From NCBI GenBank assembly GCA_018335755.1, contig JAGXRK010000050.1:124001-188000 (forward strand): a DNA stretch of 64,000 nucleotides. Reading direction: 5' to 3'. Positions 1 to 64,000 of this stretch are shown in pieces (positions within the stretch are counted from its first letter, which is position 1; each line of letters starts with the position of its first letter). Made by a program: the position numbers and the translations under genes. The DNA is from Ignavibacterium sp. Lineage in GTDB: Bacteria; Bacteroidota; Ignavibacteria; Ignavibacteriales; Ignavibacteriaceae. The notes beneath the pieces are model-generated. The model had not been told where the DNA came from. It ran no database searches and was given only the letters and a program-made list of their open reading frames with translations.

Positions 1-78
1 GCAGGTGCATCTGATTACATAACAAAGCCGTTTTCCACTCCTGTTCTTCTGGCAAGGATAAACAAAATTCTTAACTAA
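1..78 (+). CDS. C-terminal end of a response regulator (partial)
   Basis: The window opens inside a gene read in frame 1 that ends at a TAA at 76-78. The 25 visible residues begin AGASDYITKPF, the end of a CheY-like receiver domain, with the conserved lysine in the KPF motif, followed by the last helix. The protein stops right after the receiver, so any output domain would be N-terminal or absent. The HEAT and glycosyltransferase genes begin 13 bases downstream, so this regulator may control the same polysaccharide module. What lies upstream cannot be seen. Confidence 0.8.
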   Translation, partial: AGASDYITKPFSTPVLLARINKILN

Positions 79-91
79 TCCGATTAATAGA

Positions 92-1198
92 TTGAACTTA
101 TTATATAGTTTTATTCTTTCTGTAATTACCCAAATAAGTATACTTAGTACCTTAACTCATATTATTTTATTTCTATTCATTTGTTCATTTCTGTTTGTTT
201 GTGTAGTTCTCCTTATTCGCCTAAAAGACCTAAGATTTAATAAAAAGGTTGAGGACTTTACACAATACTGGGCACCTGTTTTTTTTAATTACATTGGTTC
301 AGACAAAGATCCAAATGAATTCACCGATAGAATTCCAAAAAAAAATGCATCTATTTTTTTACTTTTTCTAAAAAAATATATTCATTCTCTAAGTGGTAAA
401 GAACTACAGTCTCTTCTGAATATCATTAATAATACCTGGATTTTTGATTATCTTTTAAGTGATTTAAAAAGCAGGTCAATTGAAAGAAGACTGAGAGCAA
501 TATATTATTTTGGCATTGCCAAAAACCAAATAATTAAACCAATCCTTATTTCTTTTCTAACGATTAGAAACTTGCAAATATTTTTTCAATCCGCCAGAAG
601 TCTTGCAAGAATGAATGCCTTGGAAACCACGGAGAGAATTCTGGCCGGAGCTCGTTTACAAAAAAAAATCAGTCAGGAAATTCTTGTTTCAATACTTTTA
701 GAATTTAACCAGGAAGTCTGTGAATACCTGATAAAGCGTATATACGTTGAAAATGAAAAATTTAAAACTGCAATTATAAAAGTTTTTCGAAATTTTAATT
801 ACCAGGATGCTTCACCCATATTAAGAAAGATAATAGACCAGGCAAAAGACAAACTGCTGATAATTGAATGTATTAAGTTTGCGGGGCAGATAGAATCCTT
901 AAATGCTCTGGACAATATAAAAACTTATCTTCAACATCCTGATCCTGATATAAGAAGCGAAGCGGTAAAATCCGTAAAACAAATTGGTGGAGATACAGAA
1001 TCGTTAGAAATATCAGTTAATCTGTACGATAATTCCTGGCAGGTACAAATTGATGCAGCTGAAGCACTGGTAAACCTTAAACCAGTAGGGATCAGTATTC
1101 TAAAATTGGTTGCTGTCAGTCAATCTGAACCTCGGGCAGCTTCTATTGCACAAATGGTGCTAAGTGAATTATCTTTGGAAAGCGGTCAGAATGTTTGA
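92..1198 (+). CDS. HEAT-repeat membrane protein
   Basis: The 368-residue protein starts at a TTG, with no better ATG near. About the first 48 residues form two hydrophobic segments ending in a positively charged stretch. The rest is an alpha-helical solenoid with HEAT-like repeats, clearest near residues 200-350 (for example the HPDPDIRSEAVKSVKQIGG unit and the DNSWQVQIDAAEAL unit). Such repeats usually hold protein partners. The gene overlaps the following glycosyltransferase by 8 bases (ATGTTTGA), so the two are translationally coupled. An accessory or scaffold role for the polysaccharide synthase is inferred from this context; no enzymatic motif is visible. Confidence 0.8.
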   Translation: MNLLYSFILSVITQISILSTLTHIILFLFICSFLFVCVVLLIRLKDLRFNKKVEDFTQYWAPVFFNYIGSDKDPNEFTDRIPKKNASIFLLFLKKYIHSLSGKELQSLLNIINNTWIFDYLLSDLKSRSIERRLRAIYYFGIAKNQIIKPILISFLTIRNLQIFFQSARSLARMNALETTERILAGARLQKKISQEILVSILLEFNQEVCEYLIKRIYVENEKFKTAIIKVFRNFNYQDASPILRKIIDQAKDKLLIIECIKFAGQIESLNALDNIKTYLQHPDPDIRSEAVKSVKQIGGDTESLEISVNLYDNSWQVQIDAAEALVNLKPVGISILKLVAVSQSEPRAASIAQMVLSELSLESGQNV

Positions 1199-2603
1199 AT
1201 TATTATTTACAACATTTAATTATTTTATTCTGATCTATTTCCTTTCCCTGGTTACAATATATATAATATTAAACCTGGTTTCTTTCAAAAAAATTCTAAG
1301 TTACAATCTGGATGTGGGTTACGCCGATCTTGAAAAAATATTTAAAGTAAGAAATTATATACCTATTTCAATTATTGTTCCGGCATATAATGAAGCAAAT
1401 GGTATTGTAGAAAGTGTTCAATCATTGCTGCAGCTTATCTATCCTAATTTTCAACTAATTGTTGTTAATGATGGTTCTAAAGATGAATCGATAGATAAAT
1501 TGGTAAAAAACTTTGAATTAAGAAAAACAACTGTTCCTCCTCTTTATAAACTGGACAGCCAGCAGATTTTTTCAGTTTATAAATCAATTAAACATCATAA
1601 TCTAATAGTAGTAGATAAGGCAAACGGCGGTAAAGCAGATGCAATAAATGCCGGGGTTAATGTAGCTAAGCATCCGCTAATTACAGTGATTGATGCTGAC
1701 TCAATTCTTGAAAGAGATTGTCTGCTTAAAATAGTACGGCCTTTTTTAGAAAACGAGAACATATTAGCTGTTGGGGGAACTATCAGGATTGCAAATGGTT
1801 GTAACATCAGAAAAGGACACGTTATTGAAATAGGAATGGCGAAATCATGGCTTGCCAGATTTCAGGTGGTAGAATACTTGCGAGCTTTTTTATTCGGAAG
1901 AACCGGGTTCGATGCAATGAACGGAATTTTAATTATTTCAGGTGCATTCAGTTGTTTTAGAAGAGATGCTCTTGTTGAAATTGGAGGTTACCGAGAGGGC
2001 TCTATTGGCGAAGACATGGAGATTATTGTCAGAATGCATAAATATTTCAGAAGGAAAAATCCGAAAGCTAAAATTACCTTTATCCCTGATCCTATCTGCT
2101 GGACAGAAGCCCCGGAAAATTTAAAGATCTTGATGCGGCAAAGAACCCGCTGGCAGAAAGGCACTGTTGACAGCGTTTTACTTCATAAATATTTATTTAT
2201 GAACTTCCGTTATGGCCTGATGGGAACAATTGCTTTTCCTTATTATGTTTTATTCGAAACTTTTGGACCTGTTATCGAAATAATCGGCTATATCGTCTTT
2301 ATTATTTCTATTGTCATGGGAATCGTTTCTTACGAGTTTATGATTGCATTTTTATCGGTTGCAGTTTTATATGGTATCGTTCTTTCTATTTTATCTGTTG
2401 TGCTCGAAGAACTTTCATTTAAAAAATATCCTAAAATTAAACATCTGTTCATTTTGTTCTCTGCCGCTGTTTTAGAGAATTTCGGTTACAGACAACTAAC
2501 CTCCTGGTGGAGATTTAAAGGGATGCTCGAGTATTTCTTCGGTAAAAGAAGCTGGGGACAGATGGAGAAAAAAGGATTTTCATCTCTAAAACCCAATAAT
2601 TAA
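1191..2603 (+). CDS. processive family-2 glycosyltransferase, membrane-bound
   Basis: The protein (470 residues from the ATG at 1191) is a GT2 enzyme of the poly-N-acetylglucosamine/cellulose/hyaluronan synthase type. An N-terminal membrane segment (about 8-30) is followed by the GT-A domain: VPAYNEA near 63, the NDGS nucleotide-binding acid near 94, DAD at 168-170, the GED general base motif at 273-275 and QRTRW at 317-321, the mark of processive synthases. C-terminal membrane helices follow (about 340-430). A GTG at 1164 would add nine residues, but the ATG fits better, with a purine-rich GGAAAGCGG upstream and only an 8-base overlap with the HEAT gene. The polymer made cannot be read from the sequence. 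Confidence 0.9.
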   Translation: MFELLFTTFNYFILIYFLSLVTIYIILNLVSFKKILSYNLDVGYADLEKIFKVRNYIPISIIVPAYNEANGIVESVQSLLQLIYPNFQLIVVNDGSKDESIDKLVKNFELRKTTVPPLYKLDSQQIFSVYKSIKHHNLIVVDKANGGKADAINAGVNVAKHPLITVIDADSILERDCLLKIVRPFLENENILAVGGTIRIANGCNIRKGHVIEIGMAKSWLARFQVVEYLRAFLFGRTGFDAMNGILIISGAFSCFRRDALVEIGGYREGSIGEDMEIIVRMHKYFRRKNPKAKITFIPDPICWTEAPENLKILMRQRTRWQKGTVDSVLLHKYLFMNFRYGLMGTIAFPYYVLFETFGPVIEIIGYIVFIISIVMGIVSYEFMIAFLSVAVLYGIVLSILSVVLEELSFKKYPKIKHLFILFSAAVLENFGYRQLTSWWRFKGMLEYFFGKRSWGQMEKKGFSSLKPNN

Positions 2604-2612
2604 ATATTTAGT

Positions 2613-3407
2613 ATGAATAAACATTTTTTACCATTTGTTGTTGTGTTAGCAATTTTATTTTTACATTCTGTTTTATTAGCACAAGAATATAAATTGAATA
2701 ATGAAGAGCACATAAACAAACTTCTAATTAATTACAATCTTGATTCATTTGATTCAGGGAATAAACCCTGGCACTTAACCAGTCTGGAATACGAAAGAAA
2801 ATTTAGTTTTAGTTCCGTAATTCCAAGATTAAACTACGCAAGAAGATTTAATGAAAATGGATTTCAATTTGAAACCGATAGTTATATTTTCATTTCAAAA
2901 AAAACTTATACTTACCTTAATGCCGGGTTTTCAGAAGATATAATTTTTCCAAAACTAAGATTTGGTATTGAGCCTTACCAAGTTCTGCCAGAGGGATTTG
3001 AAGCATCGGTTGGATTCCGTTTCTTATCATTTGACCAAAGTGATATCAGAATATTCACAGGAAGCATTGGAAAATATTTTGGTAATTACTGGGTATCAAT
3101 TAGACCTTTTCTTGTGCCGGAATCCGGTGAAACAAAATTCACACTTAATATACTTGCCAGAAGATATTTTACAGATAAATATAATTATTTAACACTCAGA
3201 CTTGCCTGGGGCAGTTATCCCTCTCAATCATTAACGCTTCAGGAATTTGCAAGAACTAAATCTAATTCGATTGGCTTTGATTACAGTTTTTGGTTATTAA
3301 AAGATATTCTATTAGGACTAGGTTTATCATATGAGCACGAGGAAATTAATGATAATCTGACCAGAGATAGATATACATTTATTCTAATGCTCACCGGATT
3401 TTTCTGA
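2613..3407 (+). CDS. YaiO-like outer-membrane beta-barrel protein
   Basis: This 264-residue protein has a signal peptide (about 1-23, cut after LLAQ). The mature part consists of alternating beta strands and ends in phenylalanine, as outer-membrane barrels do. Phrases such as WHLTSLEYERKF, LNYARRF, PEGFEASVGFRFL and GNYWVSIRPF fit the YaiO outer-membrane domain family. It starts 9 bases after the glycosyltransferase stop and is in the same operon, so a role in moving or anchoring the polysaccharide at the outer membrane is likely. Family assignment is from memory of the motif pattern. Confidence 0.78.
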   Translation: MNKHFLPFVVVLAILFLHSVLLAQEYKLNNEEHINKLLINYNLDSFDSGNKPWHLTSLEYERKFSFSSVIPRLNYARRFNENGFQFETDSYIFISKKTYTYLNAGFSEDIIFPKLRFGIEPYQVLPEGFEASVGFRFLSFDQSDIRIFTGSIGKYFGNYWVSIRPFLVPESGETKFTLNILARRYFTDKYNYLTLRLAWGSYPSQSLTLQEFARTKSNSIGFDYSFWLLKDILLGLGLSYEHEEINDNLTRDRYTFILMLTGFF

Positions 3408-3604
3408 TAAAATAATCGGCAAAAAAATTATAGTACTATGTTCTTTATTGTTGTTCTCAACTTTTTCAAACCCCCAACTATATACATGCTTCAATAATAA
3501 ATAGTCCTTAAAACTAGCTAATTACACAGTAGAAATATTTTTACCCTGATATTAAACTTTTTCAGAAAATGTTTGTTATAAGTACATATAACAATAACCA
3601 TTTT

Positions 3605-4504
3605 ATGAAGTATCAGGACAAATCACTAAAATTAGCATATAAATTCGCCCGCTCGCAGACAAAGCACTACTCAAAAAGCTTTTTCATCTCTGCAAGTCTG
3701 CTTCCTAAAGAAAAGCGATGGGATACCTTTGCTCTGTACAATTTTTGCCGGTATGCGGATAATCTAATTGACAAGCCGAGAAATCGTTCTGTGGAGGAAT
3801 TGATTCTTGAAGTTGATCATTTTGCTGAGGAAGTTACAGCCGCATACAAATATGGTGAATCTGAGCATCCTGTATTAAAGTCTTTTGTAGAAGTTGCGCT
3901 AAAATATCAAATGCCGATGAATTACCCTCTCGAACTTCTTGAAGGGGTAAAGATGGACCTGGTCCACAAAAGATACGAGACCTTTGACGATCTTTATAAA
4001 TTCTGTTATAAAGTTGCTGGTGTTGTCGGTGTGATGATGACTTACATACTTGGTTATAAATCCAACCATGCTTTTTGTTACGCAGAGCATCTCGGTGCAG
4101 CAATGCAGCTAACAAATATTCTGCGGGATGTACAGGAAGATAAAGATGTGGATAGGATCTATCTGCCTCTTGATGAATTAACTCAATTTAATTTAAGCTA
4201 TGATGATATTAAGAATGAGTTGTTTGATGAAAGAATGAGTAAGTTTATGAAATACCAGATTGACAGGGCTGACCGTTACTACAGAGAAGCAAATGAAGGT
4301 ATTAAACTACTTACTCCTAACACACAGTTTGCAATTTCATCCGCAAGCAGAATTTATCGCGGTATTCTGTTGAAGATTGAAACAAAAAATTATAATCCTT
4401 TTGATGGAAGAGTTTTTGTAAACCTTGGCGAAAAACTAAGGATCTTATCGGGTGAGATTTTAAGAACACGATTTTTAAACCCATTATTAAACTTATTTAC
4501 ATAA
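3605..4504 (+). CDS. crtB: phytoene synthase (squalene/phytoene synthase family)
   Basis: The enzyme joins two geranylgeranyl diphosphates to phytoene, the first committed carotenoid step. Both Asp-rich magnesium sites are present: DNLID at 52-56 and DVQED at 175-179 followed by DRIYLP, the family signature. Length from the ATG at 3605 is 299 residues, usual for the family; an in-frame ATG at 3569 would add a 12-residue tail (starting MFVISTYN) with no family counterpart. Neither start has a clear Shine-Dalgarno sequence. It is the first gene of a four-gene carotenoid operon. Squalene synthase of the same superfamily is less likely because a CrtI-type desaturase follows. Confidence 0.92.
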   Translation: MKYQDKSLKLAYKFARSQTKHYSKSFFISASLLPKEKRWDTFALYNFCRYADNLIDKPRNRSVEELILEVDHFAEEVTAAYKYGESEHPVLKSFVEVALKYQMPMNYPLELLEGVKMDLVHKRYETFDDLYKFCYKVAGVVGVMMTYILGYKSNHAFCYAEHLGAAMQLTNILRDVQEDKDVDRIYLPLDELTQFNLSYDDIKNELFDERMSKFMKYQIDRADRYYREANEGIKLLTPNTQFAISSASRIYRGILLKIETKNYNPFDGRVFVNLGEKLRILSGEILRTRFLNPLLNLFT

Positions 4505-4510
4505 AAGAAT

Positions 4511-4960
4511 ATGAAAAAATCATTAATAAATCTGACGCACTTGTTTTTCCTTTTTACCTTTTTACTTCCGGGCATTTACCCGCAGGAAAAGAACGGAACA
4601 ATAATCATTGAACTGGACAAAATCGAAAACCAAAAGGGTTCAATACAGGTATCTTTATACAATAATGAAGATGGTTTTCCTGATGATTATAAAAAAGCCT
4701 TATTCTATAAGACTTATCCTATAACTCCCGAACTTAATAAGATAACTATTGAGAATATTCCATACGGAACATACGCTTTGGCTATTCTCCATGATGAGAA
4801 TGATAACTTCAAATTGGATACAAACTTTTTAGGCATTCCTAAGGAAGGATACGGTTTTTCAAATAATGTTAAAGGAATGTTTGGTCCTCCATCATTCAAT
4901 AAGGCAAAATTTGAAATGAATGAAAAAGAATCTTACCATTTGATGAAATTGAATTATTAG
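4511..4960 (+). CDS. secreted DUF2141 protein
   Basis: The 149-residue protein has a signal peptide (about 1-25) and then a DUF2141 domain, recognised by GSIQVSLYNNEDGFP, the PYGTYALAILHDENDN segment and the LGIPKEGYGFSNN segment. The biochemical function of this family is not known. It sits 6 bases after crtB and one base before crtI, so it is co-transcribed with the carotenoid genes; DUF2141 genes are found beside carotenoid genes in other Bacteroidota, which suggests but does not prove a link to envelope pigments. Confidence 0.85.
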   Translation: MKKSLINLTHLFFLFTFLLPGIYPQEKNGTIIIELDKIENQKGSIQVSLYNNEDGFPDDYKKALFYKTYPITPELNKITIENIPYGTYALAILHDENDNFKLDTNFLGIPKEGYGFSNNVKGMFGPPSFNKAKFEMNEKESYHLMKLNY

Positions 4961-4961
4961 G

Positions 4962-6461
4962 ATGAAAAAAAAAATTGTAGTAATCGGAGGCGGTTTTGGC
5001 GGATTATCTGCAGCTAACCGGCTCGCGGCAAAAGGACACGATGTTACACTGTTTGATAACCGGGATAAACTCGGCGGAAGAGGTTATCAATACGAAGTAA
5101 ACGGGTTTAAGTTTGACGGCGGACCTACTGTTATGACGGCTCCATACATTTTTGATGAGATATTTGAAGCTGCCGGAAAGAATCGTGAAGATTATTTTAA
5201 GATGGTTCCTCTTGATCCATTTTACAGAATATTTGATCAGGACGGAAATTATTTTGATTATATGCATCAGCTTGATGATATTTTAAAACAGATTGACAAA
5301 TGGAATCCATCTGATAAAGATGGATATGTAAAGTTTCTTAAGAACACTCGCGGTATATTTGAATTATTCCATCAATACACCGATCAGCCTTTCCTGAACT
5401 TTGGTAAAATGATGAAGATAATGCCCGGAGTAATAAAACTCGGTGGCTATCGCGGAACATTTAATCATGTTTCAAAATATATTAAGCATGATTTTTTAAG
5501 AAGAGTTTTTTCATTTCACCCTCTTCTTATTGGAGGTAATCCTTTCTATACTCCGTCTTTATACACTTTGATAGTGCAGTTCGAAAAGGAATGGGGTGTT
5601 CATTATGCAATTGGTGGTACTGGTGCAGTTGTAGATGGATTCGGCCGGTTGCTTAAAGATCTCGGCGGAAAAATTTATTTGAATCAGGAAGTTGAAGAGA
5701 TTCTTATAAAGGATAAAAAGGTAACAGGAGTTAAACTCAAAGACGGCTCAAAGTATGGTGCAGACGTTGTTATATCAAATGGCGATGTAGCAAACACTTA
5801 CAAAAATCTTATTCCGGAAATTTACCGGAAAAAATATTCTGACAGTAAAATCGAAAGAATGAAATACAGCTCTTCCCTTTTTGTATATTACTTCGGTACA
5901 AAGAAGAGATATCTTGATTCAAAATTCTCACATCATAATATTATTATAACAGATAAGTACAAAAAGCTTCTCCGGGAAATATTTGACGGAAAAAAAATGT
6001 CGGATGATCTGTCGCTCTATTTACATATGCCGACAGTAACAGATGCATCAATTGCTCCCGAGGGTTGTGAATCATTCTATGTGCTGGCGCTCGTTCCGAA
6101 TCTTGACGCAAATATTGATTGGAAAGTCCAGGCAAAACCTTATCGGGATAAAATTGTAAACTATCTTGAAGAGAATTATTTACCCGGCTTAAGTGAAAAT
6201 ATTATAGCAGAGCATTATATCGATCCGTTGCATTTTCAAAATACATTAAAAAGTTATAAAGGTGCTGCGTTTGCATTCAGACCGTCGCTTTTACAATCCG
6301 GATATTTCAGACCACACAACCGTTCTGATGAGTTTGAAAATCTTTATTTTGTCGGTGCAGGAACTCATCCCGGTGCAGGCGTTCCAGCGGTTGTTTCTTC
6401 TGGAAAGATTGCTGCAGAACTTATTGATCCTTCACCTACAAACGGCAAAGGAAGATTTTAA
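4962..6461 (+). CDS. crtI: CrtI-type phytoene desaturase
   Basis: This is a 499-residue FAD-dependent amine-oxidase-fold desaturase that would introduce double bonds into phytoene. The dinucleotide-binding GGGFGG motif is at about 9-14, followed by DKLGGRGYQYEVNGFKFDGG, typical of CrtI. The C-terminal GAGTHPGAGVPAV segment (about 465-478) closes the FAD site. Length matches the family. The ATG lies one base after the DUF2141 stop. How many desaturations it makes, and whether it is a desaturase or an isomerase-like relative, cannot be told from sequence alone. Confidence 0.93.
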   Translation: MKKKIVVIGGGFGGLSAANRLAAKGHDVTLFDNRDKLGGRGYQYEVNGFKFDGGPTVMTAPYIFDEIFEAAGKNREDYFKMVPLDPFYRIFDQDGNYFDYMHQLDDILKQIDKWNPSDKDGYVKFLKNTRGIFELFHQYTDQPFLNFGKMMKIMPGVIKLGGYRGTFNHVSKYIKHDFLRRVFSFHPLLIGGNPFYTPSLYTLIVQFEKEWGVHYAIGGTGAVVDGFGRLLKDLGGKIYLNQEVEEILIKDKKVTGVKLKDGSKYGADVVISNGDVANTYKNLIPEIYRKKYSDSKIERMKYSSSLFVYYFGTKKRYLDSKFSHHNIIITDKYKKLLREIFDGKKMSDDLSLYLHMPTVTDASIAPEGCESFYVLALVPNLDANIDWKVQAKPYRDKIVNYLEENYLPGLSENIIAEHYIDPLHFQNTLKSYKGAAFAFRPSLLQSGYFRPHNRSDEFENLYFVGAGTHPGAGVPAVVSSGKIAAELIDPSPTNGKGRF

Positions 6462-7873
6462 TGCGTAAAGCTTTCGAAATAGGTTTTGGCACAACCGAAA
6501 ATGAATTAGTTATTGATGAACTTCAACTCAAAGGCAAAATACCTGATTGGGTTGAAGGAACTTTATTAAGAAACGGTCCGGGAACATTTAAAGCCGGAAA
6601 TCAAAATTACCGTCACTGGTTCGATGGACTTGCAATGCTCCACAAGTTTACCTTCAGAAACGGTACGGTATCGTATGCGAATAAATTTTTGCAGTGCAAA
6701 GCTTACAACGAAGCAAAACTTAATGAAAAAATTTCATACTCTGAGTTTGCTACAGATCCGTGCTATTCGCTTTTTGACCGTGTAAAGGGTGTTTTCTCAC
6801 CAAAAATTACAGATAGTGCAAAAGTAAATGTTGGAAATTTATCCGGTAAATTCGTTGCACTTGGTGAACCATCATTGCAGATGGAATTTGATCCTGAAAC
6901 TTTAGAGTCGGTTGGAGTCTTTGCTTATGACAATAAAGTTAATCAGCATGTAACTACTGTTCATCCGCACATAGATAATAATGAAGTTATAAATCTTACA
7001 ACTCGTTTCGGTCGTGTTAGTAATTACAGATTTATGAAATTGACAAAAGGCAACGATCCTCAGTTAGTCGCCTCTCAAAAAGTTAAATCACCTGCTTACC
7101 TTCACAGTTTTGGTATGAGCAAAAACTATTTGATAATAACGGAATTTCCGTATGTTGTTAATCCGCTTAAAGTACTATTCAAAGCAAAACCATTCATAGA
7201 AAACTATGTGTGGAAACCTGAGAGAGGCACAAGAATTTTTATATTCGATAGAAACAGCGGAAAACTTATAAAGAAAACTATCACCGATGCTTTCTTTGCA
7301 TTTCATCACATAAATGCATTTGAAAAAGGTAATGAACTGATTTTTGACATTGCTGCTTACCCCGATCCCGGAATCATTCAATCATTTTACCTTGACCGGA
7401 TTAAATCCGAAGAAAAAATTCTTCCCGGCGGAGAGATAAGAAGATACAAAGTGGATTTGAATAGTTCACAAAAAGTAACATTTGAAAAATTAACTGACGA
7501 ACTTATTGAACTGCCAAGATTTGATTATGATAAACTTAACATGAACGGCAATTATCAGTTTATATATTCTATCGGCATGGATAGCAAAGCGAAAAACAGC
7601 TTTTATGATCAGATAGTAAAAAGCGATATTAAATCCGGCAAATCTGTTGTATGGTCGGAGCAAAATTGTTTTCCCGGCGAACCTGTATTCATAAGAAATC
7701 CAAAAAGTAAATCAGAAGATGATGGGATAATTCTTTCGGTTGTTTTGGATGAATCAAAAGGTAATTCATTTCTGCTTGTAATGGATGCTCAATCTTTTAC
7801 TGAAATAGCCAGAGCAGAAATTCCGCATGCGGTTTTATTTGGTTATCACGGTAATTTTTATACAAATATTTAA
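6461..7873 (+). CDS. carotenoid cleavage oxygenase (RPE65/CCD family)
   Basis: This 470-residue protein belongs to the iron-dependent carotenoid oxygenase family, which cuts a polyene chain to give apocarotenoids. The four iron-binding histidine regions are all present: TVHPH at 166-170, LHSFG with His215, FHH at 281-283 and GYHGN with His463. RNGPGTF near 37-43 is the usual N-terminal family motif. Its ATG overlaps the crtI stop by one base (TAATG), so it is translated with the carotenoid biosynthesis genes. It may produce retinal or another apocarotenal; no opsin gene is visible in this window. The substrate and cleavage position are unknown. Confidence 0.9.
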   Translation: MRKAFEIGFGTTENELVIDELQLKGKIPDWVEGTLLRNGPGTFKAGNQNYRHWFDGLAMLHKFTFRNGTVSYANKFLQCKAYNEAKLNEKISYSEFATDPCYSLFDRVKGVFSPKITDSAKVNVGNLSGKFVALGEPSLQMEFDPETLESVGVFAYDNKVNQHVTTVHPHIDNNEVINLTTRFGRVSNYRFMKLTKGNDPQLVASQKVKSPAYLHSFGMSKNYLIITEFPYVVNPLKVLFKAKPFIENYVWKPERGTRIFIFDRNSGKLIKKTITDAFFAFHHINAFEKGNELIFDIAAYPDPGIIQSFYLDRIKSEEKILPGGEIRRYKVDLNSSQKVTFEKLTDELIELPRFDYDKLNMNGNYQFIYSIGMDSKAKNSFYDQIVKSDIKSGKSVVWSEQNCFPGEPVFIRNPKSKSEDDGIILSVVLDESKGNSFLLVMDAQSFTEIARAEIPHAVLFGYHGNFYTNI

Positions 7874-7898
7874 TAATCTGTCTTTTATAATTAGAATA

Positions 7899-10271
7899 AT
7901 GAAAATAAAATTAAGCATATTTATTGTTTTCTTAAATTATTTCCTTGTCTATGCTGCAGAAGGAACCGGAAGTATAAATGGAAAAGTTATAGACAACCGG
8001 AATCTTCAACCGTTGATCGGAGCAAATATTCTGGTTGATGAAACTAATTTTGGTGCAGCGTCCGATGTTGAAGGAAATTTTACTATACCGAACCTGCCTG
8101 CCGGAAGTTATAACCTGACTATAAGATTTATCGGTTATAAAACTGTAAAACGAAACAATGTTATTGTTAATCCAAACCGATCGACCGTTTTAGAAATCAG
8201 GATGGATGAAGAAATAATTGAAGGTGAAGCCGTTGAAGTTACCGGAAGTTATTTTGAAAAATCACGAGATGCTATAGTAAGTCATCGGTCAATGGACTTT
8301 GAAGAGATAAGAAGAAGTCCTGGCGATCTTGTAGATATTCAGAGAGTTGTTCAGGCCCTTCCATCCGTTACATCAGGAAGTGACCAATTGAATGAAATAA
8401 TTGTCCGCGGCGGTAATCCCGGTGAAAATTTATTTCTTATGGATAACATAGAAATACCAAATCCCAATCACTTTGCCGTTCAGGGTGCAGGAGGTGGCCC
8501 AATAAACCTTCTTAACAGCTACATGGTAAATAATATTGATTTTTATGCGGGAGCATTTTCGTCACGATTTGGTGATAAAGCCTCTTCTGTTATGAATATC
8601 TCTCTACGTAATGGTTCTTTTGACAGATTCAGAGGTGAAGGTTCAATAGGTATGGCTGGTGCAGGTGCATTGATTGAGGGACCGATTGGAGGTTTTGGAA
8701 GTTATATTTTGTCTGCCCGTAAAAGTTATCTCGATTGGATAATTGAAGCAACCGGCTTAACTGCTGTTCCAAACTATTATAATACTCAGGCTAAATTCAC
8801 TTTCAATCTGGATAAAAAACATACATTATTACTAAACGGAGTTTATGGTAAAGACAACATCAATATTGAAGGCGGGGATGAAGCCGGATATGGAAGAGGA
8901 GCAGAAAATCTTGATACAGAAAATTCACAATACATTGCAGGATTAACCTTAAGATCAATATGGTCAAAAAACTTATATTCCTTTGCTACAATCTCTGCTG
9001 TTCAAAATGATTTTTACGTTGAGGTTTATGATATGCCGGGCCGTGATGTTTTCTTTACGAATAATTCAAAAGAAACCGAGTACACAATTAAAACCGATTT
9101 TACTTATCAGCTAAGCAAAGGGTTGGAATTCAGCTTTGGCGGATCTTATAAAAATGTTGTCTTTGATTACGATGTTAATGGTGACGCAGATACTCTTTTC
9201 ATTTATGATACTAATGCCCGTGATTCTATAATTGGAATTTTTGATATATACCCTGAATACATAGTAAATCAGAATGTCAGCTCGTACAAAGGAGCTGCAT
9301 ATTCCCAGCTTACTCTGGATTTTCTAAAATATTTCAGAGTCACAGGTGGGGTAAGATATGATCGTTTCGACTATACTGATTTTCAATCGTGGAGTCCAAG
9401 GTTGGGCTTATCATATTTTATTACTCCATCAACTTCACTCAACTTAGCTTACGGCAAGCACTATCAATCACCTGCTTATATTGAACTGGCAGCAAACGTA
9501 ATTAACAGAAATCTGAACAGTAAATTCACAGAGCAGTATGTAGTTGGAATAGATCATCTTTTCCGTGATGATATTAAACTGACAGTTGAAGGTTACTTTA
9601 AAAAATATTTTGACGTACCTGTAAACAGAACTCTTACGACTCCAGATCCGCTGGATTATGACGATGGAACCTTTTTAAATCTTGGAAGAGCAGAATCAAA
9701 AGGAATAGAAGTTTTCTTACAGAAAAAACTGGTTGAAAATTTTTCCACAATCATCAGTTATTCATACTCGGAATCGAAAGCTATTGATCCGCGGACAAAT
9801 AAATTTTACAACTGGGATTATGATTATAGAAATGTACTTACTCTCATAGCAGGATATAAATACAGATTTTCAAAAAATGATTGGTACCGGAACATTAAAA
9901 ACCAATGGTGGTTTTATACTGTTTCCTGGTTCCCTTTAATGCCGGCAGATGAATTCGAAATAAGTCTTAAGTTCCGTTATCTTGGCGGAAGACCCTTTAC
10001 TCCCCCGGTTTACAGGCCGGAATTAAAAAAATGGATAGTTGAGGAGCAAAACGAACTTAATACTGAAAGATATCCGGCTTATAACAGACTGGACTTACGA
10101 ATTGATAAAAGATATAACTACGACAACTGGAGCTTTGTAATCTTTTTTGATATTGTGAATATATATAATCGTGATAATGTATGGAGCTATCAATACAATG
10201 ATGATGGATCGATTGACAAAGTTTTACAGTTTAACACTTTGCCTGTTGCTGGCGTTACAATTGAGTTCTGA
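7899..10271 (+). CDS. TonB-dependent receptor with CarboxypepD_reg domain
   Basis: The 790-residue outer-membrane protein starts at the ATG at 7899; an in-frame ATG at 7827 lies inside the oxygenase gene and would spoil the signal peptide (MKIKLSIFIVFLNYF...). After the signal come a carboxypeptidase regulatory-like domain (about 25-110, GSINGKVIDNRNLQPLIGAN), a plug domain (about 125-260, IIVRGGNPGENLFLMDNIEIP) and a 22-strand-type barrel ending in VTIEF. It begins 25 bases after the oxygenase and is probably on the same transcript. The ligand is unknown. There is no SusD partner. Confidence 0.88.
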   Translation: MKIKLSIFIVFLNYFLVYAAEGTGSINGKVIDNRNLQPLIGANILVDETNFGAASDVEGNFTIPNLPAGSYNLTIRFIGYKTVKRNNVIVNPNRSTVLEIRMDEEIIEGEAVEVTGSYFEKSRDAIVSHRSMDFEEIRRSPGDLVDIQRVVQALPSVTSGSDQLNEIIVRGGNPGENLFLMDNIEIPNPNHFAVQGAGGGPINLLNSYMVNNIDFYAGAFSSRFGDKASSVMNISLRNGSFDRFRGEGSIGMAGAGALIEGPIGGFGSYILSARKSYLDWIIEATGLTAVPNYYNTQAKFTFNLDKKHTLLLNGVYGKDNINIEGGDEAGYGRGAENLDTENSQYIAGLTLRSIWSKNLYSFATISAVQNDFYVEVYDMPGRDVFFTNNSKETEYTIKTDFTYQLSKGLEFSFGGSYKNVVFDYDVNGDADTLFIYDTNARDSIIGIFDIYPEYIVNQNVSSYKGAAYSQLTLDFLKYFRVTGGVRYDRFDYTDFQSWSPRLGLSYFITPSTSLNLAYGKHYQSPAYIELAANVINRNLNSKFTEQYVVGIDHLFRDDIKLTVEGYFKKYFDVPVNRTLTTPDPLDYDDGTFLNLGRAESKGIEVFLQKKLVENFSTIISYSYSESKAIDPRTNKFYNWDYDYRNVLTLIAGYKYRFSKNDWYRNIKNQWWFYTVSWFPLMPADEFEISLKFRYLGGRPFTPPVYRPELKKWIVEEQNELNTERYPAYNRLDLRIDKRYNYDNWSFVIFFDIVNIYNRDNVWSYQYNDDGSIDKVLQFNTLPVAGVTIEF

Positions 10272-10286
10272 TAATCGATTAAAGAG

Positions 10287-10334
10287 AACCTTCAAGGTAA
10301 GATGCTTAAAGCAGATGTTCCGACCTTGAAGGTT
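10287..10334. terminator. 12-bp inverted repeat between convergent genes
   Basis: Arms AACCTTCAAGGT (10287-10298) and ACCTTGAAGGTT (10323-10334) are perfect complements around a 24-base loop. The element sits between the convergent ends of the TonB receptor and the response-regulator gene, where a two-way terminator is expected. It lacks a T run on either side, so it may instead be a dispersed palindromic repeat. Confidence 0.5.
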
Positions 10335-10344
10335 AATGGTCATT

Positions 10345-11508
10345 CTATCTTCTGAAAAATTCCGATACTATTTTTTCCCAATTCACATCATTCAGCTTTT
10401 CAAGCTGCCCGATATATAACTGGTGTTCATTAATGTATTCATCGTCCTTCTTTTCTGTCTTAACTACATCTTTCATTAAGGATTTGAAGTGATCAATATC
10501 TTTCTGATAAAAAGTTACAGCGGCTTTACCTATATGTAAATCTTTAATTTCATTATCAATATTATCAGTATCGATAGCACAGAACCAATTCCGTTCATAA
10601 GGTGTTACATCAAGTGCATCCGGATTTTCTTTCAACAAAGTATTGATCGATTTAACAATACCGCTGACTGGTGAATTGAAAGCAACTTTCCGGTTCCCCT
10701 GACGTATTGTAAATAATGGCTGACCCGCTTTAACCTGCATACCGAGATTCGGCAGATCGATAACATCAACTTTGCCAATTAACTTTTTAGCAAAATCGTC
10801 CATTCCAACTTTAGCTATTCCTTCCTGATTCAGACTTACCCAGGTATGGCTGTGGCCAATAAACACTCCGCCCGGGATAGCAAATTCACCCTTTGCTGAA
10901 TCTTCATCAGCAGGCAAATGAGAAATATGAACTTTTGGTTTAAGCTGCTTCTGAATTCTATCCTGTCTTTTAATTAAAGCTTTTTTAGTGAAAGCAAGAA
11001 GTTCATCTTCGGTAAATGGTTTTTGAACATAATCCATAGCACCGTATTTCATTGTTTCAACAGCAGTTTCAACAGAAGCATAACCGGTAATAATAATAAC
11101 ATCAATATCGGGTCGCATGTGTTTTACCGACTTCGTTACCTCAACACCATCCATAAGCGGCATCTTTAAATCTGTAAATACGAAATCATAATGATGAGTT
11201 TGAATCAGTCCAAGTGCTTCCTGACCGGTTTCAACCGTATCAACAGAATAACCATCAAGTACAAGTATTTTTCTGAAACTGCTCAAAATAACTTCCTCAT
11301 CATCTACGCAGAGTATTCGAGCTTTGGGACTTTCGACTTCAGCACGTTTAAGCGTTTTTGCTTCTCTGCTGAAATCAAGTGTCAAGCTTTCCTGCAAAAC
11401 CTGTTCACGTTCCTGTTTTAACTTCTTCTCCTGTATTTGTTTAGCAATCATACGGATAAGAATATCCGCAATGATGAATACTATTATTGCAACTATAAAT
11501 AATGGCAT
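10345..11508 (-). CDS. membrane-anchored response regulator with C-terminal GcvH-like domain
   Basis: The 387 residues are, in order: a membrane helix (about 2-22), a charged coiled-coil linker (23-60), a CheY receiver (64-182; acidic DD at 69-70, phospho-Asp113, Lys163 in KPF), and a GcvH-like lipoyl-fold domain (about 207-312) with PVSGIVKSIN, followed by a helical tail. In true GcvH the lipoylated lysine sits eight residues before the PVSG proline; here that place is Asn272, with Lys274 nearby, so lipoylation is doubtful. There is no DNA-binding domain. AGGAGG precedes the ATG. It is the last gene of the cytochrome/NrfD operon. A membrane-bound, non-transcriptional output is inferred. Confidence 0.85.
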   Translation of the reverse strand: MPLFIVAIIVFIIADILIRMIAKQIQEKKLKQEREQVLQESLTLDFSREAKTLKRAEVESPKARILCVDDEEVILSSFRKILVLDGYSVDTVETGQEALGLIQTHHYDFVFTDLKMPLMDGVEVTKSVKHMRPDIDVIIITGYASVETAVETMKYGAMDYVQKPFTEDELLAFTKKALIKRQDRIQKQLKPKVHISHLPADEDSAKGEFAIPGGVFIGHSHTWVSLNQEGIAKVGMDDFAKKLIGKVDVIDLPNLGMQVKAGQPLFTIRQGNRKVAFNSPVSGIVKSINTLLKENPDALDVTPYERNWFCAIDTDNIDNEIKDLHIGKAAVTFYQKDIDHFKSLMKDVVKTEKKDDEYINEHQLYIGQLEKLNDVNWEKIVSEFFRR

Positions 11509-11556
11509 ATTTTCCTCCTGAGGAATAAATTAATTTCTATTTTATTATTTAACATT

Positions 11557-12363
11557 TCAAATCCGGTCCGAACTACAGGGTATTAGATTTTTTTGTTCAT
11601 ACTCGGGATCAACAGGTATAACACGATATATCCAGCCTTCGAAATACGGATCTTTTTCAATCAAACTTGGATGATCTTTTAATTTCTCATTTACTTCCAC
11701 TATTCTACCCGAAACCGGTGATAAAATTTTATGCGCTCTGTCTTCTTCAGAAATAATTGTAAGACAACTTATTCCCTGAGCTATTTCATCTTCCCTGTTC
11801 TGAAATTCTATATTTTTAATAGAATCAACTGTCTTTAAAAAAAGATCGCTAATTCCTATTAACACCGAACCATCCCGCTCCTGAACCATCCAGGATGAAT
11901 AGCCCAGCCTGAAATATTTTGACGGGCAGGGAACATAATATAAATGATTTCCATTCTGATGACTGCTAACTTGCTCAAGTTTATTTTTTATTTCCTGATA
12001 TTTGTTTGCACGATACAGTGAATTCAATAATTCATCAACGGTAAATGGTTTCGGAATAAAATCTATTGCCCCGTTGTAAAGTGACTTAACCGCATTCTCA
12101 ACAGTTGAATAGCCTGTTGTCATAATAATACTGCTGTCAATCTTTTTGTTGTGCAGTTCATCAATAATCTGGAAGCCATCACCATCAGGCATCATTATAT
12201 CGCAGATAATTATTTTATAATAATTAGATGAAATCTTCTCAATAGCGTTTTTAACATTTAAAGCTGTATCCACAGTATAATTTTCCAGTGAGCAAATTTT
12301 TATAACAGCATCAAGAATAACCTGCTCATCGTCAATCACTAATATGTCTGCTGTCTTATTCAT
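11557..12363 (-). CDS. response regulator with C-terminal GcvH-like domain
   Basis: The 268-residue protein has a receiver domain (5-122; Asp55 in CDIMMPDGDG, Lys105 in KPF) and a GcvH-like domain (about 140-255) recognised by the GYSSWMVQERDG start, the SPVSGRIVEVNEKL core and PYFEGWIYRV end. The lipoyl-lysine place, eight residues before the PVSG proline, is Asp208, so the domain probably keeps only the fold. Unlike the next gene it has no membrane helix. It lies 8 bases after the histidine kinase, so it is probably its cognate partner. No DNA-binding domain is present; the output is unknown. Confidence 0.86.
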   Translation of the reverse strand: MNKTADILVIDDEQVILDAVIKICSLENYTVDTALNVKNAIEKISSNYYKIIICDIMMPDGDGFQIIDELHNKKIDSSIIMTTGYSTVENAVKSLYNGAIDFIPKPFTVDELLNSLYRANKYQEIKNKLEQVSSHQNGNHLYYVPCPSKYFRLGYSSWMVQERDGSVLIGISDLFLKTVDSIKNIEFQNREDEIAQGISCLTIISEEDRAHKILSPVSGRIVEVNEKLKDHPSLIEKDPYFEGWIYRVIPVDPEYEQKNLIPCSSDRI

Positions 12364-12371
12364 CTTTTTCT

Positions 12372-14240
12372 CTATCTCTGCTGGTTTAATGGAAGACGGA
12401 TTGTAAAAGCAGTTCCTCTTCCAACTTCGCTGTCAACAGTTATCGTTCCATTATGATTATCAATAATTCCCCAGATCACAGCCAAACCAAGACCCGTTCC
12501 TTTTTGTCCCTTAGTTGAAAAGAAAGGATCAAATATTTTTGAAAGATCTTCGTTACTGATTCCGGAACCGGTATCAGATATTTTTATCTCTATAAAATCA
12601 CTTAACCCGCTCGAATCTACAAAATCCCATTTTTCATAATTGCTGTTCTTGGATGAACAGACTTCATAGACTCCCTGTCCGTTTATATCGAAAGAAAGAA
12701 TCTTAGAATCACATTTTGGACAGGATTTATCTTTTTGAACTAGTGAAAGATTACACTCAGGGCAAACAAAATCAGTGTTGGCATTAATTTCAAAATCAAG
12801 ATCGAAATGATTTCTATGTTTTCCATAAATTGGATCAAGGTGAATAATTCCTGAATTTTTTCCGGATATAACTTTGACTTTTAAAGCTGATATGCCATCT
12901 ATTTTATATTCGGGATCGATAAGGCTATGTCGTTTAGGGCAAGATGCTTTTTTAATCTGTGCTATTCCAAACGGAGATAAAGATATTTTTTTAGTTGAGA
13001 TTGAAATAGTCCCACCATTTTTACCAATTGCATCAGAGGAATTAACTAGAAGGTTAATAAAAACCTGCTGCATCTGATTTGAATCTACAGTAATCTTCGG
13101 AAGGTGTTCAGCCGTTTCTTTTACTACCTTAACTTTGTTCATTGAAAGCTGATTTTCGATAACTTCTATAGACTTAGTAATAATTTCATTTATATCTGCA
13201 TTACTTTTCTTAGGAACAGACTGCCTGGCAAAATCAAGCAAGCTTTTAACTATTTCCCTGCTTCTCATTGTTTCGCGAACTATTACTTTAAGGTCTTCCT
13301 GAAACTCCGGATTATCTTTTGTTCTTTTAAGAAGAAAACTACTGTATGTTAAAACACCTGTAAGGGGATTATTAATTTCATGAGCCACTCCTGCAGCTAA
13401 TCTACCCAGGGAAGCCATTTTATCAGACTGGAATAGCTGCATTCTTGCTTCTGCAAGTTTCTTAGTCATATTATTGAATGATTGACCTAGTTTGCCAATT
13501 TCATCTTCCCCCATATCTTTAATCGAGTAATTGAGATTACCCATGCTCACCTGCTGCGTTCCATTCAGTAAATCATTAACCGGACTAACAACCCAGCGAC
13601 GAACAAAAAAACCAATAATAAATCCAACTGCAATAATTGCAACAATAGCGAAGATAACTATTTCAATCTCGCTTTTTATTATGTTTTCATCGACATCATC
13701 AAGCGAAATTGTTATATCTAAAACGCCAAGCACCTTCTGATCTGATGGATGTGCGTGGCAATCGGCTTCCCAGCAGGATTTATCATTATTAATTGGTGTA
13801 ATAATTCCAATAAATCTTGATGAATCAGGATGCAGCTTAAATATTCTTGTGCGATCCGTTATAGAAATATTTTCCAGTGGTTCATCGGCAGTATGACAAG
13901 CATAGCAGGCTTCTGCATTTTTATCAACCATTTGATTTATGATTGATGGTTCACTTGAGTATGTAATTATTCCTTCTTTATTAAGAATTCTTACATCCCT
14001 GATTTGCTGCTGCTGACCGATTGTATTTATAATTTCCTGAATTCGTTCACGCTGATTAAGCATCATATCGAAGCGTGTACTGCTTATAACGGTTTCACTG
14101 AGCTGATTTGCATGACGTTCTACTTCCTTTATCAAGCCTGTGCTATGAGACTCAACATTAAAATAGGCGAATACACCAATAATAACTATTGCTGTGAACG
14201 CTACTGCAATTATTAATCGAATACCGATTTTTTGAAACAT
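12372..14240 (-). CDS. haem-motif sensor histidine kinase with zinc-ribbon insertion in the ATPase domain
   Basis: The 622 residues comprise: membrane helix 1 (about 8-27), an exported sensor domain (28-190) with a c-type haem motif CYACH (112-116) and a CWEADCH motif with a wider C-x4-CH spacing (156-162), membrane helix 2 (192-213), HAMP (about 214-265), HisKA with phospho-His287 in GVAHEINNPL, and a HATPase_c domain. The ATPase domain is split: the N box (about 394-403) and the G1 box (DTGSG, 556-560) are separated by an extra 130 residues holding CPEC (493-496) and CPKC (507-510), a zinc ribbon, plus Cys434 and Cys528. The G2 box GTGLGL is intact. It is the fourth gene of the respiratory operon and likely senses redox state. 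Confidence 0.92.
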   Translation of the reverse strand: MFQKIGIRLIIAVAFTAIVIIGVFAYFNVESHSTGLIKEVERHANQLSETVISSTRFDMMLNQRERIQEIINTIGQQQQIRDVRILNKEGIITYSSEPSIINQMVDKNAEACYACHTADEPLENISITDRTRIFKLHPDSSRFIGIITPINNDKSCWEADCHAHPSDQKVLGVLDITISLDDVDENIIKSEIEIVIFAIVAIIAVGFIIGFFVRRWVVSPVNDLLNGTQQVSMGNLNYSIKDMGEDEIGKLGQSFNNMTKKLAEARMQLFQSDKMASLGRLAAGVAHEINNPLTGVLTYSSFLLKRTKDNPEFQEDLKVIVRETMRSREIVKSLLDFARQSVPKKSNADINEIITKSIEVIENQLSMNKVKVVKETAEHLPKITVDSNQMQQVFINLLVNSSDAIGKNGGTISISTKKISLSPFGIAQIKKASCPKRHSLIDPEYKIDGISALKVKVISGKNSGIIHLDPIYGKHRNHFDLDFEINANTDFVCPECNLSLVQKDKSCPKCDSKILSFDINGQGVYEVCSSKNSNYEKWDFVDSSGLSDFIEIKISDTGSGISNEDLSKIFDPFFSTKGQKGTGLGLAVIWGIIDNHNGTITVDSEVGRGTAFTIRLPLNQQR

Positions 14241-14297
14241 AACAGCTGTGAGTTACTCTTTTATTATAAATAAAACTTAATATAGTTTACTATAAAT

Positions 14298-15452
14298 CTA
14301 ATTATTTCGAATCAATTTACCCGGTAAAACTTTCGGATAAATATAATCTTCATGACAATTATCACACGTTGGCTTAATTGCATAGTTATTATCAGTATGG
14401 CAATCAGCACAATCGAGGCTTTCATGAAGTTCATCAAGTTTTAGTCCTGTTACCTCGTGTTTGAAATTATCAGCATTCCAGTCCTTATGACAACTTACAC
14501 AATCTTTATTTAGCTTGGCATAAGGTATTGTTGAACCATGACATTTCTGGCAGCTTAGTTTCGCATGATAAGTTTTAAGTGCCCATCCGCTGCTTCTGAA
14601 GTGATCAAAAGGTTTCATTTCCTCGTTAGAATGACATTTACTGCAGGATACATCCTTATGACAGCTGATACAGTTACTATGCTGCTGTTCAAAGGTAAGT
14701 TCAGTTTTGCTGATATAACTTTTTCTGGGCTTTATATCATCTGATTTACGATTAACATCGTGACAACTGATGCAGCTTTCATTTTTATGACACTTAATAC
14801 AATCCAAACCAAACGTATTGGTATGATCATCGTGATAAAAAGTAGCAAGTTTGCCTTGATCCGTTTTTGTTTCATAAACAATTTTTGTAGGCTCAAGTAT
14901 AACCGGATGAGTTCTGCCTTTTAATCTTTGAGCAATCTGCTCCTTCTCAGTTCCTTTTACTTCTTTAATCGGCAAATGGCAAGAATTACAACCGGTTGAA
15001 TGACTCCACTCGCGATGGCAATCCATACACTGCCTGTGATAAGCTCCGAGCAGATCAGGCACACTAACATCCCGTCGTTTGCGTGATGTTTCATGACAGC
15101 TATTGCAGTTAAGAATCGGTCCTGTTGTATTATAATGATGACAGCTGCCGCAGCCTCCGGACATTTCAGCCATTTCAGCATGAATTCTGTGTGAAAAATA
15201 AACCGGTCCATACCTGTTCATTAGTTGATCGATTACAATTAACTCGGGTGTTTGCTCAGGTTTTTGATATATAGTTACAATTTTCTCACGAGGACAAATA
15301 ACCAAACAAGGATCGTTTTTTGTTGGAACTTCACAAGTATGGCAGGTTTGACAGCTGATATTAAGTTTAGAATGATCTTGACCTAAATTAACTTGCGCAT
15401 TTACAGATACACTAATAAAGATCAGAAGGAGAATACTAAATAAATTTTTCAT
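14298..15452 (-). CDS. multihaem cytochrome c, 13 CxxCH motifs
   Basis: This 384-residue protein has a signal peptide (about 1-19, SVNAQ) and 13 CxxCH motifs spread over the whole mature chain, so it is a periplasmic electron carrier of the cytochrome c3/HmcA type. Several motifs are joined to a preceding separate histidine (FSHRIH, YHDDHT, TYHAKLSCQKCH), the usual sixth ligands. The first motif is part of an extra Cys cluster CQTCHTCEVP...PCLVICPRE. AAGGAG lies before the ATG. The gene starts at the last base of the NrfD-type subunit gene (stop 15452), so the two proteins are probably made as a complex. Confidence 0.93.
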   Translation of the reverse strand: MKNLFSILLLIFISVSVNAQVNLGQDHSKLNISCQTCHTCEVPTKNDPCLVICPREKIVTIYQKPEQTPELIVIDQLMNRYGPVYFSHRIHAEMAEMSGGCGSCHHYNTTGPILNCNSCHETSRKRRDVSVPDLLGAYHRQCMDCHREWSHSTGCNSCHLPIKEVKGTEKEQIAQRLKGRTHPVILEPTKIVYETKTDQGKLATFYHDDHTNTFGLDCIKCHKNESCISCHDVNRKSDDIKPRKSYISKTELTFEQQHSNCISCHKDVSCSKCHSNEEMKPFDHFRSSGWALKTYHAKLSCQKCHGSTIPYAKLNKDCVSCHKDWNADNFKHEVTGLKLDELHESLDCADCHTDNNYAIKPTCDNCHEDYIYPKVLPGKLIRNN

Positions 15453-16696
15453 TATTTAACTCCTTTCACAGTGTATTTAGCTGATTTACCGGAATGTTTG
15501 CCGGGTAAACTGACAACAGGAAAGTTTATCACGAAGAATCTATAAAGAAGAACCAGTATGGCTACAAATCCAACAGTAACAGAAATTTCTCCGATTGACG
15601 GGAAATAAGAGTAATCTGCATATGGCGGCGTATATGCTACAATAAAATTATTTATCCTGTTTAGAAGTACTCCGGCAACTACCAAAGCAGCAGCAGTAAA
15701 AAGTAATGAAGGTGATTTCAGAACTTTTGGAGATAGAAGCATTCTTAGCGGAATCACAACACCAAACAAAATTTCAATTGTAAACATTATGCTTGCTGTA
15801 TTAAATTCGGTTAGATATACAAAAGTCTCACGAATAACCATATCTCCGATCTTGAATGCAAGATACAAACCCAGCAGTGGGGCAATCATTGCTCCAAGTT
15901 TTGAAAGAATATGCATTTCGGATTTTAACTTCAATGAACGGGATGCAATTAATGACTCAAATATTACCATCGGAAAGCCGACAGCAATAGCTGAAAGTAA
16001 AAACAATAACGGTAATATTGGAGTCTGCCACAGCGGATGCATCTTGGGTCCGGCAATAATCATTAGTGTACCTAACGACGATTGATGCAAAGTTGAAAGT
16101 ACAACTCCAGCTATAATAAAAATAAACATTGTTTTTGAAAGCCCACGGTCGAGTACACGTAAAATTTTATCAACAAGTTTATTCAGCTTTGACAGAATAC
16201 CCGGCAAATTTACCTTACCGATAAATCTTTCTGTAACAATAGGAAGAAATTCAATATACAGCACAGTCAGATAAATCATAACACAAATACCAACTTCAAA
16301 CAATGCCGAATTGCCATTCCACATATAGATTGGATGATAGATGTAATACCATCTTCCTAAATCTACAAGCACTCCCATTGCAACAAAAGTGTAGCCAAGC
16401 ATTGCTGTTAAAAGTGCCGGTCTTATTATTGCTGCATATTCTTCTCTGTGCATAACGTGACCTAGTGCAGCGGTTGTAAAACCTCCGGCAGCTAATGCAA
16501 CACCGGCGGCAACATCAATTCCAATCCAAATTCCCCAGGGATACTGATTATCTAAATTTGTTACAGAACCGATTCCATAGAAGAATCTGATTGCAAGAAA
16601 TACTAAGGCATTAAGTGCCAGAACACAAAGTAAAATAACACCGGGGGTAAAAAATTTTCTTTTAACCGGAACAGGATTTATATCCTCGTGATTCAT
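15452..16696 (-). CDS. NrfD/HmcC-type quinone-reactive membrane subunit
   Basis: The 414-residue protein has about ten membrane helices and the NrfD/PsrC/HmcC family look: PWGIWIGIDVAAGVALAAGG near the start (the conserved glycine-rich helix), LGRWYYIYHPIYMWN, and GTLMIIAGPKMHPLWQTPILPLLFLL. Members exchange electrons with menaquinone and pass them to the Fe-S and cytochrome subunits. The gene overlaps the Fe-S subunit gene by 4 bases and the cytochrome gene by one. AGGAGG precedes the ATG. The direction of electron flow cannot be told from the sequence. Confidence 0.92.
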   Translation of the reverse strand: MNHEDINPVPVKRKFFTPGVILLCVLALNALVFLAIRFFYGIGSVTNLDNQYPWGIWIGIDVAAGVALAAGGFTTAALGHVMHREEYAAIIRPALLTAMLGYTFVAMGVLVDLGRWYYIYHPIYMWNGNSALFEVGICVMIYLTVLYIEFLPIVTERFIGKVNLPGILSKLNKLVDKILRVLDRGLSKTMFIFIIAGVVLSTLHQSSLGTLMIIAGPKMHPLWQTPILPLLFLLSAIAVGFPMVIFESLIASRSLKLKSEMHILSKLGAMIAPLLGLYLAFKIGDMVIRETFVYLTEFNTASIMFTIEILFGVVIPLRMLLSPKVLKSPSLLFTAAALVVAGVLLNRINNFIVAYTPPYADYSYFPSIGEISVTVGFVAILVLLYRFFVINFPVVSLPGKHSGKSAKYTVKGVK

Positions 16697-17601
16697 ATTT
16701 TTTCCTCCTGTTCTAATTCTTTACGTCTTTTTGAAAGCCACATCATTCCGCCAAGCAATGCATAAAGTGAAGCTGGTGGCACAAAATAAGCAAATATTCC
16801 ATGTTGAATTGATTCTGAAACTCCGGGTGCCGGATCATTGCCAAGTTGTGGAAAACCCAATTCATTATAATCTTTACTGGCCAAGTATATCCACGAAGTT
16901 CCGCCTACTTCATATTCACCGAAAATATGCTCAATATATCGATCAGGATTTCTTCTTATTCTTTCACGTGCAATTAAAACCAGTTCTGTTCTTGGGCCAT
17001 AAGTAAGAGCTTCTACAGGACAAATATCAACACATGCAGGTAGTTTACCATCCTTTGTCCTTTCAAAACAAAAATCGCATTTAGTAATATCCGGCTGAAG
17101 TGCTTTATGATACTCAAAGGTAGGTATTTGAAATGGGCATGCAACCATACAGTACCGGCAGCCGATACACATATCGGTATCCCAAATAACTGAGCCATTT
17201 TCCTGTTTAGAAAATGCACCAACAATACAGGCAGATACACAAGCAGGGTGATCACAGTGCATACACTGAACTTTAACATTTACAGGCAGATTGGAGAGTT
17301 TACCGGGTGAATACTCATTAATAACTGTAAGGGCAGTATGATCGGGTCTTCTGTCCTTCTTCATTATCTCACGATTTTCGTAAGATTCAATATCTCCTGC
17401 CGGAATGTCATGAGATTCTTTACAAGCCCACTCACAATTACGGCAGCCAATACAAACCGTTGTATCTACAAGAACTCCCATTCTATCGGGAGATAGAATA
17501 TTTTCCGGTGCTGCTTTAGCCGAATTTGAAGATAACCCTGAAATTCCAGCCCCTATTAATGCAGATGATTTGAGGAAATCGCGGCGACTTTTGCCTGACA
17601 T
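16693..17601 (-). CDS. Tat-exported ferredoxin-like subunit (HmcB/HybA/PsrB type)
   Basis: The start is the ATG at 17601, preceded by AAGGAGGGG; a TTG at 17628 would place this ribosome site inside the gene. The 302 residues begin with a twin-arginine signal (SRRDFLKS, about 5-12), so the protein is folded with its cofactors and exported. Four Cys groups for [4Fe-4S] clusters follow: CIGCRNCEWAC, CMHCDHPACVSAC, CIGCRYCMVAC and CDFCFER...CVDIC. A C-terminal hydrophobic helix (about 270-290) anchors it, as in HybA. It is the first gene of the respiratory operon and would link the NrfD-type subunit to the multihaem cytochrome. Confidence 0.93.
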   Translation of the reverse strand: MSGKSRRDFLKSSALIGAGISGLSSNSAKAAPENILSPDRMGVLVDTTVCIGCRNCEWACKESHDIPAGDIESYENREIMKKDRRPDHTALTVINEYSPGKLSNLPVNVKVQCMHCDHPACVSACIVGAFSKQENGSVIWDTDMCIGCRYCMVACPFQIPTFEYHKALQPDITKCDFCFERTKDGKLPACVDICPVEALTYGPRTELVLIARERIRRNPDRYIEHIFGEYEVGGTSWIYLASKDYNELGFPQLGNDPAPGVSESIQHGIFAYFVPPASLYALLGGMMWLSKRRKELEQEEKI

Positions 17602-17907
17602 TTTCCCCTCCTTTCGGTAATGATTCAATTTTTTAAATTAAAAATTTGTAATACCGAATTTATTTACACAAAATCATACCAAATCATCAATTATTTTTAT
17701 AGTTAATAAAATGATTGAAAATTATTTAATAGGTAAAGAGTTGCTAAAAGGAATGCTATTATTTTAAATATTTTCAGTTGATTATTTCTCAATGCTGATA
17801 AGCTATATTGGTGTTTTTCTGATTGAGAGAAGAACTTGATATTTACCAATACTTGATAAATATAAATCAATGTGCTGATTCAGGATGAATTATAGCCTAA
17901 ATTTTTA
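17602..17907. other. 306-bp AT-rich intergenic region upstream of the respiratory operon
   Basis: This stretch separates the M48 protease stop from the start of the Fe-S subunit gene, both on the minus strand. It is very AT-rich and must hold the promoter of the respiratory operon. The only clear element is the AAGGAGGGG ribosome site just before 17601. I could not find a convincing -7/-33 pair, a strong palindrome, or a small gene. Confidence 0.6.
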
Positions 17908-19134
17908 TTACTTTGAAATCGCTGGCAATTCGTGTTTTGTCCTGCATTTCGGACATATAAATTCAGAGTGTTTGTAATCAGGAGGTATTTTAATTTTTAT
18001 TCCGCAGTTACAGTCAATAAAAGAAAAATTATTCAACTGCATTATTAAATCACCGGAAGTTCGTTTTGTTTTCTTATGATCCTGTTGAGCATACCAGCCG
18101 ATAGGGGGTTTCTTCATTACTAAAGGAACTCTATCCAGAGATGCAGTAGGCGGAAGAATTTTTTCACGGGAATTTCTGATAAACTGAAATGCACTTTGGT
18201 AGCTAACATAATGAACACCATTCTGCATTGCTCTTAAAATATTTATGCGCTCAGAAATTGGTGGATGAGTGCTTGTAAGATTTGATAATTTCATTCCTTT
18301 CTTTTTAAGTGGATTAACAATATACATTGGTGCAGTAATTGAGTTAGCTTTTTTCAGGTCATAGGTATTATCAGAAATTTTTTCTAATGCTGAAGCTAAA
18401 CCCTCAGGATATCTTGTTAGTCTTACCGCTGAAGCATCGGCGAGATACTCGCGTTTTCTTGAAACAGCCAGGTAAAGAAGTCTGGCCATTATTGGTGCTA
18501 GAATTGCAAACACAAGTGCAGCAACCATAATTATTAATTGAAGCTGACCACCTTTCTCAGATGATTTTGATTTATACCTGGAGTTGCCACCATAAATTAC
18601 ACTTCTTAAAAAAACCTCTGAAACAATTGTTATTGCACCCAAAGTAACTCCCGCAAAAGTCATCAGCAGTACATCTCTGTTTACAATGTGAGCCATTTCG
18701 TGGGCAACTACACCTTGAAGTTCGTCACGGTTTAATTTACCAAGCAGTCCGGCAGTAACGGCAATAACGGCATTTTCAGTTTTTATACCCGCAGCGAAGG
18801 CGTTTGGAGCCGGATCATCAATTATATATATCTTCGGCATATGCTGAAGATTAGCAGCAATCTTCATCTCTTCAACAACATTAAATAATTGAGGATGAAC
18901 CGCTTTTGTAACCTCTTTTGCGCCGCTGATACTTAACAAAATTTTTGTTCCGGAAAAATAACTTATTGCAGAAAGTATTAGCCATAACGAAAGGCCGATT
19001 AAAACACCAATCGGACCGCCATACTCATAATCATAAAATTTGCCGAAGATATAACCGCTGAAAAATAAAACTGCACCAAGTGCTATGAAAAGCAAAATAG
19101 ACTTTTTACGGTTAGATTCTATAAGTTCCCACAT
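17908..19134 (-). CDS. M48 family membrane metalloprotease (HtpX-like) with C-terminal zinc ribbon
   Basis: The 408-residue protein has N-terminal membrane helices (about 11-32 and 41-60), the zinc-binding HEMAH motif (145-149) and REYLADASAVRLT, which carries the third zinc ligand, as in HtpX. Two more hydrophobic segments follow the active site (about 155-225). The last 30 residues form a CNC...CPKC zinc-ribbon-like tail that standard HtpX lacks. It would cleave misfolded membrane proteins at the cytoplasmic face. LemA lies just upstream (16-base gap), a common pairing with M48 proteases. The start ATG at 19134 is the only good one. Confidence 0.92.
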   Translation of the reverse strand: MWELIESNRKKSILLFIALGAVLFFSGYIFGKFYDYEYGGPIGVLIGLSLWLILSAISYFSGTKILLSISGAKEVTKAVHPQLFNVVEEMKIAANLQHMPKIYIIDDPAPNAFAAGIKTENAVIAVTAGLLGKLNRDELQGVVAHEMAHIVNRDVLLMTFAGVTLGAITIVSEVFLRSVIYGGNSRYKSKSSEKGGQLQLIIMVAALVFAILAPIMARLLYLAVSRKREYLADASAVRLTRYPEGLASALEKISDNTYDLKKANSITAPMYIVNPLKKKGMKLSNLTSTHPPISERINILRAMQNGVHYVSYQSAFQFIRNSREKILPPTASLDRVPLVMKKPPIGWYAQQDHKKTKRTSGDLIMQLNNFSFIDCNCGIKIKIPPDYKHSEFICPKCRTKHELPAISK

Positions 19135-19149
19135 ATAAATTTGGTATTA

Positions 19150-19707
19150 TTATGAGAAGCTGACTTTAGGAACTTCTTTTTCCTTTGGATCTTCAATCTG
19201 GAAAAATTCTTCTTCCTTAAATCCGAACATTCCTGCGACTATGTTCGAAGGAAACATCTGAATTTTATTATTGAAAAATAACACTTGATCATTATATGCT
19301 TGTCTGGAAAAAGATATTCTGTTTTCTGTTCCGGTAAGCTCTTCCTGAAGTGCAAGAAAATTCTGATTTGCCTTTAAATCAGGATAGTTTTCAATCTGTA
19401 CACGTAACTGCCCTAAAGCACCGCTTAAAAGACTTTCAGCTTTGGCTTTTTCACCAACTGAACCGGCATCCATTGCCTGACTTCTGTATTTGGTTATGTT
19501 TTCCATAATCTCACGTTCGTGTTTCATATAACCTTTTACAGTTTCAATAAGATTGGGAATGAGATCGTGCCTTCTTTTAAGCTGAACATCTATTTGTGAC
19601 CAGGCATTTTTAACGCGGTTTCTTAACTCTATCAATGAATTGTAAATTGAAACCAGAAATAACGCAAGTGCAACTATTATTACAAGTATTATAATTACCG
19701 CCGTCAT
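19150..19707 (-). CDS. LemA family protein
   Basis: The 185-residue protein has one N-terminal membrane helix (about 2-20) and the LemA helical domain, recognised by [20 protein letters not shown], the [16 protein letters not shown] segment and [18 protein letters not shown]. LemA proteins are small membrane-attached helical bundles of unclear role. It is followed by the M48 protease gene; the two are likely co-transcribed. A good GGAGAG ribosome site precedes the ATG. Confidence 0.93.
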
Positions 19708-19735
19708 TTTCTCTCCTTAAATTAGTTAGTAAACT

Positions 19736-20119
19736 TTATTTTTTTTCAAACAATTCTTTTAATAAAATAGTAAACCTGTTATCGCCTGTTACAGATGAAG
19801 CCAGTATAACTTCTTCCAGTTCACCTTCATCAAACCATACACCATGGTTATAAATACATTTATCAGTTACTGTGTCAATATCTTTATGCCTTACTTTTTC
19901 CATTTTTTTACTGCAGATAGGACATTTAATCCTTTTTTCATTAGAGTCGTCAATAATCTCTAGAGATTGAAGCAGTTGTGCTTTTTCAGATTCATCATCA
20001 AGCATTAGCTCTAATTCACCTGTATCCAGCCAAATACCTTTGCAGTTCGCACAAAAATCAATCTCTATCTCGTGGAGTTCAAGTATAACAAGTATTTCTT
20101 TACAAGAGGGACAATTCAT
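19736..20119 (-). CDS. double zf-TFIIB zinc-ribbon protein
   Basis: The protein (127 residues from the ATG at 20119) holds two copies of the zf-TFIIB motif: MNCPSCKE...FCANCKGIWLDTGELELML and IKCPICSKKM...KCIYNHGVWFDEGELEEVI. In the second copy the expected second CxxC is CIYNHG, so one zinc ligand may be histidine. A TTG at 20143 would add eight residues, but family members start directly at the CPxC. The family is of unknown function; the gene lies 28 bases before lemA in the same direction, so it may belong to the same membrane-protease group. Confidence 0.83.
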   Translation of the reverse strand: MNCPSCKEILVILELHEIEIDFCANCKGIWLDTGELELMLDDESEKAQLLQSLEIIDDSNEKRIKCPICSKKMEKVRHKDIDTVTDKCIYNHGVWFDEGELEEVILASSVTGDNRFTILLKELFEKK

Positions 20120-20392
20120 AGCATATAATAATTTATTGTTCAAATTTGCTAAGAAAATTTATTATATAAAAGCATTTCTACATTATAATAATGGATGACA
20201 GCCCCTAGACTAGACCTCATCATTAGGAACAAACTTAAAATAAATTTAATACTTAACGATTTCTGAAAGCAATCTGCAAAGTTTTTAGACAGGTATTATA
20301 TTATTAGATATCAATGTCACTTCTTTTGCACTTACAGTACTACTTGCTCAGTAACAACTAATTTTAATCAACAATTTATAAGGAGTCTAGTA

Positions 20393-20899
20393 ATGAAAAC
20401 TCACATAATCGCTGTTTTGGCTATAATTTTCATAGTTTTTTCAGCCCATGCATGCAAGGATAATGCAACCGATCCTTCAAACTCAATACAAAGTGAGCAG
20501 TCGCTCATACAAAAATCAACTTCAATGTCGGGCGGAACATTTGTTGAATCCAGAAAATTCGATGATGGGTCACCAAAATTTGAAGTGAAAATTGATATGC
20601 CGGGCGATGGAGGTATTGTTAAGTTCGAATATCATATGTCAAATGGTACGATGAGAGAAATCCAGGGATTAACATCCTCATTTGATTATGAAATTGTTCC
20701 TGAAATGGGATTGATCAACTATTCGGCTGCAAAATCTATAGCTTTTAATGCAAAAAACGGCACTGTGACTTTCTGGAAATTACAGAAGGATGAAAGTGAT
20801 AATATGTGGCAATATAGATTTGAAATTCTTTCCGGCGGTACTGAATGGGAAATAAGAATTAATGCAGTAAATGGAACTGTTGTGAGAGTTAAAAGTTAA
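20393..20899 (+). CDS. exported PepSY-like protein, putative lipoprotein
   Basis: The 168-residue protein has a signal peptide ending in SAHAC, close to but not a perfect lipobox. The region about 110-168 resembles a PepSY domain: residues near a YSAAKSIAFNAKNGTVTFWK stretch, then MWQYRFEI and the end WEIRINAVNGTVVRVKS. PepSY domains bind or inhibit periplasmic partners. AAGGAG precedes the ATG. The gene stands alone between two minus-strand blocks and is followed by its own hairpin. The 249 bases upstream hold no other visible gene. Function unknown. Confidence 0.75.
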   Translation: MKTHIIAVLAIIFIVFSAHACKDNATDPSNSIQSEQSLIQKSTSMSGGTFVESRKFDDGSPKFEVKIDMPGDGGIVKFEYHMSNGTMREIQGLTSSFDYEIVPEMGLINYSAAKSIAFNAKNGTVTFWKLQKDESDNMWQYRFEILSGGTEWEIRINAVNGTVVRVKS

Positions 20900-20910
20900 T
20901 TAATTAACTG

Positions 20911-20940
20911 GAGATGGCATCTTTAAATAGATGTCATCTC
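20911..20940 (+). terminator. terminator hairpin after the PepSY-like gene
   Basis: Arms GAGATGGCATCT (20911-20922) and AGATGTCATCTC (20929-20940) pair over 12 positions with one G-T wobble around a 6-base loop, 11 bases after the stop codon. There is only a weak T-rich tail. Confidence 0.6.
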
Positions 20941-20994
20941 TATGAATAATTCTATTTTAAAGAAAATTTTTTGCTCTAGTTTTTAGAGTTACAA

Positions 20995-23900
20995 CTAAGA
21001 AATTAAATCGCTACTGATAAAAACTTCAACTCTAGCGATTGACCCGTTACGATTAAAGATTGGTTGACTAAATTCTTCGCCTATTTCCAGACTTCCCAGA
21101 TTAATTTCTTCCCCATCCTTTTTATGGATAACAATATTATCTGTATCTGAAAGACTATAAATAAAAGGAACCTGACAATACGTAATTGCTAAGGAGTTTT
21201 TTCTGCAATTTATATTTTGCTCTTGTAAATTGAGATCAGAGTAGGTTAATAGTTCCTCTTTTTTCAAAAACTCTTCTCTTTTTAGTAAAGAAGGATGAAT
21301 CAATATTTTACCGGATTTTATTTGGATGCCTAATTCTCTAAACCTTGTAATTATATCTTCTTTTACCTGACCCGTCATACCAGGCTGCTGAACTCCTGCA
21401 AATGAAGGTGTGTGAGAGTATGGATCAGTTGGGAAGGCACCGTATTTATCTGGTTGTTTACCGACTCCTATTCCACTTTTAATATCAAAATAGAAATCTT
21501 TTAGTTTATTTAATTCCTTTTTCTTAGCAGAGCTTTTCACAGCATTGAAATAGACTTCCTGTACTGCAAGCAAAAGTTTGGAAACCATATGCCAGTAAAT
21601 TGAACCTAAACCTTCGTATTTATAAAAAGTGTTAGCTCTTCCTGTAAATTCATTATGACAGAATGTTCTTTCATAAATATTTAACACTAATGATAATTCT
21701 TCCTTAAAGTATTTTTTGAATTGTTCATCGCTTAAAGATTCCATTTTCTTTTTAAGTTCTTCAGAATTAGTAATATCACTTTGAAAATGAACACTTCCGT
21801 TTATATCTCTGTAAATAATTTCCCTGTTTCCAGCGGAAAGCAGTGAAAGAAATAATTTAGATTTGTTTACCAGATCATCAGAAATTTTATTTTTATCTAT
21901 AAACAAAGGCAATTTCTTATCTGGATACAGCATATAACTGTTTTGATCTTCTCTATAAAGTCTGCTTTTCTTTAAGGCGGTTAACAACTTAATAGATTCA
22001 GGAGAAGACAGGTGTCCTGAACTTAAAGCAGCCACCTGACCTTCAAGCATTTCATATAGATAAGTTACTTTAAATTCATTTTCAGAAATATGTAAAATAT
22101 TATATGAATGATAGAGACCATCCTTTCTTTTATTTTCATCAATTGTACTATCAATAACAGAAAGGCATAAATCGCAGAACTCAATAATCATCCCGGCTGA
22201 TATTTCTTGCTTGTCGCCGTTAAAGCCGTTCTTATAAATCTTCCTTCTATACTCTGAACCGGCAATACCTAATCGATCGACGATTGTTTTTCTTACTCTA
22301 TTGTTGACTCCTCCATCACTAATTTTATTGATTTCAAATATCACGTTGTGTATGGTGTTAAAAAAATGTGCAATCTCACTTGAAAGATGAAACTTGTTCA
22401 TTGAAATATCGCTCAATAAACTTTTAAGGAAGTTAACAAAGCGTCTGATATAAAATAAAGTAACCATTGAAATACCATAGCCAACTAATGCATTTTTTGC
22501 ATCGTTCCATTCCGGTCGTTGAGTATTCATCCAGATACCGCCGCCTGGAATAAAGTTAGACATTTTTACTAAAAGCGTAAGAAGAAGTTTTTCCATTAAA
22601 CTAACTTGCACCAATGAATAATCTCTCTTCTTAACAAGTTTAGCATCTGAGCCGTAAAGTTTCTCGTCTGCTATTAATTGTTCGTTTAGTTTATAATCAA
22701 ACTCGATGGTATTTCGCGGGTCTTTAAGAATTTCCTGATAGTCTTTAATTCGATAAGGCACATTTGCGAAAGTGAAAAGCTCAGTCTCTAATAACCTTTC
22801 AAGCGAATCGGGGTTAAACTCTTTGGATAATTCCAGTAATTTCAGTAGGTAAATTATCTGATGGTCTCCCCAGTAGCCTATGTTAGCCCAGGGATTATGT
22901 GGTTCCTGTTCTTCCCAATCAAATCCATCCCTGAAAATACGATAGGGATTATAACCGTCTGCTGTTGAATTATTAAGAAACTTAGTAATCATTGACTCCA
23001 GGAATTTAGGATATGATAAAGCAAGAGCTTCCCAGTTTTGAAATATATCCCTCCAATTACCCTGATAATTAAGCACTTTATGATTATTTGAGTCCTTAAT
23101 ATCAATGGAAAATAAATTCCATGGTCTGCTCGGGTCGCCATGTCTTCTGCTGAATGTTAATGGCAAATATTCAAAAACTAATTTTGTAAAATGAGGATCG
23201 CGAATGCTGCTAACTGTACTTTTTAATTCTGAAATCGTTAGCTGATCTTCAAGATTTTTAAGGAAATTTTTGTGTGCCTCAAATACAAACGGGTTCGCTT
23301 TCTTCACAAATGAAACGAAATCATCTTTCTCAACATTGTAAGAATCATTAAAGATACCACCGCGCATAACATTGAATAGAACATTAGAAAAATGTCTTGC
23401 AGTATTTAATTTGTTTCCGGTAAGTTGTATGCCGTCTGACTGAGCAACAGTATTAGTAAGCAGTTGCTTGCTATCTTTAATATCATTCAGGACGAGTACA
23501 TAAGCATTTTTTTGTTTTATTATCTTTAGAAGCGCAATCATATTTCCTGAATTCTGATTTATCTCTGCGATAAATGACCAACTCGCAGAACTATTGTGTT
23601 TGATCCTAAATCGTGAAATAATAAAAAAAGAGCCTCTAATACCACTTATGCTATTCTCCGGCTCAATGAAAATATTTTGTCTAAAGTTTGAAATCTGTTT
23701 AGAGCTTAACAAATATTTTTCTACATCAATTCCAGAAGACCAAACCGTTGCAGCTTTCAATGATTCTGCAGGTTGAGCTCTATCAGACGGAATAGAACTA
23801 AGGGAGAACACTCCTACACCGTACTTTGAGATCAGTTCACTTTTTTTGTATCCATCAATCAATGTGCTGAACTCATTTTGGAGCTTATGTGAAACACCTG

Positions 23901-24459
23901 ATGGGAGAATATTCTGAATGCCGTCTAATAGTTCAACTGCTCTTTTGCTGTTTGATTCATTGAATATTTTGGAAGTTTTAACAAAACCATATTTCTCGCT
24001 GCAGGTCCAGCTATATTGAAATTTAAGTTTAAGGTCTTGATTTATTTCTTCAAATATTATTTCGGTACTTGAAATATTTTTATACAGATTCCTTGTGATT
24101 GAATAGAGGCCGCTATAATATTCAGAAAAGGGTTCCCACAAATAAAGTTTTCCATTATCAGCTGCTCGTATTATAGTTTTACTTCCGGTTATCTCATTAA
24201 CATCATGAAGCACATCATCATTTGAGTATGGAAAAAGAGCATTATCGGAATTTTTTCTTCCGGCAGTAATTCCTCCTTTGCTGGAAATATATATCCAGTG
24301 ATCAGTAGCACTAACAATGCTGATTAGAAAAGGCGGCATTTTATCATAGTTAGAAATCTTGTAAAATTTTTCATCATTTGTTTCAATGAATTCACCTTTT
24401 ACAGATGTCTTATTAACTTTTAATCTTTGAGTCAGAATATGGATTTGTTTTTTCTTCAT
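20995..24459 (-). CDS. GH94-related (GH149/GH161-like) putative beta-1,3-glucan phosphorylase
   Basis: This 1154-residue protein has no signal peptide, so it is cytoplasmic. The layout fits the large clan of inverting glycoside phosphorylases: an N-terminal beta-sandwich part (SSKGGITAGRKN, NDDVLHDVNEI) and a helical barrel with GYWGDHQIIYLLKLLE near residue 530 and RPEWNDAKNALVGYG near 650. In GH94 the aspartate of a WND motif in this position (here Asp653) is the general acid. About 1150 residues is longer than GH94 but right for GH149 and GH161, which act on beta-1,3-glucans. The neighbouring GH16, GH17 and GH30 genes agree. It would release glucose 1-phosphate. The exact family needs a profile search; a hydrolase is not excluded. 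Confidence 0.65.
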   Translation of the reverse strand: MKKKQIHILTQRLKVNKTSVKGEFIETNDEKFYKISNYDKMPPFLISIVSATDHWIYISSKGGITAGRKNSDNALFPYSNDDVLHDVNEITGSKTIIRAADNGKLYLWEPFSEYYSGLYSITRNLYKNISSTEIIFEEINQDLKLKFQYSWTCSEKYGFVKTSKIFNESNSKRAVELLDGIQNILPSGVSHKLQNEFSTLIDGYKKSELISKYGVGVFSLSSIPSDRAQPAESLKAATVWSSGIDVEKYLLSSKQISNFRQNIFIEPENSISGIRGSFFIISRFRIKHNSSASWSFIAEINQNSGNMIALLKIIKQKNAYVLVLNDIKDSKQLLTNTVAQSDGIQLTGNKLNTARHFSNVLFNVMRGGIFNDSYNVEKDDFVSFVKKANPFVFEAHKNFLKNLEDQLTISELKSTVSSIRDPHFTKLVFEYLPLTFSRRHGDPSRPWNLFSIDIKDSNNHKVLNYQGNWRDIFQNWEALALSYPKFLESMITKFLNNSTADGYNPYRIFRDGFDWEEQEPHNPWANIGYWGDHQIIYLLKLLELSKEFNPDSLERLLETELFTFANVPYRIKDYQEILKDPRNTIEFDYKLNEQLIADEKLYGSDAKLVKKRDYSLVQVSLMEKLLLTLLVKMSNFIPGGGIWMNTQRPEWNDAKNALVGYGISMVTLFYIRRFVNFLKSLLSDISMNKFHLSSEIAHFFNTIHNVIFEINKISDGGVNNRVRKTIVDRLGIAGSEYRRKIYKNGFNGDKQEISAGMIIEFCDLCLSVIDSTIDENKRKDGLYHSYNILHISENEFKVTYLYEMLEGQVAALSSGHLSSPESIKLLTALKKSRLYREDQNSYMLYPDKKLPLFIDKNKISDDLVNKSKLFLSLLSAGNREIIYRDINGSVHFQSDITNSEELKKKMESLSDEQFKKYFKEELSLVLNIYERTFCHNEFTGRANTFYKYEGLGSIYWHMVSKLLLAVQEVYFNAVKSSAKKKELNKLKDFYFDIKSGIGVGKQPDKYGAFPTDPYSHTPSFAGVQQPGMTGQVKEDIITRFRELGIQIKSGKILIHPSLLKREEFLKKEELLTYSDLNLQEQNINCRKNSLAITYCQVPFIYSLSDTDNIVIHKKDGEEINLGSLEIGEEFSQPIFNRNGSIARVEVFISSDLIS

Positions 24460-24529
24460 ATTATAAATATAAACTTTAAAATTGAGAGCTTAAGATAATA
24501 TGTTCCGGGGATATGAAGATAATTAAAAT

Positions 24530-24566
24530 AAAAAAAACTGGTGTTCGCTTAATCGAACACCAGTTT
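24530..24566 (-). terminator. rho-independent terminator, minus strand
   Basis: A perfect 13-bp stem (AAACTGGTGTTCG at 24535-24547, CGAACACCAGTTT at 24554-24566) with a 6-base loop is followed on the minus strand by a run of seven or more T. It lies 16 bases past the stop of the secreted protein at 24582 and should end most glucan-locus transcripts before the phosphorylase gene. Confidence 0.88.
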
Positions 24567-24581
24567 GTAAATATTGAATTG

Positions 24582-25934
24582 TTATTTAATCAACATCATC
24601 TTTTTAACAGAGTTGAAATTACCAGTTGATAATGAATATGTATAAATGCCAGAAGGTAACTCTGAAGCATCAAAATTAACTTCAAATCTTCCTGAACTCA
24701 TAAATTGGTTTATTACTGTAGCAACTTCCTGACCAAGCAAGTTGTATACCTTTAAGGTTACGTTACCTGCCTCAGGTAAGCTGAAACTTATCTTGGTAGA
24801 TGGATTAAAGGGATTGGGATAATTTTGTTCCAGGGTGTAATCCGATGGAAAAGTATTTGGAATTTCTATTACATCTGATATTGTCGTTGAAAAGTAGATA
24901 TTATCGAAATAAATAGTACCGTTTCCATCGAACTTAAACTGGAATACATCTGCAAGATTAACAGGGGCAAAATCCGTAAGCGGTATATCAACACTTACCC
25001 AGGTTTCGCTTGCTCCCGGTGGAACTAATGATACTCTTGCTTCAACAGGTCCTGGACTTATCAAAAATATACCCAGATCAGTGGAACTTGAATTCCAGAA
25101 ATCAATATGCAAGTACTGCATACCAGCAGCAGTTAGATTTTGACTGCTTCCTAATTCAATTCCCTGGTAGTTTAAGTTAGTGTATTTCATAGTAGTATCT
25201 CCCTGAATTTGAAGAAAAGATACAGCAGTAGCTTGTCCCCAATTAGGGTTAAGGTTGGTTCCCGGAATATTATCATATACATCACTAAACACTGATATAA
25301 CATTGCTTGCAGGGACGGTTGGTGAGGGTGCTGCAACCGTTGGAACGCCTACTAAAACTTCTTGAGAGAATGTAATATTATCGAAATAAATAATATTGTC
25401 CTGAGTACGTCCTGCCAAATCAAAATCAGGGAATATTACAATTTGATCTAATTGACCTTCAGATGGAGGAGGATTTAGAAAACCGGCAAAGTTAAAAGTG
25501 AGCTCTTCCCACTGATTAACAAGAGTATTAGGCACTTTGATTTCACCTTGTGACCAGCCGTTTGCTGATACTAATTTAATACCCACATCACTGATAACAG
25601 ATTTCCATACCATAATTTTTATTGTAGAATTAGTTGCATCCAATACAAATGGTCCCAGGTCTGTTGTACCGTGTAATGATTCACAACCAGCCCAGGGATT
25701 ACCTGCTTGCAGAGCAGTAAACTTTGCAACTGTAGCAGAGGTATTGATTCCGGATGCATCCGGATTTGGAATAATGTCAAGTGGTGGGTTAGTATCATTT
25801 TCAAACACTGTCCAAGTCCATCCTGCACCAAACCCGCCTGTTTCAAAATCAATTGGTTGATTTTGCCCTGATACTATTCCATTTATTGACATAACAAATA
25901 GAATAGCTAACAAATAAATTATTTTATTTTTCAT
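24582..25934 (-). CDS. T9SS-sorted secreted protein with two carbohydrate-binding-like domains
   Basis: The 450-residue protein has a signal peptide (about 1-23), a first jelly-roll-like domain (about 27-190, ending NIIYFDNITF), a second domain (about 205-350, VISVFSDVYDNIPG to GTIYFDNIYF), and a C-terminal type IX secretion sorting domain (about 367-450, LEQNYPNPFNPSTKISF). It has no catalytic motif. The second domain also occurs in the proteins at 26034 and 37970. A surface glucan-binding role is inferred from the fold and the GH16/GH17/GH30 neighbours. Confidence 0.82.
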   Translation of the reverse strand: MKNKIIYLLAILFVMSINGIVSGQNQPIDFETGGFGAGWTWTVFENDTNPPLDIIPNPDASGINTSATVAKFTALQAGNPWAGCESLHGTTDLGPFVLDATNSTIKIMVWKSVISDVGIKLVSANGWSQGEIKVPNTLVNQWEELTFNFAGFLNPPPSEGQLDQIVIFPDFDLAGRTQDNIIYFDNITFSQEVLVGVPTVAAPSPTVPASNVISVFSDVYDNIPGTNLNPNWGQATAVSFLQIQGDTTMKYTNLNYQGIELGSSQNLTAAGMQYLHIDFWNSSSTDLGIFLISPGPVEARVSLVPPGASETWVSVDIPLTDFAPVNLADVFQFKFDGNGTIYFDNIYFSTTISDVIEIPNTFPSDYTLEQNYPNPFNPSTKISFSLPEAGNVTLKVYNLLGQEVATVINQFMSSGRFEVNFDASELPSGIYTYSLSTGNFNSVKKMMLIK

Positions 25935-26033
25935 TTTTTTCTCCTGAAAATATCTGGTTACTGAAATTCAAAATTATTATCAAAAGCTGGAGAATAATTC
26001 ATCTCCCCTCAGCTGTTGAATTTGTACTAAGTC

Positions 26034-27632
26034 TTACTTAAGTAAGATCATCTTTTTTACATCACTAAAGGAATATCCATCATTGCTGATGGCTTCAATT
26101 TTATAGAAATAGACTCCACTATTGAACCCAGCTGCGTCAAAGTTATGAGTATGAACTCCTGCAGTAAGATCCTGGTTAATCAGCGTTACAATTTCTTGAC
26201 CAAGCACATCAAATACCTTTAAACTAACCATCGCATCTGAAGCAAGTGAAAATGTAATCTTTGTGCTTGGATTAAATGGATTTGGATAATTTTGATCCAA
26301 TGAAAATACACTTGGTCCGACGATATCTACTTCGACTGAATTAGTGTATTCGAAAGTTCCATCAAAATCCATTTGTTTTAATCTGTATGAGTAATTGCCT
26401 GTTTGAAGGTCAACATCTGTAAAAGAATAAGTTATTGGTTCAGTCGTTGTTCCGAAACCAGATACAAAACCAATTGTTTCATATTCATCATCAATTTTTC
26501 TTTCAATAGAGAATCCACTGTTATTATTCTCTGTAGCTGTTTTCCAAATCAACTGCACATCATTACCAATAACGGATGCTGTAAATGAAGTTAACTCTAC
26601 AGGAATTATTCCATTCCAGAAATAAATATTATCAAGATAAATAACTCCGTTACCATCAAATTTAAGCTGGAATACATCTGCCAGATTGACCGGAGCAAAA
26701 GTAGTTAAAGGAATATCAACAGGTACCCAGGTTTCACTTGCTCCTGGTGGAACTAATGCTACTCTCGTTTCAACAGGTCCCGGACTAATCAAATATACAC
26801 CCAGATCAGTTGAGCTTGCATTCCAGAAATCCAAATGTAAGTATATCATTCCGGCAGCGGTTAGATTTTGGTTACTGCCTAATTGAATTCCCTGGTAGTT
26901 CAAATTTCCATAACGCATTGTAGTATCACCCTGAATTAACGGAAAAGTAACCACCGTTGATTGGCCCCAAAATGGGTTTAGATCTGTTCCGGGTATATCG
27001 TCATAAACATCGCTGAATACCGAAATAACGTTGCCGGACGGAACTATTGGGTTTGGTGCATGTACAGTTGGTTCTGGTAGTGTTGTTATCACACCATCAG
27101 GAACCTGAATATTATCCAGGTAGATAATATTATCTTGAGTTCTTGCCTGAAAGTCAGGGATAATCACAAGCCGACTATATGTATTCCCTATTGCTGCTGA
27201 AAAGTCGAATGTTATTTCTTCCCATTGATTGATAACAGTATTAGCGCTAACAAGTTCAATGGCAGGACTGGTACCTTCAACTTTAAAGTGAACAGGGCTT
27301 ATTTCTGGTTTATAAACCATAATTTTTATTAATGCGTTAGTTGCATCGAAAGTAAACTGTCCATCATCATCAGTAAAAAATAGTGCCCAGGGATTTCCCG
27401 TTTGTCTTGCTGTAAATTTTGCAACTGCTGGCGATGTGTTAATTCCACCGCTTACAGGGTTTGCAATAAATTCAAGTGGCGGATTGTCAGCATTATCCGA
27501 TACTGTCCAATCCCAATTCGCACCAACTCCACCCGGCTCAAAATCAATCGTATGTGTGGGCTGGGCAAATACAACATTGCTAATCGCAAGAAAAAATATC
27601 ATTGCGAATACTTGAAATAGTTGTTTTTTCAT
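26034..27632 (-). CDS. T9SS-sorted secreted protein with carbohydrate-binding-like and FnIII-like domains
   Basis: The 532-residue protein is a paralogue of the one downstream at 24582. Order: signal peptide (1-23), jelly-roll-like domain (about 27-180), the shared VISVFSDVYDDIPGT domain (about 200-345), an extra FnIII-like domain (about 348-440, VELTSFTASVIGNDVQLIWKT), and a T9SS sorting domain (447-532, LDQNYPNPFNPSTKI). The FnIII-like insert is the difference from its paralogue. No catalytic residues are seen; surface glucan binding is inferred. Confidence 0.82.
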   Translation of the reverse strand: MKKQLFQVFAMIFFLAISNVVFAQPTHTIDFEPGGVGANWDWTVSDNADNPPLEFIANPVSGGINTSPAVAKFTARQTGNPWALFFTDDDGQFTFDATNALIKIMVYKPEISPVHFKVEGTSPAIELVSANTVINQWEEITFDFSAAIGNTYSRLVIIPDFQARTQDNIIYLDNIQVPDGVITTLPEPTVHAPNPIVPSGNVISVFSDVYDDIPGTDLNPFWGQSTVVTFPLIQGDTTMRYGNLNYQGIQLGSNQNLTAAGMIYLHLDFWNASSTDLGVYLISPGPVETRVALVPPGASETWVPVDIPLTTFAPVNLADVFQLKFDGNGVIYLDNIYFWNGIIPVELTSFTASVIGNDVQLIWKTATENNNSGFSIERKIDDEYETIGFVSGFGTTTEPITYSFTDVDLQTGNYSYRLKQMDFDGTFEYTNSVEVDIVGPSVFSLDQNYPNPFNPSTKITFSLASDAMVSLKVFDVLGQEIVTLINQDLTAGVHTHNFDAAGFNSGVYFYKIEAISNDGYSFSDVKKMILLK

Positions 27633-27706
27633 TTTTTCCTCCTGGAAAGTAATTAAGTATAGTTATTTAATTGTGACTTTGTCATAATGCTCTAATTTCA
27701 TAGTGA

Positions 27707-28831
27707 TCATCGCTTCTCAGTTTCATACGCCTTCAGGAAGTTTTGAAAAGATACTTTTGGTGTACGGTTTTCATAAAAAACACCCCAATGTTTTTCAATT
27801 TCATTAGGACTTGAATTTTCACCGCCACCTTTCCAGGGTTCATCAAAAGCTTCAAAGAGAAATGTTGTTACTTGATTTTTATCAATCCAACTGGATAATT
27901 CTAAAAGAAAATTTTCCTGTGCTGCATAACTAACTTCTCCTTTTATCAATGAGCCTTGCTGTCCGTCACCGGTTTTAGTCGAATCATATTTTGTAGCCCA
28001 ACCAATTTCACCTAAAACAATTGTCTTATCAGAGTGATATCTTTTAATCTCATTAAAGAAAATGTTGCTCATCCACTTTATTGAATTATCCAGAGTTTGC
28101 CCATTCCAGAGTGGATAAATATGAACTACAATAAAATCCACTTCAGCCGCTACAGATTTGCTTACAGGCTTATTCCAAAAATTATAGTCATCTGCAGTAG
28201 TAACAGGTACGCTTGTATTATTTCTAATTGTTCTTATGTAACGGATCAGATCATCAATATCCATTTTATGAGCTGACCAGAATACTTGTGTTTCATTTCC
28301 AACATTTATTGCTGAAATAATTTCGGAGTATTCATTCGCTAATCTTATTGCTTTCAATGTTTCCTTAACATTATCACTTTTTCTCTTAGGATTTTCTTTT
28401 TCATCTTCTAACCAAACTCCAAGCATTACTTTGACCGGCAAATTATTTTTTCTGATAACTTTCAATATTCTTTCTGAGTCTTTATCTGAGCCATAAACTC
28501 TTATCATATTCCAGTGATTAAGTATAATTTCCAGGTCCTCAAGAATTTGCGCTTCACTGGGACCCTTAATACCAGGAGCCTGACCTTTACGGTAACAGCC
28601 ATAAGAGATTGCTTTTCCAATCCACTTTCCATTGAAGTAGGGATCAAATTCCCTTGTTATAAACGGATTCTGGCGCTCAGCATTTAATTCTTTTTCCAGA
28701 GCTTGTTGTGTTATTTCCATTGAATCTGTTTTTTGTTCTTTCTGTTTTTCTTCCGCAACCTCAGGTCTCTGAGTTTGACAATTAAGAAGCATTAAAAATA
28801 TTAGGCTGACACAAAAAATTATTAGTTTCAT
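27707..28831 (-). CDS. GH17 family beta-1,3-glucanase, lipoprotein
   Basis: The start is the ATG at 28831; a TTG three codons upstream is less likely. A lipoprotein signal ends in LLNC (Cys18). The GH17 TIM barrel follows (about 65-370), with the acid/base Glu180 in NVGNET and the nucleophile Glu275 in LGEIGW. Family members cut or transfer beta-1,3-glucan chains. As a lipoprotein it acts in the periplasm or on the surface. It lies in the middle of the glucan locus beside GH16 and GH30 genes. Length of 374 residues is normal for a single-domain enzyme. Confidence 0.9.
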   Translation of the reverse strand: MKLIIFCVSLIFLMLLNCQTQRPEVAEEKQKEQKTDSMEITQQALEKELNAERQNPFITREFDPYFNGKWIGKAISYGCYRKGQAPGIKGPSEAQILEDLEIILNHWNMIRVYGSDKDSERILKVIRKNNLPVKVMLGVWLEDEKENPKRKSDNVKETLKAIRLANEYSEIISAINVGNETQVFWSAHKMDIDDLIRYIRTIRNNTSVPVTTADDYNFWNKPVSKSVAAEVDFIVVHIYPLWNGQTLDNSIKWMSNIFFNEIKRYHSDKTIVLGEIGWATKYDSTKTGDGQQGSLIKGEVSYAAQENFLLELSSWIDKNQVTTFLFEAFDEPWKGGGENSSPNEIEKHWGVFYENRTPKVSFQNFLKAYETEKR

Positions 28832-28864
28832 TTTTATCAATTAGTAAATAGTAACTTATTTTCA

Positions 28865-30031
28865 TCAAGGCAGCTTACTCACAGATACATATTCTATTTT
28901 AAAATATTGATTATCGATTGCATCTTTACCTTCACCAAGTATGTAATCTTTACAATTGTTCAATGAATTATCTGATTCGTCAAATTCATCTCCCGCCCAC
29001 TTACCGCAAAGAGTTATGTTGAATATTATTTTAAGATTAGCAAATTCGCATTTGTTTGCATCATTACAGCTTTCACACTGCCAATCTTTGTGGTTTACTT
29101 CATCGCATTGAATACTCGTCTCTAAAAATCTAACGTGATTCTTGAGAAATGATTCACTCCAGTACTCGGGCCTAGGCGATTTACTTAGAGGACCGCCATC
29201 TAATCTGACATCATAGTCAGGTTCCCAGTAGTAAAAACGAAAAGAATTGTTTTCCCATAAACAAGCAAAAGTACCTTCGGGTGAATCAACCTTATATGAT
29301 TTACCGCTGCAACCGGAATTTGGATCCGTAGCAGTTGCATTTGCACAATTAATTATAATGCCATCATCATTCCATTCTGAGTCACACATTTGCGGACACG
29401 TGTGGATAGTATTATGGATAATATTATCACCATTGATCGTTTCGATGATATCAACTTCGCCTGCAGCAGGCCAATCTGTGCAGTTAACAGGGCTTGGAGT
29501 ATTATAGAATTCTCCGGTACCGGAATATTTATCAAGAAATTCATCCGACAGAGATTGAATACTTTCTTTGTAGAGCCATTCATCCTGTCTGCTTCCGTTT
29601 AACCACCAAGCAGGCCAAACAGCTTTTTCAGATGGAAATTTTCCTTTGAAAACAAATAATATTTTTTGAACATCATCGTTTAGATTGTAGTAAGGTTTTG
29701 ATGTAAAACGGAAAGAGTCAAATCCTAAAGAATCATTTCTGTTTTTGATATAACCATAAAGACCATTGTACTCTGATAGTTTTATCATATCATCATTTAC
29801 CCATTTAACACGATCATAAATTACATCACCTTGTGTGGGATCATTATGTGGAAAGGTTGTAAAGAAATATTTTTCAACTTCTGAGAAATCATATTGTTGA
29901 TTTTCAAAATCCAAATAGAAAAAGTGATTCTCGTAATTAACTGAGTTAATGCTTTGGGCAACACACACTCCACCAGCCAAGGATTGAATTGTAAATAAAA
30001 CTAAAAGTATGTTGGCATAATTAATCATCAT
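28865..30031 (-). CDS. GH16 endo-beta-glucanase of eukaryotic (fungal Lam16A-like) type
   Basis: The 388-residue exported enzyme has a signal peptide (about 1-25) and a GH16 domain with catalytic GEVDIIE (Glu192, Asp194, Glu197) and VWPAWWLNG. Unlike the GH16 enzyme at 35821 it is rich in cysteine and carries the loop pattern HTCPQMCDSEW...NCANA...NSGCSGKSY and LCGKWAGDEFD...CKDYI. These look like the fungal laminarinase subfamily rather than bacterial laminarinases. It overlaps no neighbour and lies in line with GH17 and GH30 genes. A eukaryotic-like origin is an inference from motif memory. Confidence 0.85.
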   Translation of the reverse strand: MMINYANILLVLFTIQSLAGGVCVAQSINSVNYENHFFYLDFENQQYDFSEVEKYFFTTFPHNDPTQGDVIYDRVKWVNDDMIKLSEYNGLYGYIKNRNDSLGFDSFRFTSKPYYNLNDDVQKILFVFKGKFPSEKAVWPAWWLNGSRQDEWLYKESIQSLSDEFLDKYSGTGEFYNTPSPVNCTDWPAAGEVDIIETINGDNIIHNTIHTCPQMCDSEWNDDGIIINCANATATDPNSGCSGKSYKVDSPEGTFACLWENNSFRFYYWEPDYDVRLDGGPLSKSPRPEYWSESFLKNHVRFLETSIQCDEVNHKDWQCESCNDANKCEFANLKIIFNITLCGKWAGDEFDESDNSLNNCKDYILGEGKDAIDNQYFKIEYVSVSKLP

Positions 30032-30044
30032 CTATAAATTCCAA

Positions 30045-31718
30045 TCAAAGTTGAATGCGAACTGTCTGAACAGAATTAGGAACCATTTTTATAATTGCAT
30101 ACTGATCATCTATTTGGAGGCTAAACTCCAAAGGCTCTTTTGTTGTATTTAATAATTGCACTGTAAGAAGATTTGAATCATTTATCGTTGCACAGGTATG
30201 CAATGCATCACTATCTAACCCGCTTAAAGTTTTTTCAGTTTGTACTGCTTTATCACCCGGTCTTATTGTTCTGCTGAATTGTGTAAGAATATAGTAGATA
30301 GGAGTATAATAGACATGTTTGCTTTCTGTATCTATCATTATAGGTGCGCCACAAAAATTACCGACATGATTTGGTCCACCTCTTTGATCTAAAACAACAT
30401 TCCAATCAATCCAGCCCTTTAACCAATGATCAATACTTACAATTATGTTTCTGGCGTATCTGTGAACCGGAGTGTATATTGGATGGTCTTCCATTATGAC
30501 AGCTTTCCATGTTGCAGAGTAAGCCCAATCTGTTGCATTCTCATTCCACCAGAACACATCATTGTCAAACCATTCTGTTTCTTTAAAGCGATGCGGATCT
30601 AAAATACCGCCAGGTGCATCTTTGCCTAAATCATCAATGCATCCTTCAGAGTGTAAAATGGCGTGATCAGGAAATTTTGCATTAACTCTTTCAAAAACAT
30701 CTTCATAAACTTTGTTTGTGCTTTCGTACCAGTGCACAGCCGAACCATACACATATTTTGCAGTTTCCTTATCACCCAATATCACATCTGCCCAGTGCTC
30801 TAACCCATCTCTGTTTTGATCATAGATGAGAAGTTTCACATCTTCAAATCCATTCTCAGTTAATTTTGGCCCCAGATATTTTTTAATAAACTGATTTTGC
30901 GATTCGGGAGTAAAATGCATGCTTTCCCACTGCCCATTATTACCATGCGGCTCATTGACAGGAGTGATTCCCCAAATTTTAACTCCTTCAGAGTTATACT
31001 CCTTTAAATACCTTATTAAATAATCTGCATAAGTTTCTTCGTATTCAGGTTTAAGTTTACCTCCGGTGCCTTGATGATTATTTTCCGGTGTTCCTTTAAT
31101 GAACCAATCTTTAATATCCTTCATCCATGATGGCGCAGTCCATGCAGAAGCAACAATTCTTAGTTCATTATCTTTTTGCTGATTTTTAATTTCAAGCGCT
31201 TCTTCTATCATCGGCAGCAGATCATAAGTTGGATCTTTTATCCCGGGATATTTCTTAGGATCGAATCCTTCTTTATCAGGAGCAATAGTGAAACTTTTTA
31301 ATTCTGTATCACCTGCTTTATCAAGGTAAGAATACTTCCCTTCGACACAAAAATCACAGGAGCCAATATGAGTTCTGGTAAGAGAAAAATTTGCACCTTT
31401 ATCACTAAAAATTTTCTCCATTACTTCTGCGCGTTTTTCCTTATCCAGATGTGCTAACACAAATGCAGAAGCCTCTGTAAAGGATGAGCCTATTCCATCT
31501 ATTTCTTGCCTGGTAATTGAAGGTTTAATTTTAATAATAGTTCCTTCAAAAGCTTCACCTTCAATAAAAGTTATACTTTGCTTCTCAGCAATTTTATCTC
31601 CTGCTTCTGAAGTAACAAGATTTTCTTTTGTAACAAGAATTTTTTTATCCTGATCACACGAAATAAAAACAGCACCAGCAAACAAAACTGCAGGCAGAAT
31701 GAATAATATTTTTAACAT
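30045..31718 (-). CDS. GH30 family glycosidase, lipoprotein
   Basis: The ATG at 31718 has a GGAG site in front; the TTG at 31733 would cover that site. The 557 residues begin with a lipoprotein signal (VFISC, Cys21). The GH30 TIM barrel has the acid/base Glu256 in NEPHG and the nucleophile Glu358 in HSEG, and a C-terminal beta-sandwich (about 480-557). GGSFTEASA-like GIGSSFTEASAFVL at 75-88 is the usual GH30_1/GH30_3 start. In this locus it would remove beta-1,6 branches or act as a beta-glucosidase on laminarin; the subfamily cannot be fixed here. Confidence 0.9.
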   Translation of the reverse strand: MLKILFILPAVLFAGAVFISCDQDKKILVTKENLVTSEAGDKIAEKQSITFIEGEAFEGTIIKIKPSITRQEIDGIGSSFTEASAFVLAHLDKEKRAEVMEKIFSDKGANFSLTRTHIGSCDFCVEGKYSYLDKAGDTELKSFTIAPDKEGFDPKKYPGIKDPTYDLLPMIEEALEIKNQQKDNELRIVASAWTAPSWMKDIKDWFIKGTPENNHQGTGGKLKPEYEETYADYLIRYLKEYNSEGVKIWGITPVNEPHGNNGQWESMHFTPESQNQFIKKYLGPKLTENGFEDVKLLIYDQNRDGLEHWADVILGDKETAKYVYGSAVHWYESTNKVYEDVFERVNAKFPDHAILHSEGCIDDLGKDAPGGILDPHRFKETEWFDNDVFWWNENATDWAYSATWKAVIMEDHPIYTPVHRYARNIIVSIDHWLKGWIDWNVVLDQRGGPNHVGNFCGAPIMIDTESKHVYYTPIYYILTQFSRTIRPGDKAVQTEKTLSGLDSDALHTCATINDSNLLTVQLLNTTKEPLEFSLQIDDQYAIIKMVPNSVQTVRIQL

Positions 31719-31740
31719 AACCTGTATCTCCAAAAGATTC

Positions 31741-32640
31741 TCAACTATTAATATTTCCGAACTTCAGAATTCCGCCTTTATCCCACAAACCCCAGTAAGC
31801 TCCAACATCACCTTCTTTTTCTATCTTCCAGGTTTCATCAAAACTTGAAAAATAGAATACATCAATGTTTTCCTGATTTGCCCATGAAAAAGTATTGATG
31901 AAGTAGCGAAGGGCATTTTCATATGATGGAACGGCATTACGATCGGGGGTACCTAAGTTTGGCCATCCTGTTTCGCTGATAATTACTTTTTTACCCTTTG
32001 CAGCAGAAACCGCCTGGTAATACATGTTTTTTAAGTAAGCCAAAGAATGTTCTAATGGATAACCTTCCCAGAAGGGATAACAATTTGCAAGGATCACATC
32101 ACATACGTTGCAAATAAGGGGATGGTTTACAAATTCAAAATACGCATCAACATAACCTACAGGAACATTGGTAATTTTCTGTTTGACTTTTTGAATATAC
32201 TTGATTATTTCATCTTCAGTAAGATCACCGCGAAGCAGTACTTCGTTACCAACAGCAATTATATCAGCGTAACCATCTCTGGCTACTTTAATTATACTTT
32301 CAATTTCTGCTTCATTTTTTTCTTTATTGTTTCCAAGCCACGCTCCTACAAGTGTTTTTATGCCATGCTTATGGGCGATTTTTGGAATAAGCTCATTACC
32401 ATCAACACAGGAAAATGATCTTACCCACTTAACGTAGGGTTTGATAATTTTCATTCTTGTTTCTATTTGTTCTTCGGAAATAATAGAACCCGGACTTTGA
32501 TTTTCTAAATAAGCACTGAAAGAAATGCCGTGAATACCTTGCTTTAATATTTTCAAAAAAGCTGATTCAAGATCGGCTTTACTTAAGTCCGAAATATCAA
32601 TACCGCTTAATACGCTGTGTTTAGATCCGCTTCGTGACAA
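31741..32640 (-). CDS. GH17 family glucan hydrolase or transglycosylase, cytoplasmic
   Basis: The 299-residue GH17 enzyme has the acid/base Glu133 in AVGNEV and the nucleophile Glu223 in ISETGWPN. It starts at a TTG (32640) with AGAGGA upstream; the next ATG would remove the first barrel strand. It has no signal peptide, so it should work in the cytoplasm, unlike its lipoprotein relative at 27707. With the putative phosphorylase and the MFS symporter it suggests that short beta-1,3-oligosaccharides are taken in and cut inside the cell. Confidence 0.88.
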   Translation of the reverse strand: MSRSGSKHSVLSGIDISDLSKADLESAFLKILKQGIHGISFSAYLENQSPGSIISEEQIETRMKIIKPYVKWVRSFSCVDGNELIPKIAHKHGIKTLVGAWLGNNKEKNEAEIESIIKVARDGYADIIAVGNEVLLRGDLTEDEIIKYIQKVKQKITNVPVGYVDAYFEFVNHPLICNVCDVILANCYPFWEGYPLEHSLAYLKNMYYQAVSAAKGKKVIISETGWPNLGTPDRNAVPSYENALRYFINTFSWANQENIDVFYFSSFDETWKIEKEGDVGAYWGLWDKGGILKFGNINS

Positions 32641-32652
32641 TTTATCCTCTGC

Positions 32653-33135
32653 TTAAATATTATGAATAACTAAAACCGGAAGTTTAGATCTGTGTAGTAC
32701 TCTGTTAACAGTACTTCCAATTGTATGATCTTCTAAAGCGGTTTTTCCTTTAAAACCCATTACTATCAGATCACATTCTTTTTCCTCAGCAACATTCAAT
32801 ATTATCTTAACAGGATTTCCTCGCTCTACAAGAATGTCGATATCTTTTACACAATCCTTGCCAAATGCATCTGTGATCTTCTTTACTATCTTTTTTCGGG
32901 TATTAGTCGTAAAATCTTTTGCTTCAGTAAATTTTTTATCAATACTGGGTAATCTTTCGAGTCCAACATCAAATGTTAAAAGATCTATTAGCTCTGTATT
33001 GAGAACATATAGAAAAGTGAGTTTAGCCTTATATTGCTTTGCAATCCCCAATGCATGACTAAAGACTTCTTTCCAGGTTTCAGAAAATTCTGTTGTGTAT
33101 AGAATGTGCTTATATGTTATTTCAGTTACTTGCAT
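32653..33135 (-). CDS. universal stress protein (UspA family)
   Basis: The 160-residue single-domain Usp has the ATP-binding pattern G-x2-G-x9-GS near its end (GFKGKTALEDHTIGS) and VLVIH at the C-terminus. It lies 12 bases upstream of the cytoplasmic GH17 gene, in line with the glucan genes. A link to sugar use is not clear; Usp genes are often scattered among metabolic operons. Confidence 0.93.
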   Translation of the reverse strand: MQVTEITYKHILYTTEFSETWKEVFSHALGIAKQYKAKLTFLYVLNTELIDLLTFDVGLERLPSIDKKFTEAKDFTTNTRKKIVKKITDAFGKDCVKDIDILVERGNPVKIILNVAEEKECDLIVMGFKGKTALEDHTIGSTVNRVLHRSKLPVLVIHNI

Positions 33136-33186
33136 TATTGCTCCAAAACTTTTAATCTCAAAAAAATTATACCCGTTTTCAGAGGA

Positions 33187-34233
33187 TCACATCACTAAAT
33201 ATTTTTCCAAAATATTTTCATAACCCCAGGCTCTTAATTGTCTTGACCAGCCGCCAAGATTTTCAATTGTTACAGGTATAGTTTTTAATCTTATTATTTC
33301 TTTTACTTTTTTATTCAAATAAATTTTATCTATTACTGTTTGAACAGATACTTCCCCCCACATAAAGGTTGGCTGACCTAATAATACCTGCACGTAATTC
33401 TTTTTGATATATTCGAGTTGCATAGGAAGTGCATCAACAGCTACGATTTTTATTTTGCCGGGATCAATAATGTCTTTTAATTTTTCTCCGAAGAATGCCC
33501 AACTTCCGACCATGGCCCAGCCCTTAATGTCAGGATTTTGCTTCATTACCTCATTCATCACTGCAATAGCATCTGCTTCAGTTTCAGGATGAAAATATGT
33601 TCCGACAATCGTTATATCAGGATAGTCAGCAGCAGCTGTCAAAATTCCTTTAACTCTTTCCTGAAGATTATTCGCCATCTTGTTACCACCCAGAATTGCG
33701 ATTTTGCTCTTGCTATCAATCAGTCCTGCTAATTCATTCATTAAAGTTTTACCCATTTCAAAATCATCAGGACCGTAAAAAGCAAATCGTTTTGAATTAG
33801 GAGCGTCACTGTCAAAAGTCATTACCTCTACACCATTATCAACAGCGTAATTGATTGCTTGTGTAAGTGTATCTTCATCAGAGCAGGAAACAATTATAGC
33901 TCTTGTACCATTTTTTACTACATTACGTATTATTTCAGCCTGCTCAGAAGCGCTTTCATTTTCAGGAGTCTGCCAATCAATAATTACTTTTAGCTTGCTG
34001 TACTTTTCAGTGAGTGCTTCTGCTGTTTTAATTGCCCCTGTTTTTGCCGATAAGAATACCGGATTTGATGAACTCTTTGCTATCATTGTGATGACAATTG
34101 CTTCTTTATCGTTTATGCCTTCACTATCCGCATCAGAATCACCGCAGCCGGATATTACTGCCATTAATGCAGTTAAGAGTAAAGCTGATAGCTGTTTTAC
34201 TATTCTTGTCTTAATTAAAAATCTTTCTTTCAT
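33187..34233 (-). CDS. sugar-binding periplasmic lipoprotein (LacI/ribose-binding type)
   Basis: The start is taken at the ATG at 34233, with AGGAAA upstream; a TTG at 34257 is weaker. The 348 residues begin with a lipoprotein signal ending in VISGC. The rest is a type 1 periplasmic binding fold (Peripla_BP_4): ITMIAKSSSNPVFLSAKTGA, TFDSDAPNSKRFAFYG and VAVDALPMQL. Normally it would feed an ABC sugar transporter, but no ATPase or permease gene is found in this window. The neighbour is an MFS symporter. Confidence 0.85.
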   Translation of the reverse strand: MKERFLIKTRIVKQLSALLLTALMAVISGCGDSDADSEGINDKEAIVITMIAKSSSNPVFLSAKTGAIKTAEALTEKYSKLKVIIDWQTPENESASEQAEIIRNVVKNGTRAIIVSCSDEDTLTQAINYAVDNGVEVMTFDSDAPNSKRFAFYGPDDFEMGKTLMNELAGLIDSKSKIAILGGNKMANNLQERVKGILTAAADYPDITIVGTYFHPETEADAIAVMNEVMKQNPDIKGWAMVGSWAFFGEKLKDIIDPGKIKIVAVDALPMQLEYIKKNYVQVLLGQPTFMWGEVSVQTVIDKIYLNKKVKEIIRLKTIPVTIENLGGWSRQLRAWGYENILEKYLVM

Positions 34234-34253
34234 CTTATTTCCTAAAAGTAATA

Positions 34254-35726
34254 TCAAGTACTCGGTGCAATTTTTTCAGTATTAACTAATTTACTTCGAC
34301 GCTTTTCTAATTCGCTTCTTATTTCATAAGATCTTTCTTCAGTTATTTTAAAGGAGGCAACGGAGTAAATTGCGATCAGTGCACCAACCGCAGGAATACC
34401 AACATCAACAACTCTCATCCAGAAAAAAGTGCTCGAAGTTTGAGCGCCGCCAAAATCAACAACGAAACCGGTACCATTTAACAGAAAACCTGATAGACCG
34501 AATGCGAGAGCCATTCCGAGCTTTACCATCCACCAGTATATCGATCCAAACATACCTTCACGTCTTTCACCGGTTTCCAGTTCATCAAGGTCACATACAT
34601 CTGCAATCATTGATCCCATTAACGTAAACAGTGCACCCATTCCAACTGCTATAAACGGTGCAGGAATAACCACTATCCACGGAACCATTGGATTATAACA
34701 AAACCATTTCAAAAGGCTGCCAAACAACATTATAGATGTAGCGATGATGAATGTTTTTCTTTTACCAATCCTTGATGAAATCCAGGTAACTCCTGCGATT
34801 GCTGCTAACGTTGAAATTGTTGTAACTGTTCCAAACAAACCCATGTAGGTAGCACCCATACTTTTATCGCCGCCGCATACATAAAATATTGTAATGTAAG
34901 AACTGAATGCTCCGACCAGCATAATTCCGTTAAACAGGAAAAATGTACCAGCACACAGTTTAAGAAATTCAATACGCTTTATAGTTATCAGTAATCCTTT
35001 AAAGAAAAGAGCAACATTCTTTTTTAAGCCTTCCACAAATTTGTTTTTTATTTTTACTTCCTTGTCCTTTCCAACAAAACGCTCTTTAGTAAATATTGCA
35101 GGCATGATCCCAACCACTGCAACAAAAACACCTATTATAATCGCAAGAGTACGGGCACCTTGAACCGAGTCAGAGAAGAATCTGTCATTTTCCATAAATG
35201 CGTAGAACCATGGAAGTGTTATCCACGCGAACTGTCCCATAAAATTCATAACACCCATCAAGCGTGTTCGTTCGTGATAATCTGAGGTAAGCTCGTAACC
35301 CAGGGCAACCCATGGCGTTGCAAACATTGTATAGAATAAATAGAAGATGATTGAGCCGATAAGAAAGAACCAGAAATAAAACATCTCGCTGTAGCCTTCA
35401 GGAAGCTGCCACATTAAGGCAAATACCAGTCCGACAAAGATTGCACCTATAAAAATATATGGTCTGCGCCTGCCGTATTTTGAACGGGTATTATCCGAAA
35501 TGTATCCCATTACAGGATCTGTTAATGCGTCAGTCAATCGAGGTATAGCTTGAAGTGTACCAACAAGAGCGGGATTTATTCCGAGACCCACATTCAATAC
35601 AATGGACATATATCCGATTGCACCGCCAAGCAGGTTATTTACAATTGATCCAAGTCCGTAAGCAAACTTTTGACCGTTTGGTATTTTATCTTTAGGCGCT
35701 GTTTTATGAATTTCTTTACTGCTCAT
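34254..35726 (-). CDS. GPH-type MFS sugar:cation symporter
   Basis: The 490-residue protein has about 12 membrane helices and belongs to the glycoside-pentoside-hexuronide (MelB-like) group of the major facilitator superfamily: the DALTDPVMGYISDNTRSKYGRR loop region after helix 2 is the diagnostic piece (motif DxxxDPxxGxxxDxTxSRxGRRRP). It would bring short oligosaccharides or glucose across the inner membrane. It lies immediately upstream of the sugar-binding lipoprotein gene in the glucan locus, so laminari-oligosaccharides are the inferred cargo. Confidence 0.9.
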   Translation of the reverse strand: MSSKEIHKTAPKDKIPNGQKFAYGLGSIVNNLLGGAIGYMSIVLNVGLGINPALVGTLQAIPRLTDALTDPVMGYISDNTRSKYGRRRPYIFIGAIFVGLVFALMWQLPEGYSEMFYFWFFLIGSIIFYLFYTMFATPWVALGYELTSDYHERTRLMGVMNFMGQFAWITLPWFYAFMENDRFFSDSVQGARTLAIIIGVFVAVVGIMPAIFTKERFVGKDKEVKIKNKFVEGLKKNVALFFKGLLITIKRIEFLKLCAGTFFLFNGIMLVGAFSSYITIFYVCGGDKSMGATYMGLFGTVTTISTLAAIAGVTWISSRIGKRKTFIIATSIMLFGSLLKWFCYNPMVPWIVVIPAPFIAVGMGALFTLMGSMIADVCDLDELETGERREGMFGSIYWWMVKLGMALAFGLSGFLLNGTGFVVDFGGAQTSSTFFWMRVVDVGIPAVGALIAIYSVASFKITEERSYEIRSELEKRRSKLVNTEKIAPST

Positions 35727-35820
35727 TAACTTTCCTATTTTCCAATTGAAGTTGAAAAGCCAGGTTTAGATTTATAATATTTTAAAATTTTAAGCATTAC
35801 TATTATTGAATAAATAGACC

Positions 35821-36648
35821 TTATTGTTCTTTATATACTCTTACATAATCAATCACCATAGCTTGCGGAAAAGGAGTCTGGCTTGTAGGGAAGCCGACAT
35901 AGTTACCACCAACTGCAACATTAAGAATTATAAAGAAAGGTTTATCAAACACCCATTCACCGGGTAAATCTTCAGGTTTAATTTCCTGATAGAGAACATC
36001 ATCCACATAAAATCGTATGTAATCTTGAGCCCATTCAACAGCAAAGAGATGGAAATCAACATCAAATCTATTGTTTTCAAGACCAAAGCTTTTTGAAATG
36101 CCGCCACCACCCGAATAACCCGGACCGTGAATAGTTGCATGTATAAGATTGGGTTGTTGACCGCGGTATTCCATAATATCTATTTCACCAGATTGAGGCC
36201 ATCCAACAGTTTCAACATCAGAACCAAGAAGCCAGAATGCAGGCCATATTCCAGGACCCCAGGGCATTTTAATCCTTGCTTCAAATCTGCCGTAAGTTTG
36301 TTCAAATAATCCTTGAGTTTTTATTCTTGCTGATGTGAAGGGCTGACCACCAAAAGATTCTCTTCTGGCTGTAACTAGTAAATTACCTGTTCCATCAAGT
36401 GATACATTCTCTTGACGGTCAGTGTAATACTGCAATTCCTGATTCCCCCAACCATTAGCACCTGTTCCAATATCAAAAGTCCATTTTGCTGGATCAATAA
36501 TCTGACCGGCAGGTCCATCAAATTCATCCTGCCATACAAGCTGCCAATTTGGAACTTCCGGGTCAAGTGGATTGTCACATGAAGGAACGAATAAAAGTAT
36601 AACCAATAAAATTATTAGTGGAAAAAAGTTTTTGTTATGGGCTTTCAT
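35821..36648 (-). CDS. GH16 laminarinase-type endoglucanase, lipoprotein
   Basis: The ATG at 36648 follows an AGGAGA site; the ATG at 36675 would cover it. The 275-residue enzyme has a lipoprotein signal (VPSC, Cys24) and one GH16 jelly roll with the catalytic GEIDIME (Glu155, Asp157, Glu160), WPAFWLLG and FFIILNVAVGGNY, the standard bacterial beta-1,3(4)-glucanase layout. It would cut beta-1,3-glucan internally at the cell surface or in the periplasm. It differs clearly from the Cys-rich GH16 at 28865. Confidence 0.93.
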   Translation of the reverse strand: MKAHNKNFFPLIILLVILLFVPSCDNPLDPEVPNWQLVWQDEFDGPAGQIIDPAKWTFDIGTGANGWGNQELQYYTDRQENVSLDGTGNLLVTARRESFGGQPFTSARIKTQGLFEQTYGRFEARIKMPWGPGIWPAFWLLGSDVETVGWPQSGEIDIMEYRGQQPNLIHATIHGPGYSGGGGISKSFGLENNRFDVDFHLFAVEWAQDYIRFYVDDVLYQEIKPEDLPGEWVFDKPFFIILNVAVGGNYVGFPTSQTPFPQAMVIDYVRVYKEQ

Positions 36649-36690
36649 AATTTCTCCTGTCACTTCTGTTTTCATTAAAAAATTTATTCT

Positions 36691-37938
36691 TTATTTCAAT
36701 ACAGCCGGAACTGAATTCTCTCTTAATATTTTTGGATCGATAAAAGCTTGCTCAATTGCCATAGTTGCTGCACCAATGGCGATTCCTTTAGAACCGAGAG
36801 TACTTGTAACCAATTTAGTTTTAGTAACACTGCTAACAAGAGCACACAAATCTATTTTTTCCTGAATAGGATTAATAACTAACTCTCCGAGCCGTGATAA
36901 ACTTCCACCGATTATGATCATATCCGGATTCATTAAATTAACAAGACTTGTTATTGCACTGGTTAAATAGGTTGTTGCTTCATTAACTATTTGTATAGCC
37001 AATGGATCTCCATCTAATGCAGCATTTTCGATATCGATAATAGTTGGGCTTCCATTCAATAAATGACTATCAGGATATAGGTTTGAAAGTGTTCCGATTC
37101 TTTCTTTAAGAGCCCATGCAGAAATAACAGTTGCCAGGCATCCTCTCAATCCGCAGCCGCATAATCTTCCATTCGGATCTATGGGCATATGGCTCATTTC
37201 GCCCGCGATACCCTTAGAGCCGCGATAAAGTTTTCCACCAAAAATGTAACCGGCTCCAACTCCGCTAGATATTTTAATATAAATAAGATCATTTACATTC
37301 TTGCCTGCACCCCACCAATTTTCAGCTAAGGCACCAAGGTTAGCATCATTATCCAGATAGACTGGGACACCATATTTTTCACGCAATCTTTCCAATCCAC
37401 TTTTACCATGCCAGGCTGGAATTATTGTTTCTGATAAATACTCAGGGTGGATTGGGTCAACGGGACTTGGCACAGATACTCCTATACTCAAAAGCATATT
37501 AGGACCATGCTTCATGGTTGATAGACATTCATTACAAAGTTCATCTATTACGTTAAAAGTACCTTCAGCATCTTCCCTTACCGGGAAATTCCTCTCTTTC
37601 CAGAGGAGTAACTTACCGCGTAAATTAGTCATAGCTACCGAAACGTGAGTTGCGCCTATATCAATACCAAGAATCACTTTTGCATCATCCTGAAACTGAA
37701 GTAAGATTGGTTTTCTGCCGCCGCTGGATTTACCAATTCCGACTTCGGCAACCAATCCGGTTGGTAATATTTCTTTAATTATTTCCGTAACTGTTGAACG
37801 TGATAAATCTAACTGGCGCGAAATCTCAGCTCTTGAAATTTGATGTTCACGCCAGATTAATCTAAGAACGGAATCCTTTAACAAAAGAGGATTATGTTGA
37901 TCTATTTTATTTTCCGCTGTGCTGTTTATTCTATGCAT
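36691..37938 (-). CDS. ROK family transcriptional regulator
   Basis: The 415-residue protein has an N-terminal winged helix-turn-helix (about 25-85, RAEISRQLDLSRSTVTEIIKE) and a ROK sugar-kinase fold (about 90-400, LGIDIGATHVSVAMTN; zinc-type CGCGLRGC). In active ROK kinases and many NagC/XylR regulators the Cys motif is followed by a conserved Glu; here the sequence is CLATVIS, so kinase activity is unlikely. It lies within the glucan locus, 43 bases upstream of the GH16 lipoprotein gene, and is the natural candidate for its regulator, responding to glucose or a gluco-oligosaccharide. Operators were not found with certainty. Confidence 0.9.
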   Translation of the reverse strand: MHRINSTAENKIDQHNPLLLKDSVLRLIWREHQISRAEISRQLDLSRSTVTEIIKEILPTGLVAEVGIGKSSGGRKPILLQFQDDAKVILGIDIGATHVSVAMTNLRGKLLLWKERNFPVREDAEGTFNVIDELCNECLSTMKHGPNMLLSIGVSVPSPVDPIHPEYLSETIIPAWHGKSGLERLREKYGVPVYLDNDANLGALAENWWGAGKNVNDLIYIKISSGVGAGYIFGGKLYRGSKGIAGEMSHMPIDPNGRLCGCGLRGCLATVISAWALKERIGTLSNLYPDSHLLNGSPTIIDIENAALDGDPLAIQIVNEATTYLTSAITSLVNLMNPDMIIIGGSLSRLGELVINPIQEKIDLCALVSSVTKTKLVTSTLGSKGIAIGAATMAIEQAFIDPKILRENSVPAVLK

Positions 37939-37969
37939 ACTTCTTTAAGAATTCTAATTATAAATTCAG

Positions 37970-39904
37970 TTATTTATGAAACATTATGTTGTCTACATAA
38001 ACAGTATTGGGGTCACCTGAAATAATCAACTGAGCTAAATGACCCTTTGTTGTCAACCCTGTAAAATTTGTTATTGGAATATCAAACCTGATCCAGTTTC
38101 CTGTTTGCAATGCAGGAGTTGAGTTTGCATTAAATGTAAGTTCGTGCTCTGTATCATCTCCACCGCCAAAAGCACCATCAGCTCCGAAATCAACAAGTTT
38201 GATTCTGAAAACGGCTGGAAGCGCTGTTGGATCTGGCGTCCAGATGTCCATATAAAAATGTGTCATTGAAGTTGCATCAATAGTTTGGCCGATAAATTCA
38301 ATTCCAACAAATACCAAATTTGTGTATAACTTAGTATCATTTCCTGCTATTTGAACATCTGCTACATCTGCCTGATCCCAAACTGCAGACCAGGTATCAA
38401 CCGGTACATTAGTGTATGCATTGCTGAATAGTGAAATTACATCACTCGCAGGAAAAGTTGGTGTTGGTGCTGGTGTTGTTGGTACTGCAGGTGTGGTTCC
38501 ACCTGAACTATAGAAATAAACATTATCTACAAATACAGTATTAGGATCACCTGAAATAACCAGCTGTGCCAAATTCTTTCTGGTAGTTAGTCCGGTAAAG
38601 GCTGACAAAGGAATATCCAACTGAACCCATTGCCTTGTCGCCAGTGCAGGATTAGAGTTGGCAGTAAAAGTGAGTTCGTGAGAAACATCATCTCCGCCTC
38701 CGAAAACCCCATCTGCACCAAAATCAACTAACAATACTTTAAATGCTGCCGGAGGTGCTGTTGGATCCGGTGTCCAGATATCCATATGAAAATGTGTCAT
38801 CTGGGTTGCATCAATAGTCTGAGATGCAAACTCTATACCGTTAAAATTAAGATTTGTATAAAGTTTTACATCATCACCATTAATTTGAAGTTCCTGTAAT
38901 ACGGCAGTCGAGAATAACCAACCCGTTGCCCAGGTATCAACAGGTACATTTGTATATGCATTACTGAATAACGATATAACATTTTCTGCAGGAACGATTG
39001 GAACCGGTGCTCGAGGTGGTAATTCAGCTGTATTTACAGTTATAGAACCTGCTGCGGTCTTATCTCCAAATTTTGCCGTTACTGTAGCAGAACCCATTCC
39101 AACAATAGATATCTGCCCATTGTCATTAACTGTAGCTACTGATTCATTAGAAGATAAATAATTAAAATAATTTGGCGCTACGTTCACCCGTTGATCGGTA
39201 CCATAGGGCATATTAAATAATACATAAGTGTCACCTATTGTGAGTGTTTGACCAATAAATGCAGTTATATTTTGATTTTGCTCATTTAGTATTACAGGTC
39301 TTGGATGTGCAATAGTGCCGAGTTTTTCAAATTTAACTTCGTCAAACCAAATGGTGTAACCTTTACCATCCTCAGGTCCTTCAGAATAGAAAAACATTCC
39401 ACGTTCTGATTTCCATCGGGATTGTTCGGGTATTGGTATATAGTATTTTTTCCAGTTAGTGTTTACGGCTAAACCAGTTATGGTGGTTTCATTTCTGGAT
39501 AAACCAAGATCATTGCCAATTCCTACTATATCAATATTTGCAGGCTGACTGGCTTTAGCCCAGAATGTTAAAGCATCGTAGCCCGAAAGATCTCTTCCAA
39601 CATCTGTGAAATAAACTCCTCCGGCATAAGCTCCCAAAGGATCTTCAAAATCCGGAACTTCTATTCGCATTGAAGATGTTCCATTGTACTTTACTTCTTT
39701 ATCAACATCGAAGGCAGTAACCTTTGAGCCTCCGAAAGCAGCATAATTAAGACCGCTACTAAATCCGTCAATGAATACTTCAGGTAAATCGGGATATGCT
39801 GCAGGTTCTAAAAGATCGGGATCTCTTTCACAACCAGTAAGCAGCAATACAGATATTATAATGAAAAAAAATGTTGTTTGATATAAATTATATTTCTTTA
39901 TCAT
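37970..39904 (-). CDS. multi-domain carbohydrate-binding-like lipoprotein
   Basis: The start is the ATG at 39904, with TTGGAG upstream. The 644 residues comprise a lipoprotein signal (LLLTGC), a CBM11-like jelly roll (about 35-190), a bacterial Ig-like BIG2 domain (about 200-290, SVATVNDNGQISIVGMGSATVTAKFG), and two tandem copies of a module starting VISLFSNAYTNVPVDTW (about 305-465 and 485-644). These copies are related to the modules in the T9SS proteins at 24582 and 26034. It has no catalytic motif and no sorting domain. It could act as a surface glucan-binding protein in the place of SusD/SusE. It is coded just after the glycosidase-barrel fusion. Confidence 0.85.
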   Translation of the reverse strand: MIKKYNLYQTTFFFIIISVLLLTGCERDPDLLEPAAYPDLPEVFIDGFSSGLNYAAFGGSKVTAFDVDKEVKYNGTSSMRIEVPDFEDPLGAYAGGVYFTDVGRDLSGYDALTFWAKASQPANIDIVGIGNDLGLSRNETTITGLAVNTNWKKYYIPIPEQSRWKSERGMFFYSEGPEDGKGYTIWFDEVKFEKLGTIAHPRPVILNEQNQNITAFIGQTLTIGDTYVLFNMPYGTDQRVNVAPNYFNYLSSNESVATVNDNGQISIVGMGSATVTAKFGDKTAAGSITVNTAELPPRAPVPIVPAENVISLFSNAYTNVPVDTWATGWLFSTAVLQELQINGDDVKLYTNLNFNGIEFASQTIDATQMTHFHMDIWTPDPTAPPAAFKVLLVDFGADGVFGGGDDVSHELTFTANSNPALATRQWVQLDIPLSAFTGLTTRKNLAQLVISGDPNTVFVDNVYFYSSGGTTPAVPTTPAPTPTFPASDVISLFSNAYTNVPVDTWSAVWDQADVADVQIAGNDTKLYTNLVFVGIEFIGQTIDATSMTHFYMDIWTPDPTALPAVFRIKLVDFGADGAFGGGDDTEHELTFNANSTPALQTGNWIRFDIPITNFTGLTTKGHLAQLIISGDPNTVYVDNIMFHK

Positions 39905-39928
39905 TGGTAACTCCAATAAATATTTAAA

Positions 39929-42900
39929 TTACATGCCAAAATTAAAATGCAGGTATGTTCTTATTTCCCACTCATTGCCGTCTGCATAACCGGGAACCGT
40001 AGGATCACAAACAGGTACGCCTAATACATTAAGATTTTTTATTGGACAGTAACGCGGTGAGTATTGATCCAGTGAGCGCCAGGTGCCGCGAATTCCTAAT
40101 CTTGTTTGTGGTAAATCAAACCATTCAGGCAATTCTAAATTAATCGATACATCTGCAATCAATTGAAGTGGGTAGGTTAAGTTAAAATCTCTGTGATAAT
40201 CATAAGGACCCCAATCGTTAACTTTTATCTGTGTTATTACTTTAAATTGATTCATTACAAAACGAATATCACCACCATATCTATGAATAACTCTGTCATT
40301 ACTACCGTTGGCTTGACCCAGTCCTCCATAAAGATTAGCTATTAATCCAAAATCAGGACTCAACTTAGAAACAATACGTGAATGGACTTCCCACAGATCG
40401 CGAGCCGGAGGAGCGCCAGGAAAGGCAAAAACTGTTCTGCCATCAGCTAGAATACCTATTGAAGCATCCCTTGTTGTGGGATGATGTCTGAAAACATATC
40501 CGGCACTAATTGCAAATTTTGCATCTTCTCTTTCATCACTATCCCAGGCATACATCCAGGTTGCCGGGGTAGGGTCATAAGTAATTAATAGTTCACCAGC
40601 TGTAGTTTCCCGATTTCCTCTTACTGCAAAAGGATCAGATAAAATATTTCTTGGTCTACCGGGAGCCGGAACGGTGTTTGGGATAGGCCCTTCAATTGGT
40701 TTCTGCCACATGAAATTTGGTGCTATTTGAATATCACCAAAAATTACAGCTAGACCTGTAAGTACACTGTATTGATTTCCCAAACCGCTGTTTTTCAATC
40801 TCCAACCTGTAAATGTAAGAGTTTGATTGACCCCTCCATCAGCAACTAATCCCTGTGCTGAACCTTCAGCATACCAATTCCATCTTCCACTTTGAAGTGT
40901 GAATTTAACCTTTCCACCAAATGCATCAGAATCTTTTATTTGATCCTGAAGAATTCTATAATTGTCCTCATCACCAGCAGCTATTTGAAATGTCTCTCCT
41001 TTTTTTGTACTGCCGGACCAGATACCGCCCACTTCCATTCCGAAGACACCATATTTAGCAGCAAGGTGTAATGTTGCTCTTCTTGTTGGTGGAAGAGGAA
41101 CTGCAAAAGAACTTACTGCCTCACCTTGTTCATCAAGATCTTCATGAAAAATTCCTGTAATTTTTAGCAGACCAAGACTTCTGCTGTATTTCAACAATAC
41201 TGCAGGATTAGCTCCCCACCAAAGTTCCGGACCAAAAGCAACTTTCAATCCTTCAAGCTGTTTTTTGCCTGCAATCTCAAACCCGAACGGTGCATTGGCA
41301 TTGTATATATCTATATTTGGCCCATAATTAGCTTCGGGATAAAGACCAAAAAAATCACCTTCGTAACCCCAATGGTAATGACCGGTTCTATAAAAAGCGT
41401 CCAGATTAAACAAGGTTTGATCCCACGAAACACTTGCACTGTAAACTTTTATTCTATCTATACTTTGAAGAGTAAGTTGATCGTCTGGTGTTAATACAGT
41501 TTTAGGACGCCCTCTATTTTCATAAAATATTTCATCAATTGGATTAGTCGGAACATTTCCCAAAACATTTATGGCAACCTTGCCAATTATATTTGCAACA
41601 GGTTGAGATTCTAACTGAGCATAGAAAGATTGCTTATGATCAAAACCTAAAAACGCCGGGTATTGAGATCCCATATCTGTTCTTTTAGTTGGAGTGGTTA
41701 TCTTATCCCCTCCGGTGCCATATGTCTCGAGTTCAAAGCGTAAACCACTTAAACGTACGGCACTAAATTGAGAGGTTTGTAAAGCTGCTTTGTCCCCTCT
41801 GGCTTTTAATAGATAAACCATCGGATCCAGCTGATCAATCATTTTTTCAATATAATATGCATCCATCTTGCCATCTAAAGGATTTATTTTATGTACATCC
41901 ATTAGTGCATAGTAAGCAGACCGGGGAAATAATTCATAGTATCCGAATGCATCAGTAGGTCCTTTTGCACAGATACCAAACCACTCTTCATTCATATTGT
42001 TTTCACCCTCAACATAATCTTCCTCATAACCACCATTAGACCAGGATGCGTGTGTGTCGTGCACATCCAAATTACTTTCCTGCAAATACTTCCACCAGCC
42101 ATCACTAAATTGGAAGGTCATACCTCCGAGTGAAATTCCCGTTTTACCATTGCCATAAGCATGCTGATATATTTCTTTCCAATTTCCAAGTTTATATCTT
42201 GTCTGCATCAATTGATCTTCACGCATTTCCAAAGCATTAAAAGCATCGGAACCAAATTCAGTAAATAATAATGGTGCATCTAACTCTTTCTTGACTCTAT
42301 CAAACAGATCAGTAAAAGAAATACCTCTGTATGCGTTCACACCAAAGACATCCATATCAGTGACTTCTTCAGCAATGATGTCAAGAAATAGTAAATCCCC
42401 ATTACAGATTGATACAGGATGGTTCTTATCAAATTTCTTGATCTCAAGAATTCCCTCATTAAAGAGCTTATACATATGTCTTGCTCTTACTGATTCCAGA
42501 GTTTCTCCTACAGGGATATCTTCTGTCTCAGCCCCACCCCAAAACAGACCATAATTATTTTCATTACCAAGAAGCCACATTAATAGTCCGGGTACATCTT
42601 TAAATTCTTCAGCTAATGAGTTCACTTCACTTAGTAGTACTTCTCTCGTTTTCGGATCAGCATAGTCAGTGTTTGGTATATAAACACCGTCTATAGTGAC
42701 GCCATATCGTCCAAACGAATGATTCAAAACGGTGTAAATACCATAATTTTTGTAAATGTACTCGACCCATTTGGGTTGAATTCCTGTATAAACACGAATT
42801 ACGTTCACACCCATATTACGAAGCAGAGACATTTCACTATGGAGAGCTCTTTTGATAAAATCATCAGACTTTGTCCAAAGACTGTATGTATAATTAGTCC

Positions 42901-43087
42901 CGATTGGAAAGTAATCCCAGTTCATTCCGTTTACTATAAAGTCTTTACCATTAACAACTAATTTGGCACCTTTTTCATCTTTTACAACTTTAACTTTATC
43001 TACCTGTGCGGCAGTAACTGAAAATAAAATTGAAAAGAAATAAATCAGGATAGTTAACCAATTGAATTTCCGTTGATTTAAGGCCAT
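39929..43087 (-). CDS. glycosidase TIM barrel fused to an outer-membrane beta-barrel
   Basis: The 1052-residue protein has a signal peptide (about 1-27) and a GH2/GH5-like TIM barrel (about 30-420): acid/base Asn175-Glu176 in LLGNENN and nucleophile Glu277 in FTEFGSD. From about residue 430 to the end it is a series of amphipathic beta strands with short turns and aromatic belts (SAVRLSGLRFELETYG, GELLITYDPTPATWMY, end YLHFNFGM), which looks like a porin-type barrel. GGAGG precedes the ATG. It is the first gene of the glucan locus. Surface cutting plus passage of products through the attached barrel is inferred; the enzyme family and specificity are uncertain. Confidence 0.85.
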   Translation of the reverse strand: MALNQRKFNWLTILIYFFSILFSVTAAQVDKVKVVKDEKGAKLVVNGKDFIVNGMNWDYFPIGTNYTYSLWTKSDDFIKRALHSEMSLLRNMGVNVIRVYTGIQPKWVEYIYKNYGIYTVLNHSFGRYGVTIDGVYIPNTDYADPKTREVLLSEVNSLAEEFKDVPGLLMWLLGNENNYGLFWGGAETEDIPVGETLESVRARHMYKLFNEGILEIKKFDKNHPVSICNGDLLFLDIIAEEVTDMDVFGVNAYRGISFTDLFDRVKKELDAPLLFTEFGSDAFNALEMREDQLMQTRYKLGNWKEIYQHAYGNGKTGISLGGMTFQFSDGWWKYLQESNLDVHDTHASWSNGGYEEDYVEGENNMNEEWFGICAKGPTDAFGYYELFPRSAYYALMDVHKINPLDGKMDAYYIEKMIDQLDPMVYLLKARGDKAALQTSQFSAVRLSGLRFELETYGTGGDKITTPTKRTDMGSQYPAFLGFDHKQSFYAQLESQPVANIIGKVAINVLGNVPTNPIDEIFYENRGRPKTVLTPDDQLTLQSIDRIKVYSASVSWDQTLFNLDAFYRTGHYHWGYEGDFFGLYPEANYGPNIDIYNANAPFGFEIAGKKQLEGLKVAFGPELWWGANPAVLLKYSRSLGLLKITGIFHEDLDEQGEAVSSFAVPLPPTRRATLHLAAKYGVFGMEVGGIWSGSTKKGETFQIAAGDEDNYRILQDQIKDSDAFGGKVKFTLQSGRWNWYAEGSAQGLVADGGVNQTLTFTGWRLKNSGLGNQYSVLTGLAVIFGDIQIAPNFMWQKPIEGPIPNTVPAPGRPRNILSDPFAVRGNRETTAGELLITYDPTPATWMYAWDSDEREDAKFAISAGYVFRHHPTTRDASIGILADGRTVFAFPGAPPARDLWEVHSRIVSKLSPDFGLIANLYGGLGQANGSNDRVIHRYGGDIRFVMNQFKVITQIKVNDWGPYDYHRDFNLTYPLQLIADVSINLELPEWFDLPQTRLGIRGTWRSLDQYSPRYCPIKNLNVLGVPVCDPTVPGYADGNEWEIRTYLHFNFGM

Positions 43088-43366
43088 AAAAACCTCCTCA
43101 AAATGGTGTATATATTTGTTTCAAAATAGAATGACATTTAAAGTTCTTTTTAAAATTGAATTTGATAAGATTCATTTGCTCATTAGATTTTTTGGAAAAG
43201 AAGTTTTGAGATTGTTGGCAATGAACGTAATTAGGAGCATCCATTAGTTTATAGATGTTTAATCGCTTGGTCTGCGATATCTTGAAAATCATTTCGAATT
43301 TCCTAATTAGTTATAAGATTTTCTAACTTGAACTGAAACAATGGTATTTTATCTTTGATGATAAAA

Positions 43367-43393
43367 AACTTTGTTCGATTTCCGAACAAAGTT
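43367..43393 (-). terminator. hairpin with T run: terminator, or operator of the glucan locus
   Basis: Arms AACTTTGTTCG and CGAACAAAGTT are perfectly complementary around a 5-base loop. On the minus strand the stem is followed by TTTTTTAT, which fits a rho-independent terminator for the small membrane-protein gene at 43571. It lies 178 bases past that stop, rather far, and some 280 bases upstream of the first glucan gene, so a regulator-binding palindrome is also possible. Confidence 0.55.
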
Positions 43394-43488
43394 ATATTAA
43401 TTATTTGATTATGTCAAGTATTAAAAAAAATTCTCTAAATATTTTAGTAAATATTGTTTTACGCTGTTTTTTTGTAAAAGCTAAGCAG

Positions 43489-43560
43489 TTTAGAGAAATT
43501 GAAACATATTAGGTATTAAATGGTGCTGTTTGGGAGAATTCTAGGTTAATTAGAGAAATT
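43489..43560. repeat. TTAGAGAAATT direct repeats, 60 bp apart
   Basis: Two identical copies of TTAGAGAAATT begin at 43490 and 43550. The first also forms an inverted pair with TTCTCTAAA at 43431-43439. The spacing is close to six helical turns. They may be protein-binding sites ahead of the glucan locus, or chance in AT-rich sequence. Confidence 0.35.
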
Positions 43561-43570
43561 ATATTTCATT

Positions 43571-43909
43571 CTATTTTGAGGAAAATTTTTTAAATGGCTG
43601 TAGATTTCTTATGTATATAACATAGGTAGCAATCAGAAATATAAACGCTGCAAGAAAATAAATGTATTGTATATAAGTCTTTTCTTTTGCAACGAATTCC
43701 ATTCCAATAAAAAAACATAGCAGAGCATTACCCATATTTAATATGACATTAAACAAATCATTTTTCTGACGCACTTTTCTGATTGCAGTTAAATTGGCAA
43801 TAATCAGAATACCGGCCAAAACTACTATATAAAAATTACTGCTTTGATAAGCTGAATATATCGCAACAGCTAAAACAATAACTCCGAGTATATAAGGAAA
43901 TCGTTTCAT
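43571..43909 (-). CDS. small four-helix membrane protein, unknown function
   Basis: The 112-residue protein has four hydrophobic segments (about 4-20, 26-42, 57-75, 80-98) and a basic tail. I do not recognise its family. It is divergent from the C69 peptidase gene and is not clearly tied to the glucan locus. The ATG at 43909 is the only good start. Confidence 0.6.
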   Translation of the reverse strand: MKRFPYILGVIVLAVAIYSAYQSSNFYIVVLAGILIIANLTAIRKVRQKNDLFNVILNMGNALLCFFIGMEFVAKEKTYIQYIYFLAAFIFLIATYVIYIRNLQPFKKFSSK

Positions 43910-43982
43910 AAGAATTAACCTTCAATTACTTCTGTGATAAATTAGTGAATTCACACCTTTTTATCACTTGCCTGTATCAAAT

Positions 43983-44007
43983 AAAATCGGTTTTCTATGC
44001 CGATTTT
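43983..44007. promoter_or_regulatory. palindrome between divergent genes
   Basis: AAAATCGG (43983-43990) and CCGATTTT (44000-44007) are perfect complements around 9 bases, located in the 174-bp region between the divergent membrane-protein and C69 peptidase genes. A shared operator or a leader hairpin is possible; nothing shows which. Confidence 0.35.
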
Positions 44008-44083
44008 CATTCCTCAATCCATTAGATTTTATTATCTTGACACCAAAATTTTTATGAAATATCAATCAACAGAAGGAATAATT

Positions 44084-45892
44084 ATGATTAAGAAATTTGT
44101 AATAACATTTGTTATCGCATTTGGATTTTTATTCTCAGAATCCGGTAAAGCCTGCACTAATTTTATCGTTACCAAAGGCGCAAGCACTGATGGTTCTGTA
44201 ATGGTTACTTATACCGCCGACTCATTCGGGTTTTACGGTGAGCTTTACCACTTTCCTGCTGCGGTTTATCCTAACGGCGCTATGCTGGATATTTACGAAT
44301 GGGATACGGGAAAATATCTTGGCAGCATTCCGCAAGCTTCAGTTACTTACAATGTTGTAGGAAATATGAACGAGCATCAGGTTGTAATAGGCGAAACTAC
44401 CTTTGGCGGCAGAAAAGAACTTGTTGATCCGAAAGGAATAATTGATTACGGCAGTTTAATGTATATTGCTTTGCAAAGATCTAAAACCGCCCGTGAAGCA
44501 ATTAAAGTGATGACAGACCTTGTAAATGAATTTGGTTATTACAGCTCAGGTGAATCTTTTTCAATTGCTGATGCAAATGAAGCATGGATTCTTGAAATGA
44601 TAGGCAAAGGCGAGGGCAACAAAGGTGCTGTGTGGGTTGCTGTTAAAATTCCGGATGGTTACATTTCAGGACATGCCAATCACTCCCGTATTACTAATTT
44701 TCCGTTAAATGATCCTGAAAAAGCTTTATATGCTCCGGATGTAATTTCATTCGCTAGAGAAAAAGGATATTTCAGTGGTAAGGATTCAGAGTTCAGTTTT
44801 TCAGATACTTATGCCCCGATAGACTTTGGTAAGATAAGATTTTGCGATGCAAGAGTGTGGTCTCTTTTCAGAAGATGCAATTCTGAAATGGATAAATATA
44901 TTTCCTACATTCGCGGAGAGAATCTTGATAGAATGCCTCTGTATATTAAGCCAGAAAGAAAATTATCTGTACACGATGTAATGCATCTCATGCGTGACCA
45001 TTATCAGGGAACTGAATTAGATATGACAACCGGAGTTGCAGCTGGTCCTTATGAAATGCCATACAGAGCCAGACCATTGGTATGGGAATTTGAAGGTGAA
45101 CAATTCTTTAATGAGCGACCGATTTCAACAGCGCAAACCGGATTTTCATTCGTGTCGCAAGCCCGATCTCATTTACCAAGAGAAGTTGGCGGTGTTCTTT
45201 GGTTTGGAGTAGATGATACATATTTCACTGTTTATACACCAATGTATGCTTCGATGACAAAAGCTCCCGCAAACTTTGCAAAAGGTGTTGGTTCATTATC
45301 CGAATTTACCTGGGATTCAGCATTCTGGGTATTCAATTTTGTTTCGAACTGGTCATATCCAAGATTCTCGGTTGTAATAGGTGATGTTCAAAGAGTGCAG
45401 AATGAGCTTGAAGGTAAATTCCTGGCTCAGCAGGAAACCATTGACGCAACAGCCCTGTCCCTGTTAAAAAATTCCCGCGGCGAAGCAATAATATATCTTA
45501 CTGATTATTCAGTAGCTTCCGCTGAAAAGACTTATAAAACATGGAAAAAACTTGGTGAAGATCTTATCCTAAAACATATTGATGGTATCACTAAAGATGA
45601 ATTCTATAAACCAAAAAATATTGGGTATCCAGAAGAATTTAAGCGAAAAATTGTTGAAGAATCAGGTGATAAGCTTAAAATGGTGGAAATTGTTACAGAT
45701 AAAGAACTTGCCTATAATGAAAACCTTAATAAAGCTGATAAATATCTGAAGAATAAAAAATACTCGGAAGCTAAATCATATTATCAAAAAGCACTCGAAT
45801 TGAAACCGGAAGAAAATTATCCAAGAACTAAAATAGAAAAGATTAAATCTATACTCACTTTGATTGATGAAGTACATTTGAGCACATTTTAA
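44084..45892 (+). CDS. C69 family dipeptidase (N-terminal nucleophile) with TPR-like tail
   Basis: The start is the ATG at 44084 behind AGAAGGAAT; an upstream in-frame ATG at 43997 would bury the signal peptide. The 602-residue protein has a signal (1-23) directly followed by Cys24 in ACTNFIVTKGAS. In the C69/U34 family this Cys becomes the N-terminal nucleophile after cleavage. DGSVMVTYTADSFGF and the GETTFGGR segment agree. The last 60 residues (NKADKYLKNKKYSEAKSYYQKALELKP) form a TPR-like unit, an extra relative to typical members. It would cleave dipeptides outside the inner membrane. Confidence 0.9.
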   Translation: MIKKFVITFVIAFGFLFSESGKACTNFIVTKGASTDGSVMVTYTADSFGFYGELYHFPAAVYPNGAMLDIYEWDTGKYLGSIPQASVTYNVVGNMNEHQVVIGETTFGGRKELVDPKGIIDYGSLMYIALQRSKTAREAIKVMTDLVNEFGYYSSGESFSIADANEAWILEMIGKGEGNKGAVWVAVKIPDGYISGHANHSRITNFPLNDPEKALYAPDVISFAREKGYFSGKDSEFSFSDTYAPIDFGKIRFCDARVWSLFRRCNSEMDKYISYIRGENLDRMPLYIKPERKLSVHDVMHLMRDHYQGTELDMTTGVAAGPYEMPYRARPLVWEFEGEQFFNERPISTAQTGFSFVSQARSHLPREVGGVLWFGVDDTYFTVYTPMYASMTKAPANFAKGVGSLSEFTWDSAFWVFNFVSNWSYPRFSVVIGDVQRVQNELEGKFLAQQETIDATALSLLKNSRGEAIIYLTDYSVASAEKTYKTWKKLGEDLILKHIDGITKDEFYKPKNIGYPEEFKRKIVEESGDKLKMVEIVTDKELAYNENLNKADKYLKNKKYSEAKSYYQKALELKPEENYPRTKIEKIKSILTLIDEVHLSTF

Positions 45893-45926
45893 TTAAATTA
45901 TTTCGTTTATACTTACAGGGGTATCT

Positions 45927-46169
45927 ATGGAAAGTAAAAAAGAAGAAACACTTTTTGAAAGTGAAATAAAAACTCTCGATAAAATCTATCTTGATATGTT
46001 AGAGGCTATCGAAAACATTCCAACCGGACAGGATTATGAGGTAATGAGATTATATGTTGATAATCTCTACGGTTTACTTAACAGAACAGTATCAAATGTA
46101 AAAGATGTTAAGAATGGCCTGCTGAAAGACAGAAAACTGATTCTGGAGACTTGGAATCCTCCGGCTTAA
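45927..46169 (+). CDS. small conserved-looking helical protein, unknown function
   Basis: The 80-residue protein is charged and helical, with a possible coiled coil (about 8-30 and 45-70) and a C-terminal WNPPA. I do not recognise its family. It lies 34 bases after the dipeptidase gene, has an AGGGG sequence before the ATG, and is followed by a good terminator, which supports a real gene at the end of that operon. Confidence 0.6.
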   Translation: MESKKEETLFESEIKTLDKIYLDMLEAIENIPTGQDYEVMRLYVDNLYGLLNRTVSNVKDVKNGLLKDRKLILETWNPPA

Positions 46170-46178
46170 TATTATAAT

Positions 46179-46212
46179 CCGTCATCTCTTTACGGGATGG
46201 CGGTATTTTTTA
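46179..46212 (+). terminator. rho-independent terminator
   Basis: CCGTCATC (46179-46186) pairs with GATGGCGG (46196-46203) with one wobble, extended by two further pairs, and is followed by TATTTTTT. It lies 10 bases after the small-protein stop. Confidence 0.8.
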
Positions 46213-46507
46213 ATCTTAATATGATTGACATCTTTAAAGTTGCAATTTTTATGGCTGCAATTCTCATTATTATTCAGATGGTTCTATTACCTAATTTTAA
46301 AAATAAATTATAACTGGTTCGTTTTTTTACACTCTCTATTCTGATCAAAGTATTTTTCATCTTTCAGGCACATTTTTTTTGCTGCTGTTTTTAATTTTAG
46401 TTTATCAAAATTTAAAATAAAAAGTCCTTCAAAAAAATTTAATTGCTAGTTTCATTTAATTAAGCACGGCTTCGGGCTTTTCCCTGCTTTAATCTCCAAC
46501 TTTTTAG

Positions 46508-46515
46508 TAATTTTG
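46508..46515 (+). promoter_or_regulatory. candidate -7 element (TAATTTTG) of the mutase operon
   Basis: TAATTTTG matches the Bacteroidota -7 consensus TAnnTTTG and would start transcription about 27 bases before the mutA ATG. No clear -33 TTTG is at the right distance, so this is tentative. Confidence 0.4.
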
Positions 46516-46548
46516 AAGCAATAATTTTTATGAATACGGAGTCATTTA

Positions 46549-48699
46549 ATGGCAAATGAAGTTAAACTTGGCGATAAGCCTGACCTGCAGAAGGATTTTC
46601 CTGTTCCCGCTTTTGAAGAGTGGAAAAAGCAGGTTGAAAAAGATTTAAAAGGTGAATCATTCGATAAAAAACTTTTAACAAAAACCTATGAAGAAATTAC
46701 TCTTCAACCTCTATACACATCAAACGATATAAAAGATCTTCGGCAAATCAATAATTTCCCAGGTTTTGAAAATTATCTTCGCGGCAAATCTGCTGCGGGA
46801 TTTAATGGAACAGATTGGGAAATTTCTCAAGAGTACAATCTGGCTTTACCTGAAGATTTAAATGAAGCGTTAAGACATGATCTTCATCGTGGATTGAACT
46901 CAATAAATATTGTTTTAGATAATCCAACAATGCTCGGACTTGATGCTGATCAGTCAAAACCCGGCGAGGTCGGCAATGGCGGGCTTTCAATTTCAGGTGT
47001 TAGAAAAATGCAGGTGTTGTTTAAGGATATTGATCTTACCAATCAACCAATCAATATCAAGGGGGGTTTCTCCGCATTACCAATCACTTTACTATTTAAA
47101 GCTTATGCCGATGAAACAAGAACGAGCCTGATGAACATAAAGGGATCAATTACTTCTGATCCTTATGAGTATTTATTAAGAGAAGGAAAACTGCCGTATT
47201 CATTAAATCAGATTTTTGATGAAATGAAATTATCGACCGAGCTGATGATCAATTCAAACTCGCCTATTAAAACTATTGGAGTATCGGGCATACAATTTAA
47301 TAATGCCGGTGCGAATGCTGTTCAGGAGCTGGCATTTGTTATTTCAACCGCTGTTGAATATTTAAATGAAATGTCTGAAGGCGGTTTAAATTTAAATGAT
47401 GTGGTTAAAAGGATTAAGTTCACTTTCGGTGTCGGATCATTTTATTTTATGGAAGTTGCAAAACTCCGTGCGGCAAGAATGTTATGGAATAAAATACTTG
47501 AGGCTTACGGAGTAAAGGAAGAGAATAGAAAAATATTTATTCATGGAAAAACTTCGGAGTTTAATCAGACTTATTTTGATCCTTATGTAAATATGCTTCG
47601 TACAACAACGGAAGCTTTTTCAGCAATCGTCGGCGGAGCTGATTCAATTCATACAAATCCGTTTGATGAAACATTTAACGAATCAAGCAGTTTTTCAAGA
47701 CGGATTGCACGCAACACACAAATTATTCTTAAAGAGGAATCTCATCTCGACCAGGTTATTGATCCCGCAGGCGGATCATATTTTGTTGAAAAACTTACTG
47801 ATGATATTGCCAACTCAGTATGGAAATTATTCCAGACTGTTGAAGAAAAGGGTGGAATGCTGAAAGCAATTCAATTGAAATTTGTGCATGAAGAAATCAA
47901 TAAAGTTGCAGAGGCAAAGAAAAAGGATTTTGCAAAACGTAAAGCCGTTCTTGTAGGAACAAATATGTATGCAAATCCAAAAGAAGAAATGATGGAGATA
48001 AAAAAGTCTGAACTTAATGCAATTTATAAAAAACGTGTTGAATACATTCAGAAGTACCGGGTAACTGGTAATAATGTAAAACAAACAGGCATCCTTGAAA
48101 TGCTGCAGAAAATAGCAGACACGAATTCATATGCTATGATTGAAAATGCGGTTGACGCTTATTTAGACGGTGCTTCGCTTGGTGAAATTTCAAGATCAAT
48201 TCGTTCTTCTGAAGATGCAGGAATTAAAGTAACTCCGCTTAAGCAGTTCCGCATAGCTGAAATGTTTGAGGAGGTTCGAATTGCATCTGAAAACTATAAG
48301 AAAAAAAACGGAAGCAAACCAAAAGTATTTCTTGCAACAATCGGTCCGCTAAAACAATTTAAAGCCCGTGCTGATTTTTCAAGAGCGTTTTTTGAAACCG
48401 GTGGATTTGAAATTGTTTATCCAAACGGATTTGATACGACAGATGAAGCCGTAAAATCTGCAGTCGATTCTAAAGCTCAGGCAGTAGTTATTTGCTCAAC
48501 CGATGATACTTATCCGGAACTTGTTCCTGTAATTGTTAAGGGCATTAAAGAACAATCAAAAGATGTTGCTGTGATACTTGCCGGTTATCCTAATGATCAA
48601 ATTCAAGAACATAAAAAATCCGGGATTGATGATTTTATTTATCTCGGAGCAGATGCGCATCAGATATTAAGTAATTTAATAAAGAAAATAAGTAAATAG
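46549..48699 (+). CDS. mutA: methylmalonyl-CoA mutase small subunit
   Basis: The 716-residue protein has the mutase TIM-barrel layout (about 30-540) and a C-terminal B12-binding-like fold (about 575-716). In that fold the cobalamin signature DxHxxG is missing (GPLKQFKARADF stands in its place), as expected for the non-catalytic small subunit of the heterodimer. With the large subunit it interconverts succinyl-CoA and methylmalonyl-CoA. The length and the order mutA-mutB-meaB agree with Bacteroidota operons. Confidence 0.93.
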   Translation: MANEVKLGDKPDLQKDFPVPAFEEWKKQVEKDLKGESFDKKLLTKTYEEITLQPLYTSNDIKDLRQINNFPGFENYLRGKSAAGFNGTDWEISQEYNLALPEDLNEALRHDLHRGLNSINIVLDNPTMLGLDADQSKPGEVGNGGLSISGVRKMQVLFKDIDLTNQPINIKGGFSALPITLLFKAYADETRTSLMNIKGSITSDPYEYLLREGKLPYSLNQIFDEMKLSTELMINSNSPIKTIGVSGIQFNNAGANAVQELAFVISTAVEYLNEMSEGGLNLNDVVKRIKFTFGVGSFYFMEVAKLRAARMLWNKILEAYGVKEENRKIFIHGKTSEFNQTYFDPYVNMLRTTTEAFSAIVGGADSIHTNPFDETFNESSSFSRRIARNTQIILKEESHLDQVIDPAGGSYFVEKLTDDIANSVWKLFQTVEEKGGMLKAIQLKFVHEEINKVAEAKKKDFAKRKAVLVGTNMYANPKEEMMEIKKSELNAIYKKRVEYIQKYRVTGNNVKQTGILEMLQKIADTNSYAMIENAVDAYLDGASLGEISRSIRSSEDAGIKVTPLKQFRIAEMFEEVRIASENYKKKNGSKPKVFLATIGPLKQFKARADFSRAFFETGGFEIVYPNGFDTTDEAVKSAVDSKAQAVVICSTDDTYPELVPVIVKGIKEQSKDVAVILAGYPNDQIQEHKKSGIDDFIYLGADAHQILSNLIKKISK

Positions 48700-48778
48700 A
48701 ACACGGATGAGGCGGATTGGACGGATATTCACGGACCAGATCATTTAAATCAGTTTGATCCGTCAAATCAGTGTTCCA
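48700..48778. repeat. copy A of an about 80-bp intergenic repeat
   Basis: The sequence starts AGAACACGGATGAGGCGG and ends AAATCAGTGTTCC. It is clearly related to the copy at 50982-51062 and has partly complementary ends, so it may fold. It fills the gap between mutA and mutB. Runs of GGATTnnACGGAT-type sequence like this occur as dispersed repeats in Bacteroidota-group genomes. Confidence 0.7.
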
Positions 48779-48803
48779 CTGCTCTAAAAAATTTGAGAAA
48801 GTT

Positions 48804-50975
48804 ATGAAACCAAATTTCAAAGAAATAAAACTTGATCTGAATTCTAAATCAATCTCTAAAAAAGAATGGGAAGAAAAGTTTAAACAGGAAACCGGAAAAT
48901 CTGTAGAAGATTTTATCTGGGAAACAATGGAACAAATTTCGGTTAAACCTCTTTACACAAAATATGATATTAACAATCTTGACCATATAGATTATCTATC
49001 GGGTATTCCTCCTTTTCTGCGCGGACCATATTCAACAATGTTTGTTCAGCGTCCATGGACTGTAAGACAATATGCCGGATTTTCTACTGCCGAGGAAAGT
49101 AATGCTTTCTACCGGAGAAATCTTGCTGCAGGCCAAATGGGGCTTTCAGTTGCATTCGATCTTGCAACTCACCGCGGCTACGATTCAGATCATCCAAGAG
49201 TAATTGGTGATGTTGGCAAAGCCGGAGTTGCAATCGATTCAATTGCTGATATGAAAATACTATTTGATCAGATACCTCTTGATAAAATGTCTGTTTCGAT
49301 GACGATGAACGGAGCTGTTCTCCCTGTACTCGCATTTTATATTGTTGCTGCAGAAGAACAAGGCGTAAAACACGAACAGCTTACCGGCACAATTCAGAAT
49401 GATATTCTTAAAGAGTATATGGTTCGTAACACGTACATTTATCCACCTGAAATGTCAATGAAGATCATTGCTGATATTTTTAAGTTCACTGCGAAAAATA
49501 TGCCTAAGTTCAACAGCATTTCTATATCCGGATATCATATGCAGGAAGCCGGTGCCACGGCTGATCTTGAAATGGCTTACACTCTTGCTGATGGTTTGGA
49601 ATATGTTCGCACAGGAATTAAAGCCGGAATGGACATTGATGAATTTGCACCGCGTCTTTCATTTTTCTGGGCACAGGGAATGAACTACTTTATGGAAGTT
49701 GCAAAGATGCGTGCTGCGAGATTGATCTGGGCTAAGATGATTAAACAGTTTAATCCCAAAAATCCCAAATCAATGTCGTTAAGAACTCACTCGCAAACTT
49801 CCGGCTGGAGTTTAGCTGAACAGGATCCTTTTAATAATGTTATCAGAACCTGCATTGAAGCAATGGCAGCGGCACTTGGACATACCCAATCACTTCATAC
49901 AAATTCGTTGGATGAAGCGATCGCATTACCTACAGATTTCTCGGCACGCATTGCACGTAATACACAACTGTATTTACAGGATGAAACATATATAACCAAG
50001 GTTATTGATCCGTGGGGCGGTTCTTATTATGTTGAAGCATTGACAGATGCACTTCTTAAAAAAGGATGGGGACATATTCTTGAAGTTGAATCTTACGGCG
50101 GAATGACAAAAGCTATTGAAGCAGGAATTCCAAAAATGCGAATTGAAGAAGCTTCCGCAAGAAGACAGGCAAGAATTGATTCAGGCAGAGAAACTATAGT
50201 TGGAATAAACAAATACAGATTGGAAAAAGAAGATCCGATTGAAATATTAGAAGTTGATAACACTGCAGTAAGATTATCACAGATTAAACGTTTGCAGTCT
50301 GTGAAGCAGAACAGAAATGATGAAGAAGTTAAGCAGGCACTGGATGCATTAACAAAGTGTGCAGAAACCGGTGAAGGTAATTTACTTGAACTTTCGATCG
50401 TTGCAGCAAGAGCGCGGGCAACACTTGGAGAAATTTCATCAGCAATTGAAAAAGTAAGCGGAAGGTACAAAGCCGTGACAAGAACAATATCAGGTGTTTA
50501 CAGCAGCGAATACTCTCAGGATGATGAATTATTTGAGCAGGTTCGCAAAATGACGGATGAATTTGCTAAACAGGAAGGTCGCCGTCCACGTATTATGATT
50601 GCAAAAATGGGACAGGACGGACACGACCGCGGTGCAAAGGTTGTTGCAACTGCTTATGCCGATATGGGATTTGATGTTGATGTTGGTCCGTTATTCCAGA
50701 CACCCGAAGAAACAGCACAGCAGGCAGTTGAAAATGATGTTCACGTTGTTGGGATGAGTTCCCTTGCTGCCGGACATAAAACGTTATTACCTCAGCTAAT
50801 TGAAGAACTAAAGAAACTTGGCAGAGAAGATATAATTGTAATCTGCGGTGGAGTTATTCCTGCACAGGATTATGATTTTCTTTATGAGCATGGTGCTTCT
50901 GCAATCTTTGGTCCAGGAACAAAAATTCCTGCAGCAGGAATTAAGATAATGGAGTTGGTGAAGGAGAGGTTTTAA
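48804..50975 (+). CDS. mutB: methylmalonyl-CoA mutase large (catalytic) subunit
   Basis: The start is set at the ATG at 48804; an in-frame ATG at 48771 lies inside the repeat element. The 723-residue protein has the substrate-binding TIM barrel (about 40-560; [35 protein letters not shown]) and the C-terminal cobalamin domain with DGHDRGAK near residue 605, whose His ligates cobalt. All catalytic landmarks appear intact. It is the B12-dependent partner of mutA. Confidence 0.96.
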
Positions 50976-50981
50976 GATAAT

Positions 50982-51062
50982 AGAACACTGATGACGCAGA
51001 TCGATTGGATTTTCACTGATTTGATCCGTTTAAATCAGTCACAACCGTTTCATCCGTGATCC
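50982..51062. repeat. copy B of the about 80-bp intergenic repeat
   Basis: It starts AGAACACTGATGACGCAG and ends TTCATCCGTGATCC, matching copy A at 48700 over most of its length (shared TTTCAC, GATC, TTTAAATCAGT blocks). The two copies sit directly before and after mutB. Confidence 0.7.
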
Positions 51063-51211
51063 ATTTTTATTTTTAACAGTTCTGGTTCAATCTCATTTAA
51101 ATTGATTAAACTTACCTTGCATTCGACTCACTTTTTACCCAAAACATTCGGTTCTAAACTTCTGCCAATGTAATTAGTTGGCAGTAAAATAATTTACGAT
51201 CAATGAATCGA

Positions 51212-51244
51212 TTCTTAGGCAGATTTATTATATTTGCCTAAGAA
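51212..51244 (+). promoter_or_regulatory. operator palindrome over the abiEi promoter
   Basis: TTCTTAGGCA (51212-51221) and TGCCTAAGAA (51235-51244) are perfect 10-bp complements with a 13-base spacer. The spacer and right arm overlap TATATTTG (51229-51236), a match to the Bacteroidota -7 element. AbiEi antitoxins are known to repress their own promoter by binding inverted repeats, so this is a likely autoregulatory site. Confidence 0.65.
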
Positions 51245-51259
51245 ATGATTCAAGTTAAT

Positions 51260-51856
51260 ATGGAAAAACTGATTAAAATATTTAATAAACATAATGGTTA
51301 TGCAAAAATGCTGGAACTTCGAAAGAATGGGGTGCAGACCAGAACCATTGCAGAGGCTGTAAAGATTGGCGTAATTGAAAAAGTGAAACCAGGGCTATAT
51401 AAGCTAATAGATTATCCTTGGGACGAGCATGGTAGTTTTGCAGAAGTAAATCACGCAAACATGAAAGCTGTAATCTGTCTTACTTCAGCAGCAGAATATT
51501 ATGGACTAACTAACTTTAATCCATCGTATATTACTGTTGCAGTTCCACATAATACACCCAAGTTTAAACTGGACTACCCACCAATAAAAGTTTATTACTT
51601 TGCGGATAGTTATTACTCGCCAGGAATTGAAACCCTGAAAACAAAAAGTGGAATTGTCAGGATGTATAACAAAGAAAAGACGATTGGTGATCTTTTTAGG
51701 TATATGAATAAGATTGGTGAGGATATTGCTGTCGAATCACTAAAAACATATCTGCAAAATCGCAAAGAAAGAAATATTCCAAAACTTATTGAGTACGCAG
51801 AAATTTGTGGAGTAAAAAAGAAAATTGAACCGATGATAAAGGCAATACTTTCGTGA
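51260..51856 (+). CDS. AbiEi-type antitoxin / transcriptional regulator
   Basis: The protein (198 residues from the ATG at 51260) has the AbiEi layout: an N-terminal winged helix-turn-helix (about 1-50, NGYAKMLELRKNGVQTRTIAEAV, then KPGLYKL) and a C-terminal domain with ICLTSAAEYYGLT, YNKEKTIGDLFRY and AVESLKTYL. It neutralises an AbiEii nucleotidyltransferase toxin and represses its own gene. An ATG at 51245 is also in frame but touches the operator palindrome. The stop overlaps the GTG of the toxin remnant (GTGA). The gene is inserted between mutB and meaB, so it is probably foreign to that operon. Confidence 0.85.
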   Translation: MEKLIKIFNKHNGYAKMLELRKNGVQTRTIAEAVKIGVIEKVKPGLYKLIDYPWDEHGSFAEVNHANMKAVICLTSAAEYYGLTNFNPSYITVAVPHNTPKFKLDYPPIKVYYFADSYYSPGIETLKTKSGIVRMYNKEKTIGDLFRYMNKIGEDIAVESLKTYLQNRKERNIPKLIEYAEICGVKKKIEPMIKAILS

Positions 51857-52002
51857 AACAGAAAAAAGAAATAAAAAATATTGCCGCATCGGTTAAAGAA
51901 AGATTAAGAAATATTTCTATACAGTCTTTTAGACAAAATGTTTTTGATTCTAAAGCGAAGAATAATTGGAATCCGAAAAATGGAAATGGGAATAATTCTT
52001 AA
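51853..52002 (+). pseudogene. remnant of an AbiEii toxin gene
   Basis: A GTG overlapping the antitoxin stop opens a 49-codon frame beginning VKQKKEIKNIAASVKERLRN, which looks like the first helix of AbiEii nucleotidyltransferases. After about residue 21 the likeness ends and the frame stops at 52000-52002, 9 bases before meaB. The nucleotidyltransferase core (GSxxD-type motif) is absent, so the toxin cannot be active. The break appears to be a large deletion with the meaB leader joined to the toxin start. Confidence 0.72.
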
Positions 52003-52011
52003 ATTGCAGTT

Positions 52012-53121
52012 ATGAAAAAACAAAAACCAAATACATATAAACCCGACTGGACTCCTGAAAATGCCGGAGAAGCGTTTGCTGTGAAAGTTGTAAAGGGTGT
52101 TGAAAGTAAAGTAGAAACAAAAAAGGAAAATGATACTAAAAGAAAACACCTTTCTATTGATGAATATGTTAAAGGCGTTTTAGAATTTGATAGAAATATT
52201 CTCGCTCGTGCAATTACTTTAATTGAAAGTAACAATCCGACTCATCACGATACTGCACAGGAAGTTTTAAAGAAACTTCTCCCCCATTCCGGTAAATCGT
52301 TACGAATCGGAATAACAGGCGTTCCAGGTGCCGGTAAAAGTACATTGATTGAATCACTTGGTATGTATTTAATTGAACAGGGACACAAAGTTGCCGTACT
52401 TACAGTTGATCCAAGCAGTACAGTAACTAAAGGAAGTATTCTTGGCGATAAAACACGAATGGAAAATCTTTCCAAAGAGAAAAATTGTTTTATACGTCCC
52501 TCACCTTCAGGTGGAACTTTGGGAGGAGTTACAAGAAAAAGTCGTGAGACAATTACAGTTTGTGAAGCCGCCGGATTTGATATAATATTAATTGAAACAG
52601 TTGGAGTCGGACAAAGTGAAGTTACTGTCCGTTCCATGGTAGATTTCTTTTTACTTGTTTTAATTGCCGGCGGCGGCGATGAACTGCAGGGAATAAAACG
52701 CGGAATAATGGAATTGACCGATGCAATTCTCATCAACAAAGCTGATGGTGATAACGAAAAGAAAGCAAATATTGCAAGATCAGATTACAACAATGCATTG
52801 CATTATCTGCAGCCCGCCACCAAAGGCTGGACGGCACAGGCTTTTACCGGATCGGCTTTAACAGGAAAAGGTATTCCTGAATTATGGGAAGTGATTAAGA
52901 AGTTTGAGAAAACAATAAAGAAATCCGGTATGTTTGAACAACGAAGAAAAGATCAGTCGATCGAATGGGTATTCAGAATGGTTGAAGATACTTTAAAAGA
53001 TGAGTTTTATAATAATGAAAAGATACAGAAAGCAATTAAAACGATGAGAGAAGAAATTGCAAAAGATAAAATAACACCAACTCTGGCTGCAGAAAAATTG
53101 CTTGGAATATTCAGATTATAG
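52012..53121 (+). CDS. meaB: MeaB/ArgK-type G-protein chaperone of methylmalonyl-CoA mutase
   Basis: The 369-residue GTPase has the P-loop GVPGAGKST (about 103-111), DPSS switch region, ETVGVGQSE and NKADGDN (base specificity), all typical of MeaB. It loads and protects the adenosylcobalamin cofactor of the mutase. It should belong to the mutA-mutB operon, but an antitoxin gene now lies in between. The ATG at 52012 fits the family start. Confidence 0.94.
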   Translation: MKKQKPNTYKPDWTPENAGEAFAVKVVKGVESKVETKKENDTKRKHLSIDEYVKGVLEFDRNILARAITLIESNNPTHHDTAQEVLKKLLPHSGKSLRIGITGVPGAGKSTLIESLGMYLIEQGHKVAVLTVDPSSTVTKGSILGDKTRMENLSKEKNCFIRPSPSGGTLGGVTRKSRETITVCEAAGFDIILIETVGVGQSEVTVRSMVDFFLLVLIAGGGDELQGIKRGIMELTDAILINKADGDNEKKANIARSDYNNALHYLQPATKGWTAQAFTGSALTGKGIPELWEVIKKFEKTIKKSGMFEQRRKDQSIEWVFRMVEDTLKDEFYNNEKIQKAIKTMREEIAKDKITPTLAAEKLLGIFRL

Positions 53122-53149
53122 AATTGTGATACAGAGAAAAGATACGAAC

Positions 53150-54664
53150 TCATTTCATCAATATCATTTTACGACTTAAAGATTTATCTCCAATTTGGAT
53201 TTTATACAGGTAAACACCGGATGACAATTCACTTCCATTAAATTCTACTTCATAATTTCCCGGCTGCTGTTCTTCATTTACAAGTAAAGCAACTTCATTT
53301 CCTAAAATATTATATACTTTTAAGGTTACCAACAAATTGTCATTTCGAGAAGCTTGCGACGAGAAATCCTTTAGATTCCTCATTTCGTTCGGAATGACAA
53401 ATCGTATTTTTGTTACAGGATTAAAAGGATTAGGATAATTCTGCTCAAGTCTGAATTCATAAAGCTGAGATTTTGAATCTTTTATTCCTGTGGGTATATC
53501 TACAATAAAATTTAGTGTGTTGCTGTATGTAAAAGTAGAATCAGATGTAAACGCTTTTACCTTCCAGAAATAGTTTCCATCCTGAAGCTCTGTTGAAAAA
53601 GTTGTATCAGAGATACTGCCTGATTGAAATATTATATTATTAAACATATCATCTGAAGCAATCAATAATTTATAATTTACTTCATCATAAAGGTTTAATG
53701 AATAAGTATTATTCCAGATAAATGTAATACTGGTTTCAGCTAACGTATCAGTCGGCGAAATTAGAGTAAATTCTATCGGAACCAATGGTTTCAATTCATA
53801 TTGAAATAATATTGAAGTATCAGTCTGTGCCTCATTACCAAAAGCATATTTGAAATATGTTGTATCCTCCTTCAGGAATAAATTAAAAATACTGGTCAGA
53901 TATTTCCGCGTTGTTGTAAGCTGTTGTGCAGGTGTCAAATATCCATTCGGATCAGTCCAATCCCATATGCGGGTATCCATAAACTTCGTATGATTTCCGC
54001 CCTTAATGACTGGTAAACTTTTAATCGGCAGGGCATTAGTAAACATTGGGAGCTGATTTGTATTAACCGGTGTAATTCCATCGTTCTGCGCAGATATTAA
54101 ATATACGACACCATGTATCTGGTTCATTACCGATATTGCAGATGGATTAGTTTCCGAAGCTGCTAAAGGTGTTGCAACTGTTATTGAGATATCATTTGCT
54201 GCAGCAAGCAGACTGGCACCTCCGCCCATTGAGTGACCTGATAACCCTGTTTTTGTAATGTCAATTAAATTATAAAATCGTGAGCCGGGATTTTGATTTT
54301 GTGATTTGATATAGTCAGCACAAAAGATAAGATCATAACCAAGCTGCAGATGATTGTTGTCCGGAAATTGAGGAGCTATTATAATATATCCATAGCTAGC
54401 AAGATGTTTAAAAATAGAAATATAGTAGCTGTTCTGCATAAAGAAGCCGTGGCCGAATGCTATAATCTGATAAGGGTGATTTAAGGTATCAATCTGAGCT
54501 TCAATGCCTTCTTCGAATGATGGGTAGTAGATTATGGTATTAAGATTTCTTCCATTGCGATTTAATGATTCACTTGTCCATCCTGCCTGAAGCGGCCCTG
54601 GATTTTCAGGCTGAGCGAATAAAAAGGAAGTTATCAATAACGGAAATAAAATGATCTTTTTCAC
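53150..54664 (-). CDS. T9SS-sorted alpha/beta hydrolase (dienelactone hydrolase/chlorophyllase-like)
   Basis: The 504-residue protein starts at a GTG (54664) and has a signal peptide (1-17), an alpha/beta hydrolase domain (about 25-280) with the nucleophile Ser145 in GHSMGGGAS, an FnIII-like domain (about 295-395) and a T9SS sorting domain (about 405-504, LEQNYPNPFNPVTKI). The sorting domain is longer than usual because a 64-bp palindromic repeat is translated in it, giving NEMRNLKDFSSQASRNDN between TKIRFVIP and VTLKVYN. The substrate is unknown; the fold suits an esterase or a lipase-like enzyme. Confidence 0.85.
   Translation of the reverse strand: MKKIILFPLLITSFLFAQPENPGPLQAGWTSESLNRNGRNLNTIIYYPSFEEGIEAQIDTLNHPYQIIAFGHGFFMQNSYYISIFKHLASYGYIIIAPQFPDNNHLQLGYDLIFCADYIKSQNQNPGSRFYNLIDITKTGLSGHSMGGGASLLAAANDISITVATPLAASETNPSAISVMNQIHGVVYLISAQNDGITPVNTNQLPMFTNALPIKSLPVIKGGNHTKFMDTRIWDWTDPNGYLTPAQQLTTTRKYLTSIFNLFLKEDTTYFKYAFGNEAQTDTSILFQYELKPLVPIEFTLISPTDTLAETSITFIWNNTYSLNLYDEVNYKLLIASDDMFNNIIFQSGSISDTTFSTELQDGNYFWKVKAFTSDSTFTYSNTLNFIVDIPTGIKDSKSQLYEFRLEQNYPNPFNPVTKIRFVIPNEMRNLKDFSSQASRNDNLLVTLKVYNILGNEVALLVNEEQQPGNYEVEFNGSELSSGVYLYKIQIGDKSLSRKMILMK
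53337..53400. repeat. palindromic repeat inserted in a coding region
   Basis: The 64-bp element begins TTGTCATTTCGAGAAGCTTG and ends CGTTCGGAATGACAA. Its ends TTGTCATTTCGA and TCGGAATGACAA are complementary with one mismatch. It resembles a widespread intergenic repeat of this bacterial group. Here it lies in frame inside the sorting domain of the hydrolase. Confidence 0.75.
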
Positions 54665-54676
54665 AAAGAAAATTTA

Positions 54677-57100
54677 CTAAAAATCCTCCCCATTAAAATT
54701 TCCATTTTCGTTTATTCCCTCTCTTTCATTTCTTTGAGTATTTATATTAATTCTCAAATTCAGCATAACTGCCGGAGATTCCCTTGTAAAATAATTGTAA
54801 TTATAGAAGTTCAATCCTTCTGAAGTAAATTCATATTTTGCAGTGCCCAGCACATCACGAACCTGCAATGTAATTGATAGGAGACGATCGAATAGATCCT
54901 GCCTTAACGCGAGATCTGTTGAAAAATATCCCTCTCTTCTTCCTTGTGAAGATACTGAAGGACTGTTATATCTAGCATTCACCTGAAGTTGAGTTGTACC
55001 GCCAAGACGAAATACATTATTAAGTCTTCCCTGCCAGTTAAAACTTTCTCGTGAAAATTGCACTTCATAAAGAATACCCTCTATCCTATAATTATAAATA
55101 TTCCCCATAAGATTAACATTCCAGAATTTGAACATATCAAAAAGCAGCATTATTTCAGATCCGATCGAATAATCCCTGCCAATATTTTCAACGGTGTTAA
55201 GTGTTACATCTTCTTCAAATACAGAACGAACTCCTTCAATTTTATTCTGGGTCAGCTTATAGTAAATTTCAGCAGAAAGCGAAATATTTCCGAAGTATGT
55301 TTGAACTGCCATTTCATAAGAATCAATGTATTCAGGTTCAAGAGCAGGATTGCCTCTGCGTACATTATTGGCATCCATCCAGGTGTCAAACGGTTCAAGC
55401 TGCCATCCGCGCGGGCGTTCAAATCTTCGAGTATAACTAGCCATTACTTGCTTTCCTTTGGAGAATTCATATGAACCATGAACGGAAGGAAAATAATCCC
55501 ATCTGTCAATCTTATACTCCTGATCCAGCAATGGCAATTCAATAGTTCTGAAAGTATATTCACCTCTAATACCAGCCTGTAATCCAAGTTTATTCCAGCT
55601 ATTTGAAAAAATTGAGTATAGGGCATGTTCACTTCGGGTATATTCTGTAGTGTAGCTGAATTCAGGTTGAATTTCATAAATGCCCGAGGTTGAATTAAAG
55701 TCAAACAGAGATGTGCTTTCTTCAGAAATATCTATTTGACCCTGATATCCTGATTCAAATTTGCTTTTTTCGCTTATCGGAAGCACATAATCAATCTTTC
55801 CTCTTACATCTGACGAAGGACCTTTTTCAGTAGTCCATTTTCCTCCGAACTGAGTACTGTTATCAATTTCAGATGATCTTGTAAATTCGTCAGCATCATT
55901 TGAGCTGAAAACTAACTCACTGCTCAGTTCGTGTCCGTTTGAATCGAATTTATGAATAAAATTAGTATTTAAAGCAAAGTAAGTTGATGCACGTGATCTT
56001 TCAGAGCGGCTCAAATAATTAAATTGCTGAGGGTCATTTTGTGACCACTGTACATAATTCAGCAAATCATTATCAAGTGATTCTCTAAAGCCAAATCTGC
56101 CGCCAAAACTTATAATATCCGATTGACCAAGTCTGAGTTCCATACCAGCTCTCGCACTATAGGAAATTCTTCCTCGCTCTCTATAACCAAATGAATTAAT
56201 AAAATTTGTATTCTGATCTAAAATAAATCTGTTCTCCTGTCTCCTATCACCCGGTGAAAATCTTCTGTTATAATCAAAACCAAAGTGTGAGCTGAATTTA
56301 TCCTCAACATACTCAACTAAGAAATCGCCTCCGTACTTGTCATTTAAGCCTGCATTTGCATTTACAATTCCGCTGAATCCCCTTAACCTGCTATCCTTAA
56401 GTACGATGTTGATTATTCCAGATGTTCCTTCAGGATCATATTTCGCCGATGGATTAGTAATGATTTCGATTGATCCGATCGAACTGGCTGGAAGCTGCTG
56501 AAGGATATCCTGTGCATCCAGAACCGAAGGTCGTCCATCAATCAAAACTGTAAAACTTCCGCTTCCCCTTAAACTTACATTCCCTTCAACATCAACAGTT
56601 ACTGAAGGAATATTCTCAAGAATATCAACTGCACTACCTGAAATGACAGTCTGCATTTGATCGACATCAATTACTTTTTTATCGATCTGATAACTTACGG
56701 GAGATCTCTGTCCTTCAACAACTACTTCTTCAATATCTATTTCTGTTGGTGAAATAACTATTTCTCCCATATTTAAATTCATTTGTTTAGCATTAATACT
56801 TACTTCAAAACGTTTATCTTCAAACCCGATGAATCTGACGTCAAGAAAATACGCACCCTCAGGAATTTGTGTCAGGTTGAAATAACCGTCGGAATTTGTA
56901 ATTCCGCCAGTAACAAGTGTTGTATCAGAAACAGAAAGCACAACGATATTGGAATATTCGATTGGTTTGCCAGTTCCGGATTCTAAAACTCTTCCGGATA
57001 TTGAACCATCAGCTAACGGCTGATTGCTTCTTATCTGTGAAAAATGATTTTCAGAAATAATTATAAACTTGAGAAGTACAATAAAAAATATCTTATTCAT
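54677..57100 (-). CDS. TonB-receptor-like outer-membrane protein (OMP_b-brl_3)
   Basis: The 807-residue protein has a signal peptide (about 1-20), a CarboxypepD_reg domain (about 32-115), a plug (about 140-235, VSLRGSGSFTVLIDGRP, TNPSAKYDPEGTSGIINI) and a barrel of the OMP_b-brl_3 type. The GTSGIINIVLK motif is the usual plug end. It lies 13 bases before the hydrolase gene and may share its transcript. It is a paralogue of the next gene. Ligand unknown; no SusD partner. Confidence 0.87.
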   Translation of the reverse strand: MNKIFFIVLLKFIIISENHFSQIRSNQPLADGSISGRVLESGTGKPIEYSNIVVLSVSDTTLVTGGITNSDGYFNLTQIPEGAYFLDVRFIGFEDKRFEVSINAKQMNLNMGEIVISPTEIDIEEVVVEGQRSPVSYQIDKKVIDVDQMQTVISGSAVDILENIPSVTVDVEGNVSLRGSGSFTVLIDGRPSVLDAQDILQQLPASSIGSIEIITNPSAKYDPEGTSGIINIVLKDSRLRGFSGIVNANAGLNDKYGGDFLVEYVEDKFSSHFGFDYNRRFSPGDRRQENRFILDQNTNFINSFGYRERGRISYSARAGMELRLGQSDIISFGGRFGFRESLDNDLLNYVQWSQNDPQQFNYLSRSERSRASTYFALNTNFIHKFDSNGHELSSELVFSSNDADEFTRSSEIDNSTQFGGKWTTEKGPSSDVRGKIDYVLPISEKSKFESGYQGQIDISEESTSLFDFNSTSGIYEIQPEFSYTTEYTRSEHALYSIFSNSWNKLGLQAGIRGEYTFRTIELPLLDQEYKIDRWDYFPSVHGSYEFSKGKQVMASYTRRFERPRGWQLEPFDTWMDANNVRRGNPALEPEYIDSYEMAVQTYFGNISLSAEIYYKLTQNKIEGVRSVFEEDVTLNTVENIGRDYSIGSEIMLLFDMFKFWNVNLMGNIYNYRIEGILYEVQFSRESFNWQGRLNNVFRLGGTTQLQVNARYNSPSVSSQGRREGYFSTDLALRQDLFDRLLSITLQVRDVLGTAKYEFTSEGLNFYNYNYFTRESPAVMLNLRININTQRNEREGINENGNFNGEDF

Positions 57101-57285
57101 AGAATTCCTGTATTTATTAAACTAATAAAATATTAAACAGCGTAGCATTTTTGAATGCAGTGGTTCTTTACTTCAATATGATTTAAGATAAAATGATTTA
57201 TTTATTGATACAATCTATTTATGCGGTATTATGAAGCAGCGCACTCTATCAACAAAATTGACAGAATAATCAGCGTAATTTAATT

Positions 57286-59763
57286 TTAAAACTCATCCAT
57301 CATATCATCATCATCTCGCGGTCTTCTCTCTCGTTCCTTGCTATTATTGTTGGGACTGAGTCTGAATGAAATTCCAAGATATGCAGCACGTGATTCAAAT
57401 TTTCTATATGAGGTTGTCAGGAAGTTCGGACCAAAAGTTTCAGATTCCCATTTTCTTGTATTGAACACATCACTGACTCTGAATGTAAGAGATAGTTGTC
57501 CATCTATAAAATCTTTTCGCATTGCAAAATCGGCTGTGAATTGCTCTTTAGTTTTTCCCTGCAAAGAAAAGCCGGGCGCATTATAATTCATATTTATCTG
57601 GAAATTAAAATCTTTTGCCGGTGCAATAGTAGTGTTCAATCTTGTCATCCAACTGTAATCGTCATTTGAAAGATTAAAGCCTTCGAACTCATTCCTGAAG
57701 TATGTGAAACTTGCATTCGCTCTCAGCCAATCAAAGATAGGAGAGCTTGCAGTAAGCTCAAGTCCATAAGAAATATTTTTCGCAAGATTAAGCCATGTAG
57801 TTTCAGTCACTCCATCGTTACGAACGATTGTGTAATTTGTTATTGCATCCTGTGTGTTACGATAAAATACTGAAGAAGTGATAGCGCTCCGACCGAATAA
57901 TTTCGAGTAACCTAACTCAAGAGCATTTATAAATTCAGGATCTAATTCAGGATTTCCATAGCGGATATTTAACGAATCGGACCTGTCTACATAAGGATTC
58001 AGTATCCTGTTATGAGGTCTCGATACTCTCCTGCTGTAACTTAGTTGAATTTCCTGAAAACCGGGAAGCGACTGAACCAAATGAACTGTTGGATAAAGCG
58101 CAAAATAATTCTTCTTAAAAGATGTAGGATCAAGCAATTCATCACCGGCTACATCGGCTTGTTCAGCCCGTAAACCAATCTGGTATTTAAATCCTTCATA
58201 ATTATTTGAATAGATCCCATAAGCGGCATATATATTTTCCTTGTATTCAAAATTCCTTTTTCTGGAAATATCGTTTAGCCATAAATCGGAGTTGTAATCG
58301 AAATTCAGGTAATCGTTTTTAGAGTTGAAATTCTTTAACGATATCTGAAATCCGGTTTCAATTCGGCCAAAGCCTTCAATAGGATTTATATAATTAGTTT
58401 GGATTGTCCACTGCTTATTTTTATTATCGGATAATCCGCGCTGTAAAATATCGGGATCACCTGTCGGTTGTTTATTTACATCAAAATTAGTTTGAATAAA
58501 ATTTTCATCACGATCCATTTTAAAGTCGCCAAATACTATATCGGAAGTCAGTTCAGCACCTTTGGTATCGAATGTACGCTTATAGCTTAAAGTATAGTTA
58601 AAAGCTCTCATACTGCGGTCGTTATCACTTGACCTTTCAAAATATCTTGTAATTTCATTTGATGAGTTAAGTGTGGTGTTATTAACAATGCCGCTGTTGT
58701 CCCAACTGTTTCGTCTGCCCCGGAATGAAAAAGTTATTGTGTTGTAGTTATCCGGTATATAATCAACTCCTGTAGTTAAGTTATAACCCATCCGTTCAAA
58801 AATACCGTCGCTCGACTGATCCAAATATGAAATGTTATTATTAAAATTATTAGTTCTTAATGAATTTCCCCAGGTATCGTTCTGCGACATCCTTGAATCG
58901 AATGAACCGAAAAAATTTAGTGATGGAAGCCGATAACTTAAATTAAGTGAACCATTATATTTATCCCCTGTGCCAGCGGTTGCACTAATAGTTCCATTTA
59001 ATCCGCCGTCTATTTTCTTCTTAAGTATAATATTCAATATTCCGCCTGTTCCTTCAGGATCATATCTCGCAGATGGATTGGTAACGAGTTCCACTGATTC
59101 AATATCAATTGCCGGAATATTGGATAAAATATCACCGCTGCCTAAACCTAAAAGTTCGCTTGGCTTTCCGTCAATTAAAATCCGAATGTTTTGATTGCCT
59201 CTGTAACTTACATTTCCATCAACATCAACACTGACAGATGGTATATTTTGTACAACATCAACTCCGGTTCCGCCAATAACGGTGAGATCCTTATCAACAT
59301 TAATAACCTTTTTATCAAGGTTATTAACTATCATTTCTTTTTCACCGGTTACAACAACGTTACCGAGCATAATGGAACTTTCATCAAGCTTTAAAACTCC
59401 AAGATCAACAGTCATAGCATTAGGTCTTATACGTATTGAGTCAATTACCAGGTCATGATATCCTATAAAAGAGGCTCTCAGGAAATACATACCAAATGGT
59501 AGTTTGCTCAGAACGAATTTTCCTTCACTATCAGAAATGGTACCAGTAAACATTGACGAGTCTCTGTAGCTGAACAAAACTACGTTGCCATACTCAATTA
59601 TTTGCTTAGTTTGATTATCAATCAACTGTCCGGTTAATAATCCTTCAGCTGAAGTCATTTGCTGTCTGCCCTGCCCACCCGGATTTGATTGGGAAAGAAC
59701 GCTGTTAAAAGAGACGATAATTAAGAAGAGTACAAAAAAGATTACTAACGAATATTTCTTCAT
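57286..59763 (-). CDS. TonB-receptor-like outer-membrane protein, paralogue of its neighbour
   Basis: The 825-residue protein has the same layout as the gene at 54677: signal (1-25), CarboxypepD_reg (about 40-120), plug (about 155-250, VSYRGNQNIRILIDGKPSEL, TNPSARYDPEGTGGILNI) and OMP_b-brl_3 barrel, with an acidic tail (DDDDMMDEF). The pair is a tandem duplication. The tail after the last strand is unusual, because barrels normally end in an aromatic residue. The 185 bases between the two genes allow a separate promoter. Confidence 0.87.
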   Translation of the reverse strand: MKKYSLVIFFVLFLIIVSFNSVLSQSNPGGQGRQQMTSAEGLLTGQLIDNQTKQIIEYGNVVLFSYRDSSMFTGTISDSEGKFVLSKLPFGMYFLRASFIGYHDLVIDSIRIRPNAMTVDLGVLKLDESSIMLGNVVVTGEKEMIVNNLDKKVINVDKDLTVIGGTGVDVVQNIPSVSVDVDGNVSYRGNQNIRILIDGKPSELLGLGSGDILSNIPAIDIESVELVTNPSARYDPEGTGGILNIILKKKIDGGLNGTISATAGTGDKYNGSLNLSYRLPSLNFFGSFDSRMSQNDTWGNSLRTNNFNNNISYLDQSSDGIFERMGYNLTTGVDYIPDNYNTITFSFRGRRNSWDNSGIVNNTTLNSSNEITRYFERSSDNDRSMRAFNYTLSYKRTFDTKGAELTSDIVFGDFKMDRDENFIQTNFDVNKQPTGDPDILQRGLSDNKNKQWTIQTNYINPIEGFGRIETGFQISLKNFNSKNDYLNFDYNSDLWLNDISRKRNFEYKENIYAAYGIYSNNYEGFKYQIGLRAEQADVAGDELLDPTSFKKNYFALYPTVHLVQSLPGFQEIQLSYSRRVSRPHNRILNPYVDRSDSLNIRYGNPELDPEFINALELGYSKLFGRSAITSSVFYRNTQDAITNYTIVRNDGVTETTWLNLAKNISYGLELTASSPIFDWLRANASFTYFRNEFEGFNLSNDDYSWMTRLNTTIAPAKDFNFQINMNYNAPGFSLQGKTKEQFTADFAMRKDFIDGQLSLTFRVSDVFNTRKWESETFGPNFLTTSYRKFESRAAYLGISFRLSPNNNSKERERRPRDDDDMMDEF

Positions 59764-59974
59764 ATTTATTTATTTTTTTATTGTTTTTTACTAATACTAA
59801 ACCGCAAATTTAGACAAATAATTCCTCTTAGCCGTTTAATAATTAGATAAAAAATAAAACAAAATGTTGCAGTATTGGTACAATTTTCAGTCGCTCTCTG
59901 GCCAATGTGGCATCTCTTACGGATTCGACTTTAAATCAGCAAAATTCCTACAGAAATTAATCATTTATGCTATT

Positions 59975-59982
59975 TATATTTG
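59975..59982 (+). promoter_or_regulatory. candidate -7 element (TATATTTG)
   Basis: TATATTTG matches TAnnTTTG and stands 26 bases before the ATG of the response regulator at 60008. No -33 element was recognised. Confidence 0.4.
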
Positions 59983-60007
59983 TCCTGATTAACTAAATAG
60001 TACTTCT

Positions 60008-60382
60008 ATGAATGAAATAAAAAATATTCTTTATGTTGAAGATGAAGAAGTTGCTTTCTCTGTTGTAAAGCGTTTCCTTGAAAAACAATACATAATTGAG
60101 AATGCATTGGATGCGGAATCCGCAATAAATCTTTTAGAAAAAAAGAAATACGAGTTAATCCTAATGGATATTTCATTAAAACACAGCATAAACGGGCTGG
60201 ATCTTACAAGACTCATTAGAAATATGCCAGATTACATAGACATTCCTATAATTGCAGTTACTGCACACGCAATGGTTGGAGATAAAGAAAAAATTCTTGA
60301 TTCCGGGTGTGACGCATATCTTTCAAAACCTTTTACTATGAAGGAAATAACGGACTTGATCAGTAAGTTTCTACTTAAATAA
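60008..60382 (+). CDS. single-domain response regulator
   Basis: The 124 residues form only a CheY-like receiver: ED at 11-12, phospho-Asp54 in LMDISL, Thr85 and Lys107 in KPF. It has no output domain, so it works in a phosphorelay or by binding a partner. The SLKHSINGLDL and TAHAMVGDKEKILDSGCDAYLSKPF segments resemble receivers of hybrid kinases. Its stop touches the stop of the convergent EamA gene (60382/60383). Confidence 0.92.
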   Translation: MNEIKNILYVEDEEVAFSVVKRFLEKQYIIENALDAESAINLLEKKKYELILMDISLKHSINGLDLTRLIRNMPDYIDIPIIAVTAHAMVGDKEKILDSGCDAYLSKPFTMKEITDLISKFLLK

Positions 60383-61264
60383 TCAACTGTTAACCAGAAT
60401 AACCAGACCTGTTAGAATTATCACTGCCGCAATCAATCTCTTAAGAACATTACTCTCCTTAAATAATTTTCCGCCGATTATTATTGCGATCAAAACCGAT
60501 AATCTTTTTACAGAAAGTACCAGAGCGACTGCAGCAATTTTTGTTGCCTCAATCTGTGTATACCTATAAATAACAGTAAATAAAGAAATTAATAAAATCA
60601 GATAAATATCATTTTTATTTAAGGGCTTAAAAATTTCATTAAATTTTTTGTTTCTGATTAGAACTATGGTCGTAAATATGAGAGCAAAAAATAACTGCTG
60701 GTAAGCCATAAAAGTGTATGCAGGTAACTTAAAATCTTTTAATAGCACACGATCAATCAATGATGTAATTGAGAAGAGGAGCAAAGCAAAAAAAACATAC
60801 TTGTATTTATTAAACCTTATAAGAGATTTGAACGGATCAAAAATGCTTTGATCGTCTTTTCTTAGTTCAAGAATATACGTACCGATCAGCATAAGCGCCA
60901 AACCGATCCATTCATTGATAACTAGAGTGTCCTGTATCAACAAAACGCCCAACACCGCAACCAGTCCAGGCGATAAAGCAAGCAGAGGCAGTGCCTCGCT
61001 TATTTCCAGGTTTTTGATTGCAAGCATTACGCAAAGAAATGCCAATGCACTTAATATCGCTTTGACAAATAATATTATAAGGGGTGTTGATAAGCTTAAG
61101 TTTAAAGGCGCATCAAAAAAAAATGGTATAGAGAAAATGAGGGTTATAATAGAAACAAAGAAAGAAAAATCTAAAGCGTCTAATCTGAAAAGAACTTTTT
61201 TTTCTGATATTGCTGCCAATGCAGAAAACACTGCAGATATAAGTGCTAAGTAAAACCAGGTCAT
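60383..61264 (-). CDS. EamA/DMT family transporter
   Basis: The 293-residue protein has ten hydrophobic helices arranged as two EamA halves (about 1-135 and 150-293), each ending in a conserved pattern (GLALMLIGTYILEL; LKRLIAAVIILTGLVILVN). Family members export metabolites or amino acids; the substrate is not evident. No operon partners are visible. Confidence 0.9.
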   Translation of the reverse strand: MTWFYLALISAVFSALAAISEKKVLFRLDALDFSFFVSIITLIFSIPFFFDAPLNLSLSTPLIILFVKAILSALAFLCVMLAIKNLEISEALPLLALSPGLVAVLGVLLIQDTLVINEWIGLALMLIGTYILELRKDDQSIFDPFKSLIRFNKYKYVFFALLLFSITSLIDRVLLKDFKLPAYTFMAYQQLFFALIFTTIVLIRNKKFNEIFKPLNKNDIYLILLISLFTVIYRYTQIEATKIAAVALVLSVKRLSVLIAIIIGGKLFKESNVLKRLIAAVIILTGLVILVNS

Positions 61265-61576
61265 TAGTTAAAAGAATTCCTTATACTTAAAAAATTATTG
61301 AAAATCCGAAACACAACTGTAAAAAATGAATGATGGTAATTAAGTAAAACAAATTAATCAATGATTATGTCATGCTACACAAAGCTGTTAAACCTTCGGG
61401 GTTTTTCTGAAAAGGCAGTTAAATTATTAGCAAAATTCTTAATTATTTCAGAAAACCTCAAAGGTTTTTATGAAATGTGCGTAACCTAAATGACTAATAC
61501 AATTTATATATGTAATTCCTTTCATTAACTAAAAACTTAATCATCAATCATCCTGCAATTCAATTTAAGTGAATGG
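61265..61576. other. 312-bp intergenic region with long imperfect hairpin
   Basis: Between the TonB receptor end and the EamA gene, both on the minus strand. Its only notable content is the inverted repeat at 61390-61467. No open frame of interest was found, and no promoter could be fixed for the EamA gene. Confidence 0.6.
61390..61467. repeat. interlocked palindromes forming a 22-bp stem
   Basis: AAACCTTCGGGGTTTTTCTG on the left and the TTTCAGAAAACC...AGGTTT stretch on the right pair over about 22 positions, and TTTTCTGAAA / TTTCAGAAAA within them is a perfect 10-bp match. The right arm contains its own small palindrome AAACCTCAAAGGTTT (61453-61467). It may work as the terminator of the TonB gene, or be a dispersed repeat. 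Confidence 0.6.
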
Positions 61577-63943
61577 CTACCATCCGGTAACCAGCCGGAT
61601 GTAAAAATTTCTGCCCGGCTCCCATTTTATCCCTCCGCGTGTAGTGGATAAATGATTACGATAAGCTTTATCAAATATATTTTCCACTCCTGCAAAGAAC
61701 TGCATTCTAACGGAAGAGAAATAAATATTTTTAAAGTTCAGGGAAGCATTAAAAACAGCATAACCGGGTGTGCTGATCTCACCAGTTGAAACATCATTTT
61801 GCGGGGCAAATATGGCTGAAGAAAAATCTGCTGAAAGATCTTTTACAATTGACAGTTTTAATCCTAATGTACCATTCAGCGGGGGTATTTGAGGGAGATT
61901 AGAGTCTTCTGAAATATCATCACCTTTAACAAAAGATGCAGTAAAGTAAGCAAGCCAATCACTATACAAATTATAATTTATCAGAAAATCAAAACCATAT
62001 AAACGTGCTTCACCTATATTGGTTTTAATCTGGGCATTTCTTCCTTCAAAAGTTCCGGGTTTTTCAACTATTATGTCGGTTATATGATTATAAAATAAAC
62101 TTGAAACAACCTTAATATCATCGCCGTAATACCGCAACCCAAAATCTGTGGAATAGCCCTTTTCCGGTTTAAGATCAGGGTCGCCCAATCTGACTAAACT
62201 TCCGAGGTCAATAAACTGGAATCTTTCCTCCAATGACGGTGAACGAAATGAATAGCCAAGACTTAGAGTAATATCAAGTTCCGGGTTGATTGAATATTTC
62301 AATCCAATATTAGCACTGTATGAAATATCATCCGAATCTGTTTTTTTCCATATAATGGTTTGATTGGCAGGATTATTATTTATCACTCCATTATTAATCT
62401 CATATAAAGGATTAAATGTTTCTTCCCCGGTTATATTTATTCTATCTATTCTGGCTCCCAGTGAGAACCGCAATTTATCTTTTAATACTTCAATATCATC
62501 CTGAGCAAAAAAGCCGATGCTTTCAAATTTAGAATCCGGCAGCGGTTTTTCTGCAATGGTTCTGTTAATAGTATTTACAACTGTTGATGCTGTAGAGTCC
62601 AGAATTTCAATTTTCTGAAACCTGAATCTTTCACCGCTATAGCTTCTGCTCCAATAATCAATTCCAAGCATCAACAAGTTATTTTCTGATAATATCAGAT
62701 TTGTTTGAAGCAGCAGATTATCACTATTGTGATCTGCAGAGGGAGTAATTTTCAATACGCTTACTCTCCTTGGAGGCATAGTACCGGAAGCCGGAATGTT
62801 TTGAACAATATTAGGAATATTCTCAACATCTCTCAAAATAAACTGATGTGAATACCTGACAAAAACTCTGCTTAATACCCGTGACAGATTTTGAACTTCA
62901 TAAGCAGCAGAAATCAGTTCACGTTTTTCCAAAGGATACCGGACGTCAGCATTTTCAGGAAACAACGGAGCTCCGCCGGGTATTCCAACATCCTCAGCTT
63001 TAAACAACTGATAATTCAATTTTAATAAATGATTACCGACGGGCTGGATATTTAATGATCCGGTTAAACTGTAATCCGTAAATCTGCTGTTTTTCAAAGT
63101 GCCGGCAGGAGTCTTTGCATCATCGGCTTTTCTGTAAGAACCGGAAATTTTGGATGACCAGAAACTGCCCGAGTTAAACAGACTGCCTGAAATTGATCTC
63201 AAACTATTAACAGAATTGTATCCCGATTGAAAACTGCCTGCAAAAGAATATCCGCTGCTGAATGAAGGTACACGGGAAACAATATTCACAATTCCGCCCG
63301 TTGCACCGGAGCCGTAAACAGAAGAAGCTGCACTTTTAATAACTTCAATTCTTTCGATATCATTTAGATCAATCATTGAAAGTCTTGCTGACAAATCATT
63401 TGCAGTTTCTATTCTGGTGCCGTCAATAGTTGTAACAACATTGTTTCTGCTTAATCCGCGTATATTGATATCAGTGCCCCATACCCCATCTTTAACTGCT
63501 GAAATTCCGGGCTGATCATTTAATGCATCAGCAAGGGACGAAAAATTTCTGCTTTCAAAATGTTCCCTGCTGGTAAGCGAAATAGAATATGGTGAGTCTT
63601 TCAAAAATTTATCCGTACGTTCAACATTAACAATTACATCATCAAGTTTAATAGGTGAAGGATACATTAAAAAATCATATTTAGTATTGCCGTCAATACT
63701 TATTTCTTTGGTAAGTGTTTTAAAGCCTAAATGGGATAAACGAATTAATAATATACCTGATTTAAGGTTACGAAACTCATACTCTCCCGCAGAATTTGAA
63801 TAGGTGATCTCTCCGGATGGCAATACTAACACTACTCCCTGTATCGGAAAACCTGTTTTTGAATCAGTAACTTTACCACTTAAAATGGAATTTTGTGCAA
63901 ATGTGAAATTAATACTTAGTAAGAAGAGTAAAAGTGCACGCAT
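61577..63943 (-). CDS. TonB-dependent receptor
   Basis: The 788-residue protein has a short signal peptide (about 1-16), a CarboxypepD_reg domain (about 20-95), a plug (about 110-225; PGISAVKDGVWGTDINIRGLSRNNV, GATGGIVNIVS) and a 22-strand-type barrel ending FYIRLVTGW. The plug and barrel motifs (YSFRSPSLEERF, LRLGDPDLKPE-like VRLGDPDLKPEKG) are those of receptors for siderophores, haem or cobalamin, unlike the OMP_b-brl_3 pair at 54677-59763. The ligand is not evident. Its ATG follows the stop of the upstream gene directly. Confidence 0.92.
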   Translation of the reverse strand: MRALLLFLLSINFTFAQNSILSGKVTDSKTGFPIQGVVLVLPSGEITYSNSAGEYEFRNLKSGILLIRLSHLGFKTLTKEISIDGNTKYDFLMYPSPIKLDDVIVNVERTDKFLKDSPYSISLTSREHFESRNFSSLADALNDQPGISAVKDGVWGTDINIRGLSRNNVVTTIDGTRIETANDLSARLSMIDLNDIERIEVIKSAASSVYGSGATGGIVNIVSRVPSFSSGYSFAGSFQSGYNSVNSLRSISGSLFNSGSFWSSKISGSYRKADDAKTPAGTLKNSRFTDYSLTGSLNIQPVGNHLLKLNYQLFKAEDVGIPGGAPLFPENADVRYPLEKRELISAAYEVQNLSRVLSRVFVRYSHQFILRDVENIPNIVQNIPASGTMPPRRVSVLKITPSADHNSDNLLLQTNLILSENNLLMLGIDYWSRSYSGERFRFQKIEILDSTASTVVNTINRTIAEKPLPDSKFESIGFFAQDDIEVLKDKLRFSLGARIDRINITGEETFNPLYEINNGVINNNPANQTIIWKKTDSDDISYSANIGLKYSINPELDITLSLGYSFRSPSLEERFQFIDLGSLVRLGDPDLKPEKGYSTDFGLRYYGDDIKVVSSLFYNHITDIIVEKPGTFEGRNAQIKTNIGEARLYGFDFLINYNLYSDWLAYFTASFVKGDDISEDSNLPQIPPLNGTLGLKLSIVKDLSADFSSAIFAPQNDVSTGEISTPGYAVFNASLNFKNIYFSSVRMQFFAGVENIFDKAYRNHLSTTRGGIKWEPGRNFYIRLVTGW

Positions 63944-64000
63944 CTATTCCCTCTCATATTTTAATTTTTCAGCAAGCCCTGCCGGAGGTTTTTGAATTTT
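63944..64000 (-). CDS. C-terminal end of an unidentified gene (partial)
   Basis: Reading the minus strand from the window edge gives 18 residues, KIQKPPAGLAEKLKYERE, followed by TAG at 63946-63944, directly abutting the TonB receptor ATG. The tight junction suggests one operon. The family cannot be named from so short a piece. Confidence 0.55.
   Translation of the reverse strand, partial: KIQKPPAGLAEKLKYERE

Follow-up and report, generated by a model that had tools for sequence, protein, structure and literature searches.

We found that a single gene on the minus strand of the 64,000-nucleotide stretch of DNA analyzed here (the window) joins a glycosidase-type TIM barrel to a predicted 22-stranded outer-membrane barrel (39929..43087, 1052 aa, ATG start). 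We consider it on balance probable that the fusion serves as a pore through which beta-1,3-glucan fragments are taken up, with a periplasmic enzyme that would cut them on arrival. The region forms one open frame on the minus strand, and the plus-strand translation of the same region is riddled with stops. A sequence-only reading had described one chain of 1052 residues with a signal peptide, a glycosidase TIM barrel with active-site motifs at Glu176 and Glu277, and about 600 amphipathic, barrel-like residues at the C-terminus. The chain is indeed a single ATG-started frame, but it lies on the minus strand; the other features agree with the results given below.

The fusion is conserved end to end and is neither a chance event nor an assembly artefact. 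An E-value of 1e-3 or better was reached by 5742 of 7998 scored proteins, with lengths of 1027-1105 aa among the 120 matches listed. A scan of species genomes gave at least 580 relatives, and the 80 best, which were kept, bear titles such as Ignavibacteriales, Bacteroidales, Flavobacterium, Saprospiraceae, Balneolaceae, Rhodothermales, candidate division GN15, Zixiibacteriota and Gemmatimonadaceae, and Polaribacter also carries the fusion. When the domain pair was sought in other genomes, as the sequence-only reading had proposed, 395 sampled genomes of the source phylum yielded 33 fusions, one of them split where a contig ends, together with 9 enzyme-only genes, in which the strong match stops at residues 422-496. 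The addition of class and order searches gave 155 loci, comprising 122 fusions, 27 enzyme-only genes, 3 fragments and 3 sequences that were too distant; after deduplication, 118 fusion and 27 enzyme-only loci were compared.

The N-terminal domain resembles clan GH-A glycosidases

The N-terminus is signal-peptide-like by eye over about residues 1-27 (43007..43087), with cleavage near TAA-Q and a helix at 2-25 in the model; a simple regular expression found no lipobox in 121 of the 122 fusions. Residues 28-405 (41873..43006) follow as a predicted TIM barrel. Glyco_hydro_2_C (PF02836) scored 28.5 bits over residues 41-298 (cut-off 21) and was the sole Pfam match for the fusion protein, and NCBIfam gave a weak galactosidase match to residues 10-181. 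In the model, TIM strand 4 (168-173) is followed by Asn175-Glu176 (42560..42565), the predicted acid/base motif, and strand 7 (273-278) holds Glu277 (42257..42259), the predicted nucleophile. Their GH158 counterparts are N136/E137 and E220, according to passages of PMC7157763. All three positions are invariant in 149 copies, the window copy included (122/122 fusions and 27/27 enzyme-only copies). The model shows a (beta/alpha)8 barrel in which Asn-Glu follows beta-4 and beta-7 carries the Glu, and these are the defining features of clan GH-A.

By fold, the modeled domain is closest to GH157 and to the beta-1,3-glucanase family GH158. A single-sequence query found the GH158 structures 9oro (GH158(Pro)) at E 0.0022 and 6pal (BuGH158) at E 0.048, and a profile query found both at E 0.001, so that the sequence link reaches only E about 1e-3 and covers part of the barrel. 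No GH157 chain was found by sequence at E ≤ 0.1, though GH157 is the best fold match; the solved chain of LaGH157 (9g4n) has 528 residues, compared with 1052 in the fusion. According to the part of its description at hand, BuGH158 bears an Ig-like domain, whereas the fusion bears an outer-membrane barrel instead. In GH2 proteins, sugar-binding and Ig-like domains precede the TIM barrel. Because PF02836 alone matched and about 25 residues lie between the signal peptide and the first TIM strand, the fusion was not assigned to GH2. Database names for the relatives include "glycosidase" and "glycoside hydrolase family 2 TIM barrel-domain containing protein". Conserved linker helices at residues 410-440 (41768..41860) lead directly into barrel strand 1; the last of them, 422-440 in the model, ends three residues before that strand, and the enzyme-only copies stop about here.

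The C-terminal domain is a predicted closed barrel

No Pfam model matched the barrel of the window protein at E ≤ 10, one of 11 relatives had a chance-level match (E 0.15), and the PDB held no sequence relative of the barrel at E ≤ 10. In the AlphaFold model (pLDDT 86, pTM 0.76), residues 444-1050 (39938..41758) consist of antiparallel strands and their connecting loops. The final model used a diverse alignment of 125 rows; 41 close sequences gave a pLDDT of only 69 and a pTM of 0.50. The sequence-only reading had named a structure model as the check on its barrel, and the fold is predicted to be a 22-stranded barrel that probably closes. Short hairpins at 529-540 and 699-716, together with a pair at 601-621, sit inside long loops. 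A count of 24 strands was replaced by 22, as 699-704 and 711-716 pair together and make up a hairpin within a single outer loop. Hydropathy alternation within strands, calculated for the first set of 24, was 1.05, about 3 sd above the mean of 2000 within-strand shuffles (0.71, sd 0.11; largest shuffle 1.08), and the chain terminates in an alternating hydrophobic strand (EWEIRTYLHFNF).

Covariation was analyzed for the barrel alone in 364 sequences (367 unique minus 3 fragments; Neff 138). Scores for 19 of the 21 adjacent strand pairs exceeded the 95th percentile of the 209 non-adjacent pairs. For strands picked from the model, the closing pair S1-S22 scored 2.38, compared with a non-adjacent maximum of 1.96; its parallel score of 2.03 is near the antiparallel one, and the direction is not sharply resolved by covariation. 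The closure signal was absent in a run that included the 3 fragment rows, which share C-terminal gaps and were dropped. Because covariation pairs strand 1 with strand 22, the barrel probably closes, with its first strand next to its last. The number 22 is predicted from the model, parity and covariation, and it depends partly on turn parity, because scores are low for S4-S5 (1.36) and S5-S6 (1.25), while S4-S6 reaches 1.96. Foldseek matched the whole model to BtuB3G3, FepA and OmpF at E 2e-8 to 9e-8, and the VIA-align list, a comparison that covers mainly residues 24-419, contained no outer-membrane barrel.

The fusion heads a beta-1,3-glucan gene cluster

The fusion gene is the first of 14 minus-strand genes that together span 43087 to 20995, no two neighbors being more than 122 bases apart. 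It is followed by a lipoprotein with a Big-like (Ig-like) domain (37970..39916); a winged-helix ROK-family repressor (36691..37938; PF00480); a GH16 lipoprotein, probably a surface endo-beta-1,3-glucanase (35821..36675; PF00722); an MFS_2 sugar transporter, the probable inner-membrane importer (34254..35726; PF13347); a periplasmic sugar-binding protein (33187..34257; PF13407); a Usp protein; a GH17-type enzyme (31741..32640; PF00332, E 6e-11); a GH30-type enzyme (30045..31733; PF02055); a protein at 28865-30031; a GH17-like protein (27707..28840; PF00332 at E 2e-5, below cut-off); two T9SS-tailed proteins; and a GH149 beta-1,3-glucan phosphorylase (20995..24459; NCBIfam NF058639, score 1619 bits, cut-off 1150). 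The phosphorylase is predicted to be cytoplasmic, and none of 107 GH149 homologues carries a lipobox. The partner lipoprotein has C-E-R-D-P-D after its lipobox cysteine; its Big and CBM30 matches are both below the Pfam cut-off, and its putative glycan binding is read from the CBM30 match (E 0.01). In 118 distinct fusion loci, the neighbors include GH16 in 100, GH149 in 77, MFS in 57 and GH30 in 54, and these are lower bounds since contig ends cut many loci. Four inspected Flavobacterium loci have a protein of 933-950 aa upstream, and the one examined further is a Y_Y_Y/propeller regulator.

This gene content bears on the idea that the barrel releases a beta-glucan made by the cell, which the TIM domain trims or transglycosylates. 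PgaA/BcsC-type exporters are a precedent for glycan export, yeast Gas2, a glucanosyltransferase, is among the fold matches of the TIM domain, and the relative P0081 has a precomputed match to PF03198 (GH72). We nevertheless regard export as very improbable. The cluster looks catabolic, with its GH149 phosphorylase, MFS transporter, GH16, GH17 and GH30 enzymes and ROK repressor, and at the thresholds used no glycosyltransferase match was seen in it, save a sub-threshold WecG/TagA match in the sugar-binding protein.

The same neighbors (GH149, GH16, GH17, GH30 and MFS) recur in GH149 CAZyme clusters and in variant 1 laminarin PULs, as far as the available parts of PMC5827456, PMC6246565 and PMC10108472 describe them, and the barrel is not described in those parts. 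Excerpts from PMC5827456 report GH149 clusters both with and without susCD. In Aurantivirga, Prosiliicoccus and Polaribacter PULs for laminarin, an unclassified "GH0" accompanies GH149, GH16, GH17 and GH30 and is among the top 10% of expressed genes in one genome, according to the portion of PMC10108472 consulted, which assigns PUL status only to clusters with susCD or susC. As a guess, this "GH0" may be the fusion family; if so, that definition would also mean that the fusion and susC genes can occur together in these PULs. None of the titles and abstracts listed from the open-access literature described the fusion or SusCD-free uptake.

The enzyme is predicted to face the periplasm

The outer connections of the predicted barrel have a median length of 29 residues and the inner ones a median of 2, with exceptions of 21 and 12. 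Because the predicted strand number is even and long loops alternate with short turns, the N-terminus, and with it the TIM enzyme, is predicted to be periplasmic; both ends lie on the short-turn side, so the enzyme would be suspended below the periplasmic mouth. The fold, the strand number, the closure and the periplasmic side are all predictions. The sequence-only reading had called the protein a surface enzyme and had named a periplasmic location as evidence against itself. The parity and the loop pattern (29 versus 2) make a surface enzyme unlikely, and the fusion to a barrel is unaffected.

Lipoprotein starts agree with this placement. An acidic start is a surface-export signal for lipoproteins in Bacteroidetes, according to the part of PMC5080379 at hand. 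By a simple regular expression, 13 of 32 short copies of the enzyme have a lipobox, and at least 2 acidic residues occupy positions +2 to +7 in 3 of these 13, compared with 90/101 partner lipoproteins, 55/75 GH16, 5/32 GH30 and 3/18 GH17-like proteins. The TIM domain might instead be carried out through its own barrel, in the manner of an autotransporter, and act with the surface lipoprotein. This would place enzyme and lipoprotein on the same side, and helix 422-440 enters strand 1 directly, as in autotransporter linkers, in which a helix runs into barrel strand 1. We think it improbable, however, given that both barrel ends are on the short-turn side and that 10 of the 13 lipobox-bearing short copies have no acidic start. 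Furthermore, PlpD (patatin-Omp85), long believed to export its enzyme, is a tested example of a C-terminal barrel that retains the N-terminal enzyme in the periplasm, as stated in the section of PMC11116518 available.

PlpD is alike in this respect and differs in architecture, having a 16-stranded Omp85 barrel, POTRA and a patatin domain where the fusion has 22 predicted strands and a glycosidase fold. With no POTRA or Omp85 Pfam match, a helix that enters strand 1 directly and 22 predicted strands, the fusion was not placed with Omp85 or PlpD. Nor was it classed as a type Va autotransporter; no Pfam model matched the barrel of the window protein.

The partner lipoprotein follows the barrel

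A homologue of the partner lipoprotein lies immediately downstream of 97 of the 109 fusions with enough DNA and of none of 22 enzyme-only genes, which suggests that the lipoprotein travels with the barrel. Anywhere in the locus, it occurs in 111/118 fusion and 0/27 enzyme-only loci. GH16 falls from 100/118 to 7/27, and GH149 stays (77/118 versus 22/27). In independent pairs on supported branches of the tree, the lipoprotein tracks the barrel in a mean of 3.6 out of 5 and never goes the opposite way; the tree-aware test has 2-4 informative pairs of 5, in one direction throughout (median p 0.125), which are too few for significance.

A tree of the TIM domain was built from 122 fusions, 25 enzyme-only copies of at least 420 aa and 3 distant outgroup rows. 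It requires 7 changes, at least 5 of them on supported branches, and its deep branches are weak. Because the enzyme-only copies are nested among fusions, the tree reads as repeated barrel loss. Barrel remnants of 32-57 residues were found in the enzyme-only copies G119 and G418 and in the broken copy G415; in G119, the remnant comes immediately after the stop codon and is itself decayed. A barrel profile, with up to 3 candidates scored per genome, matched 35 of the 395 genomes (33 fusions, one broken fusion and one remnant) and found no free-standing barrel. The enzyme, GH149 and the importer can thus persist without the barrel, and the lipoprotein was never found without the barrel in the loci examined.

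The existence of enzyme-only copies, which function somewhere without a barrel, raises the question of whether the barrel transports nothing and is an anchor only, fixing a periplasmic beta-1,3-glucanase beside separate pores. The lipobox seen by a simple test in 13 of the 32 short copies suggests that anchoring by a lipid can take the place of the barrel. We nevertheless hold this to be unlikely, since a 22-stranded barrel is far bigger than anchoring requires, the absence of the partner lipoprotein from all 27 enzyme-only loci is not what an anchor predicts, and 114 of the 118 fusion loci are without SusD in the locus DNA examined.

The barrel and the SusC/SusD system

The fusion resembles a SusC/SusD pair in its position in a glucan cluster, in its large predicted outer-membrane barrel with an adjacent lipoprotein gene, and in its 22 predicted strands; TonB-dependent transporters likewise have a 22-stranded barrel. 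It differs in having no plug, CarbopepD_reg or SusC model match, and its partner lipoprotein is not SusD (no SusD Pfam model at E ≤ 10). Since the fusion protein matched none of PF07715, PF00593 and TIGR04056 at E ≤ 0.001, and hhalign of the barrel (a shallow 11-row profile) against 10 SusC/TonB-dependent transporters gave 0.3%, homology to these transporters was rejected.

The source genome, 99.98% complete with 7.47% contamination, has no SusD and no SusC above cut-off. It has 25 weaker TonB-receptor-like matches, and four such genes lie in the window outside the cluster. The local profiles used to search the loci were each grown from a single protein, a SusC or a SusD; Pfam and NCBIfam confirmed both proteins in locus L121 and SusD in L120. 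In the locus DNA examined, SusD is nearby in 4/118 fusion and 4/27 enzyme-only loci (Fisher p 0.04, kinship ignored) and SusC in 6/118 and 6/27, and tree-aware pairs gave no signal for SusD. Genome-wide, SusD is absent from 6 of 42 fusion genomes and from 7 of 29 genomes listed for enzyme-only copies, a list that includes G418, which carries both forms, and G415, whose copy is broken.

The sequence-only reading had suggested a compact stand-in for SusCD. At the level of the cluster this is plausible, SusD and SusC being rare near the fusion in the locus DNA examined, and neither being found above cut-off in the source genome. A clean one-for-one complementarity was rejected, as 23 of the 27 enzyme-only loci also have no nearby SusD. 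Because these 23 loci and the 7 genomes are without SusD, it appears that something besides SusCD can replace the barrel.

A possible route for glucan uptake

Under the uptake reading that we favor, the lipoprotein at 37970-39916 would hold the glucan at the outer mouth, where the extracellular cutting would fall to the GH16 lipoprotein. The fragments would cross the barrel, in which a TonB plug is lacking, and reach the TIM domain, which would hang by a short helix under the periplasmic mouth and cut them. The GH30 and GH17 enzymes would shorten the fragments further, the MFS transporter would carry the products inward, and their phosphorolysis would be the task of GH149. By cutting fragments as they come in, the enzyme would trap the products and keep an inward gradient without TonB. 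The fusion, the conserved cluster, the invariant residues, the enzyme-only copies and the link between barrel and lipoprotein are observed, and from them we infer the substrate, the glycan binding, the transport, its direction and its energy source. As a counterpoint to an uptake pore, we see no source of energy for it, and a pore both wide and open would require gating.

In Bacteroidota, large glycans are thought to be taken up mainly through TonB-powered SusC/SusD. More tentatively, and with doubt outweighing conviction, the new barrel family and the surface lipoprotein may form a plug-less importer of glycans that brings its own hydrolase. It would stand in for SusC/SusD in beta-1,3-glucan clusters across FCB bacteria and would be driven by cutting at the exit and not by TonB. 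As a family of membrane proteins, the barrel appears to be without a Pfam entry or a sequence-related solved structure, and it is widespread, occurring in fusions in 33 of the 395 sampled genomes of the source phylum. Laminarin is abundant as a storage sugar of algae. In North Sea blooms, laminarin clusters with these neighbors are highly expressed, according to the part of PMC10108472 available. The natural enzyme-only copies provide a ready-made comparison set. If the uptake reading is true, a plug-less barrel with a built-in glucanase would be another route of glycan uptake, testable in one gene.

Distant, broken and doubled copies

Three distant relatives of the fusion gene, which joins a glycosidase-type TIM barrel to a predicted outer-membrane barrel, were enzyme-only, having the TIM barrel without the outer-membrane barrel (L129:8148-9203, L130:7713-9131 and L131:8131-9525; identity 25-27%). 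The copy at L129 lies between a GH17 gene on one side and a GH149 gene on the other, and those at L130 and L131 have ROK and GH16 genes nearby.

At a further locus (L128, 1271-3222), the fusion gene is broken past residue 308 and the sequence stops near residue 640; immediately downstream is a second reading frame, which by eye appears transposase-like. One genome (G418; loci L179 and L164) has both forms: besides a fusion, it carries an enzyme-only gene that retains a remnant of the barrel.

Other genes in the window

Inside the minus-strand glucan cluster that begins with the fusion gene, two neighbouring T9SS-tailed proteins (window 24582-27632, minus strand) showed no catalytic domain recognised by Pfam or NCBIfam, and parts of them are similar to homologues of the partner lipoprotein encoded directly downstream of the fusion gene. 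For a 388-aa protein of the cluster (28865-30031, minus strand), neither Pfam nor NCBIfam gave a match at E <= 0.001.

Outside the cluster, a minus-strand gene (10345-11508) fuses a response-regulator receiver domain (PF00072) to a glycine-cleavage H-protein domain (PF01597), a pairing of which we know of no earlier instance. Consecutive plus-strand genes (4962-10271) encode a flavin amine oxidoreductase, an RPE65-family protein (PF03055, E 2e-114) and a TonB-dependent receptor, and a minus-strand gene (53150-54664) encodes a PETase/chlorophyllase-like hydrolase (PF12740, E 6e-13) with a T9SS sorting tail (PF18962).
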